Positions 1 through 64,000 of a stretch of 64,000 nt of DNA are shown here, one piece after another. Each line of letters starts with the position of its first letter. Positions within the stretch are counted from its first letter, which is position 1. The stretch spans positions 124,001 to 188,000 of the forward strand of contig NZ_SOCA01000007.1 in NCBI RefSeq assembly GCF_004364345.1, in the 5' to 3' direction. The notes beneath the pieces were generated by a model, which was not told the DNA's origin, searched no databases, and saw only the letters and a program-made list of their open reading frames with translations. The position numbers and the translations under genes are program-made. The DNA comes from Prosthecobacter fusiformis. Lineage in GTDB: Bacteria; Verrucomicrobiota; Verrucomicrobiia; Verrucomicrobiales; Verrucomicrobiaceae.

Positions 1-1255
1 TCCCCTCACAGGCCGGGCAGGGCAGGGGATTCATATAGCGGGTCAATTGTGCCCGCAGGGTGTCACTTTCAGCATTTTCATAAAGTCGCCGCGCCTCATT
101 CAAAAGGCCCTCATAAGGTTTCGCCAGGCTGCGTTTATTCGCTCCGGTAGCCCAGCCTGTCGGGATGGCCTTGTCCCCGGTGCCATGGAAAAGAGCCTCT
201 TTAAATCCCTGCGGCAATCCTCGGAATGGAGCATCCACCGCCACCCCAAAATGCTTCGCTAAAGCCTCCACTCCGCGTTGATGGATCAGCTTCAGTTTCG
301 GATTGCGAGACCACCAAGTTTTCACCGCACCATCTTGGATGGACACTTCTCCATCCGGAACCAGCAGCCCTGGATCGGGTGCCATCAGGGTGCCCACGCC
401 TTCACAGGTCGGGCAGGCTCCCAGGTGCGTGTTGAATGAAAAATGCTGAGGCGTCAGTTTTTCGATCACATAGCCGGTGCGTGGATTTGCATAGGCCGTG
501 GTGAAACTCAGCAGGTCCGGTTTTGCCTCAGCGGCACCGCTCACTAAAAACTGTACTTCGCTCTCATTCCACCGCAACGCTGCCTCGATGGATTCCATCA
601 GCCGCGCTTTCACTCCTTCTCGGATCACCAGCCGGTCCACCACGATCTCTACCCGATGTTCCTCCCTCAGGCTTGGCTTCAGCTCCTCCTCCAGTTCCAC
701 GATCTCTCCATCCAGCCGCACCCTCACAAACCCCTGACGGCGCAGTTTTTCGAATAGTGCCCTTAGGGCCGCTCCATCCGCCGGGGGCTGTGGAGACAGA
801 ACCACCACGCGCGTTCCTTCTCCCAGAGAAAGCAGCCGCTCCCCGATCTCCGCCGGCGTGTTTTTGATCAGCCTCTCCCCCGTTTCCGGGTCATGCGGCT
901 GTCCGGCGATGGCATAGAGTACACGCAGGTAATCATAGATTTCCGTCACCGTAGCGATGGTGCTGCGCGGGTTTGGTGCACTGTGCACCTGCTCGATCGC
1001 CACCGCTGGAGAAAGGCCTTCGATGAAATCCACATCCGGCTTTTCCAGTTGATCCAAAAACTGCCGCGCATAGGCCGAAAGGCTCTGCACATACCTCCGC
1101 TGTCCTTCGGCATACAGGGTATCAAACGCCAACGATGACTTCCCGCTGCCACTCACCCCCGTGAGCACGACCAGCTTGTGACGGGGAATGTCCACGTCCA
1201 CATTTTTCAAATTATGCTGCCGGGCCCCACGCACCCGGATAAAGTCCTGCGCCAT
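1..1255 (-). CDS. uvrA: UvrA, excinuclease ABC subunit A (5' part; gene runs off the left edge)
   Basis: DNA damage-recognition ATPase of nucleotide excision repair. The reverse strand reads from an ATG at 1255 into MAQDFIRVRGARQHNLKNVD, with Walker A GVSGSGKSS at about residues 34-42, then YAEGQRRYVQSLSAYARQF and the ABC signature-side segment typical of UvrA. A first CxxC zinc-binding segment (ACPTCEGVG) follows the FSFNTHLG motif, and the last visible residues PCPACEG are the second CPxC half. About 418 of the usual 930-950 residues are present; the C-terminal half lies beyond position 1. The reading frame is intact throughout. The next gene (PSCyt protein) ends 92 bases upstream of this start on the same strand, so cotranscription is possible but unproven. 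Confidence 0.97.
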   Translation of the reverse strand, partial: MAQDFIRVRGARQHNLKNVDVDIPRHKLVVLTGVSGSGKSSLAFDTLYAEGQRRYVQSLSAYARQFLDQLEKPDVDFIEGLSPAVAIEQVHSAPNPRSTIATVTEIYDYLRVLYAIAGQPHDPETGERLIKNTPAEIGERLLSLGEGTRVVVLSPQPPADGAALRALFEKLRRQGFVRVRLDGEIVELEEELKPSLREEHRVEIVVDRLVIREGVKARLMESIEAALRWNESEVQFLVSGAAEAKPDLLSFTTAYANPRTGYVIEKLTPQHFSFNTHLGACPTCEGVGTLMAPDPGLLVPDGEVSIQDGAVKTWWSRNPKLKLIHQRGVEALAKHFGVAVDAPFRGLPQGFKEALFHGTGDKAIPTGWATGANKRSLAKPYEGLLNEARRLYENAESDTLRAQLTRYMNPLPCPACEG

Positions 1256-1347
1256 CTCTGGATAAACGAGGGCGCACCGCCCCGCGCAAGCACAACTGCG
1301 AACAAATCCCGCTCCTGGGATGGGGCGCTCCCTCACCGGCACCTATC

Positions 1348-4300
1348 TCAATACCGCGTGATCATCTCATGCAGATTCAGTACCACACGGCACACACTGG
1401 TCCAGGCGGCCATCTCAGCAAGGTCGCCGGAGGGACGAGGGCGCAGGCCGGCGGAGAGAAGTTTTTCAGCATCTTCTGGGGCCGCCTGGTAAACCTCCCG
1501 CTGGCTTTTGAGGAAGCCTAACAAGCTTTGCATTTCCCCGGCTTTCGGTTTGCGCGCCAGGGTGCGCAGAAAGATGGTTTCCAGCCGGGCTTCGTCAGCC
1601 CCCTGTGGCAGTTTTTCTGCCAGGGTGCGCGCGGCTTCGACAAAGGTCGGGTCATTGAGCAGCGTCAGTGCCTGCTGGGGTGTGTTGGAGACGTTGCGTG
1701 TGGCCGTGCATTCATCACGGGCCGGGGCGTCAAAATTCGCCAGCATGGGGTGCAGGAAAGTCCGCTGCCAGTGCATATAAACTCCCCTCCGCCACTGCCG
1801 GTCATCTGTGCTGGCGATGTAGTCGCGGCTGGGAAACTGGATGTTTTCATAGTAACCGCCGGGCTGGTAAGGCTTCACACTCGGGCCACCGATGTCCAGG
1901 TTCAAAAGGCCGGAAGCAAACAGGGCATTGTCACGCACAAACTCCGCATCCAGGCGACGCGGATTTTGAAAAGCCAGCAGACGGTTGCCTGGATCCAGAT
2001 CCTTCAATTCTGGCCGGGTGCGGCTGTCCTGAAGGTAGGTATGGCTGCTGACGATGAGGCGCATGACGTGCTGGATGTCCCAGCCGCTTTCACGAAATTC
2101 CACCGCCAGCCAGTCCAGCAGTTCCGGGTGGCTCGGGGTCTCTCCCTGCGCTCCCAGGTCATCCACAGCCTGAGACAGGCCGATGCCGAAAAACTGCTTC
2201 CACAGACGGTTCACAAAGGTGCGTGCCGTCAGCGGATTTTCGGGTGAGGTCAGCCAATGCGCCAAGTCCAGCCGGGTCTGGCGGCCAGCGTTTTCTTCCA
2301 GTTTGCCCGTGAGAAATCCGGGCGGTGAAGGTGGGCAGATTTCTCCCGTTTCATCCATCCAGTTACCACGCGGCAAGCGGCGGATGGTCAGGGGTTCTTT
2401 GACTGCTACGGTGACTTGAGTCCAGGTTTTGCCGCCCGTGCATTCCACGGCCTGCGCATGCAGATTTTTCCAGGCGGCCTTGGTTTCCGGGGCAGCTTGA
2501 CCGGACTGCCGCATCCATGCCTGGGCCAGGAGAGGAGACTTCAGCGTTTCCTTTTTCAAATCGGATACCAGTGGCTCCACCCAGTCCTGAGCTAGGGGAG
2601 TAGGTGGTGCGACAGCGGCCAGGGAAATGCGCAGGCAGCCGACGCTATGCGATGGAAGACGGACAGTGAAAGTCTCTCCGGCCTTCAGTTCCGCCGTTTC
2701 ATCCAGCAGCCAGACAGAGGAATGGGGCATCTTGGTTTCCTTCATGGAGGTCTTCCATCCACCCGTCACTCCCGGCTGCTCCTGGGTGCCAAGATAGCGA
2801 GGCGCTTTCACATCCGCATCTGCCTGGAAGACGGCCAGTGCACGGTCTTTCTTATCCCCTGCGGGCCGGTAGCTAAAGGCAGGCATGACCGTCATACCTG
2901 TCGCTGTTCCGTTAAGTTCAATGCTGTCCTGATGCGCTGCATCTGGCAGCAACTCCAGCCTCACGGCAGCAATGCGGGTATCCTCAGTGGCAGTGAAGAC
3001 CATCGTGGTATTTTGGGCTGCCTTAGCGCTGATAAGCAGCCTACCATCCTGCTGCTGGGTGATCTTGGATTCATCCACCGGTTTCGGTGCATCTGGTTTG
3101 GCGGCATCCGCTTTGGGCTTGGCTTTGGCCGCACCCTTTTTGGACACAGGAGCCAGCTCTGTACGTACATTTGAGGGCAGGGTAAACCAGATTTCAGGCC
3201 GCGCCTCAAGAGTGGTGAGCGTATTTTGGACCCAGGATTTCACACCCTCTTTCGGCGCTTTCTGCACGGCCTTGAGGGCCATCTGATTCATTTGGGTAGT
3301 CAGTTTTTCCAGTCGTGTCTTCAGATACGGACTGTCCACCAGGATCTCCGGGGGGAATGGGTATTCATTGGTCCATCCGGCCAATTCTTCGATGGGGGAA
3401 TAGCGATAGCTGCCGTACACCCCGAACTGCTTCACATCCGCAAAGTAGGCGGACATAGAATAGAAATCGCGTGCGGTATAAGGGTCAAATTTATGATCGT
3501 GGCATTCGGCGCAGCCCAGGGTCGCGCCCAGCCATGCTCCGCCCACCGTACGCACGCGGTCGGCCTGGTATTTAGACAGGTATTCCTTTGCCTGGGCACC
3601 GCCTTCGCGGGTCATCATGTTCAGCCGGTTAAACCCACTGGCCACTAGTTGCTCCGTCGTCGGATTGGGCAGCAAATCACCTGCGAGCTGCTCCTCCGTA
3701 AAACGATCAAACTTCTTGTTAGAATTAAAGGCGGCGATCACATAGTCACGATAGGGAAAGATGCGCTGGTTCTGGTCCCCATGAAAACCCACCGTATCCG
3801 CAAAGCGCGCCACATCCAGCCACCAGGCGGCCCAGCGCTCGCCAAAATGGGGGGACTTCATCAGACGCTTCGTCCAGATCTGCACGGTACGCTGCGGGTC
3901 GCGGGCAAAAGTCAGCTCAAAGTTTTCCACCTCCTGCGGTGTCGGTGGCAGGCCCACGAGGTCCAGGCTCAGACGGCGGAGGATCGTGCGTGCATCCGCC
4001 AGCGGGGCAGGGGAGATGCCTTTCCCTTCCAGCGCATTTTGTACATAAGCATCTATCGGGTGGCCTTTTTTTCCCTCAGGCAGTTCCGGCCTGACTAACG
4101 GTGTATAGGCCCAGTGCGGTTCGTACTCAGCCCCCTGCCGGATCCATTCGGCCAGCATTTGCTTCTGTGCATCCGTCAGCGTTTTTTTGGATTCCGGCGG
4201 CGGCATCACATCCTCTTCGTCATGGGTATGAATGCGCTCCATGATGCTGCTTTTATCCGGATTTCCGGGCAGGATGGCATTCATTTCCATGGCTGCCTCA

Positions 4301-4473
4301 CGCACATCCAGGCGCAGGTCCGCCTCCCGGTGGTTTTTATCTGGACCATGGCAGGCGAAGCAGTTGTCTGACAAGATTGGCCGGATGTCCCGGTTATAGC
4401 GCAGCTTTCCCGTGGGCGCGGCCGATGCGGCAGCGGCGGTCATGGCCAGGAGAATGAACAAGCGGGAAGTCAT
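1348..4473 (-). CDS. PSCyt1/DUF1549/DUF1553 planctomycete-type cytochrome protein
   Basis: Secreted protein of about 1041 residues with the three-part architecture common in Planctomycetes and Verrucomicrobia. After a signal peptide (MTSRLFILLAMTAAAASAAP) comes a PSCyt1 cytochrome-c-like domain with a CFACH haem motif near residue 37. A DUF1549 domain (HPIDAYVQNALEGKG, LSLDLVGLPPTPQEV) follows and includes a second CAECH motif near residue 320. The C-terminal DUF1553 domain contains NPLTARTFVNRLWKQFFGIG. The ATG at 4473 was chosen because it begins the signal peptide; an upstream non-ATG extension has no signal-like features. These proteins usually sit beside a DUF1501 sulfatase-like partner and are linked to polysaccharide degradation, but no such partner is visible here. 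Substrate and electron partner are unknown. Confidence 0.92.
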   Translation of the reverse strand: MTSRLFILLAMTAAAASAAPTGKLRYNRDIRPILSDNCFACHGPDKNHREADLRLDVREAAMEMNAILPGNPDKSSIMERIHTHDEEDVMPPPESKKTLTDAQKQMLAEWIRQGAEYEPHWAYTPLVRPELPEGKKGHPIDAYVQNALEGKGISPAPLADARTILRRLSLDLVGLPPTPQEVENFELTFARDPQRTVQIWTKRLMKSPHFGERWAAWWLDVARFADTVGFHGDQNQRIFPYRDYVIAAFNSNKKFDRFTEEQLAGDLLPNPTTEQLVASGFNRLNMMTREGGAQAKEYLSKYQADRVRTVGGAWLGATLGCAECHDHKFDPYTARDFYSMSAYFADVKQFGVYGSYRYSPIEELAGWTNEYPFPPEILVDSPYLKTRLEKLTTQMNQMALKAVQKAPKEGVKSWVQNTLTTLEARPEIWFTLPSNVRTELAPVSKKGAAKAKPKADAAKPDAPKPVDESKITQQQDGRLLISAKAAQNTTMVFTATEDTRIAAVRLELLPDAAHQDSIELNGTATGMTVMPAFSYRPAGDKKDRALAVFQADADVKAPRYLGTQEQPGVTGGWKTSMKETKMPHSSVWLLDETAELKAGETFTVRLPSHSVGCLRISLAAVAPPTPLAQDWVEPLVSDLKKETLKSPLLAQAWMRQSGQAAPETKAAWKNLHAQAVECTGGKTWTQVTVAVKEPLTIRRLPRGNWMDETGEICPPSPPGFLTGKLEENAGRQTRLDLAHWLTSPENPLTARTFVNRLWKQFFGIGLSQAVDDLGAQGETPSHPELLDWLAVEFRESGWDIQHVMRLIVSSHTYLQDSRTRPELKDLDPGNRLLAFQNPRRLDAEFVRDNALFASGLLNLDIGGPSVKPYQPGGYYENIQFPSRDYIASTDDRQWRRGVYMHWQRTFLHPMLANFDAPARDECTATRNVSNTPQQALTLLNDPTFVEAARTLAEKLPQGADEARLETIFLRTLARKPKAGEMQSLLGFLKSQREVYQAAPEDAEKLLSAGLRPRPSGDLAEMAAWTSVCRVVLNLHEMITRY

Positions 4474-4704
4474 GGCGAAAAAGGTAAACACACTACCCGG
4501 TATATACGCACGCTGGCCAGCCGGGATTTCGCCGCTGCATGGCGGCGTCTGCTCAAAGGCATGGGCATTGCACGCATGGATGCCCATTTTCCTCGGCTCA
4601 TCAGCCTGTGGCGTCCGTGCAAAACACCTGGAATCCAGCCATTTTCATCAACACTGAATAATCATCCGCTTCAGGGGGTCTGTACGACATCTAGCTTTTC
4701 CCCC

Positions 4705-6423
4705 ATGAAAACTGTCAGCCCAAATCTTTCCGTGATTGAATCCTTAGAGGCTCGCCTTGCTCCTGCAGGGGTCGTGGCCCTCACCCTCTCTGCATCGGGT
4801 GCCCTCACCATTACTGGAGATGTCCATGCGAACGATTTCACCATCACCGAATCCGGTGATCTGTGGACCATCACCTCGCAAACAGGCACCACCGATTTCA
4901 AGTTTAACAATGGTGCAGAAATGAGCGCCATTACCTTTGATGCACCTCTTTCTGTCAAAGCTACCCTGGGCGATGGCGATGATGTGATGGTGCTGGACGG
5001 CGTACTGATTCCCAAAACTCTGAACGTCAATACCGGCAATGGCAATGACATCGTGGATCTCACCAGCACGGCCATTTTCAGCACGGCCACCGTGGCCATG
5101 GGCAACGGTGATGACACTTTCACAGGGGGCGGTGATCTTTACTTTGCGAAGGGCTTCAGCGTCACCTTGGGGGCAGGTGCCAATACCTTTGATGTGAATG
5201 CCGACACCCTGTTGTCCGAAGGCAACATCTCCGCCACTGCCGGAGGAACCATCCTTGAAGATCAGGCCTTTATTCTGAAGGCAGGTGTGGGGGAAATTTT
5301 CGGCAGCCTGACTTTGCGCACCACCATAGGCAGCTCCACCGAATTTGAAATTGGAGAACTGCTTTCCGATTCTCTCCTGGTCACGAAGGCCATGACCTTG
5401 CAGTCCGCCGCTGGCTCGGATGATGTCACCCTTCGCGGCGACCTGATGGTGGGCGGCGTCTTGTCCCTGAAAATGGGCAATGGCAATAACCTCATCTATA
5501 CCGATGAGTTGGACCAGCTCAGCACCAAAGGCCTAGCCTATACGGGCGGTACCGGACTGGATGATTTCCGCCTGGAAGCACGCGAAGTCATCGTGGACGG
5601 TAGCTTTACCTTCAGCGGCAGTTCTGGCGAAAACTACCTGGACCTGCTCACCACGGAATACCTTGGCATCACCAAAGGGCTGACTTATACGGGCGGCGTG
5701 GGACAGGATTCACTCGTCATTGGCGGCCCTGAAGTGGTCGTCATTGGTCAGGTGAAAATGACCGGTTCCAATGGTTTCAATTATCTTGGCATTGATGCCA
5801 CCTGGGCAGATCTCGGCAGCCTCGCCTACAGTGGCGGCACCGGGGCGGATCTTGTGGAAATCGGCCACCTTGAGGGGGACTCTGAACTGGTCACTGTCTA
5901 TGGTGGCATGTCCCTGGCTATGAGCAGCGGCGATTCCGAAGTGCACCTGCTGGATACTTATATCCGTGGAAACCTCTCCATCACTACCAAAGCCGCCCTC
6001 GGTTACCTGGATAATATCTGGCTTCTGGATAGCGATTTCGACGGCTCCGTCTCTGTCAATATGAGCGGCACCGCTGACAGCTATGTGGAAGTCCGCGATG
6101 GCATCTTCAATGGCAACGTGACCCTTCGCACTGGGGCAGGCTATGACGAAGTCCGCTTTGATACGGATATCGACTCCTCCTCCATCTACAGTGAGTGGAA
6201 TGGATATGTCCGCGTTTATCTCGGCTCCGGTGATGATGAATTCTACGCAGGCGGCACACCCACCCAGTCCACCGTCGGCCACGTGGGCAATGATTTTAAC
6301 TACTACGTGGACGTCTATGGAGATGCTGGTTACGACACGGCTTACTTCATGAGCACCGCAGATTATAACAATGGATTCAACTACGACGACCCATGGATCT
6401 TCAGCATTGAAGACTATGCCTGA
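4705..6423 (+). CDS. Beta-repeat surface protein with LEPR-XLL-like N-terminus
   Basis: Protein of 572 residues, probably cell-surface. The N-terminus contains VIESLEARLAPAG, resembling the LExR-x-LL/AP motif at the start of many planctomycete and verrucomicrobial surface proteins (LEPR-XLL type). The rest is built of repeated beta-strand units with G-N-G-N-D and G-N-G-D-D turns (for example NTGNGNDIVDL, MGNGDDTFTGG, LGSGDDEFYAGG) that look like RTX/calcium-binding loops. A second repeat carries the core YTGG.G.D (around residues 275, 330 and 380). No classical signal peptide is visible; LEPR-XLL proteins are thought to use this N-terminus instead. The ATG at 4705 puts the LEPR motif about 13 residues from the start, the usual place. 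A strong hairpin ends the gene. No enzymatic domain is recognisable. Confidence 0.8.
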   Translation: MKTVSPNLSVIESLEARLAPAGVVALTLSASGALTITGDVHANDFTITESGDLWTITSQTGTTDFKFNNGAEMSAITFDAPLSVKATLGDGDDVMVLDGVLIPKTLNVNTGNGNDIVDLTSTAIFSTATVAMGNGDDTFTGGGDLYFAKGFSVTLGAGANTFDVNADTLLSEGNISATAGGTILEDQAFILKAGVGEIFGSLTLRTTIGSSTEFEIGELLSDSLLVTKAMTLQSAAGSDDVTLRGDLMVGGVLSLKMGNGNNLIYTDELDQLSTKGLAYTGGTGLDDFRLEAREVIVDGSFTFSGSSGENYLDLLTTEYLGITKGLTYTGGVGQDSLVIGGPEVVVIGQVKMTGSNGFNYLGIDATWADLGSLAYSGGTGADLVEIGHLEGDSELVTVYGGMSLAMSSGDSEVHLLDTYIRGNLSITTKAALGYLDNIWLLDSDFDGSVSVNMSGTADSYVEVRDGIFNGNVTLRTGAGYDEVRFDTDIDSSSIYSEWNGYVRVYLGSGDDEFYAGGTPTQSTVGHVGNDFNYYVDVYGDAGYDTAYFMSTADYNNGFNYDDPWIFSIEDYA

Positions 6424-6427
6424 AATA

Positions 6428-6460
6428 AAAAGGGTGAGGATTCGAGATCCTCACCCTTTT
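6428..6460. terminator. Bidirectional hairpin terminator
   Basis: A perfect 14-bp stem (6428-6441 with 6447-6460, loop TCGAG). The stem has A-tract and T-tract ends and a GGGTGAGGA core. It starts five bases after the stop of the surface-protein gene and lies between two convergent genes, so it can serve both strands. Confidence 0.9.
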
Positions 6461-6519
6461 CATGAATCAGTCTTTCAAAGCAGCGTGCGCAGGGATGCGG
6501 ACGCTGCTTTGGTTTGGGC

Positions 6520-7512
6520 TCAGGGCTCCTTGGCGTAATCTGCAAAAGCCTCAGCGATCTTGGCTGCCTTTTCATCACCCAGGTGGAAGATGAAGCGGTG
6601 GCGCAGGGTGATTTTTTCACCTTTCTTCAGTGTCACAGCACCATTCTCAGCCTTCGGGTCCAGGGACTGCGTGCCAAATGGATTGGCGGTGAAGAGACCG
6701 TATGTGCGCACATGCCATGGGGTAGGGTGGCGAAAGCTCTTGGGGTGGTTCAGCATAGCCACACCTACCTGCTTGCCGTCCACTTCACCATAGTAGTCAC
6801 ACCAGGTGGCGCGCTTAGCCCAGGCATCGGCATCTGTCTCGCCTTCGCTGTTGATGATCTTGCCGGTGCCCGGTGTTTTCTTTTCTTTTTCCACCGCCAT
6901 GTTAGTCGGCACACGGATGCTCAGGCCGGAATCTTTTTTGTCATCCACCAGCGTGTCGCCCTCGGTGGCGATGAGGTCGATGTCGATATCAATGAGACGG
7001 GTTTCACCCACCACTTTGAAAGTATGATGGCGCACTTCTTCGATGGTCTTCTTGCCATCTGGTCCCACGTAGTCGGAGACGGTGGTGAAGGAGGCTGTTT
7101 CACCTTCCTTGATGTCCTTCAGTTCGCGATGCTTGATGGCACCCAGGTGTTTTACACGTTCGGCTGTTTTCGGATTCTTGCTTTCACCAAAGGTGGCGGC
7201 TTCCGCCCAGGTGTCATAACCGCCTATGTTTTCGTGGCCGAAGCACAGGCCGCGATGGTGCGGGTGGTCATGCTGCTCACCTTCCACGGTCTTCATCGGG
7301 TAGGCGCGGGTCATCGTCTGGCCGCCAGGGCCGATGATGGGCCACAAGTAAGGCTTATTGGCCTGATCCACCACGAGTTCGGTGAAAAATTGGCCGTCAA
7401 TTTTGACCACGGCACCGCCTGTGGGAGTCTTTTCGACGGTGAATGTAGCTGCGGCGGCGCTCAGTGAGAGCGAGCCGAGTAGAAGGGCGGATAGGATGGG
7501 CGTGAACTTCAT
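6520..7512 (-). CDS. DUF6807 (PmoA-like) secreted protein
   Basis: Protein of 330 residues with a signal peptide (MKFTPILSALLLGSLSLSAAAA). The body matches the family called PmoA/DUF6807: HDHPHHRGLCFGHENIGGYDTW near residues 80-105, a WCDYYGEVDGKQVGVAMLNHP segment and RHPTPWHVRTYGLFTANPFG. Despite the family nickname there is no reason to infer methane oxidation; members are widespread in Planctomycetes and Verrucomicrobia, often near sugar-catabolism genes, and their reaction is not established. The many His residues in HDHPHHR may bind a metal (inference). The ATG at 7512 begins the signal peptide. The gene is divergent from ftsY with 134 bases between. Confidence 0.88.
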   Translation of the reverse strand: MKFTPILSALLLGSLSLSAAAATFTVEKTPTGGAVVKIDGQFFTELVVDQANKPYLWPIIGPGGQTMTRAYPMKTVEGEQHDHPHHRGLCFGHENIGGYDTWAEAATFGESKNPKTAERVKHLGAIKHRELKDIKEGETASFTTVSDYVGPDGKKTIEEVRHHTFKVVGETRLIDIDIDLIATEGDTLVDDKKDSGLSIRVPTNMAVEKEKKTPGTGKIINSEGETDADAWAKRATWCDYYGEVDGKQVGVAMLNHPKSFRHPTPWHVRTYGLFTANPFGTQSLDPKAENGAVTLKKGEKITLRHRFIFHLGDEKAAKIAEAFADYAKEP

Positions 7513-7646
7513 GAGTGAATGTGGCACAAGGACGTATATCAACGTTCTTGCAATGCATATTCTTCCGCCCTCCATTCATCATTCCGTGATGGCGGCATGC
7601 GCATTTCTGAGTAAGCACTCACCCCCTTCTTTTTCTTCACGACCCT

Positions 7647-8492
7647 ATGGCCGGCTTTTTCAAATCTCTCATCCAACGCTTCACGAAACCCGACATCGAT
7701 TGGGATGACCTGGAGGCCGCCCTCATCGCCGGTGACCTCGGGCCCCGGCTCAGTCTGCAAATTGTGGATGACCTGAAGGATCAGGCTCGCAAGCTCCACG
7801 GAGCAGACATTGTGCAAGTGACCCGGGAGCACATCCGCAAGATCCTGCCCGAAGCGCCTAAACCGCTAACCCGGCTGGAAGGGAAACCAAAAGTGGTCCT
7901 GGTTATCGGTGTCAATGGCACCGGCAAGACCACCTCCACCGCCAAGCTGGCCCATCTGCTGCACAAGGGCGGACACAAGGTCGTCCTCGCCGCTGCGGAT
8001 ACCTTCCGTGCGGCCGCTGTGGAGCAGCTCGAAGTCTGGTCCCAGCGCTTGAATATCCCCATGGTCAAAGGACCGCCGAATGGCGATCCTGCCTCTGTTT
8101 GTTTTGAGGCCTATGACCTGGCCTCCAAGACCGGAGCGGATTTCCTCCTCTGCGACACCGCCGGGCGTCTCCATAACAAGCACAACCTCATGGAGGAGCT
8201 GAAAAAAATTCATCGCATCCTCGGGCGCAAAGACAGCACCTCCCCGCATGAAGTCCTCCTTGTCGTGGATGCCACCACCGGTTCCAATGCCTTGCAGCAG
8301 GCACGTGAATTTAACAAAATTATCCCTCTCTCCGGCGTCATCGTCACCAAGCTGGATGGCAGCGGCAAAGGCGGCATCCTGGTGACCATTCAGCAGGAGC
8401 TCGGCGTGCCCACCCGCTACATCGGCCTGGGTGAAAAGGTGGAGGAATTTCAAGCCTTCGATTCCCAACGTTTTGTCGAGGAACTGCTATGA
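7647..8492 (+). CDS. ftsY: FtsY, signal recognition particle receptor
   Basis: SRP receptor GTPase that docks SRP-ribosome complexes at the inner membrane. It has 281 residues: a short NG-domain-only form starting MAGFFKSLIQRF (a possible amphipathic membrane helix) without the acidic A domain of E. coli FtsY. G1 is GVNGTGKTT (residues 88-96), the I-box has DTFRAAAVEQL, G3 is DTAGR (170-174) and G4 is TKLDGSGKGG (234-243). The stop overlaps the tadA start by four bases (ATGA), so the two are translationally coupled. Confidence 0.97.
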   Translation: MAGFFKSLIQRFTKPDIDWDDLEAALIAGDLGPRLSLQIVDDLKDQARKLHGADIVQVTREHIRKILPEAPKPLTRLEGKPKVVLVIGVNGTGKTTSTAKLAHLLHKGGHKVVLAAADTFRAAAVEQLEVWSQRLNIPMVKGPPNGDPASVCFEAYDLASKTGADFLLCDTAGRLHNKHNLMEELKKIHRILGRKDSTSPHEVLLVVDATTGSNALQQAREFNKIIPLSGVIVTKLDGSGKGGILVTIQQELGVPTRYIGLGEKVEEFQAFDSQRFVEELL

Positions 8493-9046
8493 GCATCGAG
8501 CTGCCGCCCGCCATCGATCTCATCTCGGACGCCCACTTCATGCGCGAGGCCCTGCGCATGGCGCAAAAAGCTGCCCGTCAGGACGAGGTGCCCATCGGTG
8601 CCGTCATCGTCCACCAGGGGCAGATCATTGGCCGCGCCTGGAACCAAGTGGAAACACTCAAGGATGCCACCGCCCATGCGGAAATGCTGGCCCTCACCCA
8701 GGCGGAAAGCGCCATGGAGGACTGGCGCCTGGCTGACTGTGATCTCTACGTGACCAAAGAGCCTTGTCCTATGTGTGCCGGGGCCATCATGCACTGCCGC
8801 ATTCGCCGCGTCATCTTCGGCTGTGGCGACCCCAAAGGCGGTGCCGCCGGCGGTTTCTGGAACCTCCTCCAGGCCCCCAACCTCAATCATCGCAGCGAGA
8901 TCACCCCCGGCGTTTTGGCCGAGGAAAGCGTCGCCCTGTTAAAGTCCTTTTTTGCCGAGGCCAGAAAACGCAAAGCCCTCGGCCAAATCCATACCAAAGG
9001 ACTCGGCGGAGTCTCCTCCTCCCCAGACATCTTCGACGGCCCCTAG
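8489..9046 (+). CDS. tadA: TadA, tRNA adenosine(34) deaminase
   Basis: Zinc deaminase converting A34 to inosine in the tRNA-Arg(ACG) anticodon. It has 185 residues. The catalytic HAE lies in TAHAEM (His63, Glu65) and the second zinc-binding segment is EPCPMCAGA (residues 91-99). The segment GCGDPKGGAAGG and the C-terminal FFAEARKRK are also typical of TadA. It overlaps ftsY by four bases. The distinction from other cytidine/guanine deaminases rests on the overall TadA-like order of motifs and length. Confidence 0.95.
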   Translation: MSIELPPAIDLISDAHFMREALRMAQKAARQDEVPIGAVIVHQGQIIGRAWNQVETLKDATAHAEMLALTQAESAMEDWRLADCDLYVTKEPCPMCAGAIMHCRIRRVIFGCGDPKGGAAGGFWNLLQAPNLNHRSEITPGVLAEESVALLKSFFAEARKRKALGQIHTKGLGGVSSSPDIFDGP

Positions 9047-9100
9047 CCATTGATCCAGAGCGTAGTTTGCAACCACGCTCACAAGCCGCTGGGAAGCCCC

Positions 9101-9898
9101 CTACTGCGTCGCAAACTTCGTCAGCAGCCCACGCTTCCGCGTGAGGCGCAGGATCCACAGGAAAAGCCCTCCGGCAGCCGCCAGATACACCAGATTAAGC
9201 GCGAAGGACTGGACCAGCAGCGTCATATTCATCGTGCCCGTTTTCATCACCTCGCGCATGCCCTCAAAGATATACGTGGCCGGGAAAGACCAAGCGATGG
9301 GCTGCGCCCAGGAAGGCATATCCGCCACCGGATAAAACACCGCCACCGCAGGCTGGATAAAGAATGGTACCGCCCAGGCCAGCGATTCCGCCGCCTGGCC
9401 CCAGCGCAGGATCAGCGCCGTGGAGATCATCCCCAGCGACCACCCAAAAAGCATCAAGTTCAGGAAAAACGGTACCAGCCACCATTCCAGCACGAACACA
9501 TTAAACGAATAACCAAACCACGCGATGGACCCCAGCACCACACCCGTGATGGCGATGCGCAGCACCCCCACCGCAAAGGTCGCGCCCAGGTATTCGGAGG
9601 TCCGCACAGGGGCGACAAAGATGTTCAGCAGATTGCGCGTCCACACATCCTCAAGGAATGAAATGGCCACCCCCTGCTGTGCACGAAACATGATGTCCCA
9701 CAGGATCATCGCGCCGAGCAGGAAGAGGATGTAATTGCCAAATTCATGCGTCGTGTTGCGCTGCAAAAACAGCGTCAGGTTTCCCCACACCAGCAGGTCC
9801 ACCACCGGCCAGAATACCATCTCCACCAGGCGCACCGGATTCCTTGTATAAAGGAAGATGTACCGCAAAACCAAAGCCCAGATTATTCGCAAATTCAT
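9101..9898 (-). CDS. ABC-2 type transporter permease
   Basis: Integral membrane protein of 265 residues with about six hydrophobic segments, of the ABC-2 export type. It starts MNLRIIWALVLRYIFLYTRNP, as in permeases of the YadH/NodJ/DrrB class. It is read downstream of the ATP-binding gene with a 40-base gap, so together they form a two-gene exporter. The substrate cannot be told from sequence; polysaccharide, drug or lipid export is possible. Confidence 0.88.
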   Translation of the reverse strand: MNLRIIWALVLRYIFLYTRNPVRLVEMVFWPVVDLLVWGNLTLFLQRNTTHEFGNYILFLLGAMILWDIMFRAQQGVAISFLEDVWTRNLLNIFVAPVRTSEYLGATFAVGVLRIAITGVVLGSIAWFGYSFNVFVLEWWLVPFFLNLMLFGWSLGMISTALILRWGQAAESLAWAVPFFIQPAVAVFYPVADMPSWAQPIAWSFPATYIFEGMREVMKTGTMNMTLLVQSFALNLVYLAAAGGLFLWILRLTRKRGLLTKFATQ

Positions 9899-9938
9899 AA
9901 TGGTTGATCAATAAAACACGCTTCCTGTGGATTCCGCC

Positions 9939-10694
9939 TCATGCCTCCAGGTCCCCGCTGCGGGCGATCTTGATGAACACATCCTCCAGCGAGTTTTCGG
10001 AAAACTTTTTCACAATCTGGTCCGGCGTCCCTTCCGCCACGATCTTGCCCTTGTGCAGGAAGATCACCCGGTCGCACACTTCCTCGATGTCACGCATGTT
10101 GTGGCTCGTGTACAGGATGCCGATGTTCCGCTCACTCTGTACCCGCCTCACCACTTTGCGCACCTTGTCGGCGATGTCCGGGTCAAGGCTTGCTGTCGGT
10201 TCATCCAGCATCAGCAGTTCAGGATCATTCAGGAAGGCCTTGCACAAATTTACACGCGTGGATTCCCCGGCGGAAAGTTGTCCCGTGACCCGGTTTCTCA
10301 GTTCCGTCACCTCCAGCAGTTCCAGCAGCTCGGCGATTTTCTTCTTCGCATTGGGTACGCCATAGATCTGGGCAAAGACCTGGAGGTTCTGCCACACCTT
10401 CAGGTTTCCTGGCAGGGCCACATAGGCGGAGGAAAAATTCGTCTTCTTCAGGATCTCGATCCGGTTTGCCTCCAGCGCCTTGCCAAAGGCAAAAAGGTCG
10501 CCCGAGGTTGGCAGGGTCAGCCCCAGCATGCAGTTCATCGCCGTCGTTTTTCCCGCCCCGTTTGCCCCCAGCAGCCCCAGGATTTCCCCACGGTGCAGCT
10601 TGAATGAAAAACGGTCCAGTGCCTTCACCCCGTCGAATTCGCGGGTGAGTTCACGGGCTTCCAAAATGACTTCGCGCGTGTCGGTGGCTGGCAT
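9939..10694 (-). CDS. ABC transporter ATP-binding protein
   Basis: ATPase of 251 residues that energises the adjacent ABC-2 permease. Walker A is GANGAGKTT, the signature is LSAGESTRVNLCKA (variant of LSGGQ), Walker B is LLMLDEPTASLDPD and the switch His lies in LYTSHNMRDIEEVC. The ATG at 10694 gives MPATDTREVILEARELTREF; a TTG 36 bases upstream would add a tail with no conserved features. The signature reads LSAGE, and the ASLDPDIADKV segment matches the ABC-2 exporter class. Confidence 0.93.
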   Translation of the reverse strand: MPATDTREVILEARELTREFDGVKALDRFSFKLHRGEILGLLGANGAGKTTAMNCMLGLTLPTSGDLFAFGKALEANRIEILKKTNFSSAYVALPGNLKVWQNLQVFAQIYGVPNAKKKIAELLELLEVTELRNRVTGQLSAGESTRVNLCKAFLNDPELLMLDEPTASLDPDIADKVRKVVRRVQSERNIGILYTSHNMRDIEEVCDRVIFLHKGKIVAEGTPDQIVKKFSENSLEDVFIKIARSGDLEA

Positions 10695-10781
10695 GGGCGC
10701 GCAGATTCGCTGGGAAGTGCAGAAATGCAAGAGCGGCCCGCACTTGCTGAACCCAGATAGACCGCCAGCCCTGCCTCAGCT

Positions 10782-11846
10782 TCACTGGCGGCTCAGTTCC
10801 AGTTCGATCTCCAGAAATTTATCCGCCAGTGGAGCCGTGAGATACCAGTGGTTGCTTTCACGTCCCAGCACCGTTTTGATCCTCCCCACACCCCGTCCCG
10901 CATTCCGGATTTCATACCACACACTCCGGGATGAAGAAGAATTGGAACGATCATACAAAAAGTTGAAGTAGGGGTTGCGGCTGCCATCCGGCCCAATTCC
11001 TGCCCACACAATGTCTTTGGCGTTCTTTTGATGGAGCTGGACTGAGATGACACGGTCCAGCGCATCTGTGATGAAGTGGATTTCATCAAAAACCTCCCCC
11101 CGGTCCAGGATGCCTAGATTGCCCCCGATATGCCAAAAGTGGATACTCAGCCCCTCTGGAAAGCACAGGCGGTTAGCGCGGTCAGACCTTAGCTTATAAG
11201 ACCCTTTGGGCAACGTCGCCAGAGCATCGCCGATAGGCATCAGCCATGTGATGCTGCTCCAGATTTTTTCGGGAGTGCCGGAGGTGCTCTGCAGCACCTT
11301 ACGGGAGTATTCAGCCAGACTCTGCAGCAGCACTTTGCGGCTATACAGGCTGGAGGGTATCCACGGATCATACAGAGCCATCTCACCCGGCTTCGGATTC
11401 AGCTTATCCGCAGCATGCACCTGGTCAGGCCTTGGCGTGTCCGCCACAGGGGCCAACGATTTTTGCCGGAGACCACGGATGAGTCCTGAGGCGCTGCCTT
11501 CTTCAAGATAGCGCGTGGCTTCGGAATCAAAGGTAAGTGTCACCGTTTGCTGATTCGGGTACGTCACCCGCAGTGTATCATGATCCAGCGCTTCCCATTG
11601 GCTGACCTGCTTTTCTCGGGTGAGCAGCGTACCATCCGCACGAAAGCAGACTAAAGTATCCGCTGTCGGGCTCTGCCAGGTCCATAAATACCCCTGGACG
11701 GCCTTGGCCAGCTCCGCTGCCGTCGTGCGTGGGGGATTGGAAACCGGTGCCGCTGTTTCAGCTTCAACCATCCCCCCTTGGGTGATAAAAAGGGCAATAA
11801 ACCAGCAGAAGGATCTGAATTTCTTAAGATTAAAACGAGGCATCAT
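10782..11846 (-). CDS. Hypothetical secreted protein
   Basis: Unrecognised protein of about 354 residues (start ATG at 11846, or the next codon at 11843). The N-terminus is a signal sequence (basic RFNLKKFRSF, then hydrophobic CWFIALFITQGG). A segment at about 40-110 (YLWTWQSPTADTLVCFRADG, then W..LD...LRVTYPN) reads like a small beta-sandwich in which the residual W.W and F..DG pattern suggests a lipocalin-like or DUF-type domain. The rest is a soluble region containing Trp- and Asp-rich strands (WYEIRNAGRGVGRIKT). The gene stands alone between the ABC exporter and a divergent oxidoreductase. Confidence 0.6.
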   Translation of the reverse strand: MMPRFNLKKFRSFCWFIALFITQGGMVEAETAAPVSNPPRTTAAELAKAVQGYLWTWQSPTADTLVCFRADGTLLTREKQVSQWEALDHDTLRVTYPNQQTVTLTFDSEATRYLEEGSASGLIRGLRQKSLAPVADTPRPDQVHAADKLNPKPGEMALYDPWIPSSLYSRKVLLQSLAEYSRKVLQSTSGTPEKIWSSITWLMPIGDALATLPKGSYKLRSDRANRLCFPEGLSIHFWHIGGNLGILDRGEVFDEIHFITDALDRVISVQLHQKNAKDIVWAGIGPDGSRNPYFNFLYDRSNSSSSRSVWYEIRNAGRGVGRIKTVLGRESNHWYLTAPLADKFLEIELELSRQ

Positions 11847-12054
11847 GCTCAGTGGAACTGGATGTAGGCTGCAATGCAAACAGCCTGCTAAGAATCAGGC
11901 TAGCAGATTAAATTCCAATTCGATAGCCTAATACAAATGTTTATCGGTAAATTGTGCGATTCTTACAGGCGATTTTTCTCCGTCCTTTGCGGATCACCTT
12001 CAAATAAGACTGTCCAAAACCATGGCCAGCACTCCTAATGGAGCCTGACCAACC

Positions 12055-14097
12055 ATGAAAAGACTGACCCTGTTGCTATCATCCCTCACCCTCCTGGCTC
12101 AGGCCGCTACGGAATCTGACGTTCTCGTCTATGGCGCCACCCCCGGCGGATTCTGCGCCGCCATCGCCGCCGCCAGGGAAGGGGCTTCCGTCGTTTTGCT
12201 TGAGCCCACCGACCACATCGGCGGCGTCAACACCGGCGGCTTGAGCTTTAGCGATTCCAACCAGACCGTTCGCAACACCGTCATGGGCCTCTTCGACGAA
12301 TGGCATAGCCGCGTCGAGAAAGACTATGTCCAGCGCGGCATTGAGCTGCCGTATAAGGTCAGCGTCAAAGACCAGAGCAAGTGGACCTATGAACCCAGTG
12401 TCGCCATGCGCATCACAAAGCAGATGCTAGATGAAGCGGGTGTCAAGGTCCTGCCCGAGCATGAACTCAAGACGGTGCTCAAAGATGGCCCGCACATCAC
12501 TGGTCTCACCACCACCCAGGGAGAGTTTACGGCCAAAACATTTGTCGATGCCACTTATGAAGGAGACCTCCTCGCCGCTGCGGGTGTGAGCTGGACCATC
12601 GGGCGCGAGGGCAAAAAGGAGTTTGGTGAATCCTTCGCTGGCAAGCAGTATCCTAAATCCAAACTCCCCATCAATGGTTTTGATGAAAACGGTAAAGTCC
12701 TCCCCCTCATCACCACCGATGATGCTGGTGCCGAGGATGAAGGGGATAAAAACGTCATGGTGTATAGCTTCCGCCTCTGCCTGACGAAGGAGGCGGCCAA
12801 CCGTGTGCCCTTCCCGAAGCCCGCTGCTTATGATCCGGCTCGGTTCGAGGTCCTGCGCCGTTATTTTGCTGCCGAAAGACAGCCCCATCTTCTTTGGGAT
12901 CTCTATCCTCTGCCTAACAACAAGTTTGATGCTAACAACGGCATCGGCAAGCATTTCTCCATGGGCCTGGTCGGTGCCTGCAATGGCTGGAGCGAGGCCG
13001 ATGCCGCTGGCCGGGCAAAGATCTGGGAAGCGCACAAGCAATACACCCTGGAGCTCTACCACTTCCTGACCACCGATGCCGCCGTGCCCGAGTTCCTACG
13101 CAAGCAATTGGGTGAGCTGGGCCTCTGCAAAGATGAGTTCCCAGAATACGGCCACTGGTCACCCCAGCTTTATGTTCGCGAGGGTCGTCGTATGCAGGGC
13201 ATGTACGTCGTCAGCCAGAAGGACATCATGGACCAGCCGGAAAAGGAAGACGCCATCGCCGTCTCCTCCTTTCCCATTGATTCACATGACTGCCAGCGCG
13301 TAGCCCTGAAGGATGGCGGCGTCATCAATGAAGGCACCATTTTTCCTGTGCGCATCCCAGGGCGCAGGCACGGCTATGCTTACCACATCCCCTATCGCAG
13401 CGTGCTGCCCCGGCCTGAAGAATGTGATAACCTCCTCGTTCCAATCGCCCTTTCTTGCACTCATGTGGCCATCTCCTCCATCCGTGTGGAACCCACCTGG
13501 ATGATTCTCGGCCAGAGTGCCGGCATTGCGGCTGCCCTTTCCGCCAAGCAAAACGTCGCCGTGCAGAAGCTCCCCTATGTCCTGCTGAAGGAGCGGCTGC
13601 TCGCTCAAAAACAAGTGCTGGAACTCCCGGTGCTCCCTGAGCTTCCTCCAGAGGCGGTGACTGAAATGAGCATTGATCCCTCAAAACTGGAAGGCATTGT
13701 TCTCGATGATTCCCGGGCGGAACTGGCCGGTGCTTGGAAAAAGGCATCCAGTTTCAAACCCTATGTCGGTAACGGTTACCTGCACGATGACCGCCGCGCC
13801 GATGGGCAATCAGTGGCCACCTTCCAGTTCAAAGTTCCAGCCAGTGGCAAATACGAAGTTCGCATGGCCTATTCGGCACATGAAACACGCGCGAAAAATG
13901 TTCCGGTCGAAATCGTCAGCGGCAGCCAGACCAGCCGTCTCACAGTGGACCAGACTCAGCCCTTCCCAAAAGCGGAAGGCTTCCGCAGCATCGGTTCCGT
14001 AGAATTGGCGGAAGGGGCAGCCACCCTTAAAATCAGCAACGAAGGCACGGCTGGTTTTGTCATCCTCGATGCCATCCAACTGGTTAAAGCGAACTAG
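12055..14097 (+). CDS. Secreted FAD-dependent oxidoreductase with golvesin-like C-terminal domain
   Basis: Protein of 680 residues: signal peptide MKRLTLLLSSLTLLAQAA, then an FAD_oxidored (PF12831-type) domain. The dinucleotide-binding start is VLVYGATPGGFCAAIAAARE with the GGVNTGGLS segment after it. Further family blocks are DATYEGDLLAAAGVSWTIGR and the late GRRHGYAYHIPYRSVLPR and LGQSAGIAAALS segments. From about residue 550 a separate beta-sandwich (FKPYVGNGYLHDD, then YEVRMAYSAHETRAKNVPV) resembles the golvesin/xanthan-lyase carbohydrate-binding-like domain. Such enzymes are common in Verrucomicrobia and Planctomycetes and are linked by context to polysaccharide use, but the substrate is unknown. 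A paralogue without the tail lies at 57028-58665. Confidence 0.88.
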   Translation: MKRLTLLLSSLTLLAQAATESDVLVYGATPGGFCAAIAAAREGASVVLLEPTDHIGGVNTGGLSFSDSNQTVRNTVMGLFDEWHSRVEKDYVQRGIELPYKVSVKDQSKWTYEPSVAMRITKQMLDEAGVKVLPEHELKTVLKDGPHITGLTTTQGEFTAKTFVDATYEGDLLAAAGVSWTIGREGKKEFGESFAGKQYPKSKLPINGFDENGKVLPLITTDDAGAEDEGDKNVMVYSFRLCLTKEAANRVPFPKPAAYDPARFEVLRRYFAAERQPHLLWDLYPLPNNKFDANNGIGKHFSMGLVGACNGWSEADAAGRAKIWEAHKQYTLELYHFLTTDAAVPEFLRKQLGELGLCKDEFPEYGHWSPQLYVREGRRMQGMYVVSQKDIMDQPEKEDAIAVSSFPIDSHDCQRVALKDGGVINEGTIFPVRIPGRRHGYAYHIPYRSVLPRPEECDNLLVPIALSCTHVAISSIRVEPTWMILGQSAGIAAALSAKQNVAVQKLPYVLLKERLLAQKQVLELPVLPELPPEAVTEMSIDPSKLEGIVLDDSRAELAGAWKKASSFKPYVGNGYLHDDRRADGQSVATFQFKVPASGKYEVRMAYSAHETRAKNVPVEIVSGSQTSRLTVDQTQPFPKAEGFRSIGSVELAEGAATLKISNEGTAGFVILDAIQLVKAN

Positions 14098-14114
14098 TCC
14101 GCCACGCCTGTCTA

Positions 14115-14139
14115 GGGGCTTCACGCCTTGTGAAGCCCC
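14115..14139. terminator. Hairpin between convergent genes
   Basis: A perfect 10-bp stem (14115-14124 GGGGCTTCAC with 14130-14139, loop GCCTT) lies 18 bases after the oxidoreductase stop and just beyond the stop of the convergent aldo-keto reductase gene. There is no long T tract, so its efficiency is uncertain. Confidence 0.75.
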
Positions 14140-14151
14140 AACTCATCACGT

Positions 14152-15186
14152 TCATTTCGTCGGGAACGGATTCCGCTCATCAAACCCGGCCTGATGCCAG
14201 TAAGGGTAAGTCTTCGGCTTGTCGCTCGCCGCATCCAGCTTAGCCACCTGCTCAGTTGTCAGGTTCCAGCCCACTGCACCCAGGTTCTGTCTCAGTTGTT
14301 CCTCCGTCCGAGCACCGATGATCACGGTGGAAACCGTCGGCCTTTGCAGCAGCCAGTTCAGCGCCACCTGCGGTACTGATTTGCCCGTTTCCGCCGCCAC
14401 TTCATCCAGGGCATCCACCACCTTGTAAAGGTACTCATCATCCACCTGCGGACCCATCTGGTTGCTCAGTGTGTGGTTCAGTCGGCTCGTCTCCGGGCGT
14501 GGCTGGTTGCGCCGGATTTTCCCCGTTAGCCGTCCCCAGCCCAGCGGGCTCCACACCACCGCGCCCACCTTTTGGTCCAGCCCCAGAGGCATCAGTTCCC
14601 ACTCATAATCCCGCCCGATCAGCGAATAATAAGTCTGGTTGGCCACATAGCGTGAAAGGCCAAATTTTTCCGCATAAGCCTGCGCCTTCATCAGGTGCCA
14701 GCCGGAAAAATTGGAGGCCCCGATGTAGCGGATCTTCCCGGCTCGCACCAGATCATCCAGCGTGTTCATCACCTCTTCCACCGGCGTCATCGCATCGAAT
14801 CCGTGGAGCTGATAAAGGTCGATGTAATCCGTGCCCAGCCTTTTCAGGCTCGCATCCACCGCACGGGTGAGATGCCAGCGGGAGGAACCCACATGGTTAG
14901 GCCCGTCGCCAAAACGGAAGGTGCCTTTGGTGGAGATGAGCACTTCGTCACGGCGGCCCTTGATCGCCTGGCCCAGGATCTCCTCTGCCATGCCCATGGA
15001 GTAAATGTCTGCGGTATCAAACATGTTCAGTCCGTGCTCCAGGCAGATGTCGATGAGCCGTGATGCCTCGGAAACATCCGATGCCCCCCATTCCTTGAAA
15101 AATTCCGTGCCACCACCAAAGGTGCCCGTTCCAAAGGTCAATACCGGTACTTTGAATCCTGATCCGCCGAGTTGTCTGTATTCCAT
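14152..15186 (-). CDS. Aldo/keto reductase
   Basis: NADPH-dependent carbonyl reductase of 344 residues with the AKR (beta/alpha)8 fold. Catalytic tetrad candidates: Asp in NMFDTADIYS, Tyr in ADIYS, Lys in VLISTKGTF and His in DLYQLHGFD. The NADPH-binding end has the SNFSGWH and STVIIGARTEEQL segments. It is the last gene of a three-gene operon (ene-reductase, luciferase-like, this gene) with a 21-base gap upstream. The physiological substrate is unknown; context suggests reactive carbonyl detoxification. Confidence 0.93.
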   Translation of the reverse strand: MEYRQLGGSGFKVPVLTFGTGTFGGGTEFFKEWGASDVSEASRLIDICLEHGLNMFDTADIYSMGMAEEILGQAIKGRRDEVLISTKGTFRFGDGPNHVGSSRWHLTRAVDASLKRLGTDYIDLYQLHGFDAMTPVEEVMNTLDDLVRAGKIRYIGASNFSGWHLMKAQAYAEKFGLSRYVANQTYYSLIGRDYEWELMPLGLDQKVGAVVWSPLGWGRLTGKIRRNQPRPETSRLNHTLSNQMGPQVDDEYLYKVVDALDEVAAETGKSVPQVALNWLLQRPTVSTVIIGARTEEQLRQNLGAVGWNLTTEQVAKLDAASDKPKTYPYWHQAGFDERNPFPTK

Positions 15187-15207
15187 AAGAGTGTGTTCGT
15201 TTTGAGG

Positions 15208-16242
15208 TTAAGAATGTGTTTTGGAGGCAAGGGAAGTGTTGATGTCCTGAAACACGCCAGCGGCGATTTCAAAGGAGCGCAGCCGCGCTTGCGGGTCAAA
15301 AATGTGCGCCGTTGCAATGAGCTCGTCCGCCTGCGTCGCGTCCAGTAAAGTCTCGATCTGTCGGCGCAGTGTCACTGGACCGCCCACCGCTGAGCAGCTC
15401 GTCATCCGGTCCACCTGCGCTGCTTCCACCGGATTCCACACTTCGTCGATGTCATCCACCGGTGCCTGGAGTTCCCGAGGCCTGCCCCGGATCAGGTTCA
15501 GAAACACCTGCTGTAGGGAGCTGAAAAGCCGTGTCGCCTCATCATCTGTATCGGCCGCGATGACGTTCACGCCCACCATTGCATGTGGCTTGTCCAGAAA
15601 CACGGATGGTTTGAACCGCGTCCGGTAAATATTCAGCGCCTGATACAAAAGCTCCGGCGCAAAGTGGGAGGCAAAGGCAAACGGCAGCCCTGTCTCCGCC
15701 GCCAAACTCGCACTGAAGGTGCTGCTGCCTAACAAATAGATGGGCACATTCGTATCCTGTCCAGGCACCGCCCGCACTTTTTGTCCTGGCTGTATTTTGC
15801 CCAGGTAGCCTTGCAACTCTTGCAGGTCTTCAGGAAAGGTATCCCCGCTGCTGCCCAGTCCCCGGCGCAACGCCCGTGAAGTCGTCTGGTCCCCACCCGG
15901 TGCCCGTCCCAGGCCCAGGTCGATCCGCCCCGGATATAGGGATTCCAGGGTGCCAAACTGCTCCGCAATCACCAGCGGCGCATGGTTCGGCAGCATGATT
16001 CCGCCGGAGCCGATTCGCATCTTCGTGGTCCCTCCTGCCAGGTGGCCGATCACCACCGACGTCGCCGCGCTGGCCACCCCGGGGATGTTGTGATGCTCCG
16101 CCACCCAGTAGCGGTGGTATCCCCATCGCTCCGCATGTTGAGCTAGGTCCAGCGACCGGCTCAGGGCCTCAGATGCCGTGCTCCCTTGCACAATCGGCAC
16201 TAGGTCCAGGACAGAATAAAGGAACCCGGATGTACGTTTCAT
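15208..16242 (-). CDS. LLM-class (luciferase-like) flavin-dependent oxidoreductase
   Basis: Protein of 344 residues of the bacterial luciferase-like family (MsnO8/YhbW-like subgroup). Recognisable blocks: [20 protein letters not shown] at the start, [54 protein letters not shown]. It overlaps the stop of the upstream ene-reductase gene by four bases (16239-16242), which implies coupled translation. It probably uses reduced flavin with O2; the substrate is not predictable. Confidence 0.92.
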
Positions 16243-17288
16243 AGTGCTGGGTAATCGGTGTAGCCCTTCGGCCCGTCTGCATAGAACGTCTGTGGATCCG
16301 CCGGATTTAAAGCCGCCTTTTTGGCAAACCGCTCCGGCAGGTCAGGATTAGCGATGAAGGGTACCCCAAAAGCAACCGCATCCGCATCTCCAGCTGCGAT
16401 GATTTCATTGCCCGTTTCCAGGGTAAACTTTTCATTCGCCACATACACCCCGCCAAAGGCCTTCTTCAGCGCAGGCCCCAGGCTGTCTGGACCCTGCTTC
16501 TCACGGGCACAGATAAAGGCAATCTTTCGCCGCCCCAGTTCACGCGCCACATAACCAAAAGTTTCGCCAGGGTTTGCATCCCCTATATCATGAGCATCCC
16601 CACGCGGTGCCAGATGCATGCCCACCCGGTCCGCTCCCCAGACGGAGATGGCCGCATCCGTCACCTCCAGCATCAGCCGCGCCCGGTTTTCTACCGATCC
16701 GCCATACTCGTCCGTGCGCAGATTGGTCTTCGTCTGTAAAAACTGGTCCAGCAGGTAGCCGTTCGCACCGTGGATTTCCACCCCGTCAAACCCGGCTTTC
16801 TGCGCATTCTCTGCACCTTTGCGATAAGCCTCAATCACCCCGGGGATCTCAGTCAGCTCCAGCGCCCGTGGCGTTACAAAAGGCTTCTCCGGCCGTACCA
16901 AGCTCACATGTCCCGCAGGCTTCACCGCGCTCGGGGCCACTGGCAGCTCTCCATTGAGAAACATGGGGTCAGACATCCGGCCCACATGCCACAGCTGTAA
17001 GAAGATGCGCCCCCCCGCCTCATGCACCGTTTTGGTGACCAGCTTCCAGCCTTCCACCTGCTCATCAGACCAGATACCCGGCGTATTCGCATACCCAACT
17101 CCCATGGGGGTGACGGACGTAGCCTCACTCAAAATCAAGCCCGCTCCGGATCGCTGGCGGTAGTATTCCGCCATCAATGCATTCGGGACACGCTCAGTCC
17201 CGGCGCGGCTGCGGGTCAGGGGAGCCATAAAAATGCGATTGGGCAGGTGCAGGGAGCCGAGCTGAAGCGAATCAAAAAGGGAGGACAT
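16239..17288 (-). CDS. Alkene reductase, Old Yellow Enzyme family (NemA-like)
   Basis: FMN enzyme of 349 residues that reduces activated C=C bonds or nitro groups of electrophiles. Family marks: [11 protein letters not shown] (flavin-binding Thr/Arg), [12 protein letters not shown] (His-Val-Gly-Arg), [18 protein letters not shown] and [16 protein letters not shown]. The conserved FMN-pocket His/Asn pair reads IHGAN. It is first in an operon that diverges from an ArsR-type regulator across 67 bases containing an inverted repeat, an arrangement known from NemR/NemA-type stress circuits (there with TetR). Confidence 0.94.
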
Positions 17289-17293
17289 ATATG

Positions 17294-17324
17294 TTAGTTC
17301 TATTGTTCACTAATACGGAACTAA
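17294..17324. promoter_or_regulatory. Putative operator of the ArsR-type regulator
   Basis: The 67-base divergent spacer contains TTAGTTC (17294-17300) and its exact inverse GAACTAA (17318-17324). Nested in it is TTAGT-N10-ACTAA (17294-17313). Either palindrome could bind a dimeric winged-helix regulator and control both directions. Inference from symmetry and position. Confidence 0.5.
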
Positions 17325-17355
17325 AGAATCATTGAACTGCAAGTGATTTTTGTGT

Positions 17356-17700
17356 ATGATTAAAACCATCAGACCGCTCCACCATCCTTCACCCGAAAGC
17401 ATCACCGTCACAGGCATCCTCCACGCCCTGTCTGATCCGGTGCGGATCAGCATTGTCGCGGAGCTTCGCAAGGCCGAAGGCGGGCTTAACTGCATCGAGA
17501 CCACCAGCCGTCTCCAGTTCTCCATGCCCAAGTCCACCTGCTCCCAGCATTACCGCATTTTGCGTGAATCCGGATTGATCTATAGCGAGCGACGCGGAGT
17601 GGAACTGACCAGCCGGGTCAGGCGTAAAGAATTGGACAGCCGCTTCCCCGGCCTCCTGGATGCCATCCTCAAAGCCTGGCGCAAAGAGCAGGAAGGTTAG
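17356..17700 (+). CDS. ArsR-type winged-helix transcriptional regulator
   Basis: DNA-binding protein of 114 residues. The ArsR core ILHALSDPVRISIVAELRKAE, the recognition region MPKSTCSQHYRILRESGLI and the wing ERRGVELTSRVR are all clear, ending with the common RFPGLLDAIL tail. Only scattered Cys residues (in LNCIE and STCSQH) are present and no ArsR metal box ELCVCDL. A thiol- or ligand-based sensor fits the neighbouring flavin reductases better than a metal sensor (inference). The ATG at 17356 is used; a TTG six bases upstream is possible. The MFS exporter gene follows 15 bases later. Confidence 0.9.
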   Translation: MIKTIRPLHHPSPESITVTGILHALSDPVRISIVAELRKAEGGLNCIETTSRLQFSMPKSTCSQHYRILRESGLIYSERRGVELTSRVRRKELDSRFPGLLDAILKAWRKEQEG

Positions 17701-17715
17701 CCCGGCAGTTTCAAG

Positions 17716-19155
17716 ATGACTTCACAACCAACTCTCCCCGCCCGGCACCCATCTCTCACCGTGCTGCCCTGGCTGGTAGCGGTGGCCCTGTTCATGGAGA
17801 ACCTGGACGCCACCATCCTCAATACGGCCGTCCCCACCATGTCCGCCAGTCTCGGCGTGGAGCCGCTGAGCCTGAAGTCCGTCCTTACCAGTTACACGCT
17901 AAGCCTCGCCGTCTTCATTCCCGTCAGCGGCTGGATGGCAGATCGTTTTGGTACAAAGCGTGTCTTCTCCCTGGCCATCGTCCTCTTCACCATCGGCTCC
18001 CTCCTGTGCGCCGTCTCGTACAATCCGCCCATGCTGGTCGTCTCCCGCATCATTCAGGGCATGGGAGGAGCCATGATGATGCCCGTGGGTCGCATCGCCC
18101 TCGTTCGCTCCTTCCCCCGGTCCGAGATGCTCAGAATAACCACTTATGTGATCATTCCTGCTCTCATCGGACCCCTCATCGGCCCCTCCCTGGGCGGAGC
18201 CATCATTCACTGGTTTTCCTGGCGCATCATCTTCCTCTTGAATGTCCCCTTTGCTATCGCCGGTCTTTGGCTCGCCTCCCGGCACATGCCGGATTTCCGG
18301 GACACAGAAGCCCCTCCTTTAGACAAGTCCGGCTTCTTCCTCTTCGGCAGCGGCATCGCCCTCCTTTCCTATGTGCTTGAGGTCTTCGGTGAGCACACCC
18401 TTTCCCCGATGACCCTCGGCCTCATGACCCTCGTTTCCCTGGGGCTTCTGACCGCCTACTGGCGGGATTCACGTCAAAGCAGCGCTCCATTGCTATCCGT
18501 CCGCCTGTTTAAAATACGCACCTTCCGCCTATCCGTCATCGGCGGTTTCGTCACCCGCCTCGGCGTCGGCGGCATGCCCTTTCTGCTGCCGCTTCTTTAT
18601 CAAATTGGCCTCGGTTTCCCGCCTTGGCAGGCGGGCCTTCTCACCATCCCGCTCGCCCTCGCCGCCATTGGCATGAAGGTCATCAGCCGCCCGCTGCTCG
18701 CCCGCTTTGGTCACCGCCCCGTGCTCATTGTGAATACCGTCTTGTTAGGCCTCAACATCACCATCTTTACCCAGGTTGGTCCCGGCACCAGCATCTGGAT
18801 GATCCTCCCCCTCAGCTTCACCCAGGGGTTCTTTTCCTCCCTCCAGTTCACCAGCATGAACACCCTCATCTTCGCCGATGTGGACGACCGCGATGCCAGC
18901 AAAGCCAGCAGCCTAGCCAGCACCGGCCAGCAGATGTCCGCCAGCTTCGGCGTCGCCATCGCCTCCATGCTCACCGCCTTCTTCATCGGCGGCCTGGACC
19001 AGACCAATCCCCTCGTCACCGTCCCCGCCCTCCATCACGCCTTCCTCACCATGGGCCTCCTCACCATGCTCTCCTCCTTCACCTTCTGGAGCCTCAAAAA
19101 CAGCGACGGCGACAACGTCAGTCTCCACCACTCCCCCACCCAGCCGGAGGCGTAA
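17716..19155 (+). CDS. MFS multidrug exporter, DHA2 (EmrB/QacA) type
   Basis: Integral membrane protein of 479 residues with about 14 hydrophobic segments. Motif D1 near residue 29 reads LDATILNTAVPTM, motif A follows in GWMADRFGTKRVF, and motif C-like RIIQGMGGAMMMPVGR is present. The gene sits directly behind the ArsR-type regulator, so repression of the pump by that regulator is likely. The cargo is unknown; drugs or electrophilic organics are plausible. Confidence 0.93.
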   Translation: MTSQPTLPARHPSLTVLPWLVAVALFMENLDATILNTAVPTMSASLGVEPLSLKSVLTSYTLSLAVFIPVSGWMADRFGTKRVFSLAIVLFTIGSLLCAVSYNPPMLVVSRIIQGMGGAMMMPVGRIALVRSFPRSEMLRITTYVIIPALIGPLIGPSLGGAIIHWFSWRIIFLLNVPFAIAGLWLASRHMPDFRDTEAPPLDKSGFFLFGSGIALLSYVLEVFGEHTLSPMTLGLMTLVSLGLLTAYWRDSRQSSAPLLSVRLFKIRTFRLSVIGGFVTRLGVGGMPFLLPLLYQIGLGFPPWQAGLLTIPLALAAIGMKVISRPLLARFGHRPVLIVNTVLLGLNITIFTQVGPGTSIWMILPLSFTQGFFSSLQFTSMNTLIFADVDDRDASKASSLASTGQQMSASFGVAIASMLTAFFIGGLDQTNPLVTVPALHHAFLTMGLLTMLSSFTFWSLKNSDGDNVSLHHSPTQPEA

Positions 19156-19168
19156 CAAAAAGCACTCC

Positions 19169-19182
19169 CGAGCTTGAGCTCG
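19169..19182. terminator. Small hairpin between convergent genes
   Basis: CGAGCT-TG-AGCTCG followed by a short A run, 14 bases after the MFS gene stop. It may act as a weak terminator; the two-base loop means the inner pairs would open. Confidence 0.35.
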
Positions 19183-19236
19183 AAAAAGTCTGCAGCTTAT
19201 TGAACCACGGGAAAGCTCAAAACAAAGTCCTCGGGT

Positions 19237-19590
19237 CTATGCGACTGCTGAAACCTTCTGTCTGTCCAGCTCTACAAGGGTGCACTCATTAAGAGCCTCC
19301 AAGATTGCAGGCAAATGCTGTTCAAACATCCGTCGAGTGTCTTTCAGTCCCATGTTTCCTGTTCTCACCAGAACTAGTTTCCATGGGCGTCCCTGTAGCA
19401 GGTGCGAATGATAAAAATCGGTATCTTTGGTTACCACGATTCTCTGCTCAGCCATGGAGACGGTGTTTAGCTGTCCGTCTCTGGATGCGTTCTGATCAGG
19501 TAAATCCAAGGTGTGAATGACGTCCTGGCCTGCCTCTTCAAAGACCTTTTTCAGACTTGGCGGCAGGTGTGCATCAATGAGGAATTTCAT
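19237..19590 (-). CDS. DUF5615 PIN-like protein (putative toxin)
   Basis: Protein of 117 residues beginning MKFLIDAHLPPSLKKVFEEAG, the DUF5615 (PIN-like, Mut7-C-related) pattern. The acidic residues are Asp6 in LIDAHL and Asp in VVTKDTDFYHSH, which correspond to the PIN active-site positions. It overlaps the upstream DUF433 gene by four bases. DUF433/DUF5615 pairs are commonly listed as type II toxin-antitoxin candidates; the RNase role is inferred from the fold, not shown. Confidence 0.85.
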   Translation of the reverse strand: MKFLIDAHLPPSLKKVFEEAGQDVIHTLDLPDQNASRDGQLNTVSMAEQRIVVTKDTDFYHSHLLQGRPWKLVLVRTGNMGLKDTRRMFEQHLPAILEALNECTLVELDRQKVSAVA

Positions 19591-19835
19591 GCGGTGACCA
19601 GTTGCCAGCTGCGCATTTTAAGAGACTGGGTAGCAAACTGCAGACATGCCAGCAAATCCTCACGCTCCAGGTCTGGAAACTCCGCCAGTACATCCTCAAA
19701 ACTGTCTCCGGCTGCGAGATATTCGAGCACTGACTCCACGGGATAACGCATCCCCCTGATCGTGGGCTTTCCGTGGCAGATCTCAGCATCAATCACGATT
19801 CTGTGCAGAAGGCTTTGGGACTCACTCACTGTCAT
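19587..19835 (-). CDS. DUF433 protein (putative antitoxin)
   Basis: Protein of 82 residues with the DUF433 core: RIVIDAEICHGKPTIRGMRYPVESVLEYLAAGDSFEDVLAEFPDLEREDLLACLQFA (quoted in part as ICHGKPTIRG and DSFEDVLAEFPDL). The family has an HTH-like fold and usually precedes a DUF5615 PIN-like gene, exactly as here (ATGA overlap). A role as antitoxin and autorepressor is inferred. Confidence 0.88.
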   Translation of the reverse strand: MTVSESQSLLHRIVIDAEICHGKPTIRGMRYPVESVLEYLAAGDSFEDVLAEFPDLEREDLLACLQFATQSLKMRSWQLVTA

Positions 19836-19865
19836 ACCTTCAGCTTCGTCTCAGAATCCAAAAAC

Positions 19866-22004
19866 TCAACCCCGCGCAATCCTCTGCTGCAGCAGTACCT
19901 CAAAAAACAGCAGCCCCAGCAATGCCAGTAAGAATGGCTGCCAAAGTTCACTTCCATGCCGCCTAGTGCGGTCCAGCTTCTGCCAGGCATCGAAGGACTC
20001 CACGAATGCCACATCATACCGGTCAGCAATCTTCTTCACCTGCTCCGCAGGTAGCGCCGCCAGATTGGATTCCGCCGCGTCCAGGTTGTAGGCCATGAGC
20101 TGCGTCTTGTTGCCCTGCGTCAATTTATAGATCCCCGGTGCCGTGATGGCAGGGGATTCCAGCAGCCCCTGCTCGCCCTCCGCTTTCACCTTCAGTTCCT
20201 GGATCTGTCCGGTCGGCCCTCGCAGCGCATACTCCTGGCCCACTCGGTCCTTCGGCAGCACTGCGCGCAGCGGTTTCCCCACCTCCGCCCAGGCTGTCAC
20301 GGCGCTTTGCGTCGCCAGATAAGTCACCAGCCTCTGCATCATCGGCACAAAGAAAGGCTGGAGCGGCAGATTGCTCCACTCCGCATCCGCCGTTGTCGCC
20401 GCCAAGATCACGCGGCCTCGCTCATGCGCTTTCTCGATGAATAGCGGCGTCCCCCGGTCCAGTTGCAGCAGCGGCTGCGTATCCGCATTTTCAGGTGCAT
20501 CAAATTCCAGCCAGCTTTGGAACTCCGCATCCTGCAAGCGCCCTCCGCGTGCATCATTGAAATAGACCATCGCTGGATGCGTCAGCCGTTGTTGCAGAAC
20601 CCGCGCAGGCGAGGCCGTAGTGGTCGCCCTTTGCAGCCCCTTGATTTTCGTTGGCAATAGTCCTGCTCCATTTTTGTAAAACTCCCGGTTATACCAGTCC
20701 AGGTCACAATGCGGTCCCGCAAAGACAATCAGCCCGCCGCCCGCCTTCACAAACTTGTCCAGTTCCACTAGCTTGTTGCCTTGCAGTCGGTCCACATCCG
20801 CCATCACGATGATTTCCTTGCCCTTGTAATCATCATCCCGCAGCCGCCGTGAATCCACCTTCGTGATGCGGATCAGGTCCTTCAGCTCCGCCTGCGCAGA
20901 GAGATACGGCGTCAGCGCCAGCTCCAAAAAATCCGCAGCCCCGCCCAGCGGCTCCAGGCTCGGGTCCCCGTCCACCAGCAGCACATTCAGCTGGTTGCGC
21001 ACCTGCACCACCGAGTAAAAAGCATTGTCATCCGGGAAGCTGTCCCCCTCCAGCCGCACTGCCAGGGAATGATCCCCCACCTCGCCAAAAGCATGCGTAA
21101 AGCTGATCACCGCCTCACCCTCCGGGGCCAGCGAAACGCGCGATGTCCTCAGCCGCGCCCCATCCGTCTCCAGATGCACCGCCACATCCTGCCACGCACG
21201 TTTTCCATGATTCCGAATCCTCACCCGCAGGCCGATGGGCTGCTCCTCCGCCACCACCAGGGCGGATAGCTCCGCACTCGCGATGCTCAAGTTCTCGGTC
21301 AGATCACTGGTTAGGCGGTAAAAGGTCACTTGTGGTTTCGGCTCCTGCTTCAGCAGCGTCTCCAGCGCAGGCAGGGCCGCCCCGTCCGCCGCGCTCTGCC
21401 AGTCACTCGCCTGGAAATCAGACAGGATCGCCAGCTCCCGCGCCCCGTTCGGTGCCTGGGAAAGCGCCGCCCCCGCCGCTTGCAGCGCATCATTCACCTT
21501 CACCGGCCCCGCCTGGTTCGTCGCATCCGCCAGTTGTTTGGGGATCACCTCCAGCATGCTGGTGGACTGATCCATCAGCCGCCTAGCCGTCCCACCGGCC
21601 AGCACCACCTGCGCATCAGATCCCTTCGGCTGCGCCTCCAGCACCTGCCCCACATCCGCCCGCGCCCGCTCCGCAGGGGATCCACCTGCCGACGGAGCCC
21701 GCATGGAAAAGGAATCATCCAGCATCATCACCAGTGATGTCTTGCCCAGGCCAAAGGAACGCAATGCCGTTAAAACTGGTCGCGCCAGGCACAGCGCCAG
21801 CACGATCGGTATGGCGATCCTCACCGCCAGCAGCAGCCACTGCTCGATGTTCAGCTTCCGTTTCCGCTGCTTCAGCATCTGCTGTAGCAAATGCATCGCC
21901 CCCCAACGCACCGTCTGCACCCGCCGTTTATTCAGCAGATGGATCAGCAGCGGCACCAGAAAAGCAGCCCCGCCAGCAAGGAGAAAGATGTTGAGGAAAG
22001 TCAT
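19866..22004 (-). CDS. BatA-like VWA-domain membrane protein
   Basis: Protein of 712 residues. The N-terminal BatA membrane domain (LLAGGAAFLVPLLIHLLNKR, then WGAMHLLQQMLKQRKRKLNIE) is followed by a second hydrophobic helix and a von Willebrand A domain whose MIDAS reads DDSFS near residue 90. The middle region has Ig-like beta strands (VAVHLETDGARLRTSRVSL). Around residues 340-440 is a glutamine-amidotransferase-like fold (LNVLLVDGDPSLE, then GGGLIVFAGP). One C-terminal membrane helix (FLLALLGLLFFEVLL) closes the protein. It is the last gene of a MoxR-DUF58-VWA set, typical of chaperone/insertase-like or envelope-stress systems of unclear detailed function. Confidence 0.88.
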   Translation of the reverse strand: MTFLNIFLLAGGAAFLVPLLIHLLNKRRVQTVRWGAMHLLQQMLKQRKRKLNIEQWLLLAVRIAIPIVLALCLARPVLTALRSFGLGKTSLVMMLDDSFSMRAPSAGGSPAERARADVGQVLEAQPKGSDAQVVLAGGTARRLMDQSTSMLEVIPKQLADATNQAGPVKVNDALQAAGAALSQAPNGARELAILSDFQASDWQSAADGAALPALETLLKQEPKPQVTFYRLTSDLTENLSIASAELSALVVAEEQPIGLRVRIRNHGKRAWQDVAVHLETDGARLRTSRVSLAPEGEAVISFTHAFGEVGDHSLAVRLEGDSFPDDNAFYSVVQVRNQLNVLLVDGDPSLEPLGGAADFLELALTPYLSAQAELKDLIRITKVDSRRLRDDDYKGKEIIVMADVDRLQGNKLVELDKFVKAGGGLIVFAGPHCDLDWYNREFYKNGAGLLPTKIKGLQRATTTASPARVLQQRLTHPAMVYFNDARGGRLQDAEFQSWLEFDAPENADTQPLLQLDRGTPLFIEKAHERGRVILAATTADAEWSNLPLQPFFVPMMQRLVTYLATQSAVTAWAEVGKPLRAVLPKDRVGQEYALRGPTGQIQELKVKAEGEQGLLESPAITAPGIYKLTQGNKTQLMAYNLDAAESNLAALPAEQVKKIADRYDVAFVESFDAWQKLDRTRRHGSELWQPFLLALLGLLFFEVLLQQRIARG

Positions 22005-22175
22005 GGGCAGGAAAGGGGATTTGGGAGCAGCGGCGCAAAGTGCTCAGTTCGCAGTGCGCAGTTCTCAGTCATTGCTGAAATCCCTCCAGTGGGAAGTGGA
22101 AAAAAGTGCCCAAGACTGAGCACTGAGCACTGAGCACTACTCCCCTTTGTCTCCCCCACCTTCTTAAGCTCTTCC

Positions 22176-23072
22176 TCATCCCCTCATCCTCAGTGAAAGA
22201 TAGCTCCTCAGTGCCGCCGCGTGTGATTCATCCGTCGGCAGGCTCAGGTAGTCCACCTGGTGTTTGCGAAAGCCCTCCTTGAGCTTCTCTTGAAAGTCTT
22301 TCAGCACCTCCATGTATCGCAGCCGCACCGCCGCAGGATCCAGCAGCAGCACATCCTCCGCGTTCTCCAGGTTTTCAAAACGCGACCACTGGCCAAAGGG
22401 AAACTCCAACTCATCCCGGTCCCAGAGCTGCATCGCGATGACCTCATGCCCCTTTTTGCGCAGCACCCCGATGGCTTTCAAAATGGCGGCCGCATCATCA
22501 AAGAAATCGCTGATCAGGATCACCAGTCCCCGCCGCTTCAGCCGCTGCGCCAGCGATTCCAAAACCGGGGCTAGTGAAGTGTCCTTGCCGGGCTGCGTTT
22601 TGATCAGCGTCTCCAGCATGTAATGCAGGTGCGTGATGCGCGTCTGGTTCGGGATGAAATCGCGGATCTTCGTGTCAAAAGTCACCAGCCCCACTGCATC
22701 CTGTTGCGACATCAGCAGGTAGGCCATCGCCGCCGCCAGCTTGCGGGCATAGTCAAATTTCAGCACCCCCTTCTGCCCCCGGTAGTTCATGGAGCCGCTC
22801 GCATCCAGCACCAGCGTTGCCCGCAGATTCGTCTCCTCGTCAAACTCGCGGATGTAAAACCGGTCCGCCCTACCAAAAATCTTCCAGTCCAGCCGCCGGA
22901 TATCATCCCCTTGCACATAAGGTCGATGCTGGCGGAACTCCACACTGAACCCCTTATGCGGTGAGGCATGCTGCCCCGTCGTGAATCCCTCCACCACCGT
23001 CCGCGCAAAGAGCTGCAAGCTCTGCAGACTCGTGATGTCTTCAGCTTCAAGGATGGAGGACAGTGTGGCCAT
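22176..23072 (-). CDS. DUF58 protein
   Basis: Protein of 298 residues with the DUF58 hallmark GDDIRRLDWKIFGRADRFYI and a VWA-like MIDAS LDASGSMNYRG, then a LVILISDFFDDAA block. DUF58 proteins partner with MoxR AAA ATPases and are thought to be VWA-type adaptors. It lies between the MoxR gene (152 bases upstream, with an inverted repeat) and the BatA-like gene. A paralogue is at 43876-44784. Confidence 0.93.
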   Translation of the reverse strand: MATLSSILEAEDITSLQSLQLFARTVVEGFTTGQHASPHKGFSVEFRQHRPYVQGDDIRRLDWKIFGRADRFYIREFDEETNLRATLVLDASGSMNYRGQKGVLKFDYARKLAAAMAYLLMSQQDAVGLVTFDTKIRDFIPNQTRITHLHYMLETLIKTQPGKDTSLAPVLESLAQRLKRRGLVILISDFFDDAAAILKAIGVLRKKGHEVIAMQLWDRDELEFPFGQWSRFENLENAEDVLLLDPAAVRLRYMEVLKDFQEKLKEGFRKHQVDYLSLPTDESHAAALRSYLSLRMRG

Positions 23073-23078
23073 TAAGTG

Positions 23079-23214
23079 TTTTTAGACAGGATTGCAGGAT
23101 TGCCAGGATTCACAGGAGAAAACCTTGAGTCTGTTTTGACGCCAGTCCTGACAGCCAGTAAAAAATAAAAGCAGTTTCATGTGAATCCTGAAAATCCTGC
23201 AATCCTGTCTAAAA
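23079..23214. repeat. Inverted pair of CAGGATT repeats
   Basis: Two arms, 23080-23113 and 23181-23214, are inverted copies with 32 of 34 bases matching. Each carries GACAGGATT followed by further CAGGATT units every 8-9 bases. The pair fills the spacer between the moxR and DUF58 genes and could fold into a long stem with a 67-base loop. Direct copies of the same element lie at 41441-41477 and 41554-41590. Confidence 0.85.
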
Positions 23215-23224
23215 TTCAGACTCT

Positions 23225-24226
23225 TTACAGCACCTTCCCCCCCGGCTTCTTCACCTTTGCGATCAGTTCCTTCACGATCATGTCCACCGTGATCCCCTCC
23301 GCTTCCGCGTGGAAGGTTGGCACCAGACGGTGTCGGAGTGCGGGCATCGCCAGCGCCTCGATGTCATCCGTCGTCACATGCGTCCGCCCGTGCAGCAGCG
23401 CCCGCACCTTGCCTGCCAGCACCAGCATTTGGCTCGCGCGCGGCCCGGCGCCCCAGCTTAGCATCTCCTTCACATAGGGCAGGGCATCTGGCTCATTCGG
23501 CCGCGTCGCCCGCACCAGGTCCAGGACGAAATCTGTCACATGATCCGGCACCGGCACCTTTCGGGCCAGCGCCTGCGCCGCTTGCAGTTCTTCCGCCGTG
23601 ATCACCGCCTCGATCTCCTCCTGCACCCCGCCCGTCGTCCGCGCGATGACCTCCCGCTCCTCCTCCCGGCTCGGATAGTCCACCTTGATCAAGAACAAAA
23701 ACCGGTCCTTCTGCGCCTCGGGCAGGGGATAGGTACCTTCCTGCTCGATGGGGTTCTGCGTCGCCAGTACAAAGAACGGCTTCGGTAATACATACGTTTC
23801 CTGGCCCACCGTCACACTCTTCTCCTGCATCGCCTCCAGCAGGGCCGCCTGTGTCTTCGGCGGCGTGCGGTTGATCTCATCCGCCAGGATGATCTGGGAG
23901 AAAATCGGCCCCTTTTGGAAAACCAGCTTCCGTCGCCCCGTCTCGGAGTCCTCCTGGATGATCTCCGTTCCTGTGATATCCGCAGGCATCAGGTCGGGGG
24001 TAAACTGGATGCGCCGGAACCCCAGGTGCATCGCATCCGCCAGGGATTTCACCAGCAGCGTCTTCGCCAGTCCTGGCACGCCTTCCAAAAGACTATGGCC
24101 CCCGGCTGCAATGGCGATGAACACCTGCTCGATCACCGCATCCTGTCCCACGATGCGCTTGCTCAGCGCAGATTTGAGCTTGTTGAAACCTGAGACAAAA
24201 GCGGCTGCGGCGGCGGTATCGGACAT
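23225..24226 (-). CDS. MoxR-family AAA+ ATPase
   Basis: ATPase of 333 residues. Walker A is GVPGLAKT (residues 49-56), Walker B lies in [21 protein letters not shown] and sensor 1 in [21 protein letters not shown]. The ATG at 24226 is used; a GTG 39 bases upstream adds only an unconserved extension. MoxR proteins act as chaperone-like remodellers with DUF58 and VWA partners, which follow downstream here. A paralogue is at 41723-42790. Confidence 0.95.
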
Positions 24227-24725
24227 GGGGAAAAACTGGGGAAAATCAAGGTGACCTGGAGACACGAAATCATATCAGCTTTTCTTTCTGATTCGCGATA
24301 AACAAAACAAAAGGGGAGGCCCCCGCCTTTTCATCCGCCTCATCATTTAGTCAGCCCCGTATTCTATTCTCCTCAATCCCCTACCACCGAAGATCATCCG
24401 GAAAATCACGGCCATTCTAAGGCATTGAAAATCAACAGAATATCCTTCAAAAGGTCTTCGGCCCGTTATAAATTCCCAGTCTTTCCCGCCCCTGCTGGGA
24501 CTCTTGGCCGCCTCCTTGATGGGGAGCTTTTCCCCGCAATCATAAAAAAATGACATTTAAGATGTAACAGATTCTCGTCAGCGGGGTGATATTACAGTGA
24601 GAAATGTCTTCAGTCTCTGCTGCTATTTCTGAAAAATATCCTCCACATCACCTCGGTAATGTGTTGAAATCAAACTGCTACACTCAAACGAGGTCCCCAC
24701 TTTTTTCTTCATTTCGCGAACAATC
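24227..24725. other. Intergenic region, no gene seen
   Basis: About 500 bases, more AT-rich than neighbouring coding DNA. It separates the divergent moxR gene from the following secreted-protein operon and must hold both promoters, but no convincing -35/-10 pair stands out. A G/C-rich imperfect hairpin flanked by AAAA and TTTT lies at about 24308-24330. Confidence 0.6.
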
Positions 24726-25757
24726 ATGAAACGTTTCTTTTGTTTAGCCGCCTCCTGTTTGCTCGCAGCCTCTGTTTATGCGGAAGTTTTGGTGACCACA
24801 CCCGTCATGGGATTCGTCACCTTGAATGTGTTGCCAGGTACCAATTTCATCGGCTTTGCCTTGCTGCCAGCCATGGAACTTCAGGGCGTCGCAAACATTT
24901 CCCCACAGCGCACCAGCCTCTTCCTTCAGGGCAGCCAGATAGAGCTCGCCGAAAACCAGTTTAATGGCGGCACTCACGCTACCCATGCAGTGGAAATTGT
25001 CACGGCAAGCGGCAGCGTCGGCTTTACCACCGAAATCACCGGTACTCTGGCAGAGGATAATGAAATCACCCTGGCTTCCCCCATCCCCGCGAACGTCCAG
25101 GATGGAGCCACCGTCAAAATCTGGAAACTCTGGACCCTGGCGGATGTCTTCGGTGCCCCACCTGTCTCAGGTCTCACAGTCGGCCCAGAGCCAGCTCTGG
25201 CGGATGTGATCCAGATCCCCAATGGCTCCGGTTTTGATCAATACTTCTATGCCAACGGGGCAGGCAGCTATACCCAGGGCTGGAGACTGATCGGGGATGC
25301 AACAACGAATCAGGCCAAGGTTCCCCTCAAGCTCAACGGCGGCTTCGCCATTCGGGCAGGCACTTCAAAGTCCATCACCATCGTCGGCCAGGTGAAGCCC
25401 GGCCAGACGTTGGTCAACTTGCAGCCTGGGAATAACTTCGTCGCCAATCTCTGCCCCGTGAAGTTCGATGCTGCCGATGTGAATCCTGATCAAGTGGGCC
25501 GTAACCTCGGGAATTCCGGTCTCTCCACCGACCTCACCCCAGGGGTGCATTACCGCCAGGCAGACTTGGTTCTGATCTGGAATGGCACCGGCTATGACCA
25601 ATACTACTATTCCAGCGGCGGCTTGGCCGGCCAGGGCTGGCGTCTCCTGGGCGGGGATAATTCGGACCGTTCCGCCGTCCCGCTGCCTGATGGGGCCTAT
25701 GTTATTTTCCGGCGTGGTGATGCCACCAGCATCCAGCTTGATCTGGGTGAATTTTAA
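24726..25757 (+). CDS. Secreted protein, TIGR02597-like family
   Basis: Protein of 343 residues with signal peptide MKRFFCLAASCLLAASVYAE. The body holds two copies of a beta-rich unit. Its pattern is D-x-V/L-hydrophobic, then a Gly-rich FDQYFYANG or YDQYYYSSG segment, then GW-R-L-h-G, then a PL....G..h..R run. Copy 1 covers about residues 150-235 and copy 2 about 255-340. The same unit forms the C-terminus of the partial protein at 62421-64000. I believe this corresponds to TIGR02597, a family largely confined to Verrucomicrobia; that name is from memory of the family pattern. The function is unknown. The next gene starts 33 bases downstream, so the two are probably cotranscribed. Confidence 0.75.
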   Translation: MKRFFCLAASCLLAASVYAEVLVTTPVMGFVTLNVLPGTNFIGFALLPAMELQGVANISPQRTSLFLQGSQIELAENQFNGGTHATHAVEIVTASGSVGFTTEITGTLAEDNEITLASPIPANVQDGATVKIWKLWTLADVFGAPPVSGLTVGPEPALADVIQIPNGSGFDQYFYANGAGSYTQGWRLIGDATTNQAKVPLKLNGGFAIRAGTSKSITIVGQVKPGQTLVNLQPGNNFVANLCPVKFDAADVNPDQVGRNLGNSGLSTDLTPGVHYRQADLVLIWNGTGYDQYYYSSGGLAGQGWRLLGGDNSDRSAVPLPDGAYVIFRRGDATSIQLDLGEF

Positions 25758-25790
25758 ACCTGCCGCATCATCCGCCCCCCTTTGATTTTT

Positions 25791-28700
25791 ATGAAGATGA
25801 AAAAGCTTTTTTCTCTGCTCGGCAGTTGCCTCCTGCTTTTGGGCAGCAGTCAGGCTGCCACTCTGAATATCTCCAACGTCAATGCTGATTTAGACGGCTA
25901 TTACGGCGTTGCAGATGCCTCAGGCACCCTCATGACCCCGAGCGCTGGCTCAGCCATCATCGGGCGTATCGATGGGCTGACGGATGTCCAGGTCATCAAT
26001 AAAGCAGCCGCCGGAAAAATCGCTGAGCTGGATGCCGCCTTCGAACCCTTTGGCAGTGCCTTCTCCATGGCCAACCGTGCGGACGGTGCCTTCGATGCAG
26101 ATCCATCTCATGATACCTCGGCGGATACGAATCCCGGCTACGGCGGCAGTTCCATTTACGTCTGGTTTTACAAAGGCTCCAGCCGCCTGCTGGCCACGGA
26201 ATACCTCCTGGTCAAACTGAATGCCGTCTTTCCGACGGATACCGGCGTGCCCGCAGCACCCATAGACGTCTCAGTCACTCCAGAAGGCGTGGCGACTGTG
26301 GTGGCAGGTGTTTTTGGAGTAGCCACCCATGATTATCAGGAAGGCAGCGGCCCCCTCGGGCTCTATCAGATGATCTCCACCTCCACCTCCATCAATGTGG
26401 CACCTATAGCTCACGATGGCGACCTCGCAGCTTATTCCGGTTATCCCAAGTCTGGAACCTTGTCCGCAGAAGATGAAAACACAGGGGATACCCTCACCTT
26501 TAGCCAAACGGGCGCTGATCCGCTATTGGGCACCGTCAGCATTCAGCCGAATGGCAGCTATACCTACACAGCCAATGCCATGGCTGAGGGGGAGGACACC
26601 TTCAGCTTCATCGCCAATGACGGCACCGCAGATTCCAATGTCGCCACAGTCACAGTTACCATCACCGTCCCACCTCCTAACCAGGTGCCCGTCGCCTACT
26701 CGGAAGTTTATTCTGGGAAAGTCGGCTCTCTGATCACGGGTCAAGTTTTCGCCTCTGATGACGATGACGACGATGAACTAACGTATTCGGTGGTGCAGCA
26801 GCCCGCCTCCGGCATCCTGCTTTCCTTCTCTCCATCCAGCGGCCAATTCCAATATCGTGCAAATCCAGGCTTTGCTGGCGTCGATTCATTCACCTTTAAA
26901 GTCAATGATGGCTGGGTGGACTCTGAAGTCGCCACGATTCAGATCATCATGCAGGACCCCATCCCATCTTGGGTTTGGATCGATGGTGACAATGCTGTTA
27001 AAAAGCCAGGGATTTACACGGGTGAACCTGCCGTTCTCAAGCCCGGTGCTCGCACAGATGCCACCACCGTGGATGCCGGCAATGGCATTTCCTATCACTT
27101 CGGTGGTCAGGGCTATGCAGAGACCACCAAGGTGGGGGCCCTCAATGACCTCTGGAAATATGATTCCAAAACGGGCCTGTGGACATGGTTGAGCGGCAGC
27201 AAGGCCGTCAACTCCCCAGGAGTCTATGAAGCCGTCGGTGATGTTTCACCCTCTCCTGGCGGACGCAGTGGCTCCCTCATGTGGCTGGATGACCAAAACA
27301 ATCTGTGGGTCTTTGGCGGAGCCAGTACCACAGCCCTCCGCTTCAATGATCTTTGGAAATACAACATTGATACAAACGTCTGGACCTTCATCAGCGGCGG
27401 TCAGCTTCCCAATGCAAAAGGCAGCTATGTGGAGGCCGGGCTTCCTGATGCTGAAAACACTCCGGGTGCCCGCACTCTGGCCGCTGGTTGGCGGGACGCT
27501 TCAGGCCGTCTCTTTGTCTTCGGCGGTATCGGCTGGTCTGTCACTGGCACCAAGGCCGGTCTCCTGAATGACCTCTGGGTCTTTGATCCTGCCACGGAAC
27601 AGTGGACCTGGCTCAATGGTGGCACGGGTATCGATGCCATCGGCGTTTACGGCGTGCTCGAAAATGCCAGCAGCGGCCAGACTCCTGGCGGACGCCAGGC
27701 AGCCACCACCTGGGTGGGGGACAGCGGTAATCTCTATCTTTTCGGCGGCAATGGCCGAGGGAATACCACCAAAGCTGGAAACTTGAATGACCTTTGGGAA
27801 TACAGTTTCCTCTCCAATGAATGGAAATGGGTATCTGGTTCCCAGGCCGTCAATGCCGTGGGTGTTTATGGTGAGCAGGGCGTGGCTGCGGTTGGCAATG
27901 TTCCCGGTGCGCGTGCCGGTGCTGCCGGATGGGTGGCCGCTGATGGTGCTTTCTTCCTCTTTGGCGGTCAGGGCAGCGGATACTTCAATGACGTCTGGCG
28001 CTTTGATCCAGAAGAGCCGGAATGGATCTGGGTCAAAGGCCCGCGTACGGCCAATGGGGTTGCCTTTTATGGTGATCTGAATCAGCCTTCTCCTTCGGCC
28101 ACACCGGGTGCCCGGCGCGGCTCTTCCGCCTTCACCGACGCTACCGGTAATCTGCTTCTTTTCGCCGGTGCTAACGGTGCCAACAGCAACAACGATGTCT
28201 GGTCTTTGGACATCCCGAATTTCCCTGTTGTCAATCTCCTGGCCGTCTCTGACATCACCTCCGATAGCGCCACTGTTGACGTTGAAATCAACCCCAATGG
28301 GTACGCCACCTCAGCCCGCTTGATGCTCATCAAGCTCACTAATGGCGAAGATGAAGAGACGATTGATTTGGGAGACCTGGGTGATGGCTCCAGTTTCCTG
28401 CCCCTTTCTGAGCAGCTTACCGGCCTCGAAGAAGGTTCTCGTTATGCCGTTATCGTGCAGGCTGAAAGCGTCATGGGGCGCGGACAAAGCATCGTCCGCC
28501 TCTTCACCACGCTGGGTACCCCGCCGCCAGTGGTCGCCAACTTTTCTGATTCGGAGTCTGAACCGGATGAAGGAACTGGCACTGTGAATGTGGAAGTTTC
28601 CCTCACCACTCCCGCCACCGCTCCTTTCACCTTGCCCTTCACCGTCAGCGGCACTGCCTCCAAAGGCACGACAGGAGATTTTGTCATTTCTCCAGTCTCG

Positions 28701-30623
28701 GAAGTGCTTAAGTTTGCAGTCGGCCAGAGCCATGCCTCCATCAGTGTTTCCATCATTGATGACTCGACGCTGGATGACGGTGAAACCGTCATCTTGACCC
28801 TGGGTGAACCCACAGATGAATCCGTGACCGTCGGTGACGGCGTTCATACGCTGTCCATTCGGGACAATGAGTCCATTCCGGCTTTCGTCAGCGCTCCAGG
28901 TCCCCGGCTTGTACCTCTCGGCAGTCGTGTTGTATTTGATGGCACAGTGACTGGCTCTTCCACCGTGGCTTATCAATGGCTCAAAACGAACAAGAACATT
29001 TCCAAAGCCACCCTCCCCACCTATACCCTGGCCAGTGCCAAACTGACCGACGCTGGCAGCTTTGAGATCCGTGCGGTCACGCCTCAGACTCCTTTAACTT
29101 CATCGTTTAATTTCGGTGTGGTGGATACCGCCGGGCGCACGGTTTTGCAGGCCGCAGGGACTGCCGTCCGCGCCAAGGTCCTCGCCGCAGGCACTGGCCT
29201 GACTTTCCAATGGTATAAAGGTAACGATCCCGTCCAGACCGGGGATACGCTCACCTTTGCATCCGCTACCGTGAATGATTCTGGAGACTATACCTGTGTG
29301 GTGTCCATGCCGGGGGCAACTCCCGTCACTACCGGAATTATTCGCGTTCATATTTACAATTCAGCCGTGACCATCCCCGCCATGCTCGTCGGCAATTACG
29401 TCGGTGTGGTGCCTGCCAATGAAGCCGCAGGTGCACCTCTCGGCGGCCGTTTGAATGTCACTGTCACCACCAAGGGTAGCTATACCGCTAAATTGATCCT
29501 GGGCACCACCACCCTCAGCGGCAGCGGCACCTTGTTCATCACCGGTGATGCCACCGCCGCGCAGGGCCAGTCCACCGCCGTCTTCCCCCGCAGCGGACTC
29601 GCCAGTATCACTGTTCGCTTCACTCTCAGCGGTAATGCCACCACGCCTCCCACCTTTCAGCTTGTGGGGACGCTCATTGATCCCGCCACCAATGGAACGG
29701 TCAACATCAATGGCTATCGCAATCCTTGGGTGGCTAAGCCAAAAGTGGGCAGCACCGACCTAGCTGCCACCGTTTACGAAGGCAGCTATACTTATGGCCT
29801 GGAACTGCCCGAAGATAAGCTGACCCTCATCAATATCCCGCAGGGTAATGGCTTCGGCTCACTCACCGTCACCACCGCAGGTATCGCCACCTATGCCGGG
29901 CGCACTGCAGACGGAGGTAAATTCACCGTCGCCACTATTGTCGGTCCCGGTGGTGAACTGCCATTCTATTCCGCCTTTACCCTCACCCAGGGTTACCTCC
30001 TCGGCGTCCCTGTTATCACTCCCACAACGATTACGGTGACGAATGATAGCAACGGCCTGGGCGGTACCCTCGCCTGGATGAAACGTCCTGCCGATGTGAA
30101 GTCCAAGGAGCTTGCCTACCGCGAAGGATTTGAAGAATTCAATCTCGACGTCGTCGGTGGCAAATGGCAGCCGCCAGGCAGTGGCGAAGTCATCGCTGGT
30201 CTTGGTGGCGATGACGGCAGCGCCAACGTGGATGGCAATACCGAGCTCATCTTCAGTGATGGCGGAGTGAATGAAGCGGGATTGGATTCCTTCATCTTCA
30301 GCATTCTAAACCTCAAGACGACGGGCACGACGCAGACGGTGAAAATCGTCAAGAACGATCCCAACTACCCGAATCCAAACACCGTCACCTTCAAGCTGAT
30401 CGCCAAGCCCGTAGGCCACTTCTCCGGCACCTTCATCATACCCCATGCGACGAAGACCCTGGTCCGCACCGCCGCCTTCCAGGGCACCTTCATCCGCCTG
30501 ACGGACGGCACCTTCACCAGTGGTGGCTTCTTTCTCCTCGCCCAGCTTCCTCAGCCAGGGCAGACCGTGAAGACCTCCCCGCAACTCAGCGGCTACGTCG
30601 GTATCGGCAAGCCAAAGCAGTAA
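25791..30623 (+). CDS. Giant secreted multidomain protein: cadherin-like, Kelch, Calx-beta and Ig-like domains
   Basis: About 1610 residues, start ATG at 25791 (or 25797), signal peptide MKKLFSLLGSCLLLLGSSQAA. In order it has: a domain of unknown kind to about 200; two cadherin-like/VCBS-type repeats (about 205-295 with NGSYTYTANAMAEGEDTFSF, and 295-390); and a Kelch-type beta-propeller of about six 70-residue blades (about 395-815, each with G-A/G-R and NDLWKYD or similar). These are followed by an FN3-like segment (about 815-905), a Calx-beta domain (about 915-1020), and two Ig-like domains (about 1030-1190). The last 400 residues contain two units beginning VGNYVGVVP and YEGSYTYGLE. A role in adhesion or matrix binding is inferred from the architecture; there is no clear sorting signal at the C-terminus. 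Confidence 0.85.
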   Translation: MKMKKLFSLLGSCLLLLGSSQAATLNISNVNADLDGYYGVADASGTLMTPSAGSAIIGRIDGLTDVQVINKAAAGKIAELDAAFEPFGSAFSMANRADGAFDADPSHDTSADTNPGYGGSSIYVWFYKGSSRLLATEYLLVKLNAVFPTDTGVPAAPIDVSVTPEGVATVVAGVFGVATHDYQEGSGPLGLYQMISTSTSINVAPIAHDGDLAAYSGYPKSGTLSAEDENTGDTLTFSQTGADPLLGTVSIQPNGSYTYTANAMAEGEDTFSFIANDGTADSNVATVTVTITVPPPNQVPVAYSEVYSGKVGSLITGQVFASDDDDDDELTYSVVQQPASGILLSFSPSSGQFQYRANPGFAGVDSFTFKVNDGWVDSEVATIQIIMQDPIPSWVWIDGDNAVKKPGIYTGEPAVLKPGARTDATTVDAGNGISYHFGGQGYAETTKVGALNDLWKYDSKTGLWTWLSGSKAVNSPGVYEAVGDVSPSPGGRSGSLMWLDDQNNLWVFGGASTTALRFNDLWKYNIDTNVWTFISGGQLPNAKGSYVEAGLPDAENTPGARTLAAGWRDASGRLFVFGGIGWSVTGTKAGLLNDLWVFDPATEQWTWLNGGTGIDAIGVYGVLENASSGQTPGGRQAATTWVGDSGNLYLFGGNGRGNTTKAGNLNDLWEYSFLSNEWKWVSGSQAVNAVGVYGEQGVAAVGNVPGARAGAAGWVAADGAFFLFGGQGSGYFNDVWRFDPEEPEWIWVKGPRTANGVAFYGDLNQPSPSATPGARRGSSAFTDATGNLLLFAGANGANSNNDVWSLDIPNFPVVNLLAVSDITSDSATVDVEINPNGYATSARLMLIKLTNGEDEETIDLGDLGDGSSFLPLSEQLTGLEEGSRYAVIVQAESVMGRGQSIVRLFTTLGTPPPVVANFSDSESEPDEGTGTVNVEVSLTTPATAPFTLPFTVSGTASKGTTGDFVISPVSEVLKFAVGQSHASISVSIIDDSTLDDGETVILTLGEPTDESVTVGDGVHTLSIRDNESIPAFVSAPGPRLVPLGSRVVFDGTVTGSSTVAYQWLKTNKNISKATLPTYTLASAKLTDAGSFEIRAVTPQTPLTSSFNFGVVDTAGRTVLQAAGTAVRAKVLAAGTGLTFQWYKGNDPVQTGDTLTFASATVNDSGDYTCVVSMPGATPVTTGIIRVHIYNSAVTIPAMLVGNYVGVVPANEAAGAPLGGRLNVTVTTKGSYTAKLILGTTTLSGSGTLFITGDATAAQGQSTAVFPRSGLASITVRFTLSGNATTPPTFQLVGTLIDPATNGTVNINGYRNPWVAKPKVGSTDLAATVYEGSYTYGLELPEDKLTLINIPQGNGFGSLTVTTAGIATYAGRTADGGKFTVATIVGPGGELPFYSAFTLTQGYLLGVPVITPTTITVTNDSNGLGGTLAWMKRPADVKSKELAYREGFEEFNLDVVGGKWQPPGSGEVIAGLGGDDGSANVDGNTELIFSDGGVNEAGLDSFIFSILNLKTTGTTQTVKIVKNDPNYPNPNTVTFKLIAKPVGHFSGTFIIPHATKTLVRTAAFQGTFIRLTDGTFTSGGFFLLAQLPQPGQTVKTSPQLSGYVGIGKPKQ

Positions 30624-30637
30624 ACGCATCTTACTCC

Positions 30638-30690
30638 GCTTCATTGAACTTCCCTCTCCCCACGCGGGAGAGGTGATGGGCAGTGAAGCT
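30638..30690. terminator. Hairpin between convergent genes
   Basis: A perfect 8-bp inner stem CCTCTCCC/GGGAGAGG (30653-30660 with 30666-30673, loop CACGC). It sits inside an outer near-perfect inverted repeat (GCTTCATTG with CAGTGAAGC, 8 of 9). It follows the giant gene by 15 bases and faces holB from the other side. Confidence 0.65.
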
Positions 30691-30747
30691 CAGAGCTTTA
30701 GCCTGCCCAAATGCGGCCCTGTTTCCCCTTCGATACGCCGAGACGTC

Positions 30748-31743
30748 TCAACGTCCGAAGGCTTGGATAAACCCCACTTCCAGGGCCAGTCCCTCATTCA
30801 CATTCGTGTGCAGGTGGGATTCCAGCTTGCGGAGGGTACGCAGGCGTTTGGTCGTCTCCCCCGGTTCCCAGCGCTGGGCTAGTGCAGCCGTCGCCTTGGC
30901 GTATTCCGGCAGGTCCAGATGCTCCGCCCCCACCTGCTGGCGGGCTACATCCCCCATCCAGGCCAGCAACAGATCCATCAGCCCATCGCGTTGTTGTAGA
31001 TAGGTCGCCTCGATCTGGGCCGTCACCTGCTCCTCCCGCTGTTTCAGCCAAGTGCCATCCGTCGTTTGTTTATAGTGGTCCTGCTCCTTCTCGAAATCGT
31101 CTTCCTGCTCCTCCTTGATGTCCCCATGCAGGTCCTCCAGGATGCCTTGAAAATCCGCCTTTAGGCCCAGTGCGGCAGAGATGCTCCCGCCTTGTCCACT
31201 CGTCAGTTTCTCCAGCACCGCCAGCAGCTTTTGCTCATGCTCTGTAAACTTCCTTGCTCCGCCAGGAGGCAGCAGGGAAATCTCAATGACCCGTGAGCGG
31301 ATCGTCGGCAGGAGCTGGCCGGGCTGGGAGGTTAGCAGCAAAAGCAGCGTGCGCGGTGGTGGCTCCTCCAGGGTCTTCAGGAAGGCGTTTTGGGCCTGCT
31401 CATTCATCCGCTCCGCATCCACGATGACCCCCAGCTTATACCCGCCAGGGCCTGTGGTGCGGTGGATCATGCGCTCCAGGTATCGAATCGTGCCCACATC
31501 ATCCGCATCATCCCCCACCTTGATTCGGCGGGATTTGCTCTGCGGGCGCAGAATGATGGCCCCTTCCTGGGACCAGGCATCCAGGTTGTCATGCTGCGCC
31601 GCCGTGACCAGGCTCATCACCTGGGCGGCGAATCCCTCGCAGTCTGTGCCCCGCTGGCCGGTGATCAGATACGCATGGGCCAGCCTGCCCAGCTTCTGGG
31701 CGCGGGTGATCAGGGACAGGGCGTGGTCGGCTTTAAACGGCAT
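30748..31743 (-). CDS. holB: DNA polymerase III subunit delta-prime
   Basis: Clamp-loader subunit of 331 residues. Family marks are LGRLAHAYLITGQRG at the start, the YKLGVIVDAERMNEQAQNAFLKTLEEPP block and LLLLTSQPGQLLPTIRSRV, all of the AAA+ clamp-loader fold. The P-loop is degenerate (GQRGTDCEG lacks GK[ST]), as is usual for delta-prime, which does not hydrolyse ATP. It overlaps tmk by 11 bases and is read behind it, a common tmk-holB order. Confidence 0.93.
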   Translation of the reverse strand: MPFKADHALSLITRAQKLGRLAHAYLITGQRGTDCEGFAAQVMSLVTAAQHDNLDAWSQEGAIILRPQSKSRRIKVGDDADDVGTIRYLERMIHRTTGPGGYKLGVIVDAERMNEQAQNAFLKTLEEPPPRTLLLLLTSQPGQLLPTIRSRVIEISLLPPGGARKFTEHEQKLLAVLEKLTSGQGGSISAALGLKADFQGILEDLHGDIKEEQEDDFEKEQDHYKQTTDGTWLKQREEQVTAQIEATYLQQRDGLMDLLLAWMGDVARQQVGAEHLDLPEYAKATAALAQRWEPGETTKRLRTLRKLESHLHTNVNEGLALEVGFIQAFGR

Positions 31744-32392
31744 GGCGGCGGGCTTGGATCAGCGTCCAGATTTCAGCGTGAATGGTCTCAGGGGGGCGGT
31801 CAGCATCCACCAGGGTCAGCCGCTGCGGCTCAGCCTCGGCGAGCTGGCGGTAACCCTGGCGCACTTTTTCGAAAAAGGCCAGCGGCTGGCTTTCCATCCG
31901 GTCCAGTTCCCGGCCCGTGGCGTGGATGCGCTGGTGCGCCGTCGCCGGGTCCATGTCCAGCACCAGCGTCAGCTCCGGCAGCGTGCCGCCGGTGGCAAAG
32001 GCATTGATGGCCCGCACGCTCTCCAGCGGCAGCCCCCGGGCCATGCCCTGGTAAACCGTGGTCGAGTCCAGAAACCGGTCCAGGATCACAAAAGCCCCCT
32101 CCTCCAGCAGTGGCCGGATTTTTTCCCTGACGATCTGCGCCCGGCTCGCCGCAAAGAGCAGCAACTCAGCCTCCGGCGTCATGCCTTCCCCCGCCTTGGC
32201 ATGCTGCAGCAGGTGGCGGATTTCCTCGCCCACCTGGGTGCCTCCAGGCTCCCTCAGCACCTCAACACTGCACCCGCCCGCCTCCAGCCGGGCCTTCAGC
32301 AGGCGGATCTGCGTGGACTTCCCACAACCTTCGGATCCCTCAAAGGAGAGGAAGAAACCAGGCAGGGGAAACTGGGGGGCGGCATTCGTCAT
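31733..32392 (-). CDS. tmk: Thymidylate kinase
   Basis: Enzyme of 219 residues phosphorylating dTMP to dTDP. The P-loop is FEGSEGCGKSTQ near residue 18, followed by the LREPGGTQVGEEIR block (DRX-like REPGG) and the VILDRFLDSTTVYQG motif; the lid region has RELDRMES. It is followed by holB (11-base overlap). Confidence 0.95.
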   Translation of the reverse strand: MTNAAPQFPLPGFFLSFEGSEGCGKSTQIRLLKARLEAGGCSVEVLREPGGTQVGEEIRHLLQHAKAGEGMTPEAELLLFAASRAQIVREKIRPLLEEGAFVILDRFLDSTTVYQGMARGLPLESVRAINAFATGGTLPELTLVLDMDPATAHQRIHATGRELDRMESQPLAFFEKVRQGYRQLAEAEPQRLTLVDADRPPETIHAEIWTLIQARRHAV

Positions 32393-32485
32393 TTCGGATT
32401 CTCATTTCCTAGCGTGAGCCAGCAGGAAGTCGAACAAAAGCATTTTTGGTTTTCGATTTGTGACGTATCTTTCCTGCCCCCCTCG

Positions 32486-32908
32486 ATGACTTCCACCACC
32501 CCCTATCAATTTGGTCCCCGTGACTCCAAACAGGCCATTGAAGAAGGCCTCGTCTTTGCACCCAAATTTGATGAGCATGGCCTCATCGCCGCCATGGCCG
32601 TGGATGCCCATACCGATGAAGCCCTGATGCTGGCCTACATGAACGAGGAATCCCTGCGCATGACGCTGGAGCTCGGTCAGGCCGTGTATTGGAGCCGCAG
32701 CCGCAAGCAGCTTTGGCATAAAGGTGCCACCAGTGGCGAATTCCAGGAAGTCGTCGATATCCGCACGGATTGCGACCAGGACGCCATCGTCCTCCGCGTC
32801 ATCCAGCACGGCGGCGGCTGCTGCCACACCAAGCGTAACAACTGCTTCTATCGCAAACTCGTCGCCCCTAAAACCGGTGGCCTCGTGAAACTGGCCCTGG
32901 TGGAGTAA
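32486..32908 (+). CDS. hisI: Phosphoribosyl-AMP cyclohydrolase
   Basis: Histidine biosynthesis enzyme opening the purine ring of PR-AMP. It has 140 residues, the monofunctional HisI form without HisE. Motifs: AYMNEESLRMTLELGQAVYWSRSRKQLWHKG, and the zinc-site segment DCDQD...GGGCCHTKRNNCFY. The ATG at 32486 is chosen because it begins MTSTTPYQFG directly before the conserved domain. It stands apart from other his genes and diverges from tmk. Confidence 0.93.
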   Translation: MTSTTPYQFGPRDSKQAIEEGLVFAPKFDEHGLIAAMAVDAHTDEALMLAYMNEESLRMTLELGQAVYWSRSRKQLWHKGATSGEFQEVVDIRTDCDQDAIVLRVIQHGGGCCHTKRNNCFYRKLVAPKTGGLVKLALVE

Positions 32909-32939
32909 CCGGCGGATGGCCGGTAGAGGCTGCCTTTTT
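32908..32939 (+). terminator. Possible terminator after hisI
   Basis: ACCGGC and GCCGGT (32908-32913 with 32919-32924) form a 6-bp stem, followed after ten bases by a T run at 32935-32939. The spacing to the T run is long, so this is tentative. Confidence 0.4.
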
Positions 32940-33148
32940 GCGGACGGTGACTGAGGTAGAAGCCAGCTCAAATCTGCCGAAAATGAATGAATGGGGTGGT
33001 CAATGTCCATGCTCTGCTCCCTGGATGGCATCGTTCGAGTCAAAAAAGGTGGAGATTTTATTCTGGACCTCTCCTTGACGGTGGGTGACGAGTTTCTATG
33101 ATGACGTGCCCAAGTTTTTGGGCATCCAGATTTACGCCCCTCCATATC

Positions 33149-34054
33149 ATGGCCATCCTCGTTGACACAAACACTCGCATTCTCGTCCAAGGCATCACCG
33201 GGGACTTTGGTTCCCGTCACGCCCGGGCTTCTCTCGATTACGGCACTCAGCTGGTGGCCGGTGTGACCCCTGGAAAAGGTGGCCAGTCGTTTGACCACGG
33301 CAGCTACAAGGTGCCTGTGTTTGACACCGTCTCCGAAGCCGCGAAGGAAACAGGCGCGACCGTCAGCGTCATCTTCGTTCCACCTCCCTTCGCTGCGGAT
33401 GCCATCCTGGAAGGCGTGGACGCTGGCCTGGACCTTGTCGTCGCCATCACCGAAGGCATTCCGGTCAATGACATGATCCGTGTGAAGTCCGCCATGAAAG
33501 GCAGCAAGACCCGCCTCATCGGTCCAAACTGCCCCGGCCTGGTCACTCCCGGCCTGGGTGAAAAATCCCACGGTGGCTGCCGCATCGGCATCGCCCCGGG
33601 TTACATCCACAAGCGCGGCAGCGTCGGCGTGGTCAGCCGCTCCGGCACCCTCACGTATGAAGCCGTCTGGCAGCTCACCACCCGTGGTTATGGCCAGAGC
33701 ACTTGCGTCGGCATCGGCGGGGACCCGGTCAATGGTACCAACCACCTGGACATCCTGAAGATGTTCAATGAAGATCCTGAGACCGAAGCCATCATCATGA
33801 TTGGCGAAATCGGCGGCAATGCCGAAGTGGAAGCCGGTCTCTGGGCCAAGGACCACTGCAAGAAACCCATCGCTGCCTTCATCGCCGGTGCTACGGCTCC
33901 TCCAGGACGCCGCATGGGCCACGCCGGTGCCATCATCGGCGGTGCCGATGACACCGCCGAAGCCAAGAAGCGCATCCTGGCCGAGTGCGGCATCTCCGTC
34001 GCCGATTCCCCTGCGGATATGGCCGCTGCCTTGCTGAAAGTCTGGGGCAAATAA
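33149..34054 (+). CDS. sucD: Succinyl-CoA ligase alpha subunit
   Basis: Subunit of 301 residues for the TCA-cycle step that couples succinyl-CoA to nucleotide triphosphate. Landmarks: [20 protein letters not shown] (CoA-binding Rossmann), [11 protein letters not shown], the [11 protein letters not shown] segment and the phosphohistidine in [13 protein letters not shown]. The ATG at 33149 starts [15 protein letters not shown]; the upstream in-frame leader is not conserved. The beta-subunit gene (sucC), usually adjacent, is not in the window. Confidence 0.96.
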
Positions 34055-34145
34055 GCCCTGGTGGTGAGTCCGTCTCATCGTGTCATTTCCGGCGCATCCT
34101 GTGAAAACAGGGTGCGCCTTTTTTCTGCCTGCCGCTTCTCCCAAT

Positions 34146-34589
34146 CCCCACCTCCTGGCGGAGGCGGCTACATGTGGCTGCCCGCACCAGCGGGTGGGAG
34201 GATGCTCTGGTGCTGTCGAGGTTCCCAAACCCCACCTCCTGGCGGAAGCGGCTACATGTGACTGCCCGCACCAGCGGGTGGGCGAATGCTCTAGTGCAGT
34301 CGTGGTTCCCAAACCCCACCTCCTGGCGGAGGCGGCTACATGTGGCTGCCCGCACCAGCGGGTGGGCGAATGCTCTGGTGCTGTCGAGGTTCCCAACCCC
34401 CACCTCCTGGCGGAGGCAGCTACATGTGGCTGCCCGCACCAGCGGGTGGGCGGATGCTCTGGTGCAGTCGAGGCTCCCAAACCCCACCTCCTGGCGGAGG
34501 CGGCTACATGTGGCTGCCCGCACCAGCGGGTGGGCGAATGCTCTGGTGCTGTCGAGGTTCCCAAACCCCACCTCCTGGCGGAGGCGGCA
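34146..34589. repeat. Tandem array of 84-bp units (structured repeat family 1, locus A)
   Basis: Five complete 84-bp units and a partial sixth start at 34146, 34230, 34314, 34398, 34482 and 34566, differing by a few bases each. Each unit holds two small hairpins: CCTCC-TGGC-GGAGG and CCCGC-ACCA-GCGGG, then TGGTGC/AGTGCAG-type filler and TTCCCAAAC. As 84 is divisible by three and the units carry no stops, all frames look open, but no protein is likely. Related sequence lies at 55664-55860 and 58684-58718. Confidence 0.95.
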
Positions 34590-34833
34590 ACGGGATGTGT
34601 GGGGATGGGGTAGATTTTTGTTTTTTCCCCATCGGGGGATTTTGGGGTGTATGGAATTGAGGGTGAATGGTTTATGCATGGGGATCGGTTTCCCCATCGT
34701 TCCCCAAACCCTCCCCATGGGGAAATCTGGGGATGCCATCCCCGGCGCTGACCGGGCCTCGGTCTGGAGTCGTTGTCAGTAAAACAGGGCACGCGGCCAA
34801 TGTCGCCCCGCCTCCGTTTCCCCTGCAAGGACC

Positions 34834-34861
34834 TGGCACCCGGACTTGGGCTAAGTGGGGA
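34834..34861 (+). repeat. 28-bp dispersed motif, copy 1
   Basis: Matches 56841-56868 at 25 of 28 positions, with GACTTGGGCTAAGTGG identical. Both copies are noncoding and each lies within about 1.2 kb of a structured-repeat array of family 1. Confidence 0.7.
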
Positions 34862-34964
34862 ATTTTGTTTGGAGGCAACAATCCGGAAATTCCGGTGAGT
34901 TGGAATAAAGGTCTGGGCGGGGGAACGCGAGCCAACGCGATACGGGAAGCGGGTAGAAAGATGG

Positions 34965-34984
34965 GGGTAGAAAGATTTCTGGAT
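34965..34984 (+). repeat. 20-bp GGGTAGAAAGAT motif, copy 1
   Basis: Identical at 19 of 20 bases to 41511-41530 (GGGTAGAAAGATTT, then C or T, then TGGAT). A half copy (GGGTAGAAAGATGG) precedes it at 34951. Confidence 0.6.
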
Positions 34985-35082
34985 TTGGGATTGGTGTTGG
35001 TGGCAACGGTTCGGTATTTCCGAATGGTTCGGGATGGGGCGCGTGCGGCGGACGGGGATTGACGGGTTTCCTGGCTGCCTTT

Positions 35083-35538
35083 ATGATGATGGCTGTGAGC
35101 ACTCGACAAATCAGCCTGAGCGACTTCGCTGCGCATTGTCTGGATGAAATTGAATCCATCCAGGGAGGAGAGACTGTGATCGAGATCCTGAGCCAGGGGA
35201 AAGTCGTGGCAGTGCTGAATCCTGCTCCGCAGGAAACGCATGGAGGGAGTCTGGGCGATTGGATCGGATCAGGAGCGGGGACGGTCAGTGGAATGGACTG
35301 TCTGAATGAGCCAACATTTCAAGATGCCGATGAGTCTGGGCCTGATGACTTTTGGCATCCGCTGTCAGCGCAGGAGCAGGCCGGGCAACAGCAAACGCCG
35401 GTGGTGCATACCCCGGAGGAGCTGCTGGGGGATGGGACGGAGGAGGAATGGGCCGGTTTTGAAGAGGCCCTGGAGGTGTGGCGTTCTGACCAGATGATCC
35501 ATCCACTCATAGGCAGCCCGGTTTCTTTTGCTGCTTGA
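35083..35538 (+). CDS. Phd/YefM-like antitoxin (long form)
   Basis: Protein of about 151 residues (three tandem ATGs at 35083, 35086 and 35089 could start it). The first 45 residues have the Phd/YefM DNA-binding pattern: VSTRQISLSDFAAHCLDEIE, then VIEILSQGKVVAVLNPA. Phd antitoxins are usually 75-95 residues; here an acidic, Gln/Pro-rich linker separates the head from a C-terminal helix (EEEWAGFEEALEVWRSDQ) that would wrap the toxin. It overlaps the PIN toxin gene by 11 bases. Antitoxin role inferred from motif and pairing. Confidence 0.8.
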   Translation: MMMAVSTRQISLSDFAAHCLDEIESIQGGETVIEILSQGKVVAVLNPAPQETHGGSLGDWIGSGAGTVSGMDCLNEPTFQDADESGPDDFWHPLSAQEQAGQQQTPVVHTPEELLGDGTEEEWAGFEEALEVWRSDQMIHPLIGSPVSFAA

Positions 35539-35917
35539 TACGAACATCGTCAGCTACCTTTTCAAGAGGGACAGCCGGGCCGAGGCCTACCTGCCGCATT
35601 TTCAAGGTCAGCGGCTCCACCTGTCCTTTATGACCGTAGCGGAAATCTATCGCTGGCCGTTTGAGAGAAACTGGTCTGAGCCACGAAAGCAGGCCTTGGA
35701 GCTTTTCCTGCGCAGCCACTTCACCGTGCTTCGCTTTGACAACGACCTAGCCTGGACCTGGGCGGAACTTGTCGGCCAAAAGATGCGCGGCCAGCCCATG
35801 TCCGTGGCCGATTCTTGGATCGCCGCCACTGCTCTGCAACATCAGATGCCCTTGGTGACCCACAACGCCCGTCATTTTTTTGGAGTTCCGGGCCTCACGG
35901 TTATTACCGAGGCTTAA
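35528..35917 (+). CDS. VapC-like PIN-domain toxin
   Basis: RNase-type toxin of 129 residues. The PIN acidic residues are Asp4 (LLDTNIVSYLF), Glu39 (TVAEIYR) and Asp95 (SVADSWIAA), with Asn113 in THNARHF at the fourth position. The only available start is TTG at 35528: a stop lies 16 bases upstream in frame and no ATG precedes the LLDTN motif. The start overlaps the antitoxin stop, so translation is probably coupled. Confidence 0.9.
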   Translation: MLLDTNIVSYLFKRDSRAEAYLPHFQGQRLHLSFMTVAEIYRWPFERNWSEPRKQALELFLRSHFTVLRFDNDLAWTWAELVGQKMRGQPMSVADSWIAATALQHQMPLVTHNARHFFGVPGLTVITEA

Positions 35918-35926
35918 ATCCTCTGA

Positions 35927-36854
35927 GGATGTGAAGGAGACGCTACAGCTCAAAGTGGGGAAAGGACCATTGAGGCGAGATATGAGGATGGCACGGTTTG
36001 GCTCACTCAGAAGCTCATTGCCCAGCTCTTCGATGTCAGCGTTAAGACCATTAGCGAGCATCTCCAAAACATCTTTGTCAGCGGCGAACTCTCCGAAAAG
36101 TCAGTTGTCCGGAAATTCCGGATAACTTGCCGCCGACGGCAAGAATTACGACACTCAACACTACAATCTGGACGCCATCATCTCCGTTGGTTACCGGGTG
36201 AGCTCCGTTCGTGCCACCCAGTTCCGCCAGTGGGCGACGGGCATCTTGATGGACTTCGCCATTCGGGGTTATGTTCTGGACCGGAAGCGCATGGAGAATG
36301 GCAGTTTTCTTGGGGAGGATTACTATGAGCATCTGTTGGAGGAGATCCACGAGATCCGCCTGAGCGAGCGGCGCTTTTATCAAAAGGTCACGGACCTTTA
36401 CGCAACGAGTGTGGACTACAATGCAGAGGCCCCCACCACCCTTGGGTTTTTTGCCAAGGTGCAAAACAAGCTCCATTTCGCCATTCATGGCCATACCGCT
36501 GCGGAGTTGATCGTCGAGCGTGCCGACAGCCAGAGACCGCACATGGGCCTCACCAGTTGGGAAAACGCCCTGCAGGGAAAAGTCCTGAAGTCAGATGTGA
36601 TCATCGCCAAGAACTACCTCGCCCAAGAGGAACTGGAATCCCTGGGCCGCATCGTCAATACCTACCTGGAACTTGCCGAGGATCGCGCCCGCCGTCGCAT
36701 TCCCATGACCATGGAGGACTGGGCCAAGCGGCTGGATGCCTTCCTGGAGTTCAATAGTACTTGCCAAACTGAAAGCAAAACGCTTTATGGAACAGCTTTA
36801 GATGGAAGTCTTAGCTTGTCAGCTAAGCTCGATCAATTAAAGCTTTTAACCTAA
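35927..36854 (+). pseudogene. RhuM-family gene, broken at both ends and frameshifted
   Basis: The core of a RhuM-family (PF13310-type) protein is readable in two frames. Frame one gives YEDGTVWLTQKLIAQLF, then KTISEHLQNIFVSGELSEKS and VVRKFRIT. After one extra T at 36127/36128 the second frame continues AADGKNYDTQHYNLDAIIS and VGYRVSSVRATQFRQWATGI to EDWAKRLDAFLEFN. There is no ATG before the first half (in-frame TGA at 35924-35926). The normal C-terminal tail after DAFLEFN is replaced by about 30 unrelated residues, exactly where base composition turns AT-rich (about 36755). A 218-codon open frame from GTG 36198 could still be translated. Confidence 0.82.
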
Positions 36855-36859
36855 AAGTC

Positions 36860-38269
36860 ATGCTTTCCACTTCAAAAAAACTCATTGGTCGAGATAGCGA
36901 ACTTGATCTATTGAAGTCTGCAATTAGTAGATTTGCAGCGGCTACAGCATCGAAAGCAGGACTGGAAATCATTAGTATTTCTGGGGCTGGCGGTGTTGGT
37001 AAGACATACTTGCTAGATACAGTACTTGATGAGACTCAGGCGGCCCTCAAACAAGCGCTCATTCTCAAAATTGATGCCTCCAGTGAGCATTTGCTCAAAG
37101 AGTTTACTTTGATCTTTGACCAGATGTTTGCGCCTACCGAACTGCCTCCTCCAGCGAAATCGAAACACGATTACTTTCCTACCACAAGGTCGTTGATCCG
37201 AAGACAGCATGAATTGATAGGCATGGTGGAGTCTGAAATTTCCAACAACAAGAATCTCAGCGATCAATGCAAAACCATGGCCAAGGCGTTATATAGGCTG
37301 AGTCCTGCCATCAAGTATCTGCCCAAGATCGGACCTGCGGCAGCCATGGCTCTCAAAGGCTTGGAGACGATCAAGGCTGAAGATTATATTGAACCTGCAC
37401 TTGATGTTTTATCTAGTTTGCAGGCACTAAAGGATGAAACTGGCTTTTTCTCTTTTCCCTTAACCAAGACTCGGCTGGCTTCGCTGCGTCATAGCCCTTA
37501 CGAAGCCATAAGTGAAGCTTATCTTTCTGATCTTTCCGCCATGTTGCAGAGCTATCAACGCCAAGACTGGTTTCGTTTTATGCATAGTGCGATAGAGGGT
37601 GTGAACCGGCTCTTCCTAATTGTGGATGATTTCGAAGCAGTAGGGCGTGTCCTCGGTACCTTTCTTGTGGAGAGCCTTTTACCAAGGCTCAAGAATGCTT
37701 CATTCTCTACACTGGTTATCTTTCTTGGCCGCGACAGCGTGTACGACGCCAACAAGGACTTTGCCCATCACCTCGCAGGCAACATCGGGGGGCTGATCAA
37801 ACTGGAACCCTTTTCTTTCGTTGAAGGAGTAAAGTATCTAACTGATTCGGGTTATTCCTCAAGGGAAGCCGCTGAATGGTATCAAAAATCTCATGGGCTG
37901 CCATTTATTTTGCGCTTGCTTGTGGAGAATCGTACTGACGCTGATAAGCAATCTGCACTTTTTTATAAAAGATTTTATGAACGAACCACTCGCTGGATGT
38001 CACTTGAAGAACGCAAATGGTTGACACCCATCTGCTATTTGGACAATGTGAATGAGGGCACTATTAAAGCGCTGCTTCCTCAACAAGACGCTTCACGGAT
38101 CATTGCATGGTTTGAAAGTGAGGCTTCAGTACGCGATGTGAACTCCCCTGTGTTTACCGTCACTCCTTATATTCGTCACATGCTCCTTGAGTATAATCGC
38201 CGCAAAGTCGGAGATCCTGAGCACATAAACCTAGCCAGGATTGCTCAAAAAGCTATGCGGGAAGCTTAA
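36860..38269 (+). CDS. P-loop ATPase of STAND/AAA type (candidate defence sensor)
   Basis: Protein of 469 residues, not assigned to a named family. The start reads KKLIGRDSELDLLKSAISRF, the entry motif of many ORC/STAND-type ATPases. Walker A is GAGGVGKT (residues 42-49) and Walker B LFLIVDDFEAV (251-261). Sensor-like LVIFLGRDSVYD comes at about 283, and from about 300 a helical/winged-helix region (EPFSFVEGVKYLTDSGYSSREAAEWY) like the STAND linker. No C-terminal TPR or WD repeats are present. Codon usage is clearly more AT-rich than flanking genes, so recent transfer is likely. It follows the rhuM remnant by five bases and precedes the DUF262 gene by 12 bases, so it is probably one operon with that gene. 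No Shine-Dalgarno site is visible. Confidence 0.82.
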   Translation: MLSTSKKLIGRDSELDLLKSAISRFAAATASKAGLEIISISGAGGVGKTYLLDTVLDETQAALKQALILKIDASSEHLLKEFTLIFDQMFAPTELPPPAKSKHDYFPTTRSLIRRQHELIGMVESEISNNKNLSDQCKTMAKALYRLSPAIKYLPKIGPAAAMALKGLETIKAEDYIEPALDVLSSLQALKDETGFFSFPLTKTRLASLRHSPYEAISEAYLSDLSAMLQSYQRQDWFRFMHSAIEGVNRLFLIVDDFEAVGRVLGTFLVESLLPRLKNASFSTLVIFLGRDSVYDANKDFAHHLAGNIGGLIKLEPFSFVEGVKYLTDSGYSSREAAEWYQKSHGLPFILRLLVENRTDADKQSALFYKRFYERTTRWMSLEERKWLTPICYLDNVNEGTIKALLPQQDASRIIAWFESEASVRDVNSPVFTVTPYIRHMLLEYNRRKVGDPEHINLARIAQKAMREA

Positions 38270-38281
38270 TATATATTGATT

Positions 38282-40123
38282 ATGGCTAAAATTGAGAACC
38301 ATAAATACACTATTGAAGAGGCGTTTCGAGAATGCTTTTACATCATTCCTGACTATCAGCGCGAATACGTATGGACAGATAAAGAAGTGCAGCAATTGCT
38401 GGCGGATATCGATGAACAAATTGGGGGAGACAACACACGTGAATACTTTATTGGCACCGTATTGGTTTCTCCGGTCGGGGGGCAAAGGCAGCACTTTGAG
38501 GTAATCGATGGACAGCAGCGGTTGACCACATTTTTTCTTCTTCTCTGCGCCCTCAAACATTGTTTTGAGGGAGAAGTGCAATCACAGGCAATCGGCGGAC
38601 TCATCACCACAAGTTACATTTCTGCAGATGGAGAAAACCAAGTCCGTCTCAAATTAGAGCCGCGCTATGAAAATGCTGGCGAGGTCATGACCAGGATAGT
38701 TGATATAGCCAGTGATCCTGAAAAAACTCGTGCTGGTATACAAGCGGCTGGAATAAAAAGTTTTGGGTCCTTGGAACGCCTTCTAAGCGCCTATGGCACG
38801 ATCTATCGTTACCTGCAGAGCAATTATCAGGATCCCAAAACGCTGAAGCGCTATTTCGGTTATTTGGCCAACAATGTAATCTTCTTTCAGATATCCACTG
38901 ATGTGAGCAGTGCGCTAAAGATCTTTGAGACGATCAATGAACGTGGTGTGGGGCTGAATCCGATGGATTTGCTGAAGAATTTACTTTTCACCCAAGTGCT
39001 GAAAGATGATTTTACTAAACTCAAAGGTGAGTGGGAAAAGGTAACAAAGCCGCTGGCCAAAGTAGGGGAGAAACCGCTGCGTTTCTTGCGTTATTTCCTC
39101 ATGGCGAGCTATAGGATTGAAAATGCACGCAGAGATGGAGTAGTGCGTGAAGATGAGATTTATGACTGGTTCGTGAAAAAGGAGAACGAAGTCCTTTGTA
39201 ACTACAAGGCGGCACCGTTTGCCTTCGTGCGAAAAATCATTATTAGTGTAGAATGCTACGTGAACTTTACGCAGCAGCGTGATAATAATGGCAATGCTAA
39301 TGTGGCCATGAACAATCTGGCTCAATTGACAGGAGGAGCCTTCAGTTTGCACTATGTACTGCTGTTGGCTGTGAGTCCCTTACCCCCAGCATTATTTGAT
39401 CATTTTGTAAAGCAGTTGGAAAGTTTTCTATTTTACTTTATATTCACCAAAAGCCCGACAAAAGAACTGGAGCGAAGTTTCTCAATCTGGGCTGATGAGT
39501 TGCGTTTCGTTTGTGAGATTGCTGATCAAGCACTGCAGCGTGAGCAATTGAATATCTTTCTAATGAATCGATTTCAAGCAGGAATGAAGGCGAAAGAGCC
39601 TGAACTCAGCGACGGAATAAAACGATATAATTTTGAATCGATGCAACAGTACCGAACGCGGTATCTACTACGGAAACTGGCCCAGCATGTGGATATGGCT
39701 TTCCGAGGTATCAAGGTTGCAGGATCTTTAGATGAGTATAGAGGCCTGGAGATCGAGCACATCCTGCCCAACACACCGACAGCGGATCTGCTAGCCGACT
39801 TTAAAAGGAAAAATCCAGGGCGGGACTATAATCAAGAGAAGCTTCGTTTGGGAAATTTGACCCTTCTAGAAAAGCCGCTAAATATTATCGCAGGAAACAA
39901 TTTCTTTGAACTAAAGAAGCCTAAATACACCGCATGTGGAAGTTACCTGACGAGAAGCCTCGTAAAGCTGGAGGAATGTGGGAATAATACCTCCATTACG
40001 CGCATTAATACCAAGCTCGTAGCGTTCGACGAATGGACTGCTGAGACCATCGATCTAAGGCAGGCTATTCTCATAGCACTTGTGAAAGAAATATGGTCGA
40101 TTAGTCCAATTGATGTTCAGTGA
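38282..40123 (+). CDS. DUF262/DUF1524 protein (GmrSD-like nuclease)
   Basis: Protein of 613 residues. The N-terminal DUF262 domain has PDYQREYVW (residues 23-31), FEVIDGQQRLTT (72-83, the DGQQR NTP-binding motif) and IFETINERGVGLNPMDLLK (214-232). The C-terminal DUF1524 HNH-type domain has GLEIEHILPN (488-497), LRLGNLTLLEKPLN (521-534) and NNFFELKKPKY (539-549). This is the single-chain form of GmrS-GmrD, type IV restriction enzymes that cut modified DNA, and of related anti-phage proteins such as SspE and BrxU. The ATG at 38282 is preferred to a TTG six bases upstream. AT-rich like its upstream ATPase partner. The target (for example glucosylated cytosine) is unknown. Confidence 0.9.
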   Translation: MAKIENHKYTIEEAFRECFYIIPDYQREYVWTDKEVQQLLADIDEQIGGDNTREYFIGTVLVSPVGGQRQHFEVIDGQQRLTTFFLLLCALKHCFEGEVQSQAIGGLITTSYISADGENQVRLKLEPRYENAGEVMTRIVDIASDPEKTRAGIQAAGIKSFGSLERLLSAYGTIYRYLQSNYQDPKTLKRYFGYLANNVIFFQISTDVSSALKIFETINERGVGLNPMDLLKNLLFTQVLKDDFTKLKGEWEKVTKPLAKVGEKPLRFLRYFLMASYRIENARRDGVVREDEIYDWFVKKENEVLCNYKAAPFAFVRKIIISVECYVNFTQQRDNNGNANVAMNNLAQLTGGAFSLHYVLLLAVSPLPPALFDHFVKQLESFLFYFIFTKSPTKELERSFSIWADELRFVCEIADQALQREQLNIFLMNRFQAGMKAKEPELSDGIKRYNFESMQQYRTRYLLRKLAQHVDMAFRGIKVAGSLDEYRGLEIEHILPNTPTADLLADFKRKNPGRDYNQEKLRLGNLTLLEKPLNIIAGNNFFELKKPKYTACGSYLTRSLVKLEECGNNTSITRINTKLVAFDEWTAETIDLRQAILIALVKEIWSISPIDVQ

Positions 40124-40318
40124 AACGCTTAATCGCAATTAGCGCTGATTTAATGGCGTTTCAGATTAAAGCGACATTTAACGGATGTAGTTCCCCAATT
40201 ATAGATTCAAGAGTTTTCTCTTTTGTGTCCCCTGTTCGCTGTGCGCAAGACTCGTAAATCGAGTTGTTTCTGCCGCATCCTTGATTTGTTCTTTGGGGTT
40301 GTTGGGGTATTTTGGGGG

Positions 40319-41425
40319 ATGACGTTGAGTGATCTTGGATGGAATGCGGTTTTTGAGGAGGCGTTTGGCCCGTTTTATAAGGCGGGCTGGGTGCCGGCGC
40401 GGTTGACGCGGGATAACAAGATCACGTATGGGGCGCTGACGGGCGATGGGGATGAGTATGAGGCGGTGATGTGTGGGAAGGTTTACCACGATGCGGAGAC
40501 GGATGCGGAGCTGCCGGCGGTGGGGGACTGGGTGGCGCTGGAGGTGGGCGGGGAGGATGCGGAGCATGTGATCCGCGCGCGGCTGCCGCGGCAGACGTGT
40601 CTTTCCCGCAAGATGGCGGGGAAGAGTACGGAGGAGCAGGTGATCGCCGCGAATGTGGATGTGGTGGTGGTGGTGACGGATGCGGGGACGGACTTTAGCC
40701 TGCGGCGGATGGAGCGGTACTTTACGATCATCGCCCGCAGTGGGGCGAAGGCGGTGGTGCTGGTGAACAAGAGCGACCTTTATGAGAAGGAGGACAATGA
40801 GGCGGCGGCGGAGGAGATCCGTGCGCTGAATCCGGCGGCGGATGTGCACATCACGTGTGCGACGAAGAAGCGGAGCCTGGCGGTGCTGCGTCAATATTTG
40901 ACGAAGGGGCGGACGGTGACGTTGATCGGGTCCAGCGGGGTGGGGAAGTCGTCGGTGCTGAATCAGCTCCTGGGGGATGAGTACCAGTGGGTGGATGAGG
41001 TGAATGAGCTGACGGGGAAGGGGCGGCATACGACGACGGCGCGGGAGCTGATCATCCTGCCGAAGGGGGGCGTGCTGATCGATAATCCGGGCATCAAGGA
41101 GGTGCAGATGTGGACGAATGAGGTGATCCTGCGCGAGGGGTTTGCGGATATTGAGGCGCTGTCGCTGCAATGCCAGTTTGGGGACTGCAAGCATGGGAAG
41201 GACAAGGGGTGTGCGATCCGTGCGGCGATGGAGGCGGGGGAGCTGGATGCGGGGCGGATGGAGGGCTTTTTGAAGCTGGATGAGGAGATCGAGAAGCTGC
41301 GGCGGAGCCAGAAGAAGCGGCAGATGACGGTGGAGCGGAGATCGAAGCGGGAACTGCAGGCGCGGGTGCGGGTGTATGAGAAGCGGCGGGACCCGGATCA
41401 TGAGCTGGAGCCGCGGGAGCGGTGA
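40319..41425 (+). CDS. rsgA: RsgA, ribosome small-subunit GTPase
   Basis: Circularly permuted GTPase of 368 residues that assists 30S maturation. An OB-like N-terminus precedes G4 VLVNKSDLY (148-156), then G1 GSSGVGKSS (204-212) and G3 DNPGIKEV. The zinc-finger segment has CQFGDCKHGKDKGC. The ATG at 40319 begins MTLSDLGWNAVFEEAF; the open upstream leader is Cys/Phe-rich and unconserved. It marks the return to GC-rich host-like codon use after the AT-rich module. Confidence 0.95.
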   Translation: MTLSDLGWNAVFEEAFGPFYKAGWVPARLTRDNKITYGALTGDGDEYEAVMCGKVYHDAETDAELPAVGDWVALEVGGEDAEHVIRARLPRQTCLSRKMAGKSTEEQVIAANVDVVVVVTDAGTDFSLRRMERYFTIIARSGAKAVVLVNKSDLYEKEDNEAAAEEIRALNPAADVHITCATKKRSLAVLRQYLTKGRTVTLIGSSGVGKSSVLNQLLGDEYQWVDEVNELTGKGRHTTTARELIILPKGGVLIDNPGIKEVQMWTNEVILREGFADIEALSLQCQFGDCKHGKDKGCAIRAAMEAGELDAGRMEGFLKLDEEIEKLRRSQKKRQMTVERRSKRELQARVRVYEKRRDPDHELEPRER

Positions 41426-41440
41426 GGGGCGGATTTTTTG

Positions 41441-41590
41441 GACAGGATTAGCAGGATTTACAGGATTTACAGGAGGGAGAGGGGGCTGTGGGAAGGGACG
41501 GGACGGGGCAGGGTAGAAAGATTTTTGGATGGGATGGTTGGGAAGGTTTTTTCGACAGGATTGTAGGATGGGCAGGATTGATAGGAAGGG
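41441..41590 (+). repeat. CAGGATT repeats, two direct copies, plus GGGTAGAAAGAT motif
   Basis: Copy 1 (41441-41477) has CAGGATT units every nine bases, starting GACAGGATTAGCAGGATT. Copy 2 (41554-41590) starts GACAGGATTGTAGGATGG. Between them GGGTAGAAAGATTTTTGGAT (41511-41530) matches 34965-34984. The rest of the 297-base spacer between rsgA and moxR is G-rich and shows no gene. Confidence 0.8.
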
Positions 41591-41722
41591 TGGGGGGAGA
41601 GAGATTGGGGGTTGTTTTGGGGGTGGGGGAATCTTTTGCGGCAAAAAGGGTGGGCGGCGGCGTTTTGAACATGGAGGTCCTGTCTTGACTCTCACCCTGC
41701 CACCATTGAGCTTTTACCACGC

Positions 41723-42790
41723 ATGTCTGATTCTGTTACCCCGCCATCCCTTCCTGAATCTGGTCCGATTTCTTTGAGCAAGAACCCTTTGCCCACGTCT
41801 GCGGGAGCGGCTGCGGTGCCGGATGCGGCGGGAATCGCGGCGGCATCGACGTGGGTGCAGCCGCTGCGGCGTGAGATCGGGCGGGTGCTGGTGGGGCAGA
41901 CGGCGCTGGTGGACCGGCTGCTGGTGGCGCTGCTGACGAACGGGCATGTACTGCTGGAGGGGGTGCCGGGGCTGGCGAAGACGCTGGCGGTGAGGACGCT
42001 TTCGAGCGCGCTGCATGCGGAGTTTAAGCGCATCCAGTTCACGCCGGATTTGCTGCCTGCGGATGTGATCGGGACGATGGTTTACCACCCGCGGGAGGGG
42101 ACATTTACGCCGCGCCTGGGGCCGATTTTTGCGAACCTGGTGCTGGCGGATGAGATCAACCGTGCGCCAGCGAAGGTGCAGAGTGCGCTGCTGGAGGCGA
42201 TGCAGGAGCGGCAGGTGACGATCGGCGATAATACGTATAAGCTGCCGGATCCGTTCATGGTGCTGGCGACGCAGAACCCGATCGACCAGGAGGGGACGTA
42301 TACGCTGCCGGAGGCGCAGCTGGACCGTTTCCTGTTCAAGGTGCGGGTGGACTATCCGACGCCATCCGAGGAGCGGCAGGTGCTGGATGCGATGGCGACG
42401 AGTGCGCCGAAGCTAGAGGTGAGCCAGATCACGAAGACGGAGGACATCGTGGCGAGCCGGAGGCTGGTGAATGCGATCTATATGGATGAGAAGATCCGCG
42501 ATTACATTGTGGCGATCATCCAGGCGACGCGGAAGCCGGATGCGTATGCGCCGCACCTGAAGCTGCTGATCCGCTGCGGGGCGTCCCCGCGTGGGACGAT
42601 CAATCTGGCGCTAGCGGCGAAGGCGCATGCTTTCCTATCCGGGCGGAACTATGTGACGCCGCAGGACATCAAGGACCTGGGGCCGGACATCCTGCGGCAC
42701 CGTATCCTGCTTTCGTATGAAGCGGAGGCGGAAGGGGTGAGCAGTGAGGATGTGGTGAAACAGCTTTTGGACAAGCTGCCGGTGCCGTGA
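41723..42790 (+). CDS. MoxR-family AAA+ ATPase (bat operon)
   Basis: ATPase of 355 residues with a Pro/Ala-rich N-terminal extension of about 45 residues. Walker A is GVPGLAKT (80-87), Walker B LADEINRAPAKVQSALL and sensor 1 LATQNPIDQEGTYTLPEAQL. It is first in a cluster with DUF58, DUF4381-like, batA, batB-TPR and batD genes, which usually act together on envelope or stress functions. A zeta-type kinase pair lies between this gene and the DUF58 gene. Confidence 0.95.
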   Translation: MSDSVTPPSLPESGPISLSKNPLPTSAGAAAVPDAAGIAAASTWVQPLRREIGRVLVGQTALVDRLLVALLTNGHVLLEGVPGLAKTLAVRTLSSALHAEFKRIQFTPDLLPADVIGTMVYHPREGTFTPRLGPIFANLVLADEINRAPAKVQSALLEAMQERQVTIGDNTYKLPDPFMVLATQNPIDQEGTYTLPEAQLDRFLFKVRVDYPTPSEERQVLDAMATSAPKLEVSQITKTEDIVASRRLVNAIYMDEKIRDYIVAIIQATRKPDAYAPHLKLLIRCGASPRGTINLALAAKAHAFLSGRNYVTPQDIKDLGPDILRHRILLSYEAEAEGVSSEDVVKQLLDKLPVP

Positions 42791-42845
42791 GGGCGGGTTG
42801 CGGGACGATTTTTCAAACTACTTTTTATTCCCACGGATCTCTGCC

Positions 42846-43169
42846 ATGAAAACTTCCAATCTCCAAGAAAAGCAGGGCGAATATCAGACGAAGCCAGTCA
42901 TCCTGGATGGGCACCGTTATGCGGTGGATCCGATGTCGGATTCGTTTACTGAGGTATTGGTCGCGTGCTTCGCGGAAGGGAAGAAAAAGGCGCTGGCCAG
43001 GAAGGCTGGCCTGAAGGCCTTTTCGACTGGTAAAAAGAGGGCAGCCAAGCCGGTGCAGGGAAGTCAATCATCGACGGTTTTACGGGCGGCTAAATCACCC
43101 GCCAGACGGGCAGGCACCGCTGCAAAAACGCTTCGCAAAAAGACCAAGGAAGCTTCAAAGAATGTCTAA
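42846..43169 (+). CDS. Small basic protein, probable antitoxin partner of the zeta-type kinase
   Basis: Protein of 107 residues, ATG at 42846. The N-terminal half has VILDGHRYAVDPMSDSFTEVLVACFAEGKKKALARKAG; the rest is a Lys/Arg/Ala-rich tail (KKRAAKPVQGSQ, then RAAKSPARRAGTAAKTLRKK). No family is recognised. Its stop overlaps the zeta-type gene start by eight bases, the arrangement of many toxin-antitoxin pairs. The antitoxin role is inferred from position only; the basic tail could bind nucleic acid. Confidence 0.7.
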   Translation: MKTSNLQEKQGEYQTKPVILDGHRYAVDPMSDSFTEVLVACFAEGKKKALARKAGLKAFSTGKKRAAKPVQGSQSSTVLRAAKSPARRAGTAAKTLRKKTKEASKNV

Positions 43170-43869
43170 ACCTCATTTGTGGATCATTGCCGGGCCAAAT
43201 GGGGCTGGAAAGACCACGTTGGTCCAGAGCGGTCCGTTTGCGGATTTGCTGTCCGCGTGTGAATTCATCAATCCCGATGCCATCACGCTCGCCTACCTGC
43301 AGGAGAGCGGGATCACCGCTTGGAAAGATGCCTCCAAGGAAATGCTGAAGTCCACTTTTATAAAAGCGGCCGATGATGCTGAGGCGTTGTTGTATAAACG
43401 CATGGAGGAAGGGGCTGCGGTGGTGATCGAGTCGGTATTGAGCACTTCAAAATACCGTGCGGTGGTGGAGCGTGTGCTGGAACTGCAGGGACGCTTTATG
43501 CTTATTTATCTGGCTTTAGATTCCGCAGCACTCTCGCAAGCACGAGTCCTTCAAAGAACGCTCGAAGGCGGGCATGATGTGCCTGCGGAGAAACTGGAGC
43601 GACGTTGGAAAGACTCGCTCGGATCGTTGCCCTGGTTTGCTACTCGTGCGCATCGCTTTTGGATTCTGGACAACTCGAAGGAGTCCGTTACTGCAAATGA
43701 GCAACCCATCGTGAGCGGTTCAAAATCCGCTGTCAGCTTGCATCTTATCCCGAGTCCATCTCTTTGTCCGGCCATCTCCGAAGTCATCAGCAGCCATGCG
43801 GCGGGTGCTCCGGCTGGCCTATGGCATTTTAATATCTCCACCTCTGACATGGCCTTATCAGCGGCTTAA
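43162..43869 (+). CDS. Zeta-toxin-like P-loop kinase (COG4185 type)
   Basis: Protein of 235 residues. It starts MSKPHLWIIAGPNGAGKTT, with Walker A GPNGAGKTT at residues 11-19. FINPDAIT at about 34-41 and the VVIESVLSTSKYRAVVE block (lid/substrate region) also fit the zeta-toxin/COG4185 kinase family. Such proteins phosphorylate UDP-N-acetylglucosamine in classic zeta toxins; the substrate here is unknown. The gene ends six bases before the DUF58 gene and interrupts an otherwise typical moxR-DUF58 junction. Confidence 0.85.
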   Translation: MSKPHLWIIAGPNGAGKTTLVQSGPFADLLSACEFINPDAITLAYLQESGITAWKDASKEMLKSTFIKAADDAEALLYKRMEEGAAVVIESVLSTSKYRAVVERVLELQGRFMLIYLALDSAALSQARVLQRTLEGGHDVPAEKLERRWKDSLGSLPWFATRAHRFWILDNSKESVTANEQPIVSGSKSAVSLHLIPSPSLCPAISEVISSHAAGAPAGLWHFNISTSDMALSAA

Positions 43870-43875
43870 TTCCTT

Positions 43876-44784
43876 ATGCTGACCACACCTGACAATGACG
43901 AACAGCTGACGCGCATCCTGAAGAGGGTGCGGAGGATCGAGCTGATCACGCGGGGGATGGTGAAGGAGACGCTGGGGGGGCAGTATCATTCGCGCTTCAA
44001 GGGGCAGGGGATCGAGTTTGATGACTTCCGTGAATATCAGGCGGGGGATGATGTGCGCTTCCTGGACTGGAATGTGACGGCGCGTATGGATGAGCCGTTT
44101 GTGCGCAAGTACATCGAGGAGCGGGAGCTAACAGTGATGCTGGTGGTGGATGTGAGCGGCTCTGGTGACTACGGGAGCCAGGAGGACAGCAAGCGGGAGC
44201 GGGCGGCGGAGGTGGCGGCGGTGTTTGCCTTCAGCGCGGTGCAGAACCAGGACAAGGTGGGCCTGATCCTGGTGAGCGACCGGGTGGAGCATTACCTGCC
44301 TGCGCGGAAGGGCAGTGCGCATGCGCTGCGGATCCTGCGGGATATTTTGACCATCCGGCCGGTGAGCCGAAAGACGAATCTGGCCCCGGCGCTGGATACG
44401 GCTCTGGAGCGTGTAGCGCACCGGGCGCTGGTGGTGCTGGTCTCGGACTTCCTGACGCCGGATACGGTGTGGGAGGGGAATCTGCGGGCGGTGGCGGCGA
44501 AGCATGATGTGGTGGCTGCGCAGGTGACGGACCCGCGTGAATGGGAACTGCCGAAGGCGGGGCGGATCTGCCTGGAGGACCCGGAAAGCGGGGAGCAGTT
44601 CATCGTGAACACGTCCCACCCGGCGGTGAGGCAGCAGTATGCCAGGGCGATCAGTGAGCGGCAGGATGCGCTGACGAGGATGCTGCGGAAAAACGGGGTG
44701 GAGCGCATCGATGTGCGCCTGGATGAGGATTATGCCCCGGCGATGAAGGCTTACTTCCGGTCACGGAGAAGGAGGAAAAGGTGA
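43876..44784 (+). CDS. DUF58 protein (bat operon)
   Basis: Protein of 302 residues. Hallmarks: FREYQAGDDVRFLDWNVTAR and MDEPFVRKYIEERELTVMLV (DUF58) and VVDVSGSGDYGS (MIDAS-like). The later VLVSDFLTPD block completes the VWA-like fold. It overlaps the following DUF4381-like gene by four bases. It carries SGSGD where many have SGSM; the metal-binding Asp and Ser are kept. Confidence 0.93.
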   Translation: MLTTPDNDEQLTRILKRVRRIELITRGMVKETLGGQYHSRFKGQGIEFDDFREYQAGDDVRFLDWNVTARMDEPFVRKYIEERELTVMLVVDVSGSGDYGSQEDSKRERAAEVAAVFAFSAVQNQDKVGLILVSDRVEHYLPARKGSAHALRILRDILTIRPVSRKTNLAPALDTALERVAHRALVVLVSDFLTPDTVWEGNLRAVAAKHDVVAAQVTDPREWELPKAGRICLEDPESGEQFIVNTSHPAVRQQYARAISERQDALTRMLRKNGVERIDVRLDEDYAPAMKAYFRSRRRRKR

Positions 44785-45311
44785 TGATGAACTTTTGGTT
44801 AGCCCAGGCTCCGGCGGCCCCGCCGTTGCAGCCCTTGCCGCACCCGGAATTACCGGAGGTGTTTCTGCCGCCAGCACCGCTGCCGGTGTGGATTTTCATT
44901 GTGGGGGCGCTTTTTTTGGTGGCGCTGCTGGCTCTGGTGCTGTGGCTGCTGCTACGGCCGAAGCCGCCGATGGCGGTGGAGCCAAAGAGGCCGTGGCAGC
45001 AGGCGATGAATGCGCTGAAGGAGCTGGCGACCCGCGCCCGTGGACTGCCGCCGGGGGCGGTGAGTGCGGAGGTGTCTGAGATCCTGCGCGGGTATTTTCT
45101 GGAGCGGTACAAGATCCCGGCACCTTTCCGGACAACGCATGAAATTTTCCAGGGGGGCGGCATTCCGGCCACCTCCCAGCGCCTGCACCGGTATGCGCCG
45201 CTGGCGGAGCTGTGGGACCAGCTTTCCTTTGCGCCGGTACCGGCATCTGCGGATGAATCCATGGAACTGGTGGCGAAGGCGATGACGCATCTGGAGGAGG
45301 ACCGGCCATGA
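44781..45311 (+). CDS. DUF4381-like membrane protein (bat operon)
   Basis: Protein of 176 residues. A Pro/Ala-rich lead is followed by one membrane helix (VWIFIVGALFLVALLALVLW, about 36-55), then a cytoplasmic helical part with GAVSAEVSEILRGYFLERYK. The last pattern fits the small DUF4381-type protein that sits between DUF58 and batA in Bat operons. It overlaps both neighbours by four bases, so all three are translationally coupled. Confidence 0.75.
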   Translation: MMMNFWLAQAPAAPPLQPLPHPELPEVFLPPAPLPVWIFIVGALFLVALLALVLWLLLRPKPPMAVEPKRPWQQAMNALKELATRARGLPPGAVSAEVSEILRGYFLERYKIPAPFRTTHEIFQGGGIPATSQRLHRYAPLAELWDQLSFAPVPASADESMELVAKAMTHLEEDRP

Positions 45312-46333
45312 ACATTCCCTTTTTAAGAGACATCATTCTGGAGCGGCCGGAGTGGCTACTGGCGCTGCTGGCGCTGCCGCTGATGATGTGGTGGCGCGGG
45401 CGCATTGGCAAATCGCCAGCGGTCGCTTTTCCGACGGCGTTTATCCTGCGGGATCTGGGTTTCAAGGCGAAGTCCACGCATGGCGGGCTGACCTTTGGCC
45501 TGATCCTAGTGAGCCTGGCAGCGGCGATTGTGGCCCTGGCACGTCCGCAGAAGGTGATCTCTCATGACGAGGACAATACGGAGGGCATCGCCATCTGCCT
45601 GACGGTGGATGTGTCCCTTTCGATGCTGATCGAGGACTTTTACATTGGCGGCTCGCCCGTGAACCGGCTTACGGCGGCAAAGCGGGTGATGCGAGATTTC
45701 ATCCGTGGCCGGACGAGTGACCGGGTGGGCATCGTGGCCTTTGCGGGGGCACCGTATCAGCCGTGTCCGCTGACCTTGCAGCGGGATTGGTTGGAGTCTA
45801 ATCTGGACCGGGTGCAGACCGGGGTGATGGAGGACGGTACGGCCATCGGCTCTGGGCTGGCGATGGCAGCGCGGCGGCTGGACAAGGAAAAGGTACCCAG
45901 CAAGGTGATCATCCTGCTGACGGACGGGGCGAACAACAGTGGCAAGCTGAGTCCGCTGGATGCGGCGAAGCTGGCGGCTACGCTGGGGCAGAGGATCTAT
46001 ACGATTGCCATTGGCACGCCAGGGGTGCACATGATCCCGCTGCCGAGCGGTCGCATCATTACCAGCGGCAGGCAGGAGTTCGATGAAGGGACGCTGCAAG
46101 AGGTGGCGCGGATCGGCAGTGGCAGCTTTTACATGGCGCAGGATTTGACGGCGCTGGAGGAGATCTTCAGCACGATCGACAACCTGGAGAGGACGGAGAT
46201 CAAACGCCGCAGCATTGTGGAGACGGAGGAGCTGTTTTTCGTTCCTGCGGCACTGGCGGCTGCTCTGCTAGGGCTGGCGCTGCTGCTGCGTCTCACGTTT
46301 TTGAATGCCGCCCCGGTGGCGGTGGCTACCTGA
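45308..46333 (+). CDS. BatA-like VWA-domain protein
   Basis: Protein of 341 residues: two N-terminal helices (LLALLALPLMMWWRGRIGK and FGLILVSLAAAIVALARPQ), a von Willebrand A domain and a final hydrophobic helix (VPAALAAALLGLALLLR). MIDAS motif DVSLS is at 101-105, with TDGANNSG as the later metal loop. It is the expected Aerotolerance (BatA) protein of the operon. Confidence 0.92.
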   Translation: MNIPFLRDIILERPEWLLALLALPLMMWWRGRIGKSPAVAFPTAFILRDLGFKAKSTHGGLTFGLILVSLAAAIVALARPQKVISHDEDNTEGIAICLTVDVSLSMLIEDFYIGGSPVNRLTAAKRVMRDFIRGRTSDRVGIVAFAGAPYQPCPLTLQRDWLESNLDRVQTGVMEDGTAIGSGLAMAARRLDKEKVPSKVIILLTDGANNSGKLSPLDAAKLAATLGQRIYTIAIGTPGVHMIPLPSGRIITSGRQEFDEGTLQEVARIGSGSFYMAQDLTALEEIFSTIDNLERTEIKRRSIVETEELFFVPAALAAALLGLALLLRLTFLNAAPVAVAT

Positions 46334-46334
46334 A

Positions 46335-48272
46335 ATGACCCGCATGACTTTTGCCAATCCAGATTTGCTCTACTTTCTGCTAGTCCTGCCCGTGCTGGCG
46401 GGGCTGCGGCTGTGGTCTGCCATGAGCGCGGGCCAGATCGTGGAAAAGATGACGGCTCCGCGCCTGCGCCATGATCTGGTGGTGGGGGTTTCCTCCTGGC
46501 GTGCGGGGCTGATCTTTGGCCTGCAACTGGCGGCGCTGGGCTTTTTTATTCTGGCCATCGCGCAGCCGCGCTGGGGGGAGGACAAGGTCATCCAGGTGGA
46601 GTCCGGTAGGAATGTGATCCTGGCCCTGGATACATCCCGGTCCATGCTGGCCAATGATGTGGCACCGGATCGGATGACGCGGGCGCGGCTGGCGGCGCAG
46701 GATGTGCTGGCCTCGCTAAAAACGGACCGTGTGGGCCTCATCGCCTTTGCGGGAAATGCGTATTTGCAGGCACCGCTGACGACGGATCATGAGGCGGTGG
46801 TGGAGGCGATCCAGTCGCTGGATTTCACCTCGGTCCCGCGTGGGGGCAGTGACCTGGGGAAGGCGCTGAAGCTGGCGATGGACACGTTTGAAAAGAACCC
46901 GGCGCGTAACCATGGGCTGATCCTTTTCAGCGATGGCGGGGAGCCGAATGAGCAGGTGCGGGAGTATGCCCTGCAGGCGGCGAAGAAAAACATCCTGGTG
47001 CTGACCGTTGGCGTGGGCACGGAGGCGGGGTCTTTGATTCCAGATCCGGATCCGGACCGTGTGGGGGATTATGTGCGTGACCGGAGCGGGAATGTGGTGA
47101 AGACCACGCTACAGGGCGGGGTGCTACAGGAGATCGCGACGGCGACACGAGGGCGATATTTGAAACTGGGCTCGCAGCCATTGGCCGTATCCGTGGTGCG
47201 TGATCTACTTTCAGCCTTGCAGGCACAGACGAATGAGGCAAAGCAACTTGTGAAGCCTCTCGAACGTTTCCAATGGCCGTTGTCTATAGGTGTACTACTT
47301 CTTATGATTGCCTGGTCCCTCCGCTCTTCCTCCCCCCGCCGTCTAGCACCAGTGATGGCCCTCGTTTTTCTTGGGCTCGGCGACGTTTCTGCGACGGCTT
47401 CCGACGGACCTTTGTTGGCGGCCTGGGGTTCTGTTTTCGAGAGGAAAAAAGTGACTCCCGAAGAAGCTGAGGAAGCTCTGAAAGATGGGGATCACAAGCG
47501 GGCGGCGGATTTGTTTGGCAAGCTGATCAAGGAAGATCCGCCGGAGAGTGTGCGCTATCGTTATGCGCAGGCGCTGGGATATGCCTCGCATCAGTCGGAG
47601 GATTACGACCGCGCCATCGGGGCCTTTAGCAAGGCGCTGGAATCCGAGGAGACAACGGTGCAGAAGCAGGCACACCAGGGCCTGGCCCACAGCTTGTATG
47701 ACCAAGGGGACCGGACCCTGGCCAAGCAGCCGAAATTTACCCTGAAGACCTGGAGAGACTCCTTGAAACACTTTGATGCTGCCTTGAAGCAGGATCCGGA
47801 AAATGAGCCGTTGAAGGAAAACCGTGAATTCGTGAAAAAGCGCCTGGATGAACTGCAGAAGCAGATCGATCAGCAAGAGCAGAAGGGTGACAAAGGGGAC
47901 AAGGGCGATAAAAAGAAAGGTGAGAAGGGGGAGGAAGGTGAAGAGGGTGAGGAAGGCGAGGATGGAGAACAGGACGGCAAGGGCAAGAATGACAAGGACC
48001 GCAGCCGCAAGGAAAGCCTGGGCAAAAAGAAGGGTGAGGAGAAAGAAGAAGAACTGCCTGAGGGTGAGCTGCAAGCTGCCAACAAGGGAGAACCCAAGGA
48101 GGAAGAGGGCGAGCAGGCCCAAGAGGCTGAGGGCTCTGAAAATGAAACGGATGATGCCACCGGCTTCAGCCCCAATGAAGCGCGGGCCTTTCTGCGCACC
48201 TATGCGGATGATCAGAAGAAAGCGCAGATCGTGCGCCCGCGGGACCCGGCGGCCAACGGGAAGGACTGGTAA
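46335..48272 (+). CDS. BatB/BatC-type fusion: VWA domain plus TPR and charged tail
   Basis: Protein of 645 residues. Membrane helices precede a VWA domain with MIDAS DTSRS (99-103). After a short helix come TPR units (about 375-500: DHKRAADLFGKLIKEDPPES, then YDRAIGAFSKALESEE). A long Lys/Glu/Gly-rich tail follows (about 515-610), then a short conserved-looking end NEARAFLRTYADDQ. In many bacteria BatB and BatC are separate genes; here one gene holds both. ATG at 46335 lies two bases after the BatA stop. Confidence 0.9.
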   Translation: MTRMTFANPDLLYFLLVLPVLAGLRLWSAMSAGQIVEKMTAPRLRHDLVVGVSSWRAGLIFGLQLAALGFFILAIAQPRWGEDKVIQVESGRNVILALDTSRSMLANDVAPDRMTRARLAAQDVLASLKTDRVGLIAFAGNAYLQAPLTTDHEAVVEAIQSLDFTSVPRGGSDLGKALKLAMDTFEKNPARNHGLILFSDGGEPNEQVREYALQAAKKNILVLTVGVGTEAGSLIPDPDPDRVGDYVRDRSGNVVKTTLQGGVLQEIATATRGRYLKLGSQPLAVSVVRDLLSALQAQTNEAKQLVKPLERFQWPLSIGVLLLMIAWSLRSSSPRRLAPVMALVFLGLGDVSATASDGPLLAAWGSVFERKKVTPEEAEEALKDGDHKRAADLFGKLIKEDPPESVRYRYAQALGYASHQSEDYDRAIGAFSKALESEETTVQKQAHQGLAHSLYDQGDRTLAKQPKFTLKTWRDSLKHFDAALKQDPENEPLKENREFVKKRLDELQKQIDQQEQKGDKGDKGDKKKGEKGEEGEEGEEGEDGEQDGKGKNDKDRSRKESLGKKKGEEKEEELPEGELQAANKGEPKEEEGEQAQEAEGSENETDDATGFSPNEARAFLRTYADDQKKAQIVRPRDPAANGKDW

Positions 48273-48278
48273 CTGGAA

Positions 48279-50861
48279 ATGAACATGATGGGATCCAAGA
48301 CAAAACTGACATGCCTCCCGGCTCCGCTCCTCTGGCTTCAGGCCATGGCCATGCTGGTCATCGCAGGTGCGGCAGAAGCCGCCACGATCCGTGCCTACGT
48401 GCAGCCTGAAAAGGTGCGGCCTAACCAAGTGGTGTCGTATGTCATCACGGTGCAGGACGGGAGTGTGGAGCGCATGTCTGAACTGCGGCTGCCGTTGCAG
48501 CTCATCCAGAACACGGCGGTTTCCACCTCCCAGCAGTTCAGCATCACCAATGGCCGGCAGACTTCCTCCGTGCGTTTAACCTGGGGCATCTCCGCCAGTG
48601 AGCCGGGGGATTTTGTCATCCCGGCCCAGAGCCTCAAGGTCAACGGCCAGATGATGACGACCAATGAGGTGAAGCTGACCGTGGCCCAAGGCGGCGGAGA
48701 TGAGGCCGTGGCGGCCGCCGATGATGCGAACAAACCCATCCTGCAACTGGAGCTGGGCAAGACGGAAATTTATCAGGGGGAGGTGATGCCGCTGAACTGC
48801 ACCCTGTACATTCCACGCCAGACGCCTCTGCGGCGCATCGGGCTCGTTGACATTGAAAAGAGTGATTTTGCCATCGCCCGCTTTCCCCAGCAGAATGACC
48901 AGACGACGACAACCATCGACGGCGTGGGCTACGTTGTTTTGACTTTCCGCAGCACGCTCTCCTCCCTGCGGACGGGGGAACTGAAGGTCGGCCCTGCTTC
49001 CATGGAGCTTCTGGTGGAAGTGCCGGTGGAAGACAGCCCGCGCCAGAACATGTTTCCGCCCAATTTCCCGCCGGGCTTTTTCCCTCAGATGACGGAGCCG
49101 CGCAAGGTGGTGGTCCAAAGCCAGCCGGTGACTTTGCGTGTGCTGCCCATGCCTGCGGAAGGCAAGCCTGCGAACTTTAGCGGAGCGGTGGGAGATTTCA
49201 TCCTCAGCGCCAGCGCCAGCCCTACAGAGCTGACGGTGGGAGATCCGGTGGCCGTGGAACTGATGGTGGAAGGGACGGGCAATTTCGATGCGTTGAACGC
49301 TCCTGCATTAACGGAGGAAAGCGGTTGGAAATCCTATCCGGCGAAGCGGTACAACATCGAAGGTCAGCTTGATCAAAACCAGGTGCCGACCTTGGATCGC
49401 AAGGTGGGCTACTCGCAGGTCTTCATCCCGGAAGCGGTGCATAAGGAGCTGCCGCCCTTTGAAATCAATTTCTTTAGCCCGACCAAAAAGCAGTATGTGA
49501 CGCTGAAGACGGAGGCCATCCCGCTGAACATGAAACCTGCCCCGGTGACTGCGGCCAGTGAGTCGGCAGCCGGTGCAGCCGGGGAGGCTGTGCCACTGCC
49601 GCCGCTGCTGGTGCCGGACCCGCAGCCGGACATTACGGATATTTTGATCAATCCACCTGCCACCTCGCGCTGGCTGGTGCCCACGGGGAATCTGCTGCTG
49701 CGCAGCCCGACTTTCTGGACGGTGCAGGCAGTGCCTGTGGGGCTGCTTTTCCTGGCCAGTTTCCTGGCGATGGCGCGCAGGCGTCGTGAGGCCCTCATGG
49801 CTGGCCGTGCGGGTCAGCTGCGTGCAGCCTGGGCAGGGCTGGATCAAGGGTCTGTGGCGGACGGTGAATTCCTGCGTCGTGCGGCCCAGTTCATTCACAC
49901 GGCCAAGGCGGGTGAGCCTGTGCAGGAGCCGGAACTGAAGACCATCCTGGACCGGTATGAGGGCAGCAACTTTGCGGCGGTGGCATCTGCCCCAGTGACG
50001 CCGGAGGAGCGCCGCCAGATCACCCAGACACTGAGCGGACTGTTTAACAAGGCTCTTTCAAAAGTAACCGCGCTAGTGATGCTGGGACTGCTCTGCTGTG
50101 GCACCCTGGGTGCGCAGGAGGCTAAGCCGGAAGTGGCGACGGCGGATGCTGTTTATCAGGAAGCGCTGGAGGAAATGACCAAGGGCAACTATGCCCGTGC
50201 TCAGTATCTGGCTGAATCTCTGACGAAAAAGAAACCGCCGCAGCTCAGCTCTGAGGTGTTTCAGCTCATCGGCCATGCGCGTTATCGGCAGGAAGATCCA
50301 GGCCGTGCGGTGCTGTGGTATCAGCGGGCGCAGCTCTTTGATCCCCGTGCACCGGAGCTGAGGCAGAACCTGCGGCATCTGTATGAAAAACTACGTTTTG
50401 TTTCCTATCCCTTCGAGTCTCCGCTGAGCCAGTGGAGCCTTTGGCTGACGCCGAATGAATGGCTGATCCTTGCCAGTGCGGGTTTTTGGCTAGTGTTGCT
50501 TTCTGCTGCCTGGCGCATCCTGGTGGGGCGCAAGGGGCTGCCGTGGGCGGTGGCTATGTCCCTCATTGGGATCTTTATCGCGGTGCCTGCCACGGCCTTT
50601 GCCTCCATCCGCCCGCTGGGTGCGGAGAGGGTGCGGGACATCTCCATCGTGACGATGCCAGAGGCGCGTGCCTATACAGGGGCGACGGTGACCTCGGGCA
50701 CCGTGATGGATCTGCCAGCTGGGTCTCAGGTGCGGATTCTGGAAAAACGCGGTGCGTGGAATTATGTGGAAATCCCCAACCGGCCTGAGAATCTGCGCGG
50801 CTGGGTGGAAGGCGCGGCCATTACGCCCCTGTGGATTTGGGATGAGAAAATGGTGCCCTGA
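48279..50861 (+). CDS. BatD/BatE-type fusion: BatD beta repeats, TPR and SH3 domains
   Basis: Protein of 860 residues. After a signal peptide (LWLQAMAMLVIAGAAEAA) the BatD (DUF-type beta-sandwich) repeats run to about 460. A membrane helix (WTVQAVPVGLLFLASFLAMARRRR) and a short cytoplasmic part follow. Then comes a second signal-like segment (ALVMLGLLCCGTLGAQEA, about 596-613), which is what one expects if a separate BatE has been fused. TPR units (AVYQEALEEMTKGNYARAQY), two helices and a C-terminal SH3 domain (LPAGSQVRILEKRGAWNYVE) complete it. It is the last gene of the bat operon. Confidence 0.9.
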   Translation: MNMMGSKTKLTCLPAPLLWLQAMAMLVIAGAAEAATIRAYVQPEKVRPNQVVSYVITVQDGSVERMSELRLPLQLIQNTAVSTSQQFSITNGRQTSSVRLTWGISASEPGDFVIPAQSLKVNGQMMTTNEVKLTVAQGGGDEAVAAADDANKPILQLELGKTEIYQGEVMPLNCTLYIPRQTPLRRIGLVDIEKSDFAIARFPQQNDQTTTTIDGVGYVVLTFRSTLSSLRTGELKVGPASMELLVEVPVEDSPRQNMFPPNFPPGFFPQMTEPRKVVVQSQPVTLRVLPMPAEGKPANFSGAVGDFILSASASPTELTVGDPVAVELMVEGTGNFDALNAPALTEESGWKSYPAKRYNIEGQLDQNQVPTLDRKVGYSQVFIPEAVHKELPPFEINFFSPTKKQYVTLKTEAIPLNMKPAPVTAASESAAGAAGEAVPLPPLLVPDPQPDITDILINPPATSRWLVPTGNLLLRSPTFWTVQAVPVGLLFLASFLAMARRRREALMAGRAGQLRAAWAGLDQGSVADGEFLRRAAQFIHTAKAGEPVQEPELKTILDRYEGSNFAAVASAPVTPEERRQITQTLSGLFNKALSKVTALVMLGLLCCGTLGAQEAKPEVATADAVYQEALEEMTKGNYARAQYLAESLTKKKPPQLSSEVFQLIGHARYRQEDPGRAVLWYQRAQLFDPRAPELRQNLRHLYEKLRFVSYPFESPLSQWSLWLTPNEWLILASAGFWLVLLSAAWRILVGRKGLPWAVAMSLIGIFIAVPATAFASIRPLGAERVRDISIVTMPEARAYTGATVTSGTVMDLPAGSQVRILEKRGAWNYVEIPNRPENLRGWVEGAAITPLWIWDEKMVP

Positions 50862-50878
50862 GATTTTTCAAAAGGTAA

Positions 50879-50905
50879 GGAATAACTTTGCGAATTTAGC
50901 GTCGT
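50879..50905 (+). promoter_or_regulatory. Possible ECF-type promoter
   Basis: GGAATA (50879-50884) and CGTCGT (50900-50905) are separated by 15 bases and resemble the GGAAC / CGTC elements of many ECF sigma promoters. They lie upstream of the small Cys-rich lipoprotein and the ECF sigma gene, which would fit autoregulation. Tentative; spacing is at the short end. Confidence 0.3.
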
Positions 50906-50967
50906 AATGTTGGAGCCGCGCCCCCATTGGGCGTAGCCCGCACCACCCTACCCATACCCACCCGTTC

Positions 50968-51111
50968 ATGAAAGCCCTCCTCATCCTCTCCCTCGCCGCT
51001 GTCAGCCTTGGCCTTTCGAGCTGCGCCAACTGCTGCAAATCCAAGTCCGCTGCTTGCTGCAAGCCGGGCGACAGCAAGTGCGCGACCTGCGACAGCAAGA
51101 AGAAAATGTAA
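50968..51111 (+). CDS. Small Cys-rich lipoprotein (47 residues)
   Basis: A short open frame reads MKALLILSLAAVSLG, then LSSC (lipobox with Cys19), then a mature part with seven Cys in CANCCKSKSAACCKPGDSK and CATCDSKKKM. Six of those cysteines fall in CC or CxxC pairs, so a metal or redox role is possible. It ends 56 bases before the sigma-factor gene and starts 63 bases after the possible promoter. The signal peptide and lipobox, together with GC-rich codons like the neighbours, support that it is real. Confidence 0.75.
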   Translation: MKALLILSLAAVSLGLSSCANCCKSKSAACCKPGDSKCATCDSKKKM

Positions 51112-51167
51112 TTTGAAAGCTGGCGCGTGTTTTGCGCCGCCTTGTCTTAGGAAACCGTCGTCGCCTC

Positions 51168-51722
51168 ATGGAGTTCGAGCACCTCGTCCAGGAGCATTAC
51201 CAGGGGCTTTACCGCTTCGCGCTGAGCCTTGCCCAGCGGGAAGCGGACGCGGCGGACCTGACTCAGCAGACGTTTTTACGCTGGGCGACCCGGGGCTTCC
51301 AGCTTCGGGACCGCAGCAAGGCGAAGACCTGGCTCTTCACCACTCTTTACCGTGAATTTTTAACTGGGAACCGACGGGCAGTCCGTTATCCGCATGTGGA
51401 ACTGGCAGATGCGGAGCCTGAACTGCCGGTGGTGCAGGATCGCATGACGGAGGTGATGGACGGCCAGTCCGCCCTGAATGCCCTGAACCAACTGGATGAA
51501 ACGTACCGTGTCCCGCTCATGCTTTTTTACCTCCAGCAGCACAGTTACCAGGAGATCGCCAGCATCCTGGATGTGCCCATCGGCACGGTGATGTCTCGCC
51601 TCTCGCGAGGGAAAGCCCAGTTACGCGAAAAACTTTCTGACCAGAGCCACGGAGAGACCCTCCCGTCCGAATCCCCCAAAGTGATCCCCTTCGAACCCGC
51701 CCAATCCAGCCGCCATGGATGA
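51168..51722 (+). CDS. ECF RNA polymerase sigma factor
   Basis: Protein of 184 residues. Region 2 is FEHLVQEHYQGLYRFALSLA then ADAADLTQQTFLRWATRG; region 4 is LDETYRVPLMLFYLQQHSYQEIASILDVP and GTVMSRLSRGKAQLRE. The ATG at 51168 is chosen over an upstream TTG that would add Arg-rich residues. It overlaps the next gene by eight bases, the common sigma/anti-sigma layout. Confidence 0.93.
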   Translation: MEFEHLVQEHYQGLYRFALSLAQREADAADLTQQTFLRWATRGFQLRDRSKAKTWLFTTLYREFLTGNRRAVRYPHVELADAEPELPVVQDRMTEVMDGQSALNALNQLDETYRVPLMLFYLQQHSYQEIASILDVPIGTVMSRLSRGKAQLREKLSDQSHGETLPSESPKVIPFEPAQSSRHG

Positions 51723-52482
51723 CACCGAACTCCATTTACGACTGAGCGCCTGCCGCCCCAACGGCCAGGACAATGATGACCCGCTGATGCGCGAGGCCAT
51801 GGAGAAACTGCCCCAGAGACCAGCGGTGATGGAGTGGTTTGCCCAGGAGCAGAGCTTTGACCTGGCCATGTGCAAATGCGTGGCGGAAGTGCCGGTGCCT
51901 GAGCATTTGCGCTCAGAGATTTTAGCTGCCTCGAAGATCCATACCCCGGTGCCGCGCTGGCAGCGCATGCCGTGGCTGGCGGCTGCTGCGATGGCAGCCC
52001 TGGCCGGGCTTATCGTTATCATTGCGGAGCCTGCGGCAGGCAGTGACCCCACGCTGGCTCAGTTCGAAACAGAAATCGTGGACCTCTTTGATACGATGAA
52101 GACTCAGGGTTTCGGCCTGGATCATGTGACGGGGGAGATTTCCAACGTCAGTGCGTGGCTGGGCACCCAGGGCGCACCGAAGCCGTATGTGGTGAAGCCT
52201 TGCACGAAAGAAGCGCGTCCTTTTGGCTGCCGCACGGTGACTTGGCGCGGCCAAAAGGTGGCCATGGTGTGCTTTGGCCGTGGGGACCAGGAGGCGCATC
52301 TGTTCGTAGTGCTGCGGGAATCCCTGAAGGATTTGCCAGAGGAAACTCCGAAGAAGGTGGAATGGGTGGACGGCTACCCGGTGGCCTCTTGGTCCTGCCG
52401 GAAGTATGTTTATGTGATGATGGGGGACTCCCCGGAGACCAATTTGGACGAGTTTCTGGTGGCCAGTTCAAATCTCGAATGA
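51715..52482 (+). CDS. Membrane protein, probable anti-sigma factor
   Basis: Protein of 255 residues of no recognised family. It has a cytoplasmic lead (about 1-83, with CKCVAEVPVPEHL), one membrane helix (WLAAAAMAALAGLIVIIAEP, about 87-106) and an outer domain of about 145 residues. That domain has Cys residues in KPCTKEARPFGCRTV and MVCFGRGD and also SWSCRKYV. No HxxxCxxC zinc anti-sigma motif is present. Overlap with the sigma gene is the main support for the call. The four outer cysteines could sense redox state (inference). Confidence 0.6.
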   Translation: MDDTELHLRLSACRPNGQDNDDPLMREAMEKLPQRPAVMEWFAQEQSFDLAMCKCVAEVPVPEHLRSEILAASKIHTPVPRWQRMPWLAAAAMAALAGLIVIIAEPAAGSDPTLAQFETEIVDLFDTMKTQGFGLDHVTGEISNVSAWLGTQGAPKPYVVKPCTKEARPFGCRTVTWRGQKVAMVCFGRGDQEAHLFVVLRESLKDLPEETPKKVEWVDGYPVASWSCRKYVYVMMGDSPETNLDEFLVASSNLE

Positions 52483-52920
52483 CATGAGCTGGCGGGCTTT
52501 TTCCCGCTCCAGCACATCTGCCAGGGTGGTGCGTGTCAGCCAGGCATTGACGTCATCGCGCAGGCCGCCAAAGACCTGCCCCAGGCCGCAGCCGCCGGGG
52601 ATGCCGCATTCACAGGTGCCGCCTGGGCGGTCCGTCAGGGCAGTGCAGGGCAGGGGTTCAAAAGGGCCATCAATGAGCTGGACGATCTCCCCCAGGCTGA
52701 TGCGCAGAGGGGCTTTTTGAAACTGGTAGCCGCCGCCCACGCCGCGCTTGCTGCGCAGCATACCGCCATTTTTCAGCACCAGGAGGATCTGCTCCAGGAA
52801 TTTGAGGGGGATGCGCTCACGGGTGGCGATATCCTGAATGGAAAAGGTGGATGTCTCAGGCGAGCGGGCCATCGCCAGCAAGGCGCGCATGGCATACTCG
52901 GCTTTGCGGGAGAGCTTCAT
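52468..52920 (-). CDS. Rrf2-family transcriptional regulator
   Basis: Protein of 150 residues, start ATG at 52920. HTH: MKLSRKAEYAMRALLAMARS, then ERIPLKFLEQILLVLKNGGMLRSKRGVGGGY (typical Rrf2). The Cys-rich loop CECGIPGGCG, with a further Cys in PLPCTALTD, is in the position of the IscR/NsrR [Fe-S] ligands, so iron-sulfur or NO sensing is possible. The start further upstream gives a Cys-rich extension that is unlikely. It converges with the anti-sigma gene, overlapping by 15 bases. Confidence 0.9.
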   Translation of the reverse strand: MKLSRKAEYAMRALLAMARSPETSTFSIQDIATRERIPLKFLEQILLVLKNGGMLRSKRGVGGGYQFQKAPLRISLGEIVQLIDGPFEPLPCTALTDRPGGTCECGIPGGCGLGQVFGGLRDDVNAWLTRTTLADVLEREKARQLMSFEI

Positions 52921-53028
52921 GCGGGATGCGTTAGGAGGGCTTTGATTTTCAGGCAACCAGCAATGGCAGCAATTACGAAATTTTTTTTGACAACACGCCG
53001 CATTTCTGGCCAAACTCACGCTGTTCCT

Positions 53029-53310
53029 ATGAAATGGATTTTACCCCTCCTCACTCTCGCCGCATTATCCTCCTGCACCACGAAGCCCTACATGGTAGGC
53101 AGCGTGAATGAGCAGTTCTATACCCGCTACCGTACGCCAGGTGCCGGGTATAAGAACAAGCGGGATGAACGCCGTGAATACGACTATACCCACCAGCAGC
53201 ACTTCATCGGCACTGCCCGCCTGCCGATCTTCCCGCGCCGTACGAAGCATGTCGTGGTGCAGGAACAGATCTATGTGCCGCCTGCAGCTCCCTACACCAG
53301 CAGCAAGTAA
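53029..53310 (+). CDS. Small lipoprotein
   Basis: Protein of 93 residues with a lipoprotein signal MKWILPLLTLAALSSC (lipobox LSSC, Cys16). The mature part is basic and Tyr-rich (YTRYRTPGAGYKNKRDERRE, then DYTHQQHFIGTARLPIFPRR) and unrecognised. It is transcribed away from the Rrf2 gene from a 108-base spacer and ends before a good terminator. Confidence 0.75.
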   Translation: MKWILPLLTLAALSSCTTKPYMVGSVNEQFYTRYRTPGAGYKNKRDERREYDYTHQQHFIGTARLPIFPRRTKHVVVQEQIYVPPAAPYTSSK

Positions 53311-53334
53311 GCTGGGCTGAGTCGATCCTTTTGG

Positions 53335-53366
53335 AAAACGGTCTCCTAAAATGGGGGCCGTTTTTC
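53335..53366 (+). terminator. Rho-independent terminator
   Basis: A 12-bp stem with a few G-U pairs, AAAACGGTCTCC with GGGGGCCGTTTT (53335-53346 with 53353-53364, loop TAAAAT), ends in a T run. It lies 25 bases behind the lipoprotein stop. Confidence 0.85.
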
Positions 53367-53515
53367 TCTTTATGCGCTTGGAGTGAAGATTTGACGGGGT
53401 GATTAGGTCGCACCCCCCGTTGCGGAACATGCAAAAACTCAAAAATACATGTTGATTTCCCCGCCACAGCCAGCAAGCTCCACCTCCCGAAAGTCCGAAC
53501 TTTATATTTGATCTC

Positions 53516-53767
53516 ATGGCAGTAGCAATCCGTCTCCGTCAAGAAGGCTCCAAAGGCCATCTGTTTTATCGTGTCGTCGCCGCTGACCAGCGCTTCAAGC
53601 GCGATGGTCGTTTCCTTGAAATCCTGGGCACGTATGACCCACACATGAAAGGTGCCAACACCAACATCGATCTCGACAAGGTGAATTCCTGGATCGCTAA
53701 AGGTGCACAGCCTTCTGAGACCGTGCGCAGCCTGATCAAGCGCGCTGGCAAAGCTGCTGCCAAGTAA
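53516..53767 (+). CDS. rpsP: Ribosomal protein bS16
   Basis: Small-subunit protein of 83 residues starting MAVAIRLRQEGSKGHLFYRVVAADQRFKRDGRFLE. The block LEILGTYDPHMKG and the DKVNSWIAKGAQPSETVRSLIKRAG end are the family pattern. It is followed by khpA as in many bacteria. Confidence 0.96.
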   Translation: MAVAIRLRQEGSKGHLFYRVVAADQRFKRDGRFLEILGTYDPHMKGANTNIDLDKVNSWIAKGAQPSETVRSLIKRAGKAAAK

Positions 53768-53782
53768 TTGGCTTAACATTTC

Positions 53783-53812
53783 GTTTCCGTTGTTGATCGG
53801 GCTGACGGAAAC
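53783..53812 (+). promoter_or_regulatory. Hairpin between rpsP and khpA
   Basis: GTTTCCGT and ACGGAAAC (53783-53790 with 53805-53812) form an 8-bp stem with a 14-base loop, 15 bases after rpsP and before khpA. No T run follows, so a partial terminator or RNA-processing hairpin is more likely than a full stop. Confidence 0.5.
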
Positions 53813-53827
53813 AGCTAATTGCCTGTC

Positions 53828-54151
53828 ATGGACGCCCCCGAAGCACTTCGCGAATTCCTGACCTATGTGGTGGCCAATCTGATTGACCACCCGCAACAAG
53901 CTTCCATCGCCATTGGCCACAACGCCAATGGCGTTTTGGTGTTTCGGGTTCAGCTCGCCCAGGAGGATGTAAAACATGTCCTGGGGAAAAACGGCATGAC
54001 CGCCAGCTCCATCCGCTCCCTGCTCAATACGGCTGCTGAAAAGCACGGCCTGCGCGTCAGCCTGAAAATCGGCGCAGCGCGGGATCTGGAGGATGAGGAG
54101 ACGCCGGAGCAGGAGCAGCAGCGGGAAGAAGCCGCTGCGGCGGACTGTTGA
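53828..54151 (+). CDS. khpA: KhpA-like KH-domain RNA-binding protein
   Basis: Protein of 107 residues. The KH core is LREFLTYVVANLIDHPQQAS, then FRVQLAQEDVKHVLGKNGMTASSIRSLL with the GKNG loop at residues 53-56. KhpA is usually about 75-80 residues; here an acidic/Gln-rich tail of about 25 residues is added (DEETPEQEQQREEAAAAD). Position directly after rpsP is diagnostic. It binds RNA with KhpB in other bacteria. Confidence 0.9.
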   Translation: MDAPEALREFLTYVVANLIDHPQQASIAIGHNANGVLVFRVQLAQEDVKHVLGKNGMTASSIRSLLNTAAEKHGLRVSLKIGAARDLEDEETPEQEQQREEAAAADC

Positions 54152-54242
54152 CCGGGCCGCTGTCCCGGACGGGAATCCCGTTTCCCCGCTCACTGGCGGT
54201 TGCAGACTGCGCCGCTTCATCGTATCCCACGCGCCCCCATTC

Positions 54243-55652
54243 ATGCCGCTGACCCTTCACGACACACTTTCCCGCTCGCCGCGCCTCATCACGCCCCTGG
54301 ATGGCAAGACGCTACGCTTTTACTGCTGCGGCCCCACGGTTTACGGCCCGGCGCACATTGGTAATTTCCGCACCTTTGTGGCCCAGGATGTTTTCCGCCG
54401 CGTCATCGAGCAGGGCGGTCTGGCGACGCTGCATGTGCGCAACCTGACGGACGTGGATGACAAGACCATCCGGGATTCCCAGAAGGCGGGGCAGTCGCTG
54501 ACGGATTTCACCCAGTTTTGGACGGAGAAATTTCATGCCGACTGCGCTGCGCTGAATCTGCTGCCGCCACATGTGGAGCCGAGCGCCGTGGCGCACATCC
54601 CACATCAGATCCGGATGATCGAGACGCTCATTGAGCGCGGTCATGCCTATGCCACGCCGGATGGCAGTGTGTATTTCAAGGTGGCCTCCTTTGCAGACTA
54701 CGGCCGCCTTTCCCACCTGGAAGACCGGGAGCTGAAGCTGGGTGCCTCCTCCGCAGCCACGGCGACGGACAGTGATGAATATACCAAGGATTCACTGGCG
54801 GACTTTGCCCTGTGGAAGGGGAAGAAGGCAGAAGACGGCCCCAACTACTGGTCCAGCCCCTGGGGAGATGGGCGGCCTGGCTGGCACCTGGAATGCAGCG
54901 CGATGTCGCTGGAATACCTGGGCGAGGATTTCGATGTCCATGGCGGCGGGGTGGACCTGATTTTCCCGCATCATGAAAATGAGATCGCGCAGAGCTGCTG
55001 CGCCACGCATGGCCAGTTTGCGCGTCATTGGTTCCATGTCACCCACCTGATGGTGGATGGCGGGAAGATGAGCAAGAGCCTGGGAAATCTCTATACGCTG
55101 GAGGATCTGAAGGGCCGTGGGTATACGCCAATGGACGTCCGTTACGTGCTCATCAGCGGGCATTACCGTACGCCGTTGAACTTTACCCTGCATTCATTGG
55201 ATGCGGCCCGTCAGGCCTTGCAGAAACTGGCCAAGTTTGACAAGGCTGTTCGTGAGGTGGCGGGCGTGGCTGTTGAGGTGGCTGGCACGATGCCTGGGCC
55301 TTTCGCTGCGGCGTGGGACACGCTGAATGACGACCTGAATGTACCTGGCGCACTCGGGGATATTTTTGGAACGATCAACAAGACCAAAGCCGCGACTCTT
55401 TCCAAGGAGGAGGCCGTGGTGGCCCTGGAGGGGCTTCATTTTCTGCTGCGTGCCCTGGGCCTGCAATTGCCCGCCGGGAGTGATGAAGCGGACACCGAAG
55501 TGCCTGCGGACATTGCCGAACTGGCGGAAAAACGCTGGCAGGCGAAGCAGTCCAAGGACTGGGGGACCGCCGATGTCCTGCGCAAGGAACTGGATGCTGC
55601 CGGCTGGGTCATCAAAGACAGCAAAGAAGGCTATCAAGTGCTGCGGAAGTGA
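54243..55652 (+). CDS. cysS: Cysteinyl-tRNA synthetase
   Basis: Class I synthetase of 469 residues. The zinc Cys and HIGH motif lie in [18 protein letters not shown] (HIGN at 38-41); the KMSKS motif is [10 protein letters not shown]. The segment [21 protein letters not shown] is strongly conserved. The ATG at 54243 begins [11 protein letters not shown]; the open leader before it is Arg-rich. It follows khpA, which is not its usual partner. Confidence 0.97.
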
Positions 55653-55663
55653 TTTGTGAAGGA

Positions 55664-55860
55664 GCTTTCTCCTGGCTTCGAGACCTTCCCAAACCCCCAC
55701 GCCCTGGCGGGCGCAGCTACCTGTGGCTGCTCGCGCCAGCGAGTGGGCGAGCTTTCTCACGGCTTCGACACCTCCCAAACCCCCACGCCCTGGTGGGCGC
55801 AGCTACGTGTGGCTGCTCGCGCCAGCGAGTGGGCGGGGGTTCTCGTGGTTTCGAAGCTTC
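55664..55860. repeat. Structured repeat family 1, locus B (two 86-bp units)
   Basis: Two units with the same plan as 34146-34589. Hairpin one is CGCCC-TGGC-GGGCG (or CGCCC-TGGT-GGGCG), hairpin two is CTCGC-GCCA-GCGAG, with CAGCTACNTGTGGCTG between and TTCGA...CCCAAAC before. Compared with locus A both strands of each stem have changed together (CCTCC/GGAGG to CGCCC/GGGCG, CCCGC/GCGGG to CTCGC/GCGAG), so the structure is conserved. Confidence 0.88.
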
Positions 55861-55937
55861 CAATGCATGCTGGGGGCGGACGGGGCTTTATTGGGGCGGA
55901 CGACGCGGGCAAGAGTGCCCACGGTACTTGGGGCGCT

Positions 55938-56801
55938 TCAAAAACAACTGATCTGCTCGGGCGTCAGACCACGGGTGGCTTCGGAGGCTTGGTAGGCCTG
56001 ATACTTCGGTCGTGGGCGGTTATTGAATCCGTTGCTGTTTCCGCTGTAACCACTGCCGTTTCCTGCGTTTCCGTTGCCGCTGTTGCGCGGGGTGCTGGTG
56101 CGCTCCCAGACGAGGCTTTGCCAGCCGTTGGCGATGGAGGCGCGGATGGCTTGGGTGGCGAGGGGTTCGCCGTTGCGCTCGCATTCGGCCAAGGTGTTGC
56201 GGGCGGCGATGGCGGTCCATTGCTTCTGCGGATTCAACCGGGCCAGGGCGCTGCGATGCTGGCACCACTGGTCCCAGGCTTCGAGAAAGTCCGGGGTGCT
56301 CAAGGCGGTGGGAACGGCCACAGAGTCGGCTTCACGGAGGTTTTCCTCGGTGTGCTGACGCCTCGCCGACCTGGGTCGGGCCTCACGCGCGGGAGGAGGC
56401 ACGGGTGTAAGGGCGGGTGGGGAGGATAGGGGAACGGGGAAAGGAGGGGCGGGAGGGAAAGAGGGGGCTAAATCGGCTGAAACGCGTTTCACTGTTTCAT
56501 GCGTTACATGCGTTTCATCGGTTGCAGGCAGGATGGGGGAAAGAAGTGCTTCATCAGGTAATGATGTTTTGCATTGTTCGACTTCAGCTGAAGGAGGAGC
56601 CTCTGAAGGAGAGGCCTGGCGTTTCGCCTCGCGGTGCTTGCGCACGCGCTCGGTGGAGGAGGATGTGGAGGTGCGACGGTCCAGGAGAGGGCGGACGAGG
56701 AAGCCGCCGTTTTTGGAGAGGCGCACCTCGCACCCGTATTCAGCCGCGACCTGGGCGGCGACCTTCAGCAGGGCTGGGAGGTCGAGGGGAAGAGTCAGCA
56801 T
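55938..56801 (-). CDS. Hypothetical protein, possibly a replication-helper-like protein
   Basis: About 287 residues, start ATG at 56801. The head MLTLPLDLPALLKVAAQVAA is followed by a basic Ser/Pro-rich middle (about 60-200, low complexity). A compact C-terminal block comes at about 200-260: FLEAWDQWCQHRSALARLNPQKQWTAI, then ECERNGEPLATQAIRASIANGW. The W..W..HR...R...K and I..SI.NGW pattern resembles the C-terminal part of phage or plasmid replication-organiser proteins. A Gly/Asn-rich tail follows (NSGNGNAGNGSGYSGNSNG). No other phage genes are near. A 28-bp motif shared with 34834-34861 lies 40 bases upstream of the start. Confidence 0.55.
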   Translation of the reverse strand: MLTLPLDLPALLKVAAQVAAEYGCEVRLSKNGGFLVRPLLDRRTSTSSSTERVRKHREAKRQASPSEAPPSAEVEQCKTSLPDEALLSPILPATDETHVTHETVKRVSADLAPSFPPAPPFPVPLSSPPALTPVPPPAREARPRSARRQHTEENLREADSVAVPTALSTPDFLEAWDQWCQHRSALARLNPQKQWTAIAARNTLAECERNGEPLATQAIRASIANGWQSLVWERTSTPRNSGNGNAGNGSGYSGNSNGFNNRPRPKYQAYQASEATRGLTPEQISCF

Positions 56802-56840
56802 GGGGGAAGCTATTCGCCTCTTTTTTCGGACGCAAGGGAG

Positions 56841-56868
56841 TGCCACCCCGACTTGGGCTAAGTGGCGA
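56841..56868 (+). repeat. 28-bp dispersed motif, copy 2
   Basis: 25 of 28 bases match 34834-34861. Here GCCAC and GTGGC at the ends can pair. It sits just upstream of the start of the hypothetical gene at 55938-56801. Confidence 0.7.
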
Positions 56869-57027
56869 AAAAAGTTTTGGGAGAGATCGGTCGTCATGCG
56901 GCCAAGGCAGGACGGAAGCCCGTTGGGGTTAGGTGCCCTGCCCTTTTGCGGATGCATTCCACATTTGGCGGAAAAATCCAGGGGCGGCGGCGTAGATGTC
57001 TATTCGTATTCTTCGGCCTCTATTCTC

Positions 57028-58665
57028 ATGCATCGTACTTTTTACATCCTGGCAGCTCTGGCTTTTTCCATTTTTCATTCGCAGGTGGCGGCGGTGCCGG
57101 TGCAAGCGGTGGATGTGTGCATTTATGCGGGGACGCCGGCGGGGATCAATGCGGCGATTGCGGCGCGGCAGGAGGGGCGAAGTGTGCTGCTGGTGGAGCC
57201 TTCTCGCTGGGTAGGGGGGATCCTGGGGGCGGGTATTAAACCGAAGCAGGATTGCCCGATCATCCGTGCGGTGGGCGGATTGACGCAGAGCAAGGTATTC
57301 AATTTTAGCCTGTCGCCGGAGACGCTACGCACGGACTTTCAGCAATGGCTGAAGGATGAGCAGGTGCCGGTGATTTATGGCCACCGGCTGCAGAGTCTTG
57401 AGCGGGAGGGGGGCCGCATCGTGCGCCTGCACCTGGAGGATGCGCCGCCGGATGAAACGGGTATCCCGCAGGCGGCGGGCAAGCATGAGGTTTCGCAGAT
57501 TATTGAGGCGAAGGTTTTCATCGATGCCAGCTATGAGGGGGATGTGATGGCCGCGGCGGGCGTGGCTTATTCGGTGGGGCGGGAGGCGCATGAAACGTAT
57601 GGTGAAGCACCTGCTGGGGTGGGCCTGCCGACGAACTGGACGCCGCTGGATCCGTATATCCGCCCGGGGGATCCGGCCAGTGGTCTGCTGCCACTGGTGG
57701 ATGCAGATCATGGCCGCGCCAAGGGGGCGGGGGATGAGTATACGCAGGCTTATAATTACCGCTTTTATGTGACGGATGATCCGGCGAAGCGTGTGCCGCT
57801 GACGCCGCCTGCGGACTATGAGGCGGCGCAGTATGAGGTGGTGGGCCGTTTTGTGGAATACCTGGTGAAGACGCACGCGCAGGATGCGAAAAAGCTCCAG
57901 GCGAGCCTGAGCATGATTTTCCCGGGCTGGAGAAACCAGGGGGAATACAATTACCAACGCCAGTCTTTGATCACGATGGCTCCGCTGGGCCTGAGCCGGT
58001 ATTATCAGGATGGGGATTACACGGCACGGGCGCGGGTGTGGAAACAGCATCAGGATTACCTGCGGGGCCTGCATCATTTCATGAGCACGGATGCTCGGGT
58101 GCCGGAGAAATTCCGCGCGTACACGGCGTCCCTGGGGCTGGACAAGACGAAGCATGAGGAGACCAACGGTTGGCCTAACCAGCTATACGTCCGCCTGACC
58201 CGGCGGATGGACGGGCCCTACAGGCTGACGCATGCGGATGTGCTGAATACGACTCAGGTTTCAGACAGTGTGGGCCTGGCTCTTTATGGGGTGGATATTT
58301 ATCCGGTGCGCCGGTATGCGGCAAAGAATCCTGAAACGGGAGAGCTAGGCATCGCGACGGAAGGGAATATGTTCATCGGCGGGGCGAAGGGGACGGGCCA
58401 CCCGTATGCGATCCCGTACCGGGCCATCACGCCGAAGGTGGAGCAATGCAGCAACCTGCTGGTGCCGGTTTGCATCTCGGCCAGCTACATCGCGTATGCC
58501 TCGGCCCGGATGGAGCCGGTGTTTTGTATCCTGGGGGAATCGGCTGGGGTGGCGGCTGCGCAGGCGATCGATGCGGGGGAGACGGTGCAGGCGATTGATG
58601 TGGCGAAGCTGCAAAAGCGGCTGCTGGAGCGCGGGCAGATCCTGGAGTGGACGGCGGAGAAGTGA
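57028..58665 (+). CDS. Secreted FAD-dependent oxidoreductase
   Basis: Protein of 545 residues with a signal peptide (MHRTFYILAALAFSIFHSQVAA). Dinucleotide motif: VDVCIYAGTPAGINAAIAARQEGRSVLLVEPS, then VGGILGAGIK. DASYEGDVMAAAGVAYSVGREAH and GTGHPYAIPYRAITP match the PF12831-type family shared with 12055-14097, but no golvesin-like tail is present. The ATG at 57028 starts the signal peptide; an open upstream stretch in the same frame crosses noncoding DNA. Confidence 0.87.
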   Translation: MHRTFYILAALAFSIFHSQVAAVPVQAVDVCIYAGTPAGINAAIAARQEGRSVLLVEPSRWVGGILGAGIKPKQDCPIIRAVGGLTQSKVFNFSLSPETLRTDFQQWLKDEQVPVIYGHRLQSLEREGGRIVRLHLEDAPPDETGIPQAAGKHEVSQIIEAKVFIDASYEGDVMAAAGVAYSVGREAHETYGEAPAGVGLPTNWTPLDPYIRPGDPASGLLPLVDADHGRAKGAGDEYTQAYNYRFYVTDDPAKRVPLTPPADYEAAQYEVVGRFVEYLVKTHAQDAKKLQASLSMIFPGWRNQGEYNYQRQSLITMAPLGLSRYYQDGDYTARARVWKQHQDYLRGLHHFMSTDARVPEKFRAYTASLGLDKTKHEETNGWPNQLYVRLTRRMDGPYRLTHADVLNTTQVSDSVGLALYGVDIYPVRRYAAKNPETGELGIATEGNMFIGGAKGTGHPYAIPYRAITPKVEQCSNLLVPVCISASYIAYASARMEPVFCILGESAGVAAAQAIDAGETVQAIDVAKLQKRLLERGQILEWTAEK

Positions 58666-58683
58666 GGGTGGAGTGGCTGGAGG

Positions 58684-58718
58684 GCTTTCGCACACCCGCT
58701 GGGGCGGGCGGCCACATG
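58684..58718 (-). repeat. Structured repeat family 1, locus C (single degenerate inverted copy)
   Basis: 31 of 35 bases match the reverse complement of the locus A unit, from GCTTTCGC through the CCCGC-TGGG-GCGGG stem to GCCACATG. It lies 18 bases after the oxidoreductase stop, before bioB. Confidence 0.7.
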
Positions 58719-58806
58719 GGGAGGCTCACATGGGGGATGATTGAAAATCCAAATTCGTTTTGCCCATTGGCGGGTTTCGTGGCATGACACTGGAAGCCTC
58801 CACTGC

Positions 58807-59817
58807 ATGAACTACGCTGATCTCCACCGCATCTACCACCAGCCCTTCTTTGACCTCATCAAGCAGGCACGTGCCATTCATGAGGAGCATTGGACGAATA
58901 ATGAGGTGCAGCTTTGCACGCTGCTGAGCATCAAGACGGGCGGTTGCAGTGAGGACTGCGGTTACTGTGCGCAGAGCGCGCGCTATACGACGGGTGTACA
59001 GGCGGAAAAGCTGATGGAAAAGGACGAGGTGATGGAGCGTGCACGTGCGGCGCGGGCCAATGGCTCCACCCGGTTTTGCATGGGCGCGGCCTGGAAGGGT
59101 GTGCGCGTGGGCACGCAGAAATTTAACCAGGTGGTGGACATCGTGAAGGATGTGTCCACGCTGGGCATGGAGGTGTGTGTGACGCTGGGCCAACTGGGCG
59201 CAGAGGAGGCGGCCATCCTGAAGGAAGCGGGCGTGACGGCTTACAATCACAACATTGATACCAGCCCTGAGCATTACCCAAACATCGTCAGCACGCATAC
59301 GTATGATGACCGCCTGAGCACCATCCGCCACGCGCAGGATGCCGGCATGTCCGTCTGCTGCGGGGGCATCCTGGGCCTCGGTGAGACGATTGAGGATCGC
59401 CTAAAGATGCTGGAAGTGCTGAGCAATTTCAATCCGCATCCAGAGAGTGTGCCGATCAATGCGCTGATGCCGATGAAGGGCACGCCGATGAGCGAAAACG
59501 TGCAGGTGGATAGCTTCTCGCTGGTGCGCATGATCGCCGTGACCCGCATCGCCATTCCGCGTGCGAAGGTGCGCTTGAGCGCCGGGCGCACGAACCTGAG
59601 CCGCGAAGCCCAGGCCCTGGCCTTCTTTGCAGGCGCGAATTCGATTTTCTACGGGGACAAGTTGCTGACGGCGGCGAATCCACGCGCCAATGAAGACCTG
59701 GCGCTGCTGGCGGAGCTGGGGCTTTCTGCGCAGCAACCGAATCCGGATATGAGTGCGCCGGTGGCGGATGAAGTCCGCGAGCTGGCTCCTGCGTGCCAGG
59801 TGGGCTGCGGGGTGTGA
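58807..59817 (+). CDS. bioB: Biotin synthase
   Basis: Radical SAM enzyme of 336 residues that inserts sulfur into dethiobiotin. The SAM-cluster cysteines are in GGCSEDCGYCAQSARY (Cys47, Cys51, Cys54). Other marks: AYNHNIDTSPEHYPNIVSTH, GGILGLGE and KVRLSAGRTNLSREAQALAF. The ATG at 58807 starts MNYADLHRIYHQPFFDLI. No other bio genes are nearby. Confidence 0.96.
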   Translation: MNYADLHRIYHQPFFDLIKQARAIHEEHWTNNEVQLCTLLSIKTGGCSEDCGYCAQSARYTTGVQAEKLMEKDEVMERARAARANGSTRFCMGAAWKGVRVGTQKFNQVVDIVKDVSTLGMEVCVTLGQLGAEEAAILKEAGVTAYNHNIDTSPEHYPNIVSTHTYDDRLSTIRHAQDAGMSVCCGGILGLGETIEDRLKMLEVLSNFNPHPESVPINALMPMKGTPMSENVQVDSFSLVRMIAVTRIAIPRAKVRLSAGRTNLSREAQALAFFAGANSIFYGDKLLTAANPRANEDLALLAELGLSAQQPNPDMSAPVADEVRELAPACQVGCGV

Positions 59818-59845
59818 TTCTCGAGGAGTGAGCCAGCAAGAGGTT

Positions 59846-60300
59846 GGCAAAAAGATGGTTGGTGAAAGATGGCTGAAATTTTTTACCAACCATTTTTTTG
59901 CCATGAATTTCTGCCAACTAGCTCATACCTCTTAAAGCCCTGTTTGATTGACTTTTAGGTGGGCAAAGATTCGCGTAGACGGAGCTTATGAGGGGCGGAC
60001 AAGTCGGGGCGGGACGCCCCAACTCCTTGGGTTGGGGCGGCGGGGGTGTGTGCAAGGGGGGAGCTGGCAAGATGCTGGCAAAAAGATGGGTGGTAAAAGA
60101 TGGCTGAAATCTTTTACCAGACCCTCTTTTGCCAATGGATTTCTGTGGGCGAAGATTCGCGTGGATGGCGCATCTGAGGGGCGACAAGTCGGAGCGGGAC
60201 GCTCCAACTCCTTGGGTTGGGGCTGCGGGGTGTGCAAGGAGTGGGGGCGTCTCGCCCGCAAATAATGAGGCCAGGAGGGCCTCACTCCTTGGGACTGTGA
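59846..60300. repeat. Structured repeat family 2: duplicated hairpin cassette
   Basis: The 622-base gap between bioB and lpxD holds a degenerate duplication. Each copy has a long A/T-rich hairpin starting TGGCAAAAAGATGG and ending TTTTGCCA (59845-59903 and 60076-60134). This is followed by GTGGGCNAAGATTCGCGT and a GC hairpin, then ACTCCTTGGG. The GC hairpins are GGGGCG-GGA-CGCCCC, then GGAGCG-GGA-CGCTCC, and a third, GAGGCC-AGGAG-GGCCTC, also followed by ACTCCTTGGG (about 60268-60294). The paired changes show that the stem, not the sequence, is kept. Confidence 0.85.
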
Positions 60301-60439
60301 CAGAGGTTTTCGCTTCATAGTGGCCGAAGTCGTTGGAGGGGACTTTGACAAAATCCACAGGGGGGGACGCCTTTGCTCCATGGGTGAAAACCTCTTTTCA
60401 CGAAACTCTCTTCTGGCCTTTGAGATCAGATTGTGACAC

Positions 60440-61492
60440 ATGGCGGGCCGCATGAACATCGCCCTTTCTGAATTGGCTGAACTGTTGGAAGGCCAGCTTC
60501 TCTCTGGCAGTCCTGAAACCCGTGTCACTGGCTTTGCATCGCTGAGGGAGGCGCTGGCGGGCGACCTGAGCTTTTATTATGATGCGCGGTATAAGGACCG
60601 GCTGATGGAGACCAAGGCGACGGCGGTGCTGGTGCCGGAAGGGCTGGAAAAATGCCCTGACAAAGTGGCGTGCATCGCGGTGAAAAATCCTTCTCACGCT
60701 TTTGAAAAGGTGGTGGATACGTATGGCTATCAGGCCACGGCTTTTGAGCCGGTTATTCATCCACGGGCCTGCATCGCGGAGGATGTGAAGGCGGACCTTT
60801 CCAAGATCTCAGTCGCGGCTTGTGCGGTGATCGAGAGCGGGGCACAGATCGGCGATGGGACGGAAATCGGGGCGGGATGTTTTGTGGGCCGCAATGCGGT
60901 GATCGGGGCGGGGTGCAAGCTCTTCGCGAACGTCACGGTGTATGAGGCCTGTGAGCTGGGAGACCGGGTGATCCTGCATTCAGGTACGGTCATCGGGGCG
61001 GACGGGTTTGGGTATGAATTTGATAAAGGCCGTCATCGCAAGGTCCGCCAGGCCGGGATTGTGCAGATCGACAATGATGTGGAGATCGGCGCGGGGACGA
61101 TGGTGGACCGGGCGCGCTTTGGCCGCACGTGGATCGGTGAAGGGACGAAGATCGATAACTTGGTGCAGATCGGTCACAATGTGATCATCGGGAAGCATTG
61201 CATCATCGTGGCGGCGTGTGCCATCGCGGGGAGTGCGGTGATCGGGGATTACGTGGTCATCGCGGCACAGAGCGGGGTGGCGGGGCATGTGAATGTCGGG
61301 TCGTTTGTGACGCTGGGGGCGCGCAGCGGGGTGACGAAGGACATCCCTACGGGCAAGGCAACTTACATGGGCTTCCCTGCGATGCCGGTGATGGATGAGC
61401 GCCGCCGCTGGGCGAGCATCAACCGTCTTCCGCATCTGTCTGCACGGGTGAAGGCTCTGGAAAAAGGCCAGCCTGCTGCGGAGGATGAGTGA
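60440..61492 (+). CDS. lpxD: LpxD, UDP-3-O-acylglucosamine N-acyltransferase
   Basis: Lipid A biosynthesis enzyme of 350 residues (or 346 if ATG at 60452 is used, MNIALSELAELLEGQ). An N-terminal uridine-binding domain precedes a left-handed beta-helix of hexapeptide repeats (about 100-310: IGDGTEIGAGCFVGRNAVIG, then IGADGFGYEF). The catalytic His is in the NLVQIGHNVIIGKHC segment. It implies a lipid A outer membrane. The gene is not in the common bamA-skp-lpxD-fabZ order here. Confidence 0.95.
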   Translation: MAGRMNIALSELAELLEGQLLSGSPETRVTGFASLREALAGDLSFYYDARYKDRLMETKATAVLVPEGLEKCPDKVACIAVKNPSHAFEKVVDTYGYQATAFEPVIHPRACIAEDVKADLSKISVAACAVIESGAQIGDGTEIGAGCFVGRNAVIGAGCKLFANVTVYEACELGDRVILHSGTVIGADGFGYEFDKGRHRKVRQAGIVQIDNDVEIGAGTMVDRARFGRTWIGEGTKIDNLVQIGHNVIIGKHCIIVAACAIAGSAVIGDYVVIAAQSGVAGHVNVGSFVTLGARSGVTKDIPTGKATYMGFPAMPVMDERRRWASINRLPHLSARVKALEKGQPAAEDE

Positions 61493-61535
61493 TATGAGGG
61501 CGGATCATTCGCCCGAACGCTAGGTTGTAATACCC

Positions 61536-61583
61536 ATCGTTGGGCGGATGTGTCTGGCGAAGACGGATGGGCCGCCCAACGAT
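61536..61583. repeat. Long inverted repeat downstream of lpxD
   Basis: ATCGTTGGGCGG (61536-61547) and its exact inverse CCGCCCAACGAT (61572-61583) form a 12-bp stem with a 24-base loop. A second, smaller hairpin GGGCG-GATCATT-CGCCC precedes it. No T run follows. The rest of the 236-base spacer shows no gene. Confidence 0.7.
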
Positions 61584-61728
61584 CCGCCTTCTGGGGAAGT
61601 GGCGTTGACTCCGTACGTTCAGGAACTAGCCGGATAGTTTTGCGAAGGGAGCAGCAGACGTGGACGAGGCGGTTTGCGCAAAACACATCCAGCCTACGGC
61701 CCAGCAGCCAGCGGGTCGTGATGCGCTA

Positions 61729-62160
61729 TCATGCGTCTGATTTTAAGACGGCTGGCCGGGTGGGGCGAAGCTGCAGGTAGAGGCCGAGGAGGAGGAGGGC
61801 GGCATCCCGCAGGATCAGGTCGAGATAGTTGGAACTGGCCTGGCTGCTGCCGAAGCAGCCACACTGGATATCGATGCCGCGATGCCAGGAGATGCCGATG
61901 GCGATGAGGAAGGCGAGCAGGCTGGTATTGAGGATGAGGAGGCCGCCTTTTCTAAAGAGGCTGGTGATGACGGCGAGGCCGCTGAAGACCTCCAACCAAG
62001 GAAGGAACATGGCGACCCAGGCGGCGTAGGGGTCCGGCACGAGGTCAAAGCTGCGGACATCCATGACGAAAGAGGCGGGGTCCCAGGCCTTGAGCAGACC
62101 TGCATAAACAAAGACGCCGCCGAAGAGGAGGTGCAGGAAGAGGTGAAAGAGACGGGACAT
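61729..62160 (-). CDS. MauE/DoxX-family membrane protein
   Basis: Membrane protein of 143 residues with four hydrophobic helices. The pattern LFGGVFVYAGLLKAWDPASF, then FLPWLEVFSGLAVI, is that of the DoxX/MauE superfamily. The segment DIQCGCFGSS (CxC) is common in MauE-like proteins linked to thiol-disulfide exchange. No partner gene is visible in the window, so the electron partner is unknown. Confidence 0.82.
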   Translation of the reverse strand: MSRLFHLFLHLLFGGVFVYAGLLKAWDPASFVMDVRSFDLVPDPYAAWVAMFLPWLEVFSGLAVITSLFRKGGLLILNTSLLAFLIAIGISWHRGIDIQCGCFGSSQASSNYLDLILRDAALLLLGLYLQLRPTRPAVLKSDA

Positions 62161-62420
62161 GGCTGCAAGAGGATACGGGGCGGAGTAGGGATCTGCATCT
62201 ACTCATTGCGGATCAAGAGGGTTGGATGATGGACGGAACCCCGATGGGATGGTGGCTTGACCCAGGCTTGTGTAGCCAGAAAGCTATTGCTCCTTCTTAA
62301 CGCCGCCCTCAAAAACGACAACATTCCTTTGCTTACACCCACAGTTGCTGGGCTTAATTGCGCAGGCCGGGGGACAGCCAAATGTAGTGCTTGCGCTGGG
62401 GGCGACGGCAAAATGCGGGT

Positions 62421-64000
62421 TCACTCAGGCTGGACCAGGAAGAAACCGTGGAAGGGTTTCAGCAGGTCTTCATCGGTCAGGTCCTGGCCGGAAGGGTCCC
62501 CTTCCCGCAGCCATTGGGAGGCAGGAGAGGAGAGGCGCAGATACAGGTTATCGTAACCGGTTTCGTCGGTTCCCTGGTCGACTTTCCAAAGGCGCAGGCG
62601 GGTAGCGCTGGCAGGCTCTGCACCGGCGGGGAAACCAGCGGCAGTCGTCAAATTCAGATCCGCAGGTGACCTCTCCAGGACCTGCTGCGAAGCGATGAAA
62701 CGTGTGCCGGATTGTGGCAGCAGAGGCGCGGTGAATTGGGGCACCTGGCCGGCCTGCAGCACAGTCACTTCCTGCGTGCGCGCCTGCACCAGCACGGCCT
62801 GACCCGGGAGAAGGAGCGGCGATTTTTTATCCGTCCCGATCCAGCCGGAGGCACTGAGCCAGGCGGTGACAAAGCCATTGGAGGCGGAGTCATAATAAAG
62901 CACGCGGTCTGCCGTCTCCGCAGTGGCTCCGCTCACAAAAAGATCCGCAGGCAGGAGCTGGTCCAGGGTCCAGGCGGAGCGCAGAGCCACGCGCTCACCT
63001 GCCAGTTCCGCAGGCAGGGCCTCAGCAGTGGTGACGAGGCTGCCATCCAGGGCGGTCACAGTCAGGCGTTGGCCAGCTTGCTTGCCATCGAGGATCTCAA
63101 GGATCATGGGCGCATCCAGGCTGATGCCGGAAAGGCCGGTCAAACTCAGTGACTGGTCCCCCTCGCGACGGGCGACGATGCCGACATAAAGTTCAGGTTG
63201 CTCCAGGGGCATGGAGAAACTGCGGGTGCCGGGTGGGAAAGCCTCGCGGCTGAACATCCAGGCTGGCGTCACGGCGGTGGCTTCGGGGCTGCCGTTGAGG
63301 TCGGCATCCAGGGCCACTTTCAGCCTCACGAGGCCGCGTGCCGCTCCGGCGAAGACGGTGCTGTCCACTCCGGCATAACGTTGAATCGGTTCACCCTGCT
63401 TGTCGTAACTGGTCTGGGCGGTGACACGAGAGGTCGTCCACTCTCGCGCATCCAGGCTGGTTTCCAAAGTCACCACAATGTCCGGGCGACCACTCGCTGC
63501 AAGGTTCACGACCACATCGGTGGCACCCGTCGCAGGCTGGAGTTCAATGCGGAAACGGCCCGCACCGCTGCTGCCATCCGCAGGGTCTGTGCCCAATGCA
63601 TATTCGAGCAGGTTCGGATAAAAATCCGCATCTGGATTGTCCAGTGGCGCATTGGCACCGGACAGGTCATTTTCCGACTGCCAGCCTGCAAAAGTGGTGG
63701 AAGGCTCCTCCGGCGGTGCAGACATGCTGCGGCCTACCATGGAGAAAGAATTGCCGTCGCTCATCGTGGAGGCAAAGCTGGAGCAGTCCAGACAGACCAG
63801 CCCCAGGTCATACGTGAGATCCGTATTGGCATCCACGCCCTCATCATCCGCCATGCCTTCGGAGCCGGACTCCGCCGTGCCTGCGGCGAGCTGGCCTGGG
63901 ATCAAGGTAAAGACAGCGGTGCTGGCCCCATTGACAATCGGGTTGTCATTGAACAGGAGATTTTGACCCACGTCATCATCGCCCGGCACCACATTGGCCA
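62421..64000 (-). CDS. Secreted protein with TIGR02597-like C-terminal domain (partial)
   Basis: At least 526 residues are visible; the N-terminus lies beyond 64000. The left part contains a Ser/Asp-rich region (GLVCLDCSSFASTMSDGNSF), then NPDADFYPNLLEYALGTDP, a motif frequent in verrucomicrobial secreted proteins, and FN3/beta-sandwich strands. From about residue 290 a domain with W-T-L-D-Q-L-L-P, DRVLYYDSASNGF, ASGWIGTDKKS and PLLLPGQAVLVQAR parallels the repeat units of the protein at 24726-25757. No enzymatic motif is recognised. Confidence 0.8.
   Translation of the reverse strand, partial: ANVVPGDDDVGQNLLFNDNPIVNGASTAVFTLIPGQLAAGTAESGSEGMADDEGVDANTDLTYDLGLVCLDCSSFASTMSDGNSFSMVGRSMSAPPEEPSTTFAGWQSENDLSGANAPLDNPDADFYPNLLEYALGTDPADGSSGAGRFRIELQPATGATDVVVNLAASGRPDIVVTLETSLDAREWTTSRVTAQTSYDKQGEPIQRYAGVDSTVFAGAARGLVRLKVALDADLNGSPEATAVTPAWMFSREAFPPGTRSFSMPLEQPELYVGIVARREGDQSLSLTGLSGISLDAPMILEILDGKQAGQRLTVTALDGSLVTTAEALPAELAGERVALRSAWTLDQLLPADLFVSGATAETADRVLYYDSASNGFVTAWLSASGWIGTDKKSPLLLPGQAVLVQARTQEVTVLQAGQVPQFTAPLLPQSGTRFIASQQVLERSPADLNLTTAAGFPAGAEPASATRLRLWKVDQGTDETGYDNLYLRLSSPASQWLREGDPSGQDLTDEDLLKPFHGFFLVQPE

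Follow-up and report, generated by a model that had tools for sequence, protein, structure and literature searches.

A putative promiscuous GmrSD/HEC-06-type nuclease lies beside a rare, candidate defence ATPase in Prosthecobacter fusiformis

Two adjacent genes in the window, the 64 kb stretch of Prosthecobacter fusiformis DNA analysed here, had been put forward in an earlier note as a candidate new anti-phage module. The explanation that we favour, and hold to be probable, is that an autonomous nuclease of the GmrSD/HEC-06 type, a promiscuous passenger, sits beside a separate and independent candidate defence ATPase. From the earlier proposal we retain a defence-type GmrSD nuclease in a defence-like setting but not the ATPase-nuclease module, and the proposed pair probably does not represent a new conserved system.

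The first gene (positions 36860 to 38269, plus strand) is an open frame of 469 codons for a rare P-loop NTPase, and the second (38282 to 40123, plus strand) encodes a GmrSD-type protein with DUF262 and DUF1524 domains, of 613 amino acids when counted from the ATG; mechanical ORF calling begins it earlier, at TTG 38276. Both frames are intact and lie on the same strand with a gap of 12 bases, as first described. The pair was also rightly seen as AT-rich amid GC-rich genes, with a G+C content of 44.9%, whereas 538 overlapping windows of equal length in the rest of the 64 kb average 58.6% (sd 1.9, minimum 54.4%). Both genes belong to an AT-rich, foreign-looking block whose approximate edges, 36750 and 40272, were placed from the G+C profile, the end of a PDC-S05 match and DNA homology to congeners: the left edge falls inside the 3' end of a rhuM gene and the right one before rsgA, homology to four congeneric genomes beginning at position 40273 or later.

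Upstream lie the VapC-type and broken rhuM neighbours that had been reported. The VapBC-like pair (35059 to 35917, plus strand) comprises a PIN toxin (35528 to 35917; Pfam PIN, E = 5.2e-15) and a putative antitoxin for which no Pfam family was matched. The rhuM remnant, of the PDC-S05 family (35930 to 36854, plus strand, start approximate), has a disrupted frame and a 3' end that was apparently replaced; its later part (36198 to 36854) matches Virulence_RhuM in Pfam (6.8e-83) and PDC-S05 in PADLOC, and its earlier part, recognised by eye, is in a different frame. The PDC-S05 match stops at residue 187, at about 36,758, and the G+C content falls at about 36,750; because the two coincide, rhuM seems to be truncated at the 3' end as well, and the AT-rich block probably joins its surroundings there. 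These data support a foreign-looking block in a defence-like setting. Against the explanation that we favour, the common strand, short gap and common composition would fit one operon acquired together, and promoter-like sites were not above chance (6 found, 5.6 expected). If the two genes were instead chance neighbours in a decaying island, with neither joint nor defence significance, the broken rhuM and the great rarity of the ATPase family would be in keeping; however, both frames are intact with their catalytic motifs, both genes have the same composition, foreign to the region, and the nuclease family is found repeatedly behind defence genes, and we consider this alternative quite improbable.

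The sequence of the second gene supports its assignment to a known kind of defence gene, the GmrSD-family nucleases. It had been described as a full DUF262 and DUF1524 protein, and Pfam agrees (GmrSD_N, E = 2.9e-40, 139 bits for a cut-off of 33.2; GmrSD_C, E = 2.1e-15, 57.3 bits for a cut-off of 23). Its motifs are QR (residues 26-27), DGQQR (76-80), FxxxN (215-219), EHILP (492-496), Asn525 and Asn534, with His493 sitting within IEHILP; DGQQR, His493 and Lys48 of the ATPase were found exactly as previously numbered. All 64 aligned proteins share the QR, DGQQR and FxxxN motifs and the EHILP/Asn residues, and 63 of them have His493. The best PADLOC profiles are Orf5 (4.4e-81) and HEC-06 (1.8e-66), both nearly full-length, the latter spanning residues 4-572. 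The nuclease matches a named single-gene defence family, HEC-06 (PMC11411939 and PMC12988326, in the available text), although Orf5 scores higher. In the AlphaFold model of the nuclease (mean pLDDT 88.0), the closest solved fold is DndI (9jfl; TM 0.66/0.68), followed by SspE, and the Tyr that precedes QR is a candidate counterpart of DndI Tyr25.

The first gene probably encodes a rare, compact, minimal STAND-like NTPase. Its description as a P-loop ATPase holds in part: there is a Walker A motif, GAGGVGKT, containing Lys48, and by eye a Walker B motif, IVDDFEA, and a possible C-terminal winged-helix region, but since the scores for AAA_16 (29.2 bits against a gathering score of 32.6) and AAA_22 (25.7 against 27) fall short, the protein is P-loop-like yet under both cut-offs. 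Matches to NB-ARC, NACHT and nSTAND were weaker than that to AAA_16; all best Pfam matches were P-loop families and none was to DUF262. Against the PDB the best match was no better than E 0.03, and a single-sequence AlphaFold model (mean pLDDT 36.3) was too poor to judge the fold.

Relatives of the ATPase are scarce, a single full-length one (27% identical) having been obtained from 1,842 genome scans of overlapping samples. The ATPase aligns end to end with this relative (L172), the motifs being conserved between both, and gave a weak two-part match to L184, a larger NTPase of a Bacteroidota sample that carries TPR-like repeats at its C terminus; L133, L134 and L136 are further weak matches, at E 0.05 to 0.2. 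Plasmids and phages yielded no relative, nor did viral contigs and genome contigs in a search reaching close relatives only; with L172 as query nothing was retrieved from viral contigs, plasmids or phages, and with a two-sequence profile nothing from viral contigs. Several other candidates were rejected: the ORFs in the match frames of L131 and L135 read by eye like RecR, L173 and L175 read by eye like transposase, and in L128-L130, L132, L177-L180, L182 and L183 only the N-terminal P-loop region was covered. The ATPase gene is most likely separate and uncharacterised, with a putative role in defence.

We then looked for the pair in other genomes. Loci of nuclease relatives were fetched (105), of which 97 were close (>480 bits) and 84 of these had >400 bp upstream; the other 8, at 480 bits or less, were distant or fragmentary and were left out of the 97-locus count. 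By tblastn the window ATPase was present in 0 of the 105 loci, and in 0 of 50 whole genomes carrying nuclease relatives in a search run without a positive control. Within the 19 kb fetched around the ATPase's one full-length relative (locus L174), no DUF262 gene was matched; a transposase gene lies downstream and a divergent gene upstream. The genomes and loci searched thus held no second ATPase-DUF262 pair, and the recurrence envisaged for the pair was not observed. Were the two genes a dedicated system, the STAND-like ATPase would sense a phage cue and license or restrain the nuclease, much as WonA apparently controls WonB, or as RdrA activates RdrB (PMC10952713, in the part available). The shared strand, 12-base gap and common AT-rich block speak for such a system, as does the existence of accessory-dependent GmrSD systems (PMC12137116 and PMC11411939, available sections). 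However, the ATPase was not found in the 105 relative loci or the 50 genomes, is rare in the samples and had no DUF262 match beside its relative, and the nuclease relatives sit behind unrelated genes; a dedicated ATPase-nuclease system is therefore not supported, and we judge it unlikely. Sampling of the ATPase family is nevertheless so sparse that a genuine but rare pair might have escaped notice, a point against the explanation that we favour.

The changing partners of the nuclease are a more interesting outcome than the proposed pair. Relatives 59-75% identical to the window nuclease are common, and in about 50 of the 84 loci a partner of known type lies upstream, namely type I or III restriction-modification (R-M), BREX, SNF2-helicase or capP genes. 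When partners were assigned by ORF clusters, we counted type I R-M 17 times, BREX 13, SNF2 helicase 11, capP 6 and type III R-M 5, with 18 other and 14 without a partner. When partner proteins were instead searched by tblastn within 900 bp at the same 84 loci, the counts were 13 for type I, 13 for BREX, 10 for capP, 8 for SNF2 and 5 for type III, with 35 outside these classes. The two counts disagree at 13 loci: L039, L055 and L059 (none by ORF clusters) and L045 (other) all follow capP by tblastn, and L054, called BREX by earlier ORF calling, is without a partner by ORF clusters and outside all classes by tblastn. At least 4 of the 14 loci without a partner were mis-called by ORF calling. No scanned partner protein had a dnd or ssp family as its best match. 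The Caballeronia nuclease is preceded by an SMC-like gene that overlaps a neighbour. Upstream of the nearest relative (75% identical) are type I R-M genes and a 176-aa unknown gene, so that stand-alone action is no more than putative in the branch of the window nuclease. At 30 of 80 loci a further same-strand ORF starts at most 100 bases downstream, so the nuclease gene is sometimes followed by another.

The upstream partners change abruptly. We compared 115 pairs of nucleases that are 93.1-99.3% identical and have differing partner classes, drawn from 27 loci: upstream homology within 1.5 kb was absent in all 115, and DNA identity stops at the nuclease start codon, with means of 0.24-0.32 in the 120 bases upstream compared with 0.88-0.95 over the gene's first 300 bases. 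A 98-pair version with ORF-cluster labels gave the same picture. These breakpoints point to upstream exchange by recombination. We also placed tblastn labels for five named classes (33 rows) on the nuclease tree. Labels for BREX, helicase and type III are as dispersed as shuffled ones, whereas those for type I cluster (4 changes against a shuffled mean of 9.6, with none of 500 shuffles this low) and so do those for capP (2 changes, 3.9 shuffled, 3 of 500); all five classes together required 13 changes compared with 18.1 (1 of 200). With earlier labels, in which "none", "other" and contig-edge were classes, there were 38 changes compared with 41.4 (12 of 200), a picture close to random. History thus leaves a trace in partner exchange, as the clustering seen for type I and for capP labels shows, and this counts against the favoured explanation.

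Could the nuclease read self marks made by its neighbours' methyltransferases, as SspE and DndI do with phosphorothioate, so that in the window it would be a stranded effector without modification genes? Its nearest folds are these two phosphorothioate readers, the type I partner loci contain HsdM and cluster phylogenetically, and BREX and type III systems include methyltransferases. However, many loci lack a recognised upstream modification system, at 14 of 84 ORF calling put no same-strand gene next to the nuclease (at least 4 of them mis-called) and 6 to 10 lie behind capP. A [DNS]PP[YFW] scan of the window gave one unconvincing match, and DndC was not found in the nuclease's own genome, a weak control as no control genome passed the cut-off. 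Phosphorothioate reading was set aside, and we give the whole idea very little credence.

Under the favoured explanation of an autonomous passenger, the DUF262 domain would, by analogy with its family, bind and hydrolyse NTP and probably sense modified phage DNA, unlocking the C-terminal His-Me nuclease; NTP-dependent cleavage of modified DNA is predicted on the same basis. The gene would ride behind other defence genes, its upstream neighbours being swapped with the join at the nuclease start codon, and in the window genome the upstream slot would have been filled by the rare STAND-like NTPase gene. The ATPase most likely arrived in the same AT-rich block as an independent candidate defence gene rather than a dedicated regulator, and the two proteins would not depend on each other. 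A bolder version, which strikes us as doubtful, makes the nuclease a general plug-in, appended in near-identical form behind at least five unrelated defence sets (BREX, SNF2-helicase and capP loci and both type I and type III R-M, besides others seen once each), its own gene serving as homology handle for replacing the upstream genes, and joined here to a new minimal STAND NTPase as a new sensor-nuclease pair. If the nuclease works behind every partner, it would provide a general second defence layer directed at modified phage DNA and would be a natural anchor at which defence systems are exchanged, making defence-island rearrangement directly testable. The ATPase, for its part, is a pointer to a small family of uncharacterised NTPases.

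Among known systems, STAND/AAA_16 NTPases have in common with the window ATPase a GR..E entry, Walker A and B motifs and, by eye, a possible winged-helix-like tail, whereas the latter has only 469 residues, no recognised C-terminal repeats or effector domain, and a score under the Pfam gathering threshold. GrwAB and TgvAB resemble the window pair in encoding a GmrSD nuclease with a second gene, but their second protein has its own DUF262, and the partner here is a P-loop NTPase without one; that these systems need the second protein (PMC12137116 and PMC11411939, as far as available) goes against the favoured explanation. DndI and SspE share the closest fold, DGQQR and the His-Me nuclease, but identity to DndI is 16% in the fold alignment, and DndC went undetected in the window's own genome, by a weakly controlled search. 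HEC-06 and PADLOC Orf5 are, like the window nuclease, single DUF262 and DUF1524 polypeptides found with other defence genes, and HEC-06 is a single-gene family reported to act alone against phage (PMC11411939 and PMC12988326, in the portions available); the window nuclease, whose activity is predicted, differs in that the Orf5 profile scores higher than HEC-06 on it. Finally BrxU (HEC-05), a type IV enzyme inside BREX that is reported to act independently of it (PMC8565348 and PMC12707154, in the text available), is likewise a DUF262 and DUF1524 protein travelling with BREX, but brxU is placed between brxC and pglX, whereas the relatives of the window nuclease follow recognised BREX genes and several other kinds of system.

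The two adjoining genes of the earlier note were confirmed by ORF, Pfam and G+C analyses. The ATPase gene (36860-38269, + strand, 469 aa) and the nuclease gene (38282-40123, + strand, 613 aa) are intact, 12 bases apart and AT-rich, and carry the motifs described: GRDSEL, GAGGVGKT and IVDDFEA in the ATPase, DGQQR (residues 76-80) and IEHILP (around His493) in the nuclease. Pfam assigned the nuclease firmly to GmrSD_N and GmrSD_C, and the ATPase scored slightly under the AAA_16 and AAA_22 cut-offs. The G+C content of the pair is 44.9%; overlapping stretches of the same size from the rest of the window average 58.6% and never fall below 54.4%. The left G+C break, at about 36,750, is where the PDC-S05 match of the broken rhuM gene ends. 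To the right, DNA homology with four congeneric genomes starts at rsgA (window position 40273 in the nearest, 40315 to 40363 in the others), and the 4 to 11 kb of sequence retrieved upstream of rsgA in these congeners contained no match to the window's VapBC, rhuM, ATPase or nuclease proteins. In the nearest one, the stretch upstream of rsgA holds other genes, including a different, split DUF262-like gene (by eye), meaning that this spot varies between close species. The AT-rich block was thus probably acquired, at a site whose content varies.

Other features were seen nearby. An 84-base unit is repeated six times in tandem between sucD and the VapBC-like pair (34055-34675), with long ORFs on both strands. 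At 42798-43869, a zeta-toxin-like kinase gene (Pfam Zeta_toxin, 9.1e-09) and a small overlapping gene before it separate a MoxR-like gene from one that is DUF58-like by eye, an arrangement resembling the insertion of a toxin-antitoxin pair. Across window 30000-46000, GC skew is first negative and turns positive around the island; its cumulative minimum is at about 34 kb, and gene orientation may explain the change.

We then looked at the proposal that the pair forms a new two-gene anti-phage system with the ATPase as sensor or regulator. This proposal is only partly supported: the nuclease is soundly defence-like, but the pairing is not supported. The window's ATPase was present in none of the 105 loci of nuclease relatives, and a second search of these loci again gave none. 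It was also absent from 50 nuclease-bearing genomes, a search that had no positive control and so shows little. The literature listings and passages searched gave no match for a published account of the ATPase-nuclease pair. A regulatory link from ATPase to nuclease is possible, though comparison lends it no support, and the ATPase may work alone or regulate something else. The odds we give these competing readings rest on the absent ATPase and on the identity breakpoints described below.

What does stand upstream of the nuclease relatives is often another kind of defence gene. Upstream sequence exceeding 400 bp was available for 84 of the 97 loci above 480 bits; clustering of ORFs gave as their adjoining same-strand genes type I R-M (17), BREX (13), SNF2 helicases of the BREX/Hma/DISARM sort (11), capP (6) and type III R-M (5). 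To name these classes, only representatives were scanned with PADLOC and Pfam. Another gene was found in 18 loci, and in 14 the 400 bases upstream contained no ORF of 100 aa on the strand of the nuclease. When a representative partner protein had to end within 900 bases of the nuclease start (tblastn), the same 84 loci gave type I 13, BREX 13, capP 10, helicase 8, type III 5 and none of the five 35. By these two counting methods, the five kinds of defence gene therefore precede the nuclease in 49 to 52 of 84 loci. Single cases were AbiV (L070), PDC-S06 with a helical REase (L077), HNH (L041), HmaC (L089) and JetC of Wadjet (L091). L091 is a Wadjet-like locus (1669.8 bits to the JetC profile) with a relative of the window nuclease behind it; in the helicase locus L083, a PD-T7-3 gene is the last before the nuclease. 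In L084, L089, L091, L097, L104 and L105, the match to the nuclease is divided between frames, so these copies may be defective or contain sequencing errors. Nor does the run of genes always end with the nuclease: a same-strand ORF of at least 100 aa starts within 100 bases downstream in 30 of 80 loci. Passages already in print place GmrSD genes alongside type I R-M, Hma and BREX (PMC11411939, PMC12839542); for the changing-partner pattern itself, the listings and passages searched gave no match.

We placed the partner labels on a tree built from 63 non-redundant nucleases, of which 33 bear one of the five classes. BREX, helicase and type III labels were as scattered as shuffled ones (9 changes against a mean of 8.9, 6 against 5.8 and 2 against 2.0, respectively). 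Type I and capP labels were clustered (4 changes against 9.6, with 0 of 500 shuffles equally low; 2 against 3.9, with 3 of 500). All five classes jointly gave 13 changes against 18.1, and cruder labels 38 against 41.4. We also compared 115 pairs of nucleases at least 93% identical with different partner classes, which come from 27 loci and hence are not independent. None showed upstream homology within 1.5 kb (blastn, 1e-5); downstream, some match was present in 22 and one of at least 300 bases in 13. Over the 30 bases before the start codon, mean DNA identity was 0.32; over the opening 30 bases of the nuclease gene it was 0.94. Same-partner pairs (n=26, ORF-cluster labels) had an upstream mean of 0.55-0.62. 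In the most extreme pair, the viral-collection contigs L024 and L025, nucleases 99.3% identical follow BREX and type III R-M genes, respectively. The plain reading of these alignments is that upstream genes would be swapped while the nuclease gene stays put, and this partner exchange around an almost unchanged gene is the result most deserving follow-up. Some viral-collection contigs with near-identical nucleases and different partners have downstream sequence in common, which suggests prophage cargo slots.

The ATPase is rare in what was searched (1,842 genome scans, in overlapping samples). Protein searches of 288 genomes from its phylum found only itself, as did those of 68 genomes from its family at E 0.001 or better. 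A single full-length relative, 27% identical over 476 aligned columns, came from 398 Pseudomonadota genomes; a second match there was dismissed as chance. A two-sequence profile recovered only that relative from 348 genomes of its order. In the Planctomycetota sample, 3 of 294 genomes gave P-loop-only matches; in the Bacteroidota sample, 3 of 395 genomes gave matches, two of them P-loop-only and the third in two parts, to an NTPase that has TPR-like repeats at its C-terminus. The full-length relative is flanked by transposase genes and stands beside a divergent gene that is MBL-fold-like by eye and gave nothing with Pfam or PADLOC. Within 10 kb are an OLD-type ATPase gene and UvrD-type helicase-like and recombinase-like genes (by eye); no DUF262 match was found around it. 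Our best guess for the ATPase is a minimal STAND-like NTPase whose lifestyle is tied to defence or to mobile elements.

Relatives of the nuclease were found in viral contigs (27 loci, 60-67% identical), in genome contigs (74 loci, mostly 59-75%, a few distant or fragmentary) and on one Caballeronia plasmid (62%). In an alignment of 64 proteins, including two at 37-38% identity, QR, DGQQR, the F and N of FxxxN, Asn525 and Asn534 are kept in all and His493 in 63. The model built from this alignment (mean pLDDT 88.0, pTM 0.69) has DndI as its closest solved structure and SspE next. The closest PADLOC profiles are Orf5 and HEC-06; HEC-06 is described in passages as a GmrSD-like protein working independently (PMC11411939) and as antiviral in assays (PMC12988326). 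The nuclease is soundly placed as a defence-type protein of known kind. BrxU, GmrSD and their relatives are described as using NTP binding in DUF262 to control the His-Me nuclease until modified DNA is encountered; from its family membership, we infer that the window nuclease would do the same. BrxU, a relative of the nuclease, is likewise reported, in the passages concerned, to act independently of BREX (PMC8565348, PMC12707154).
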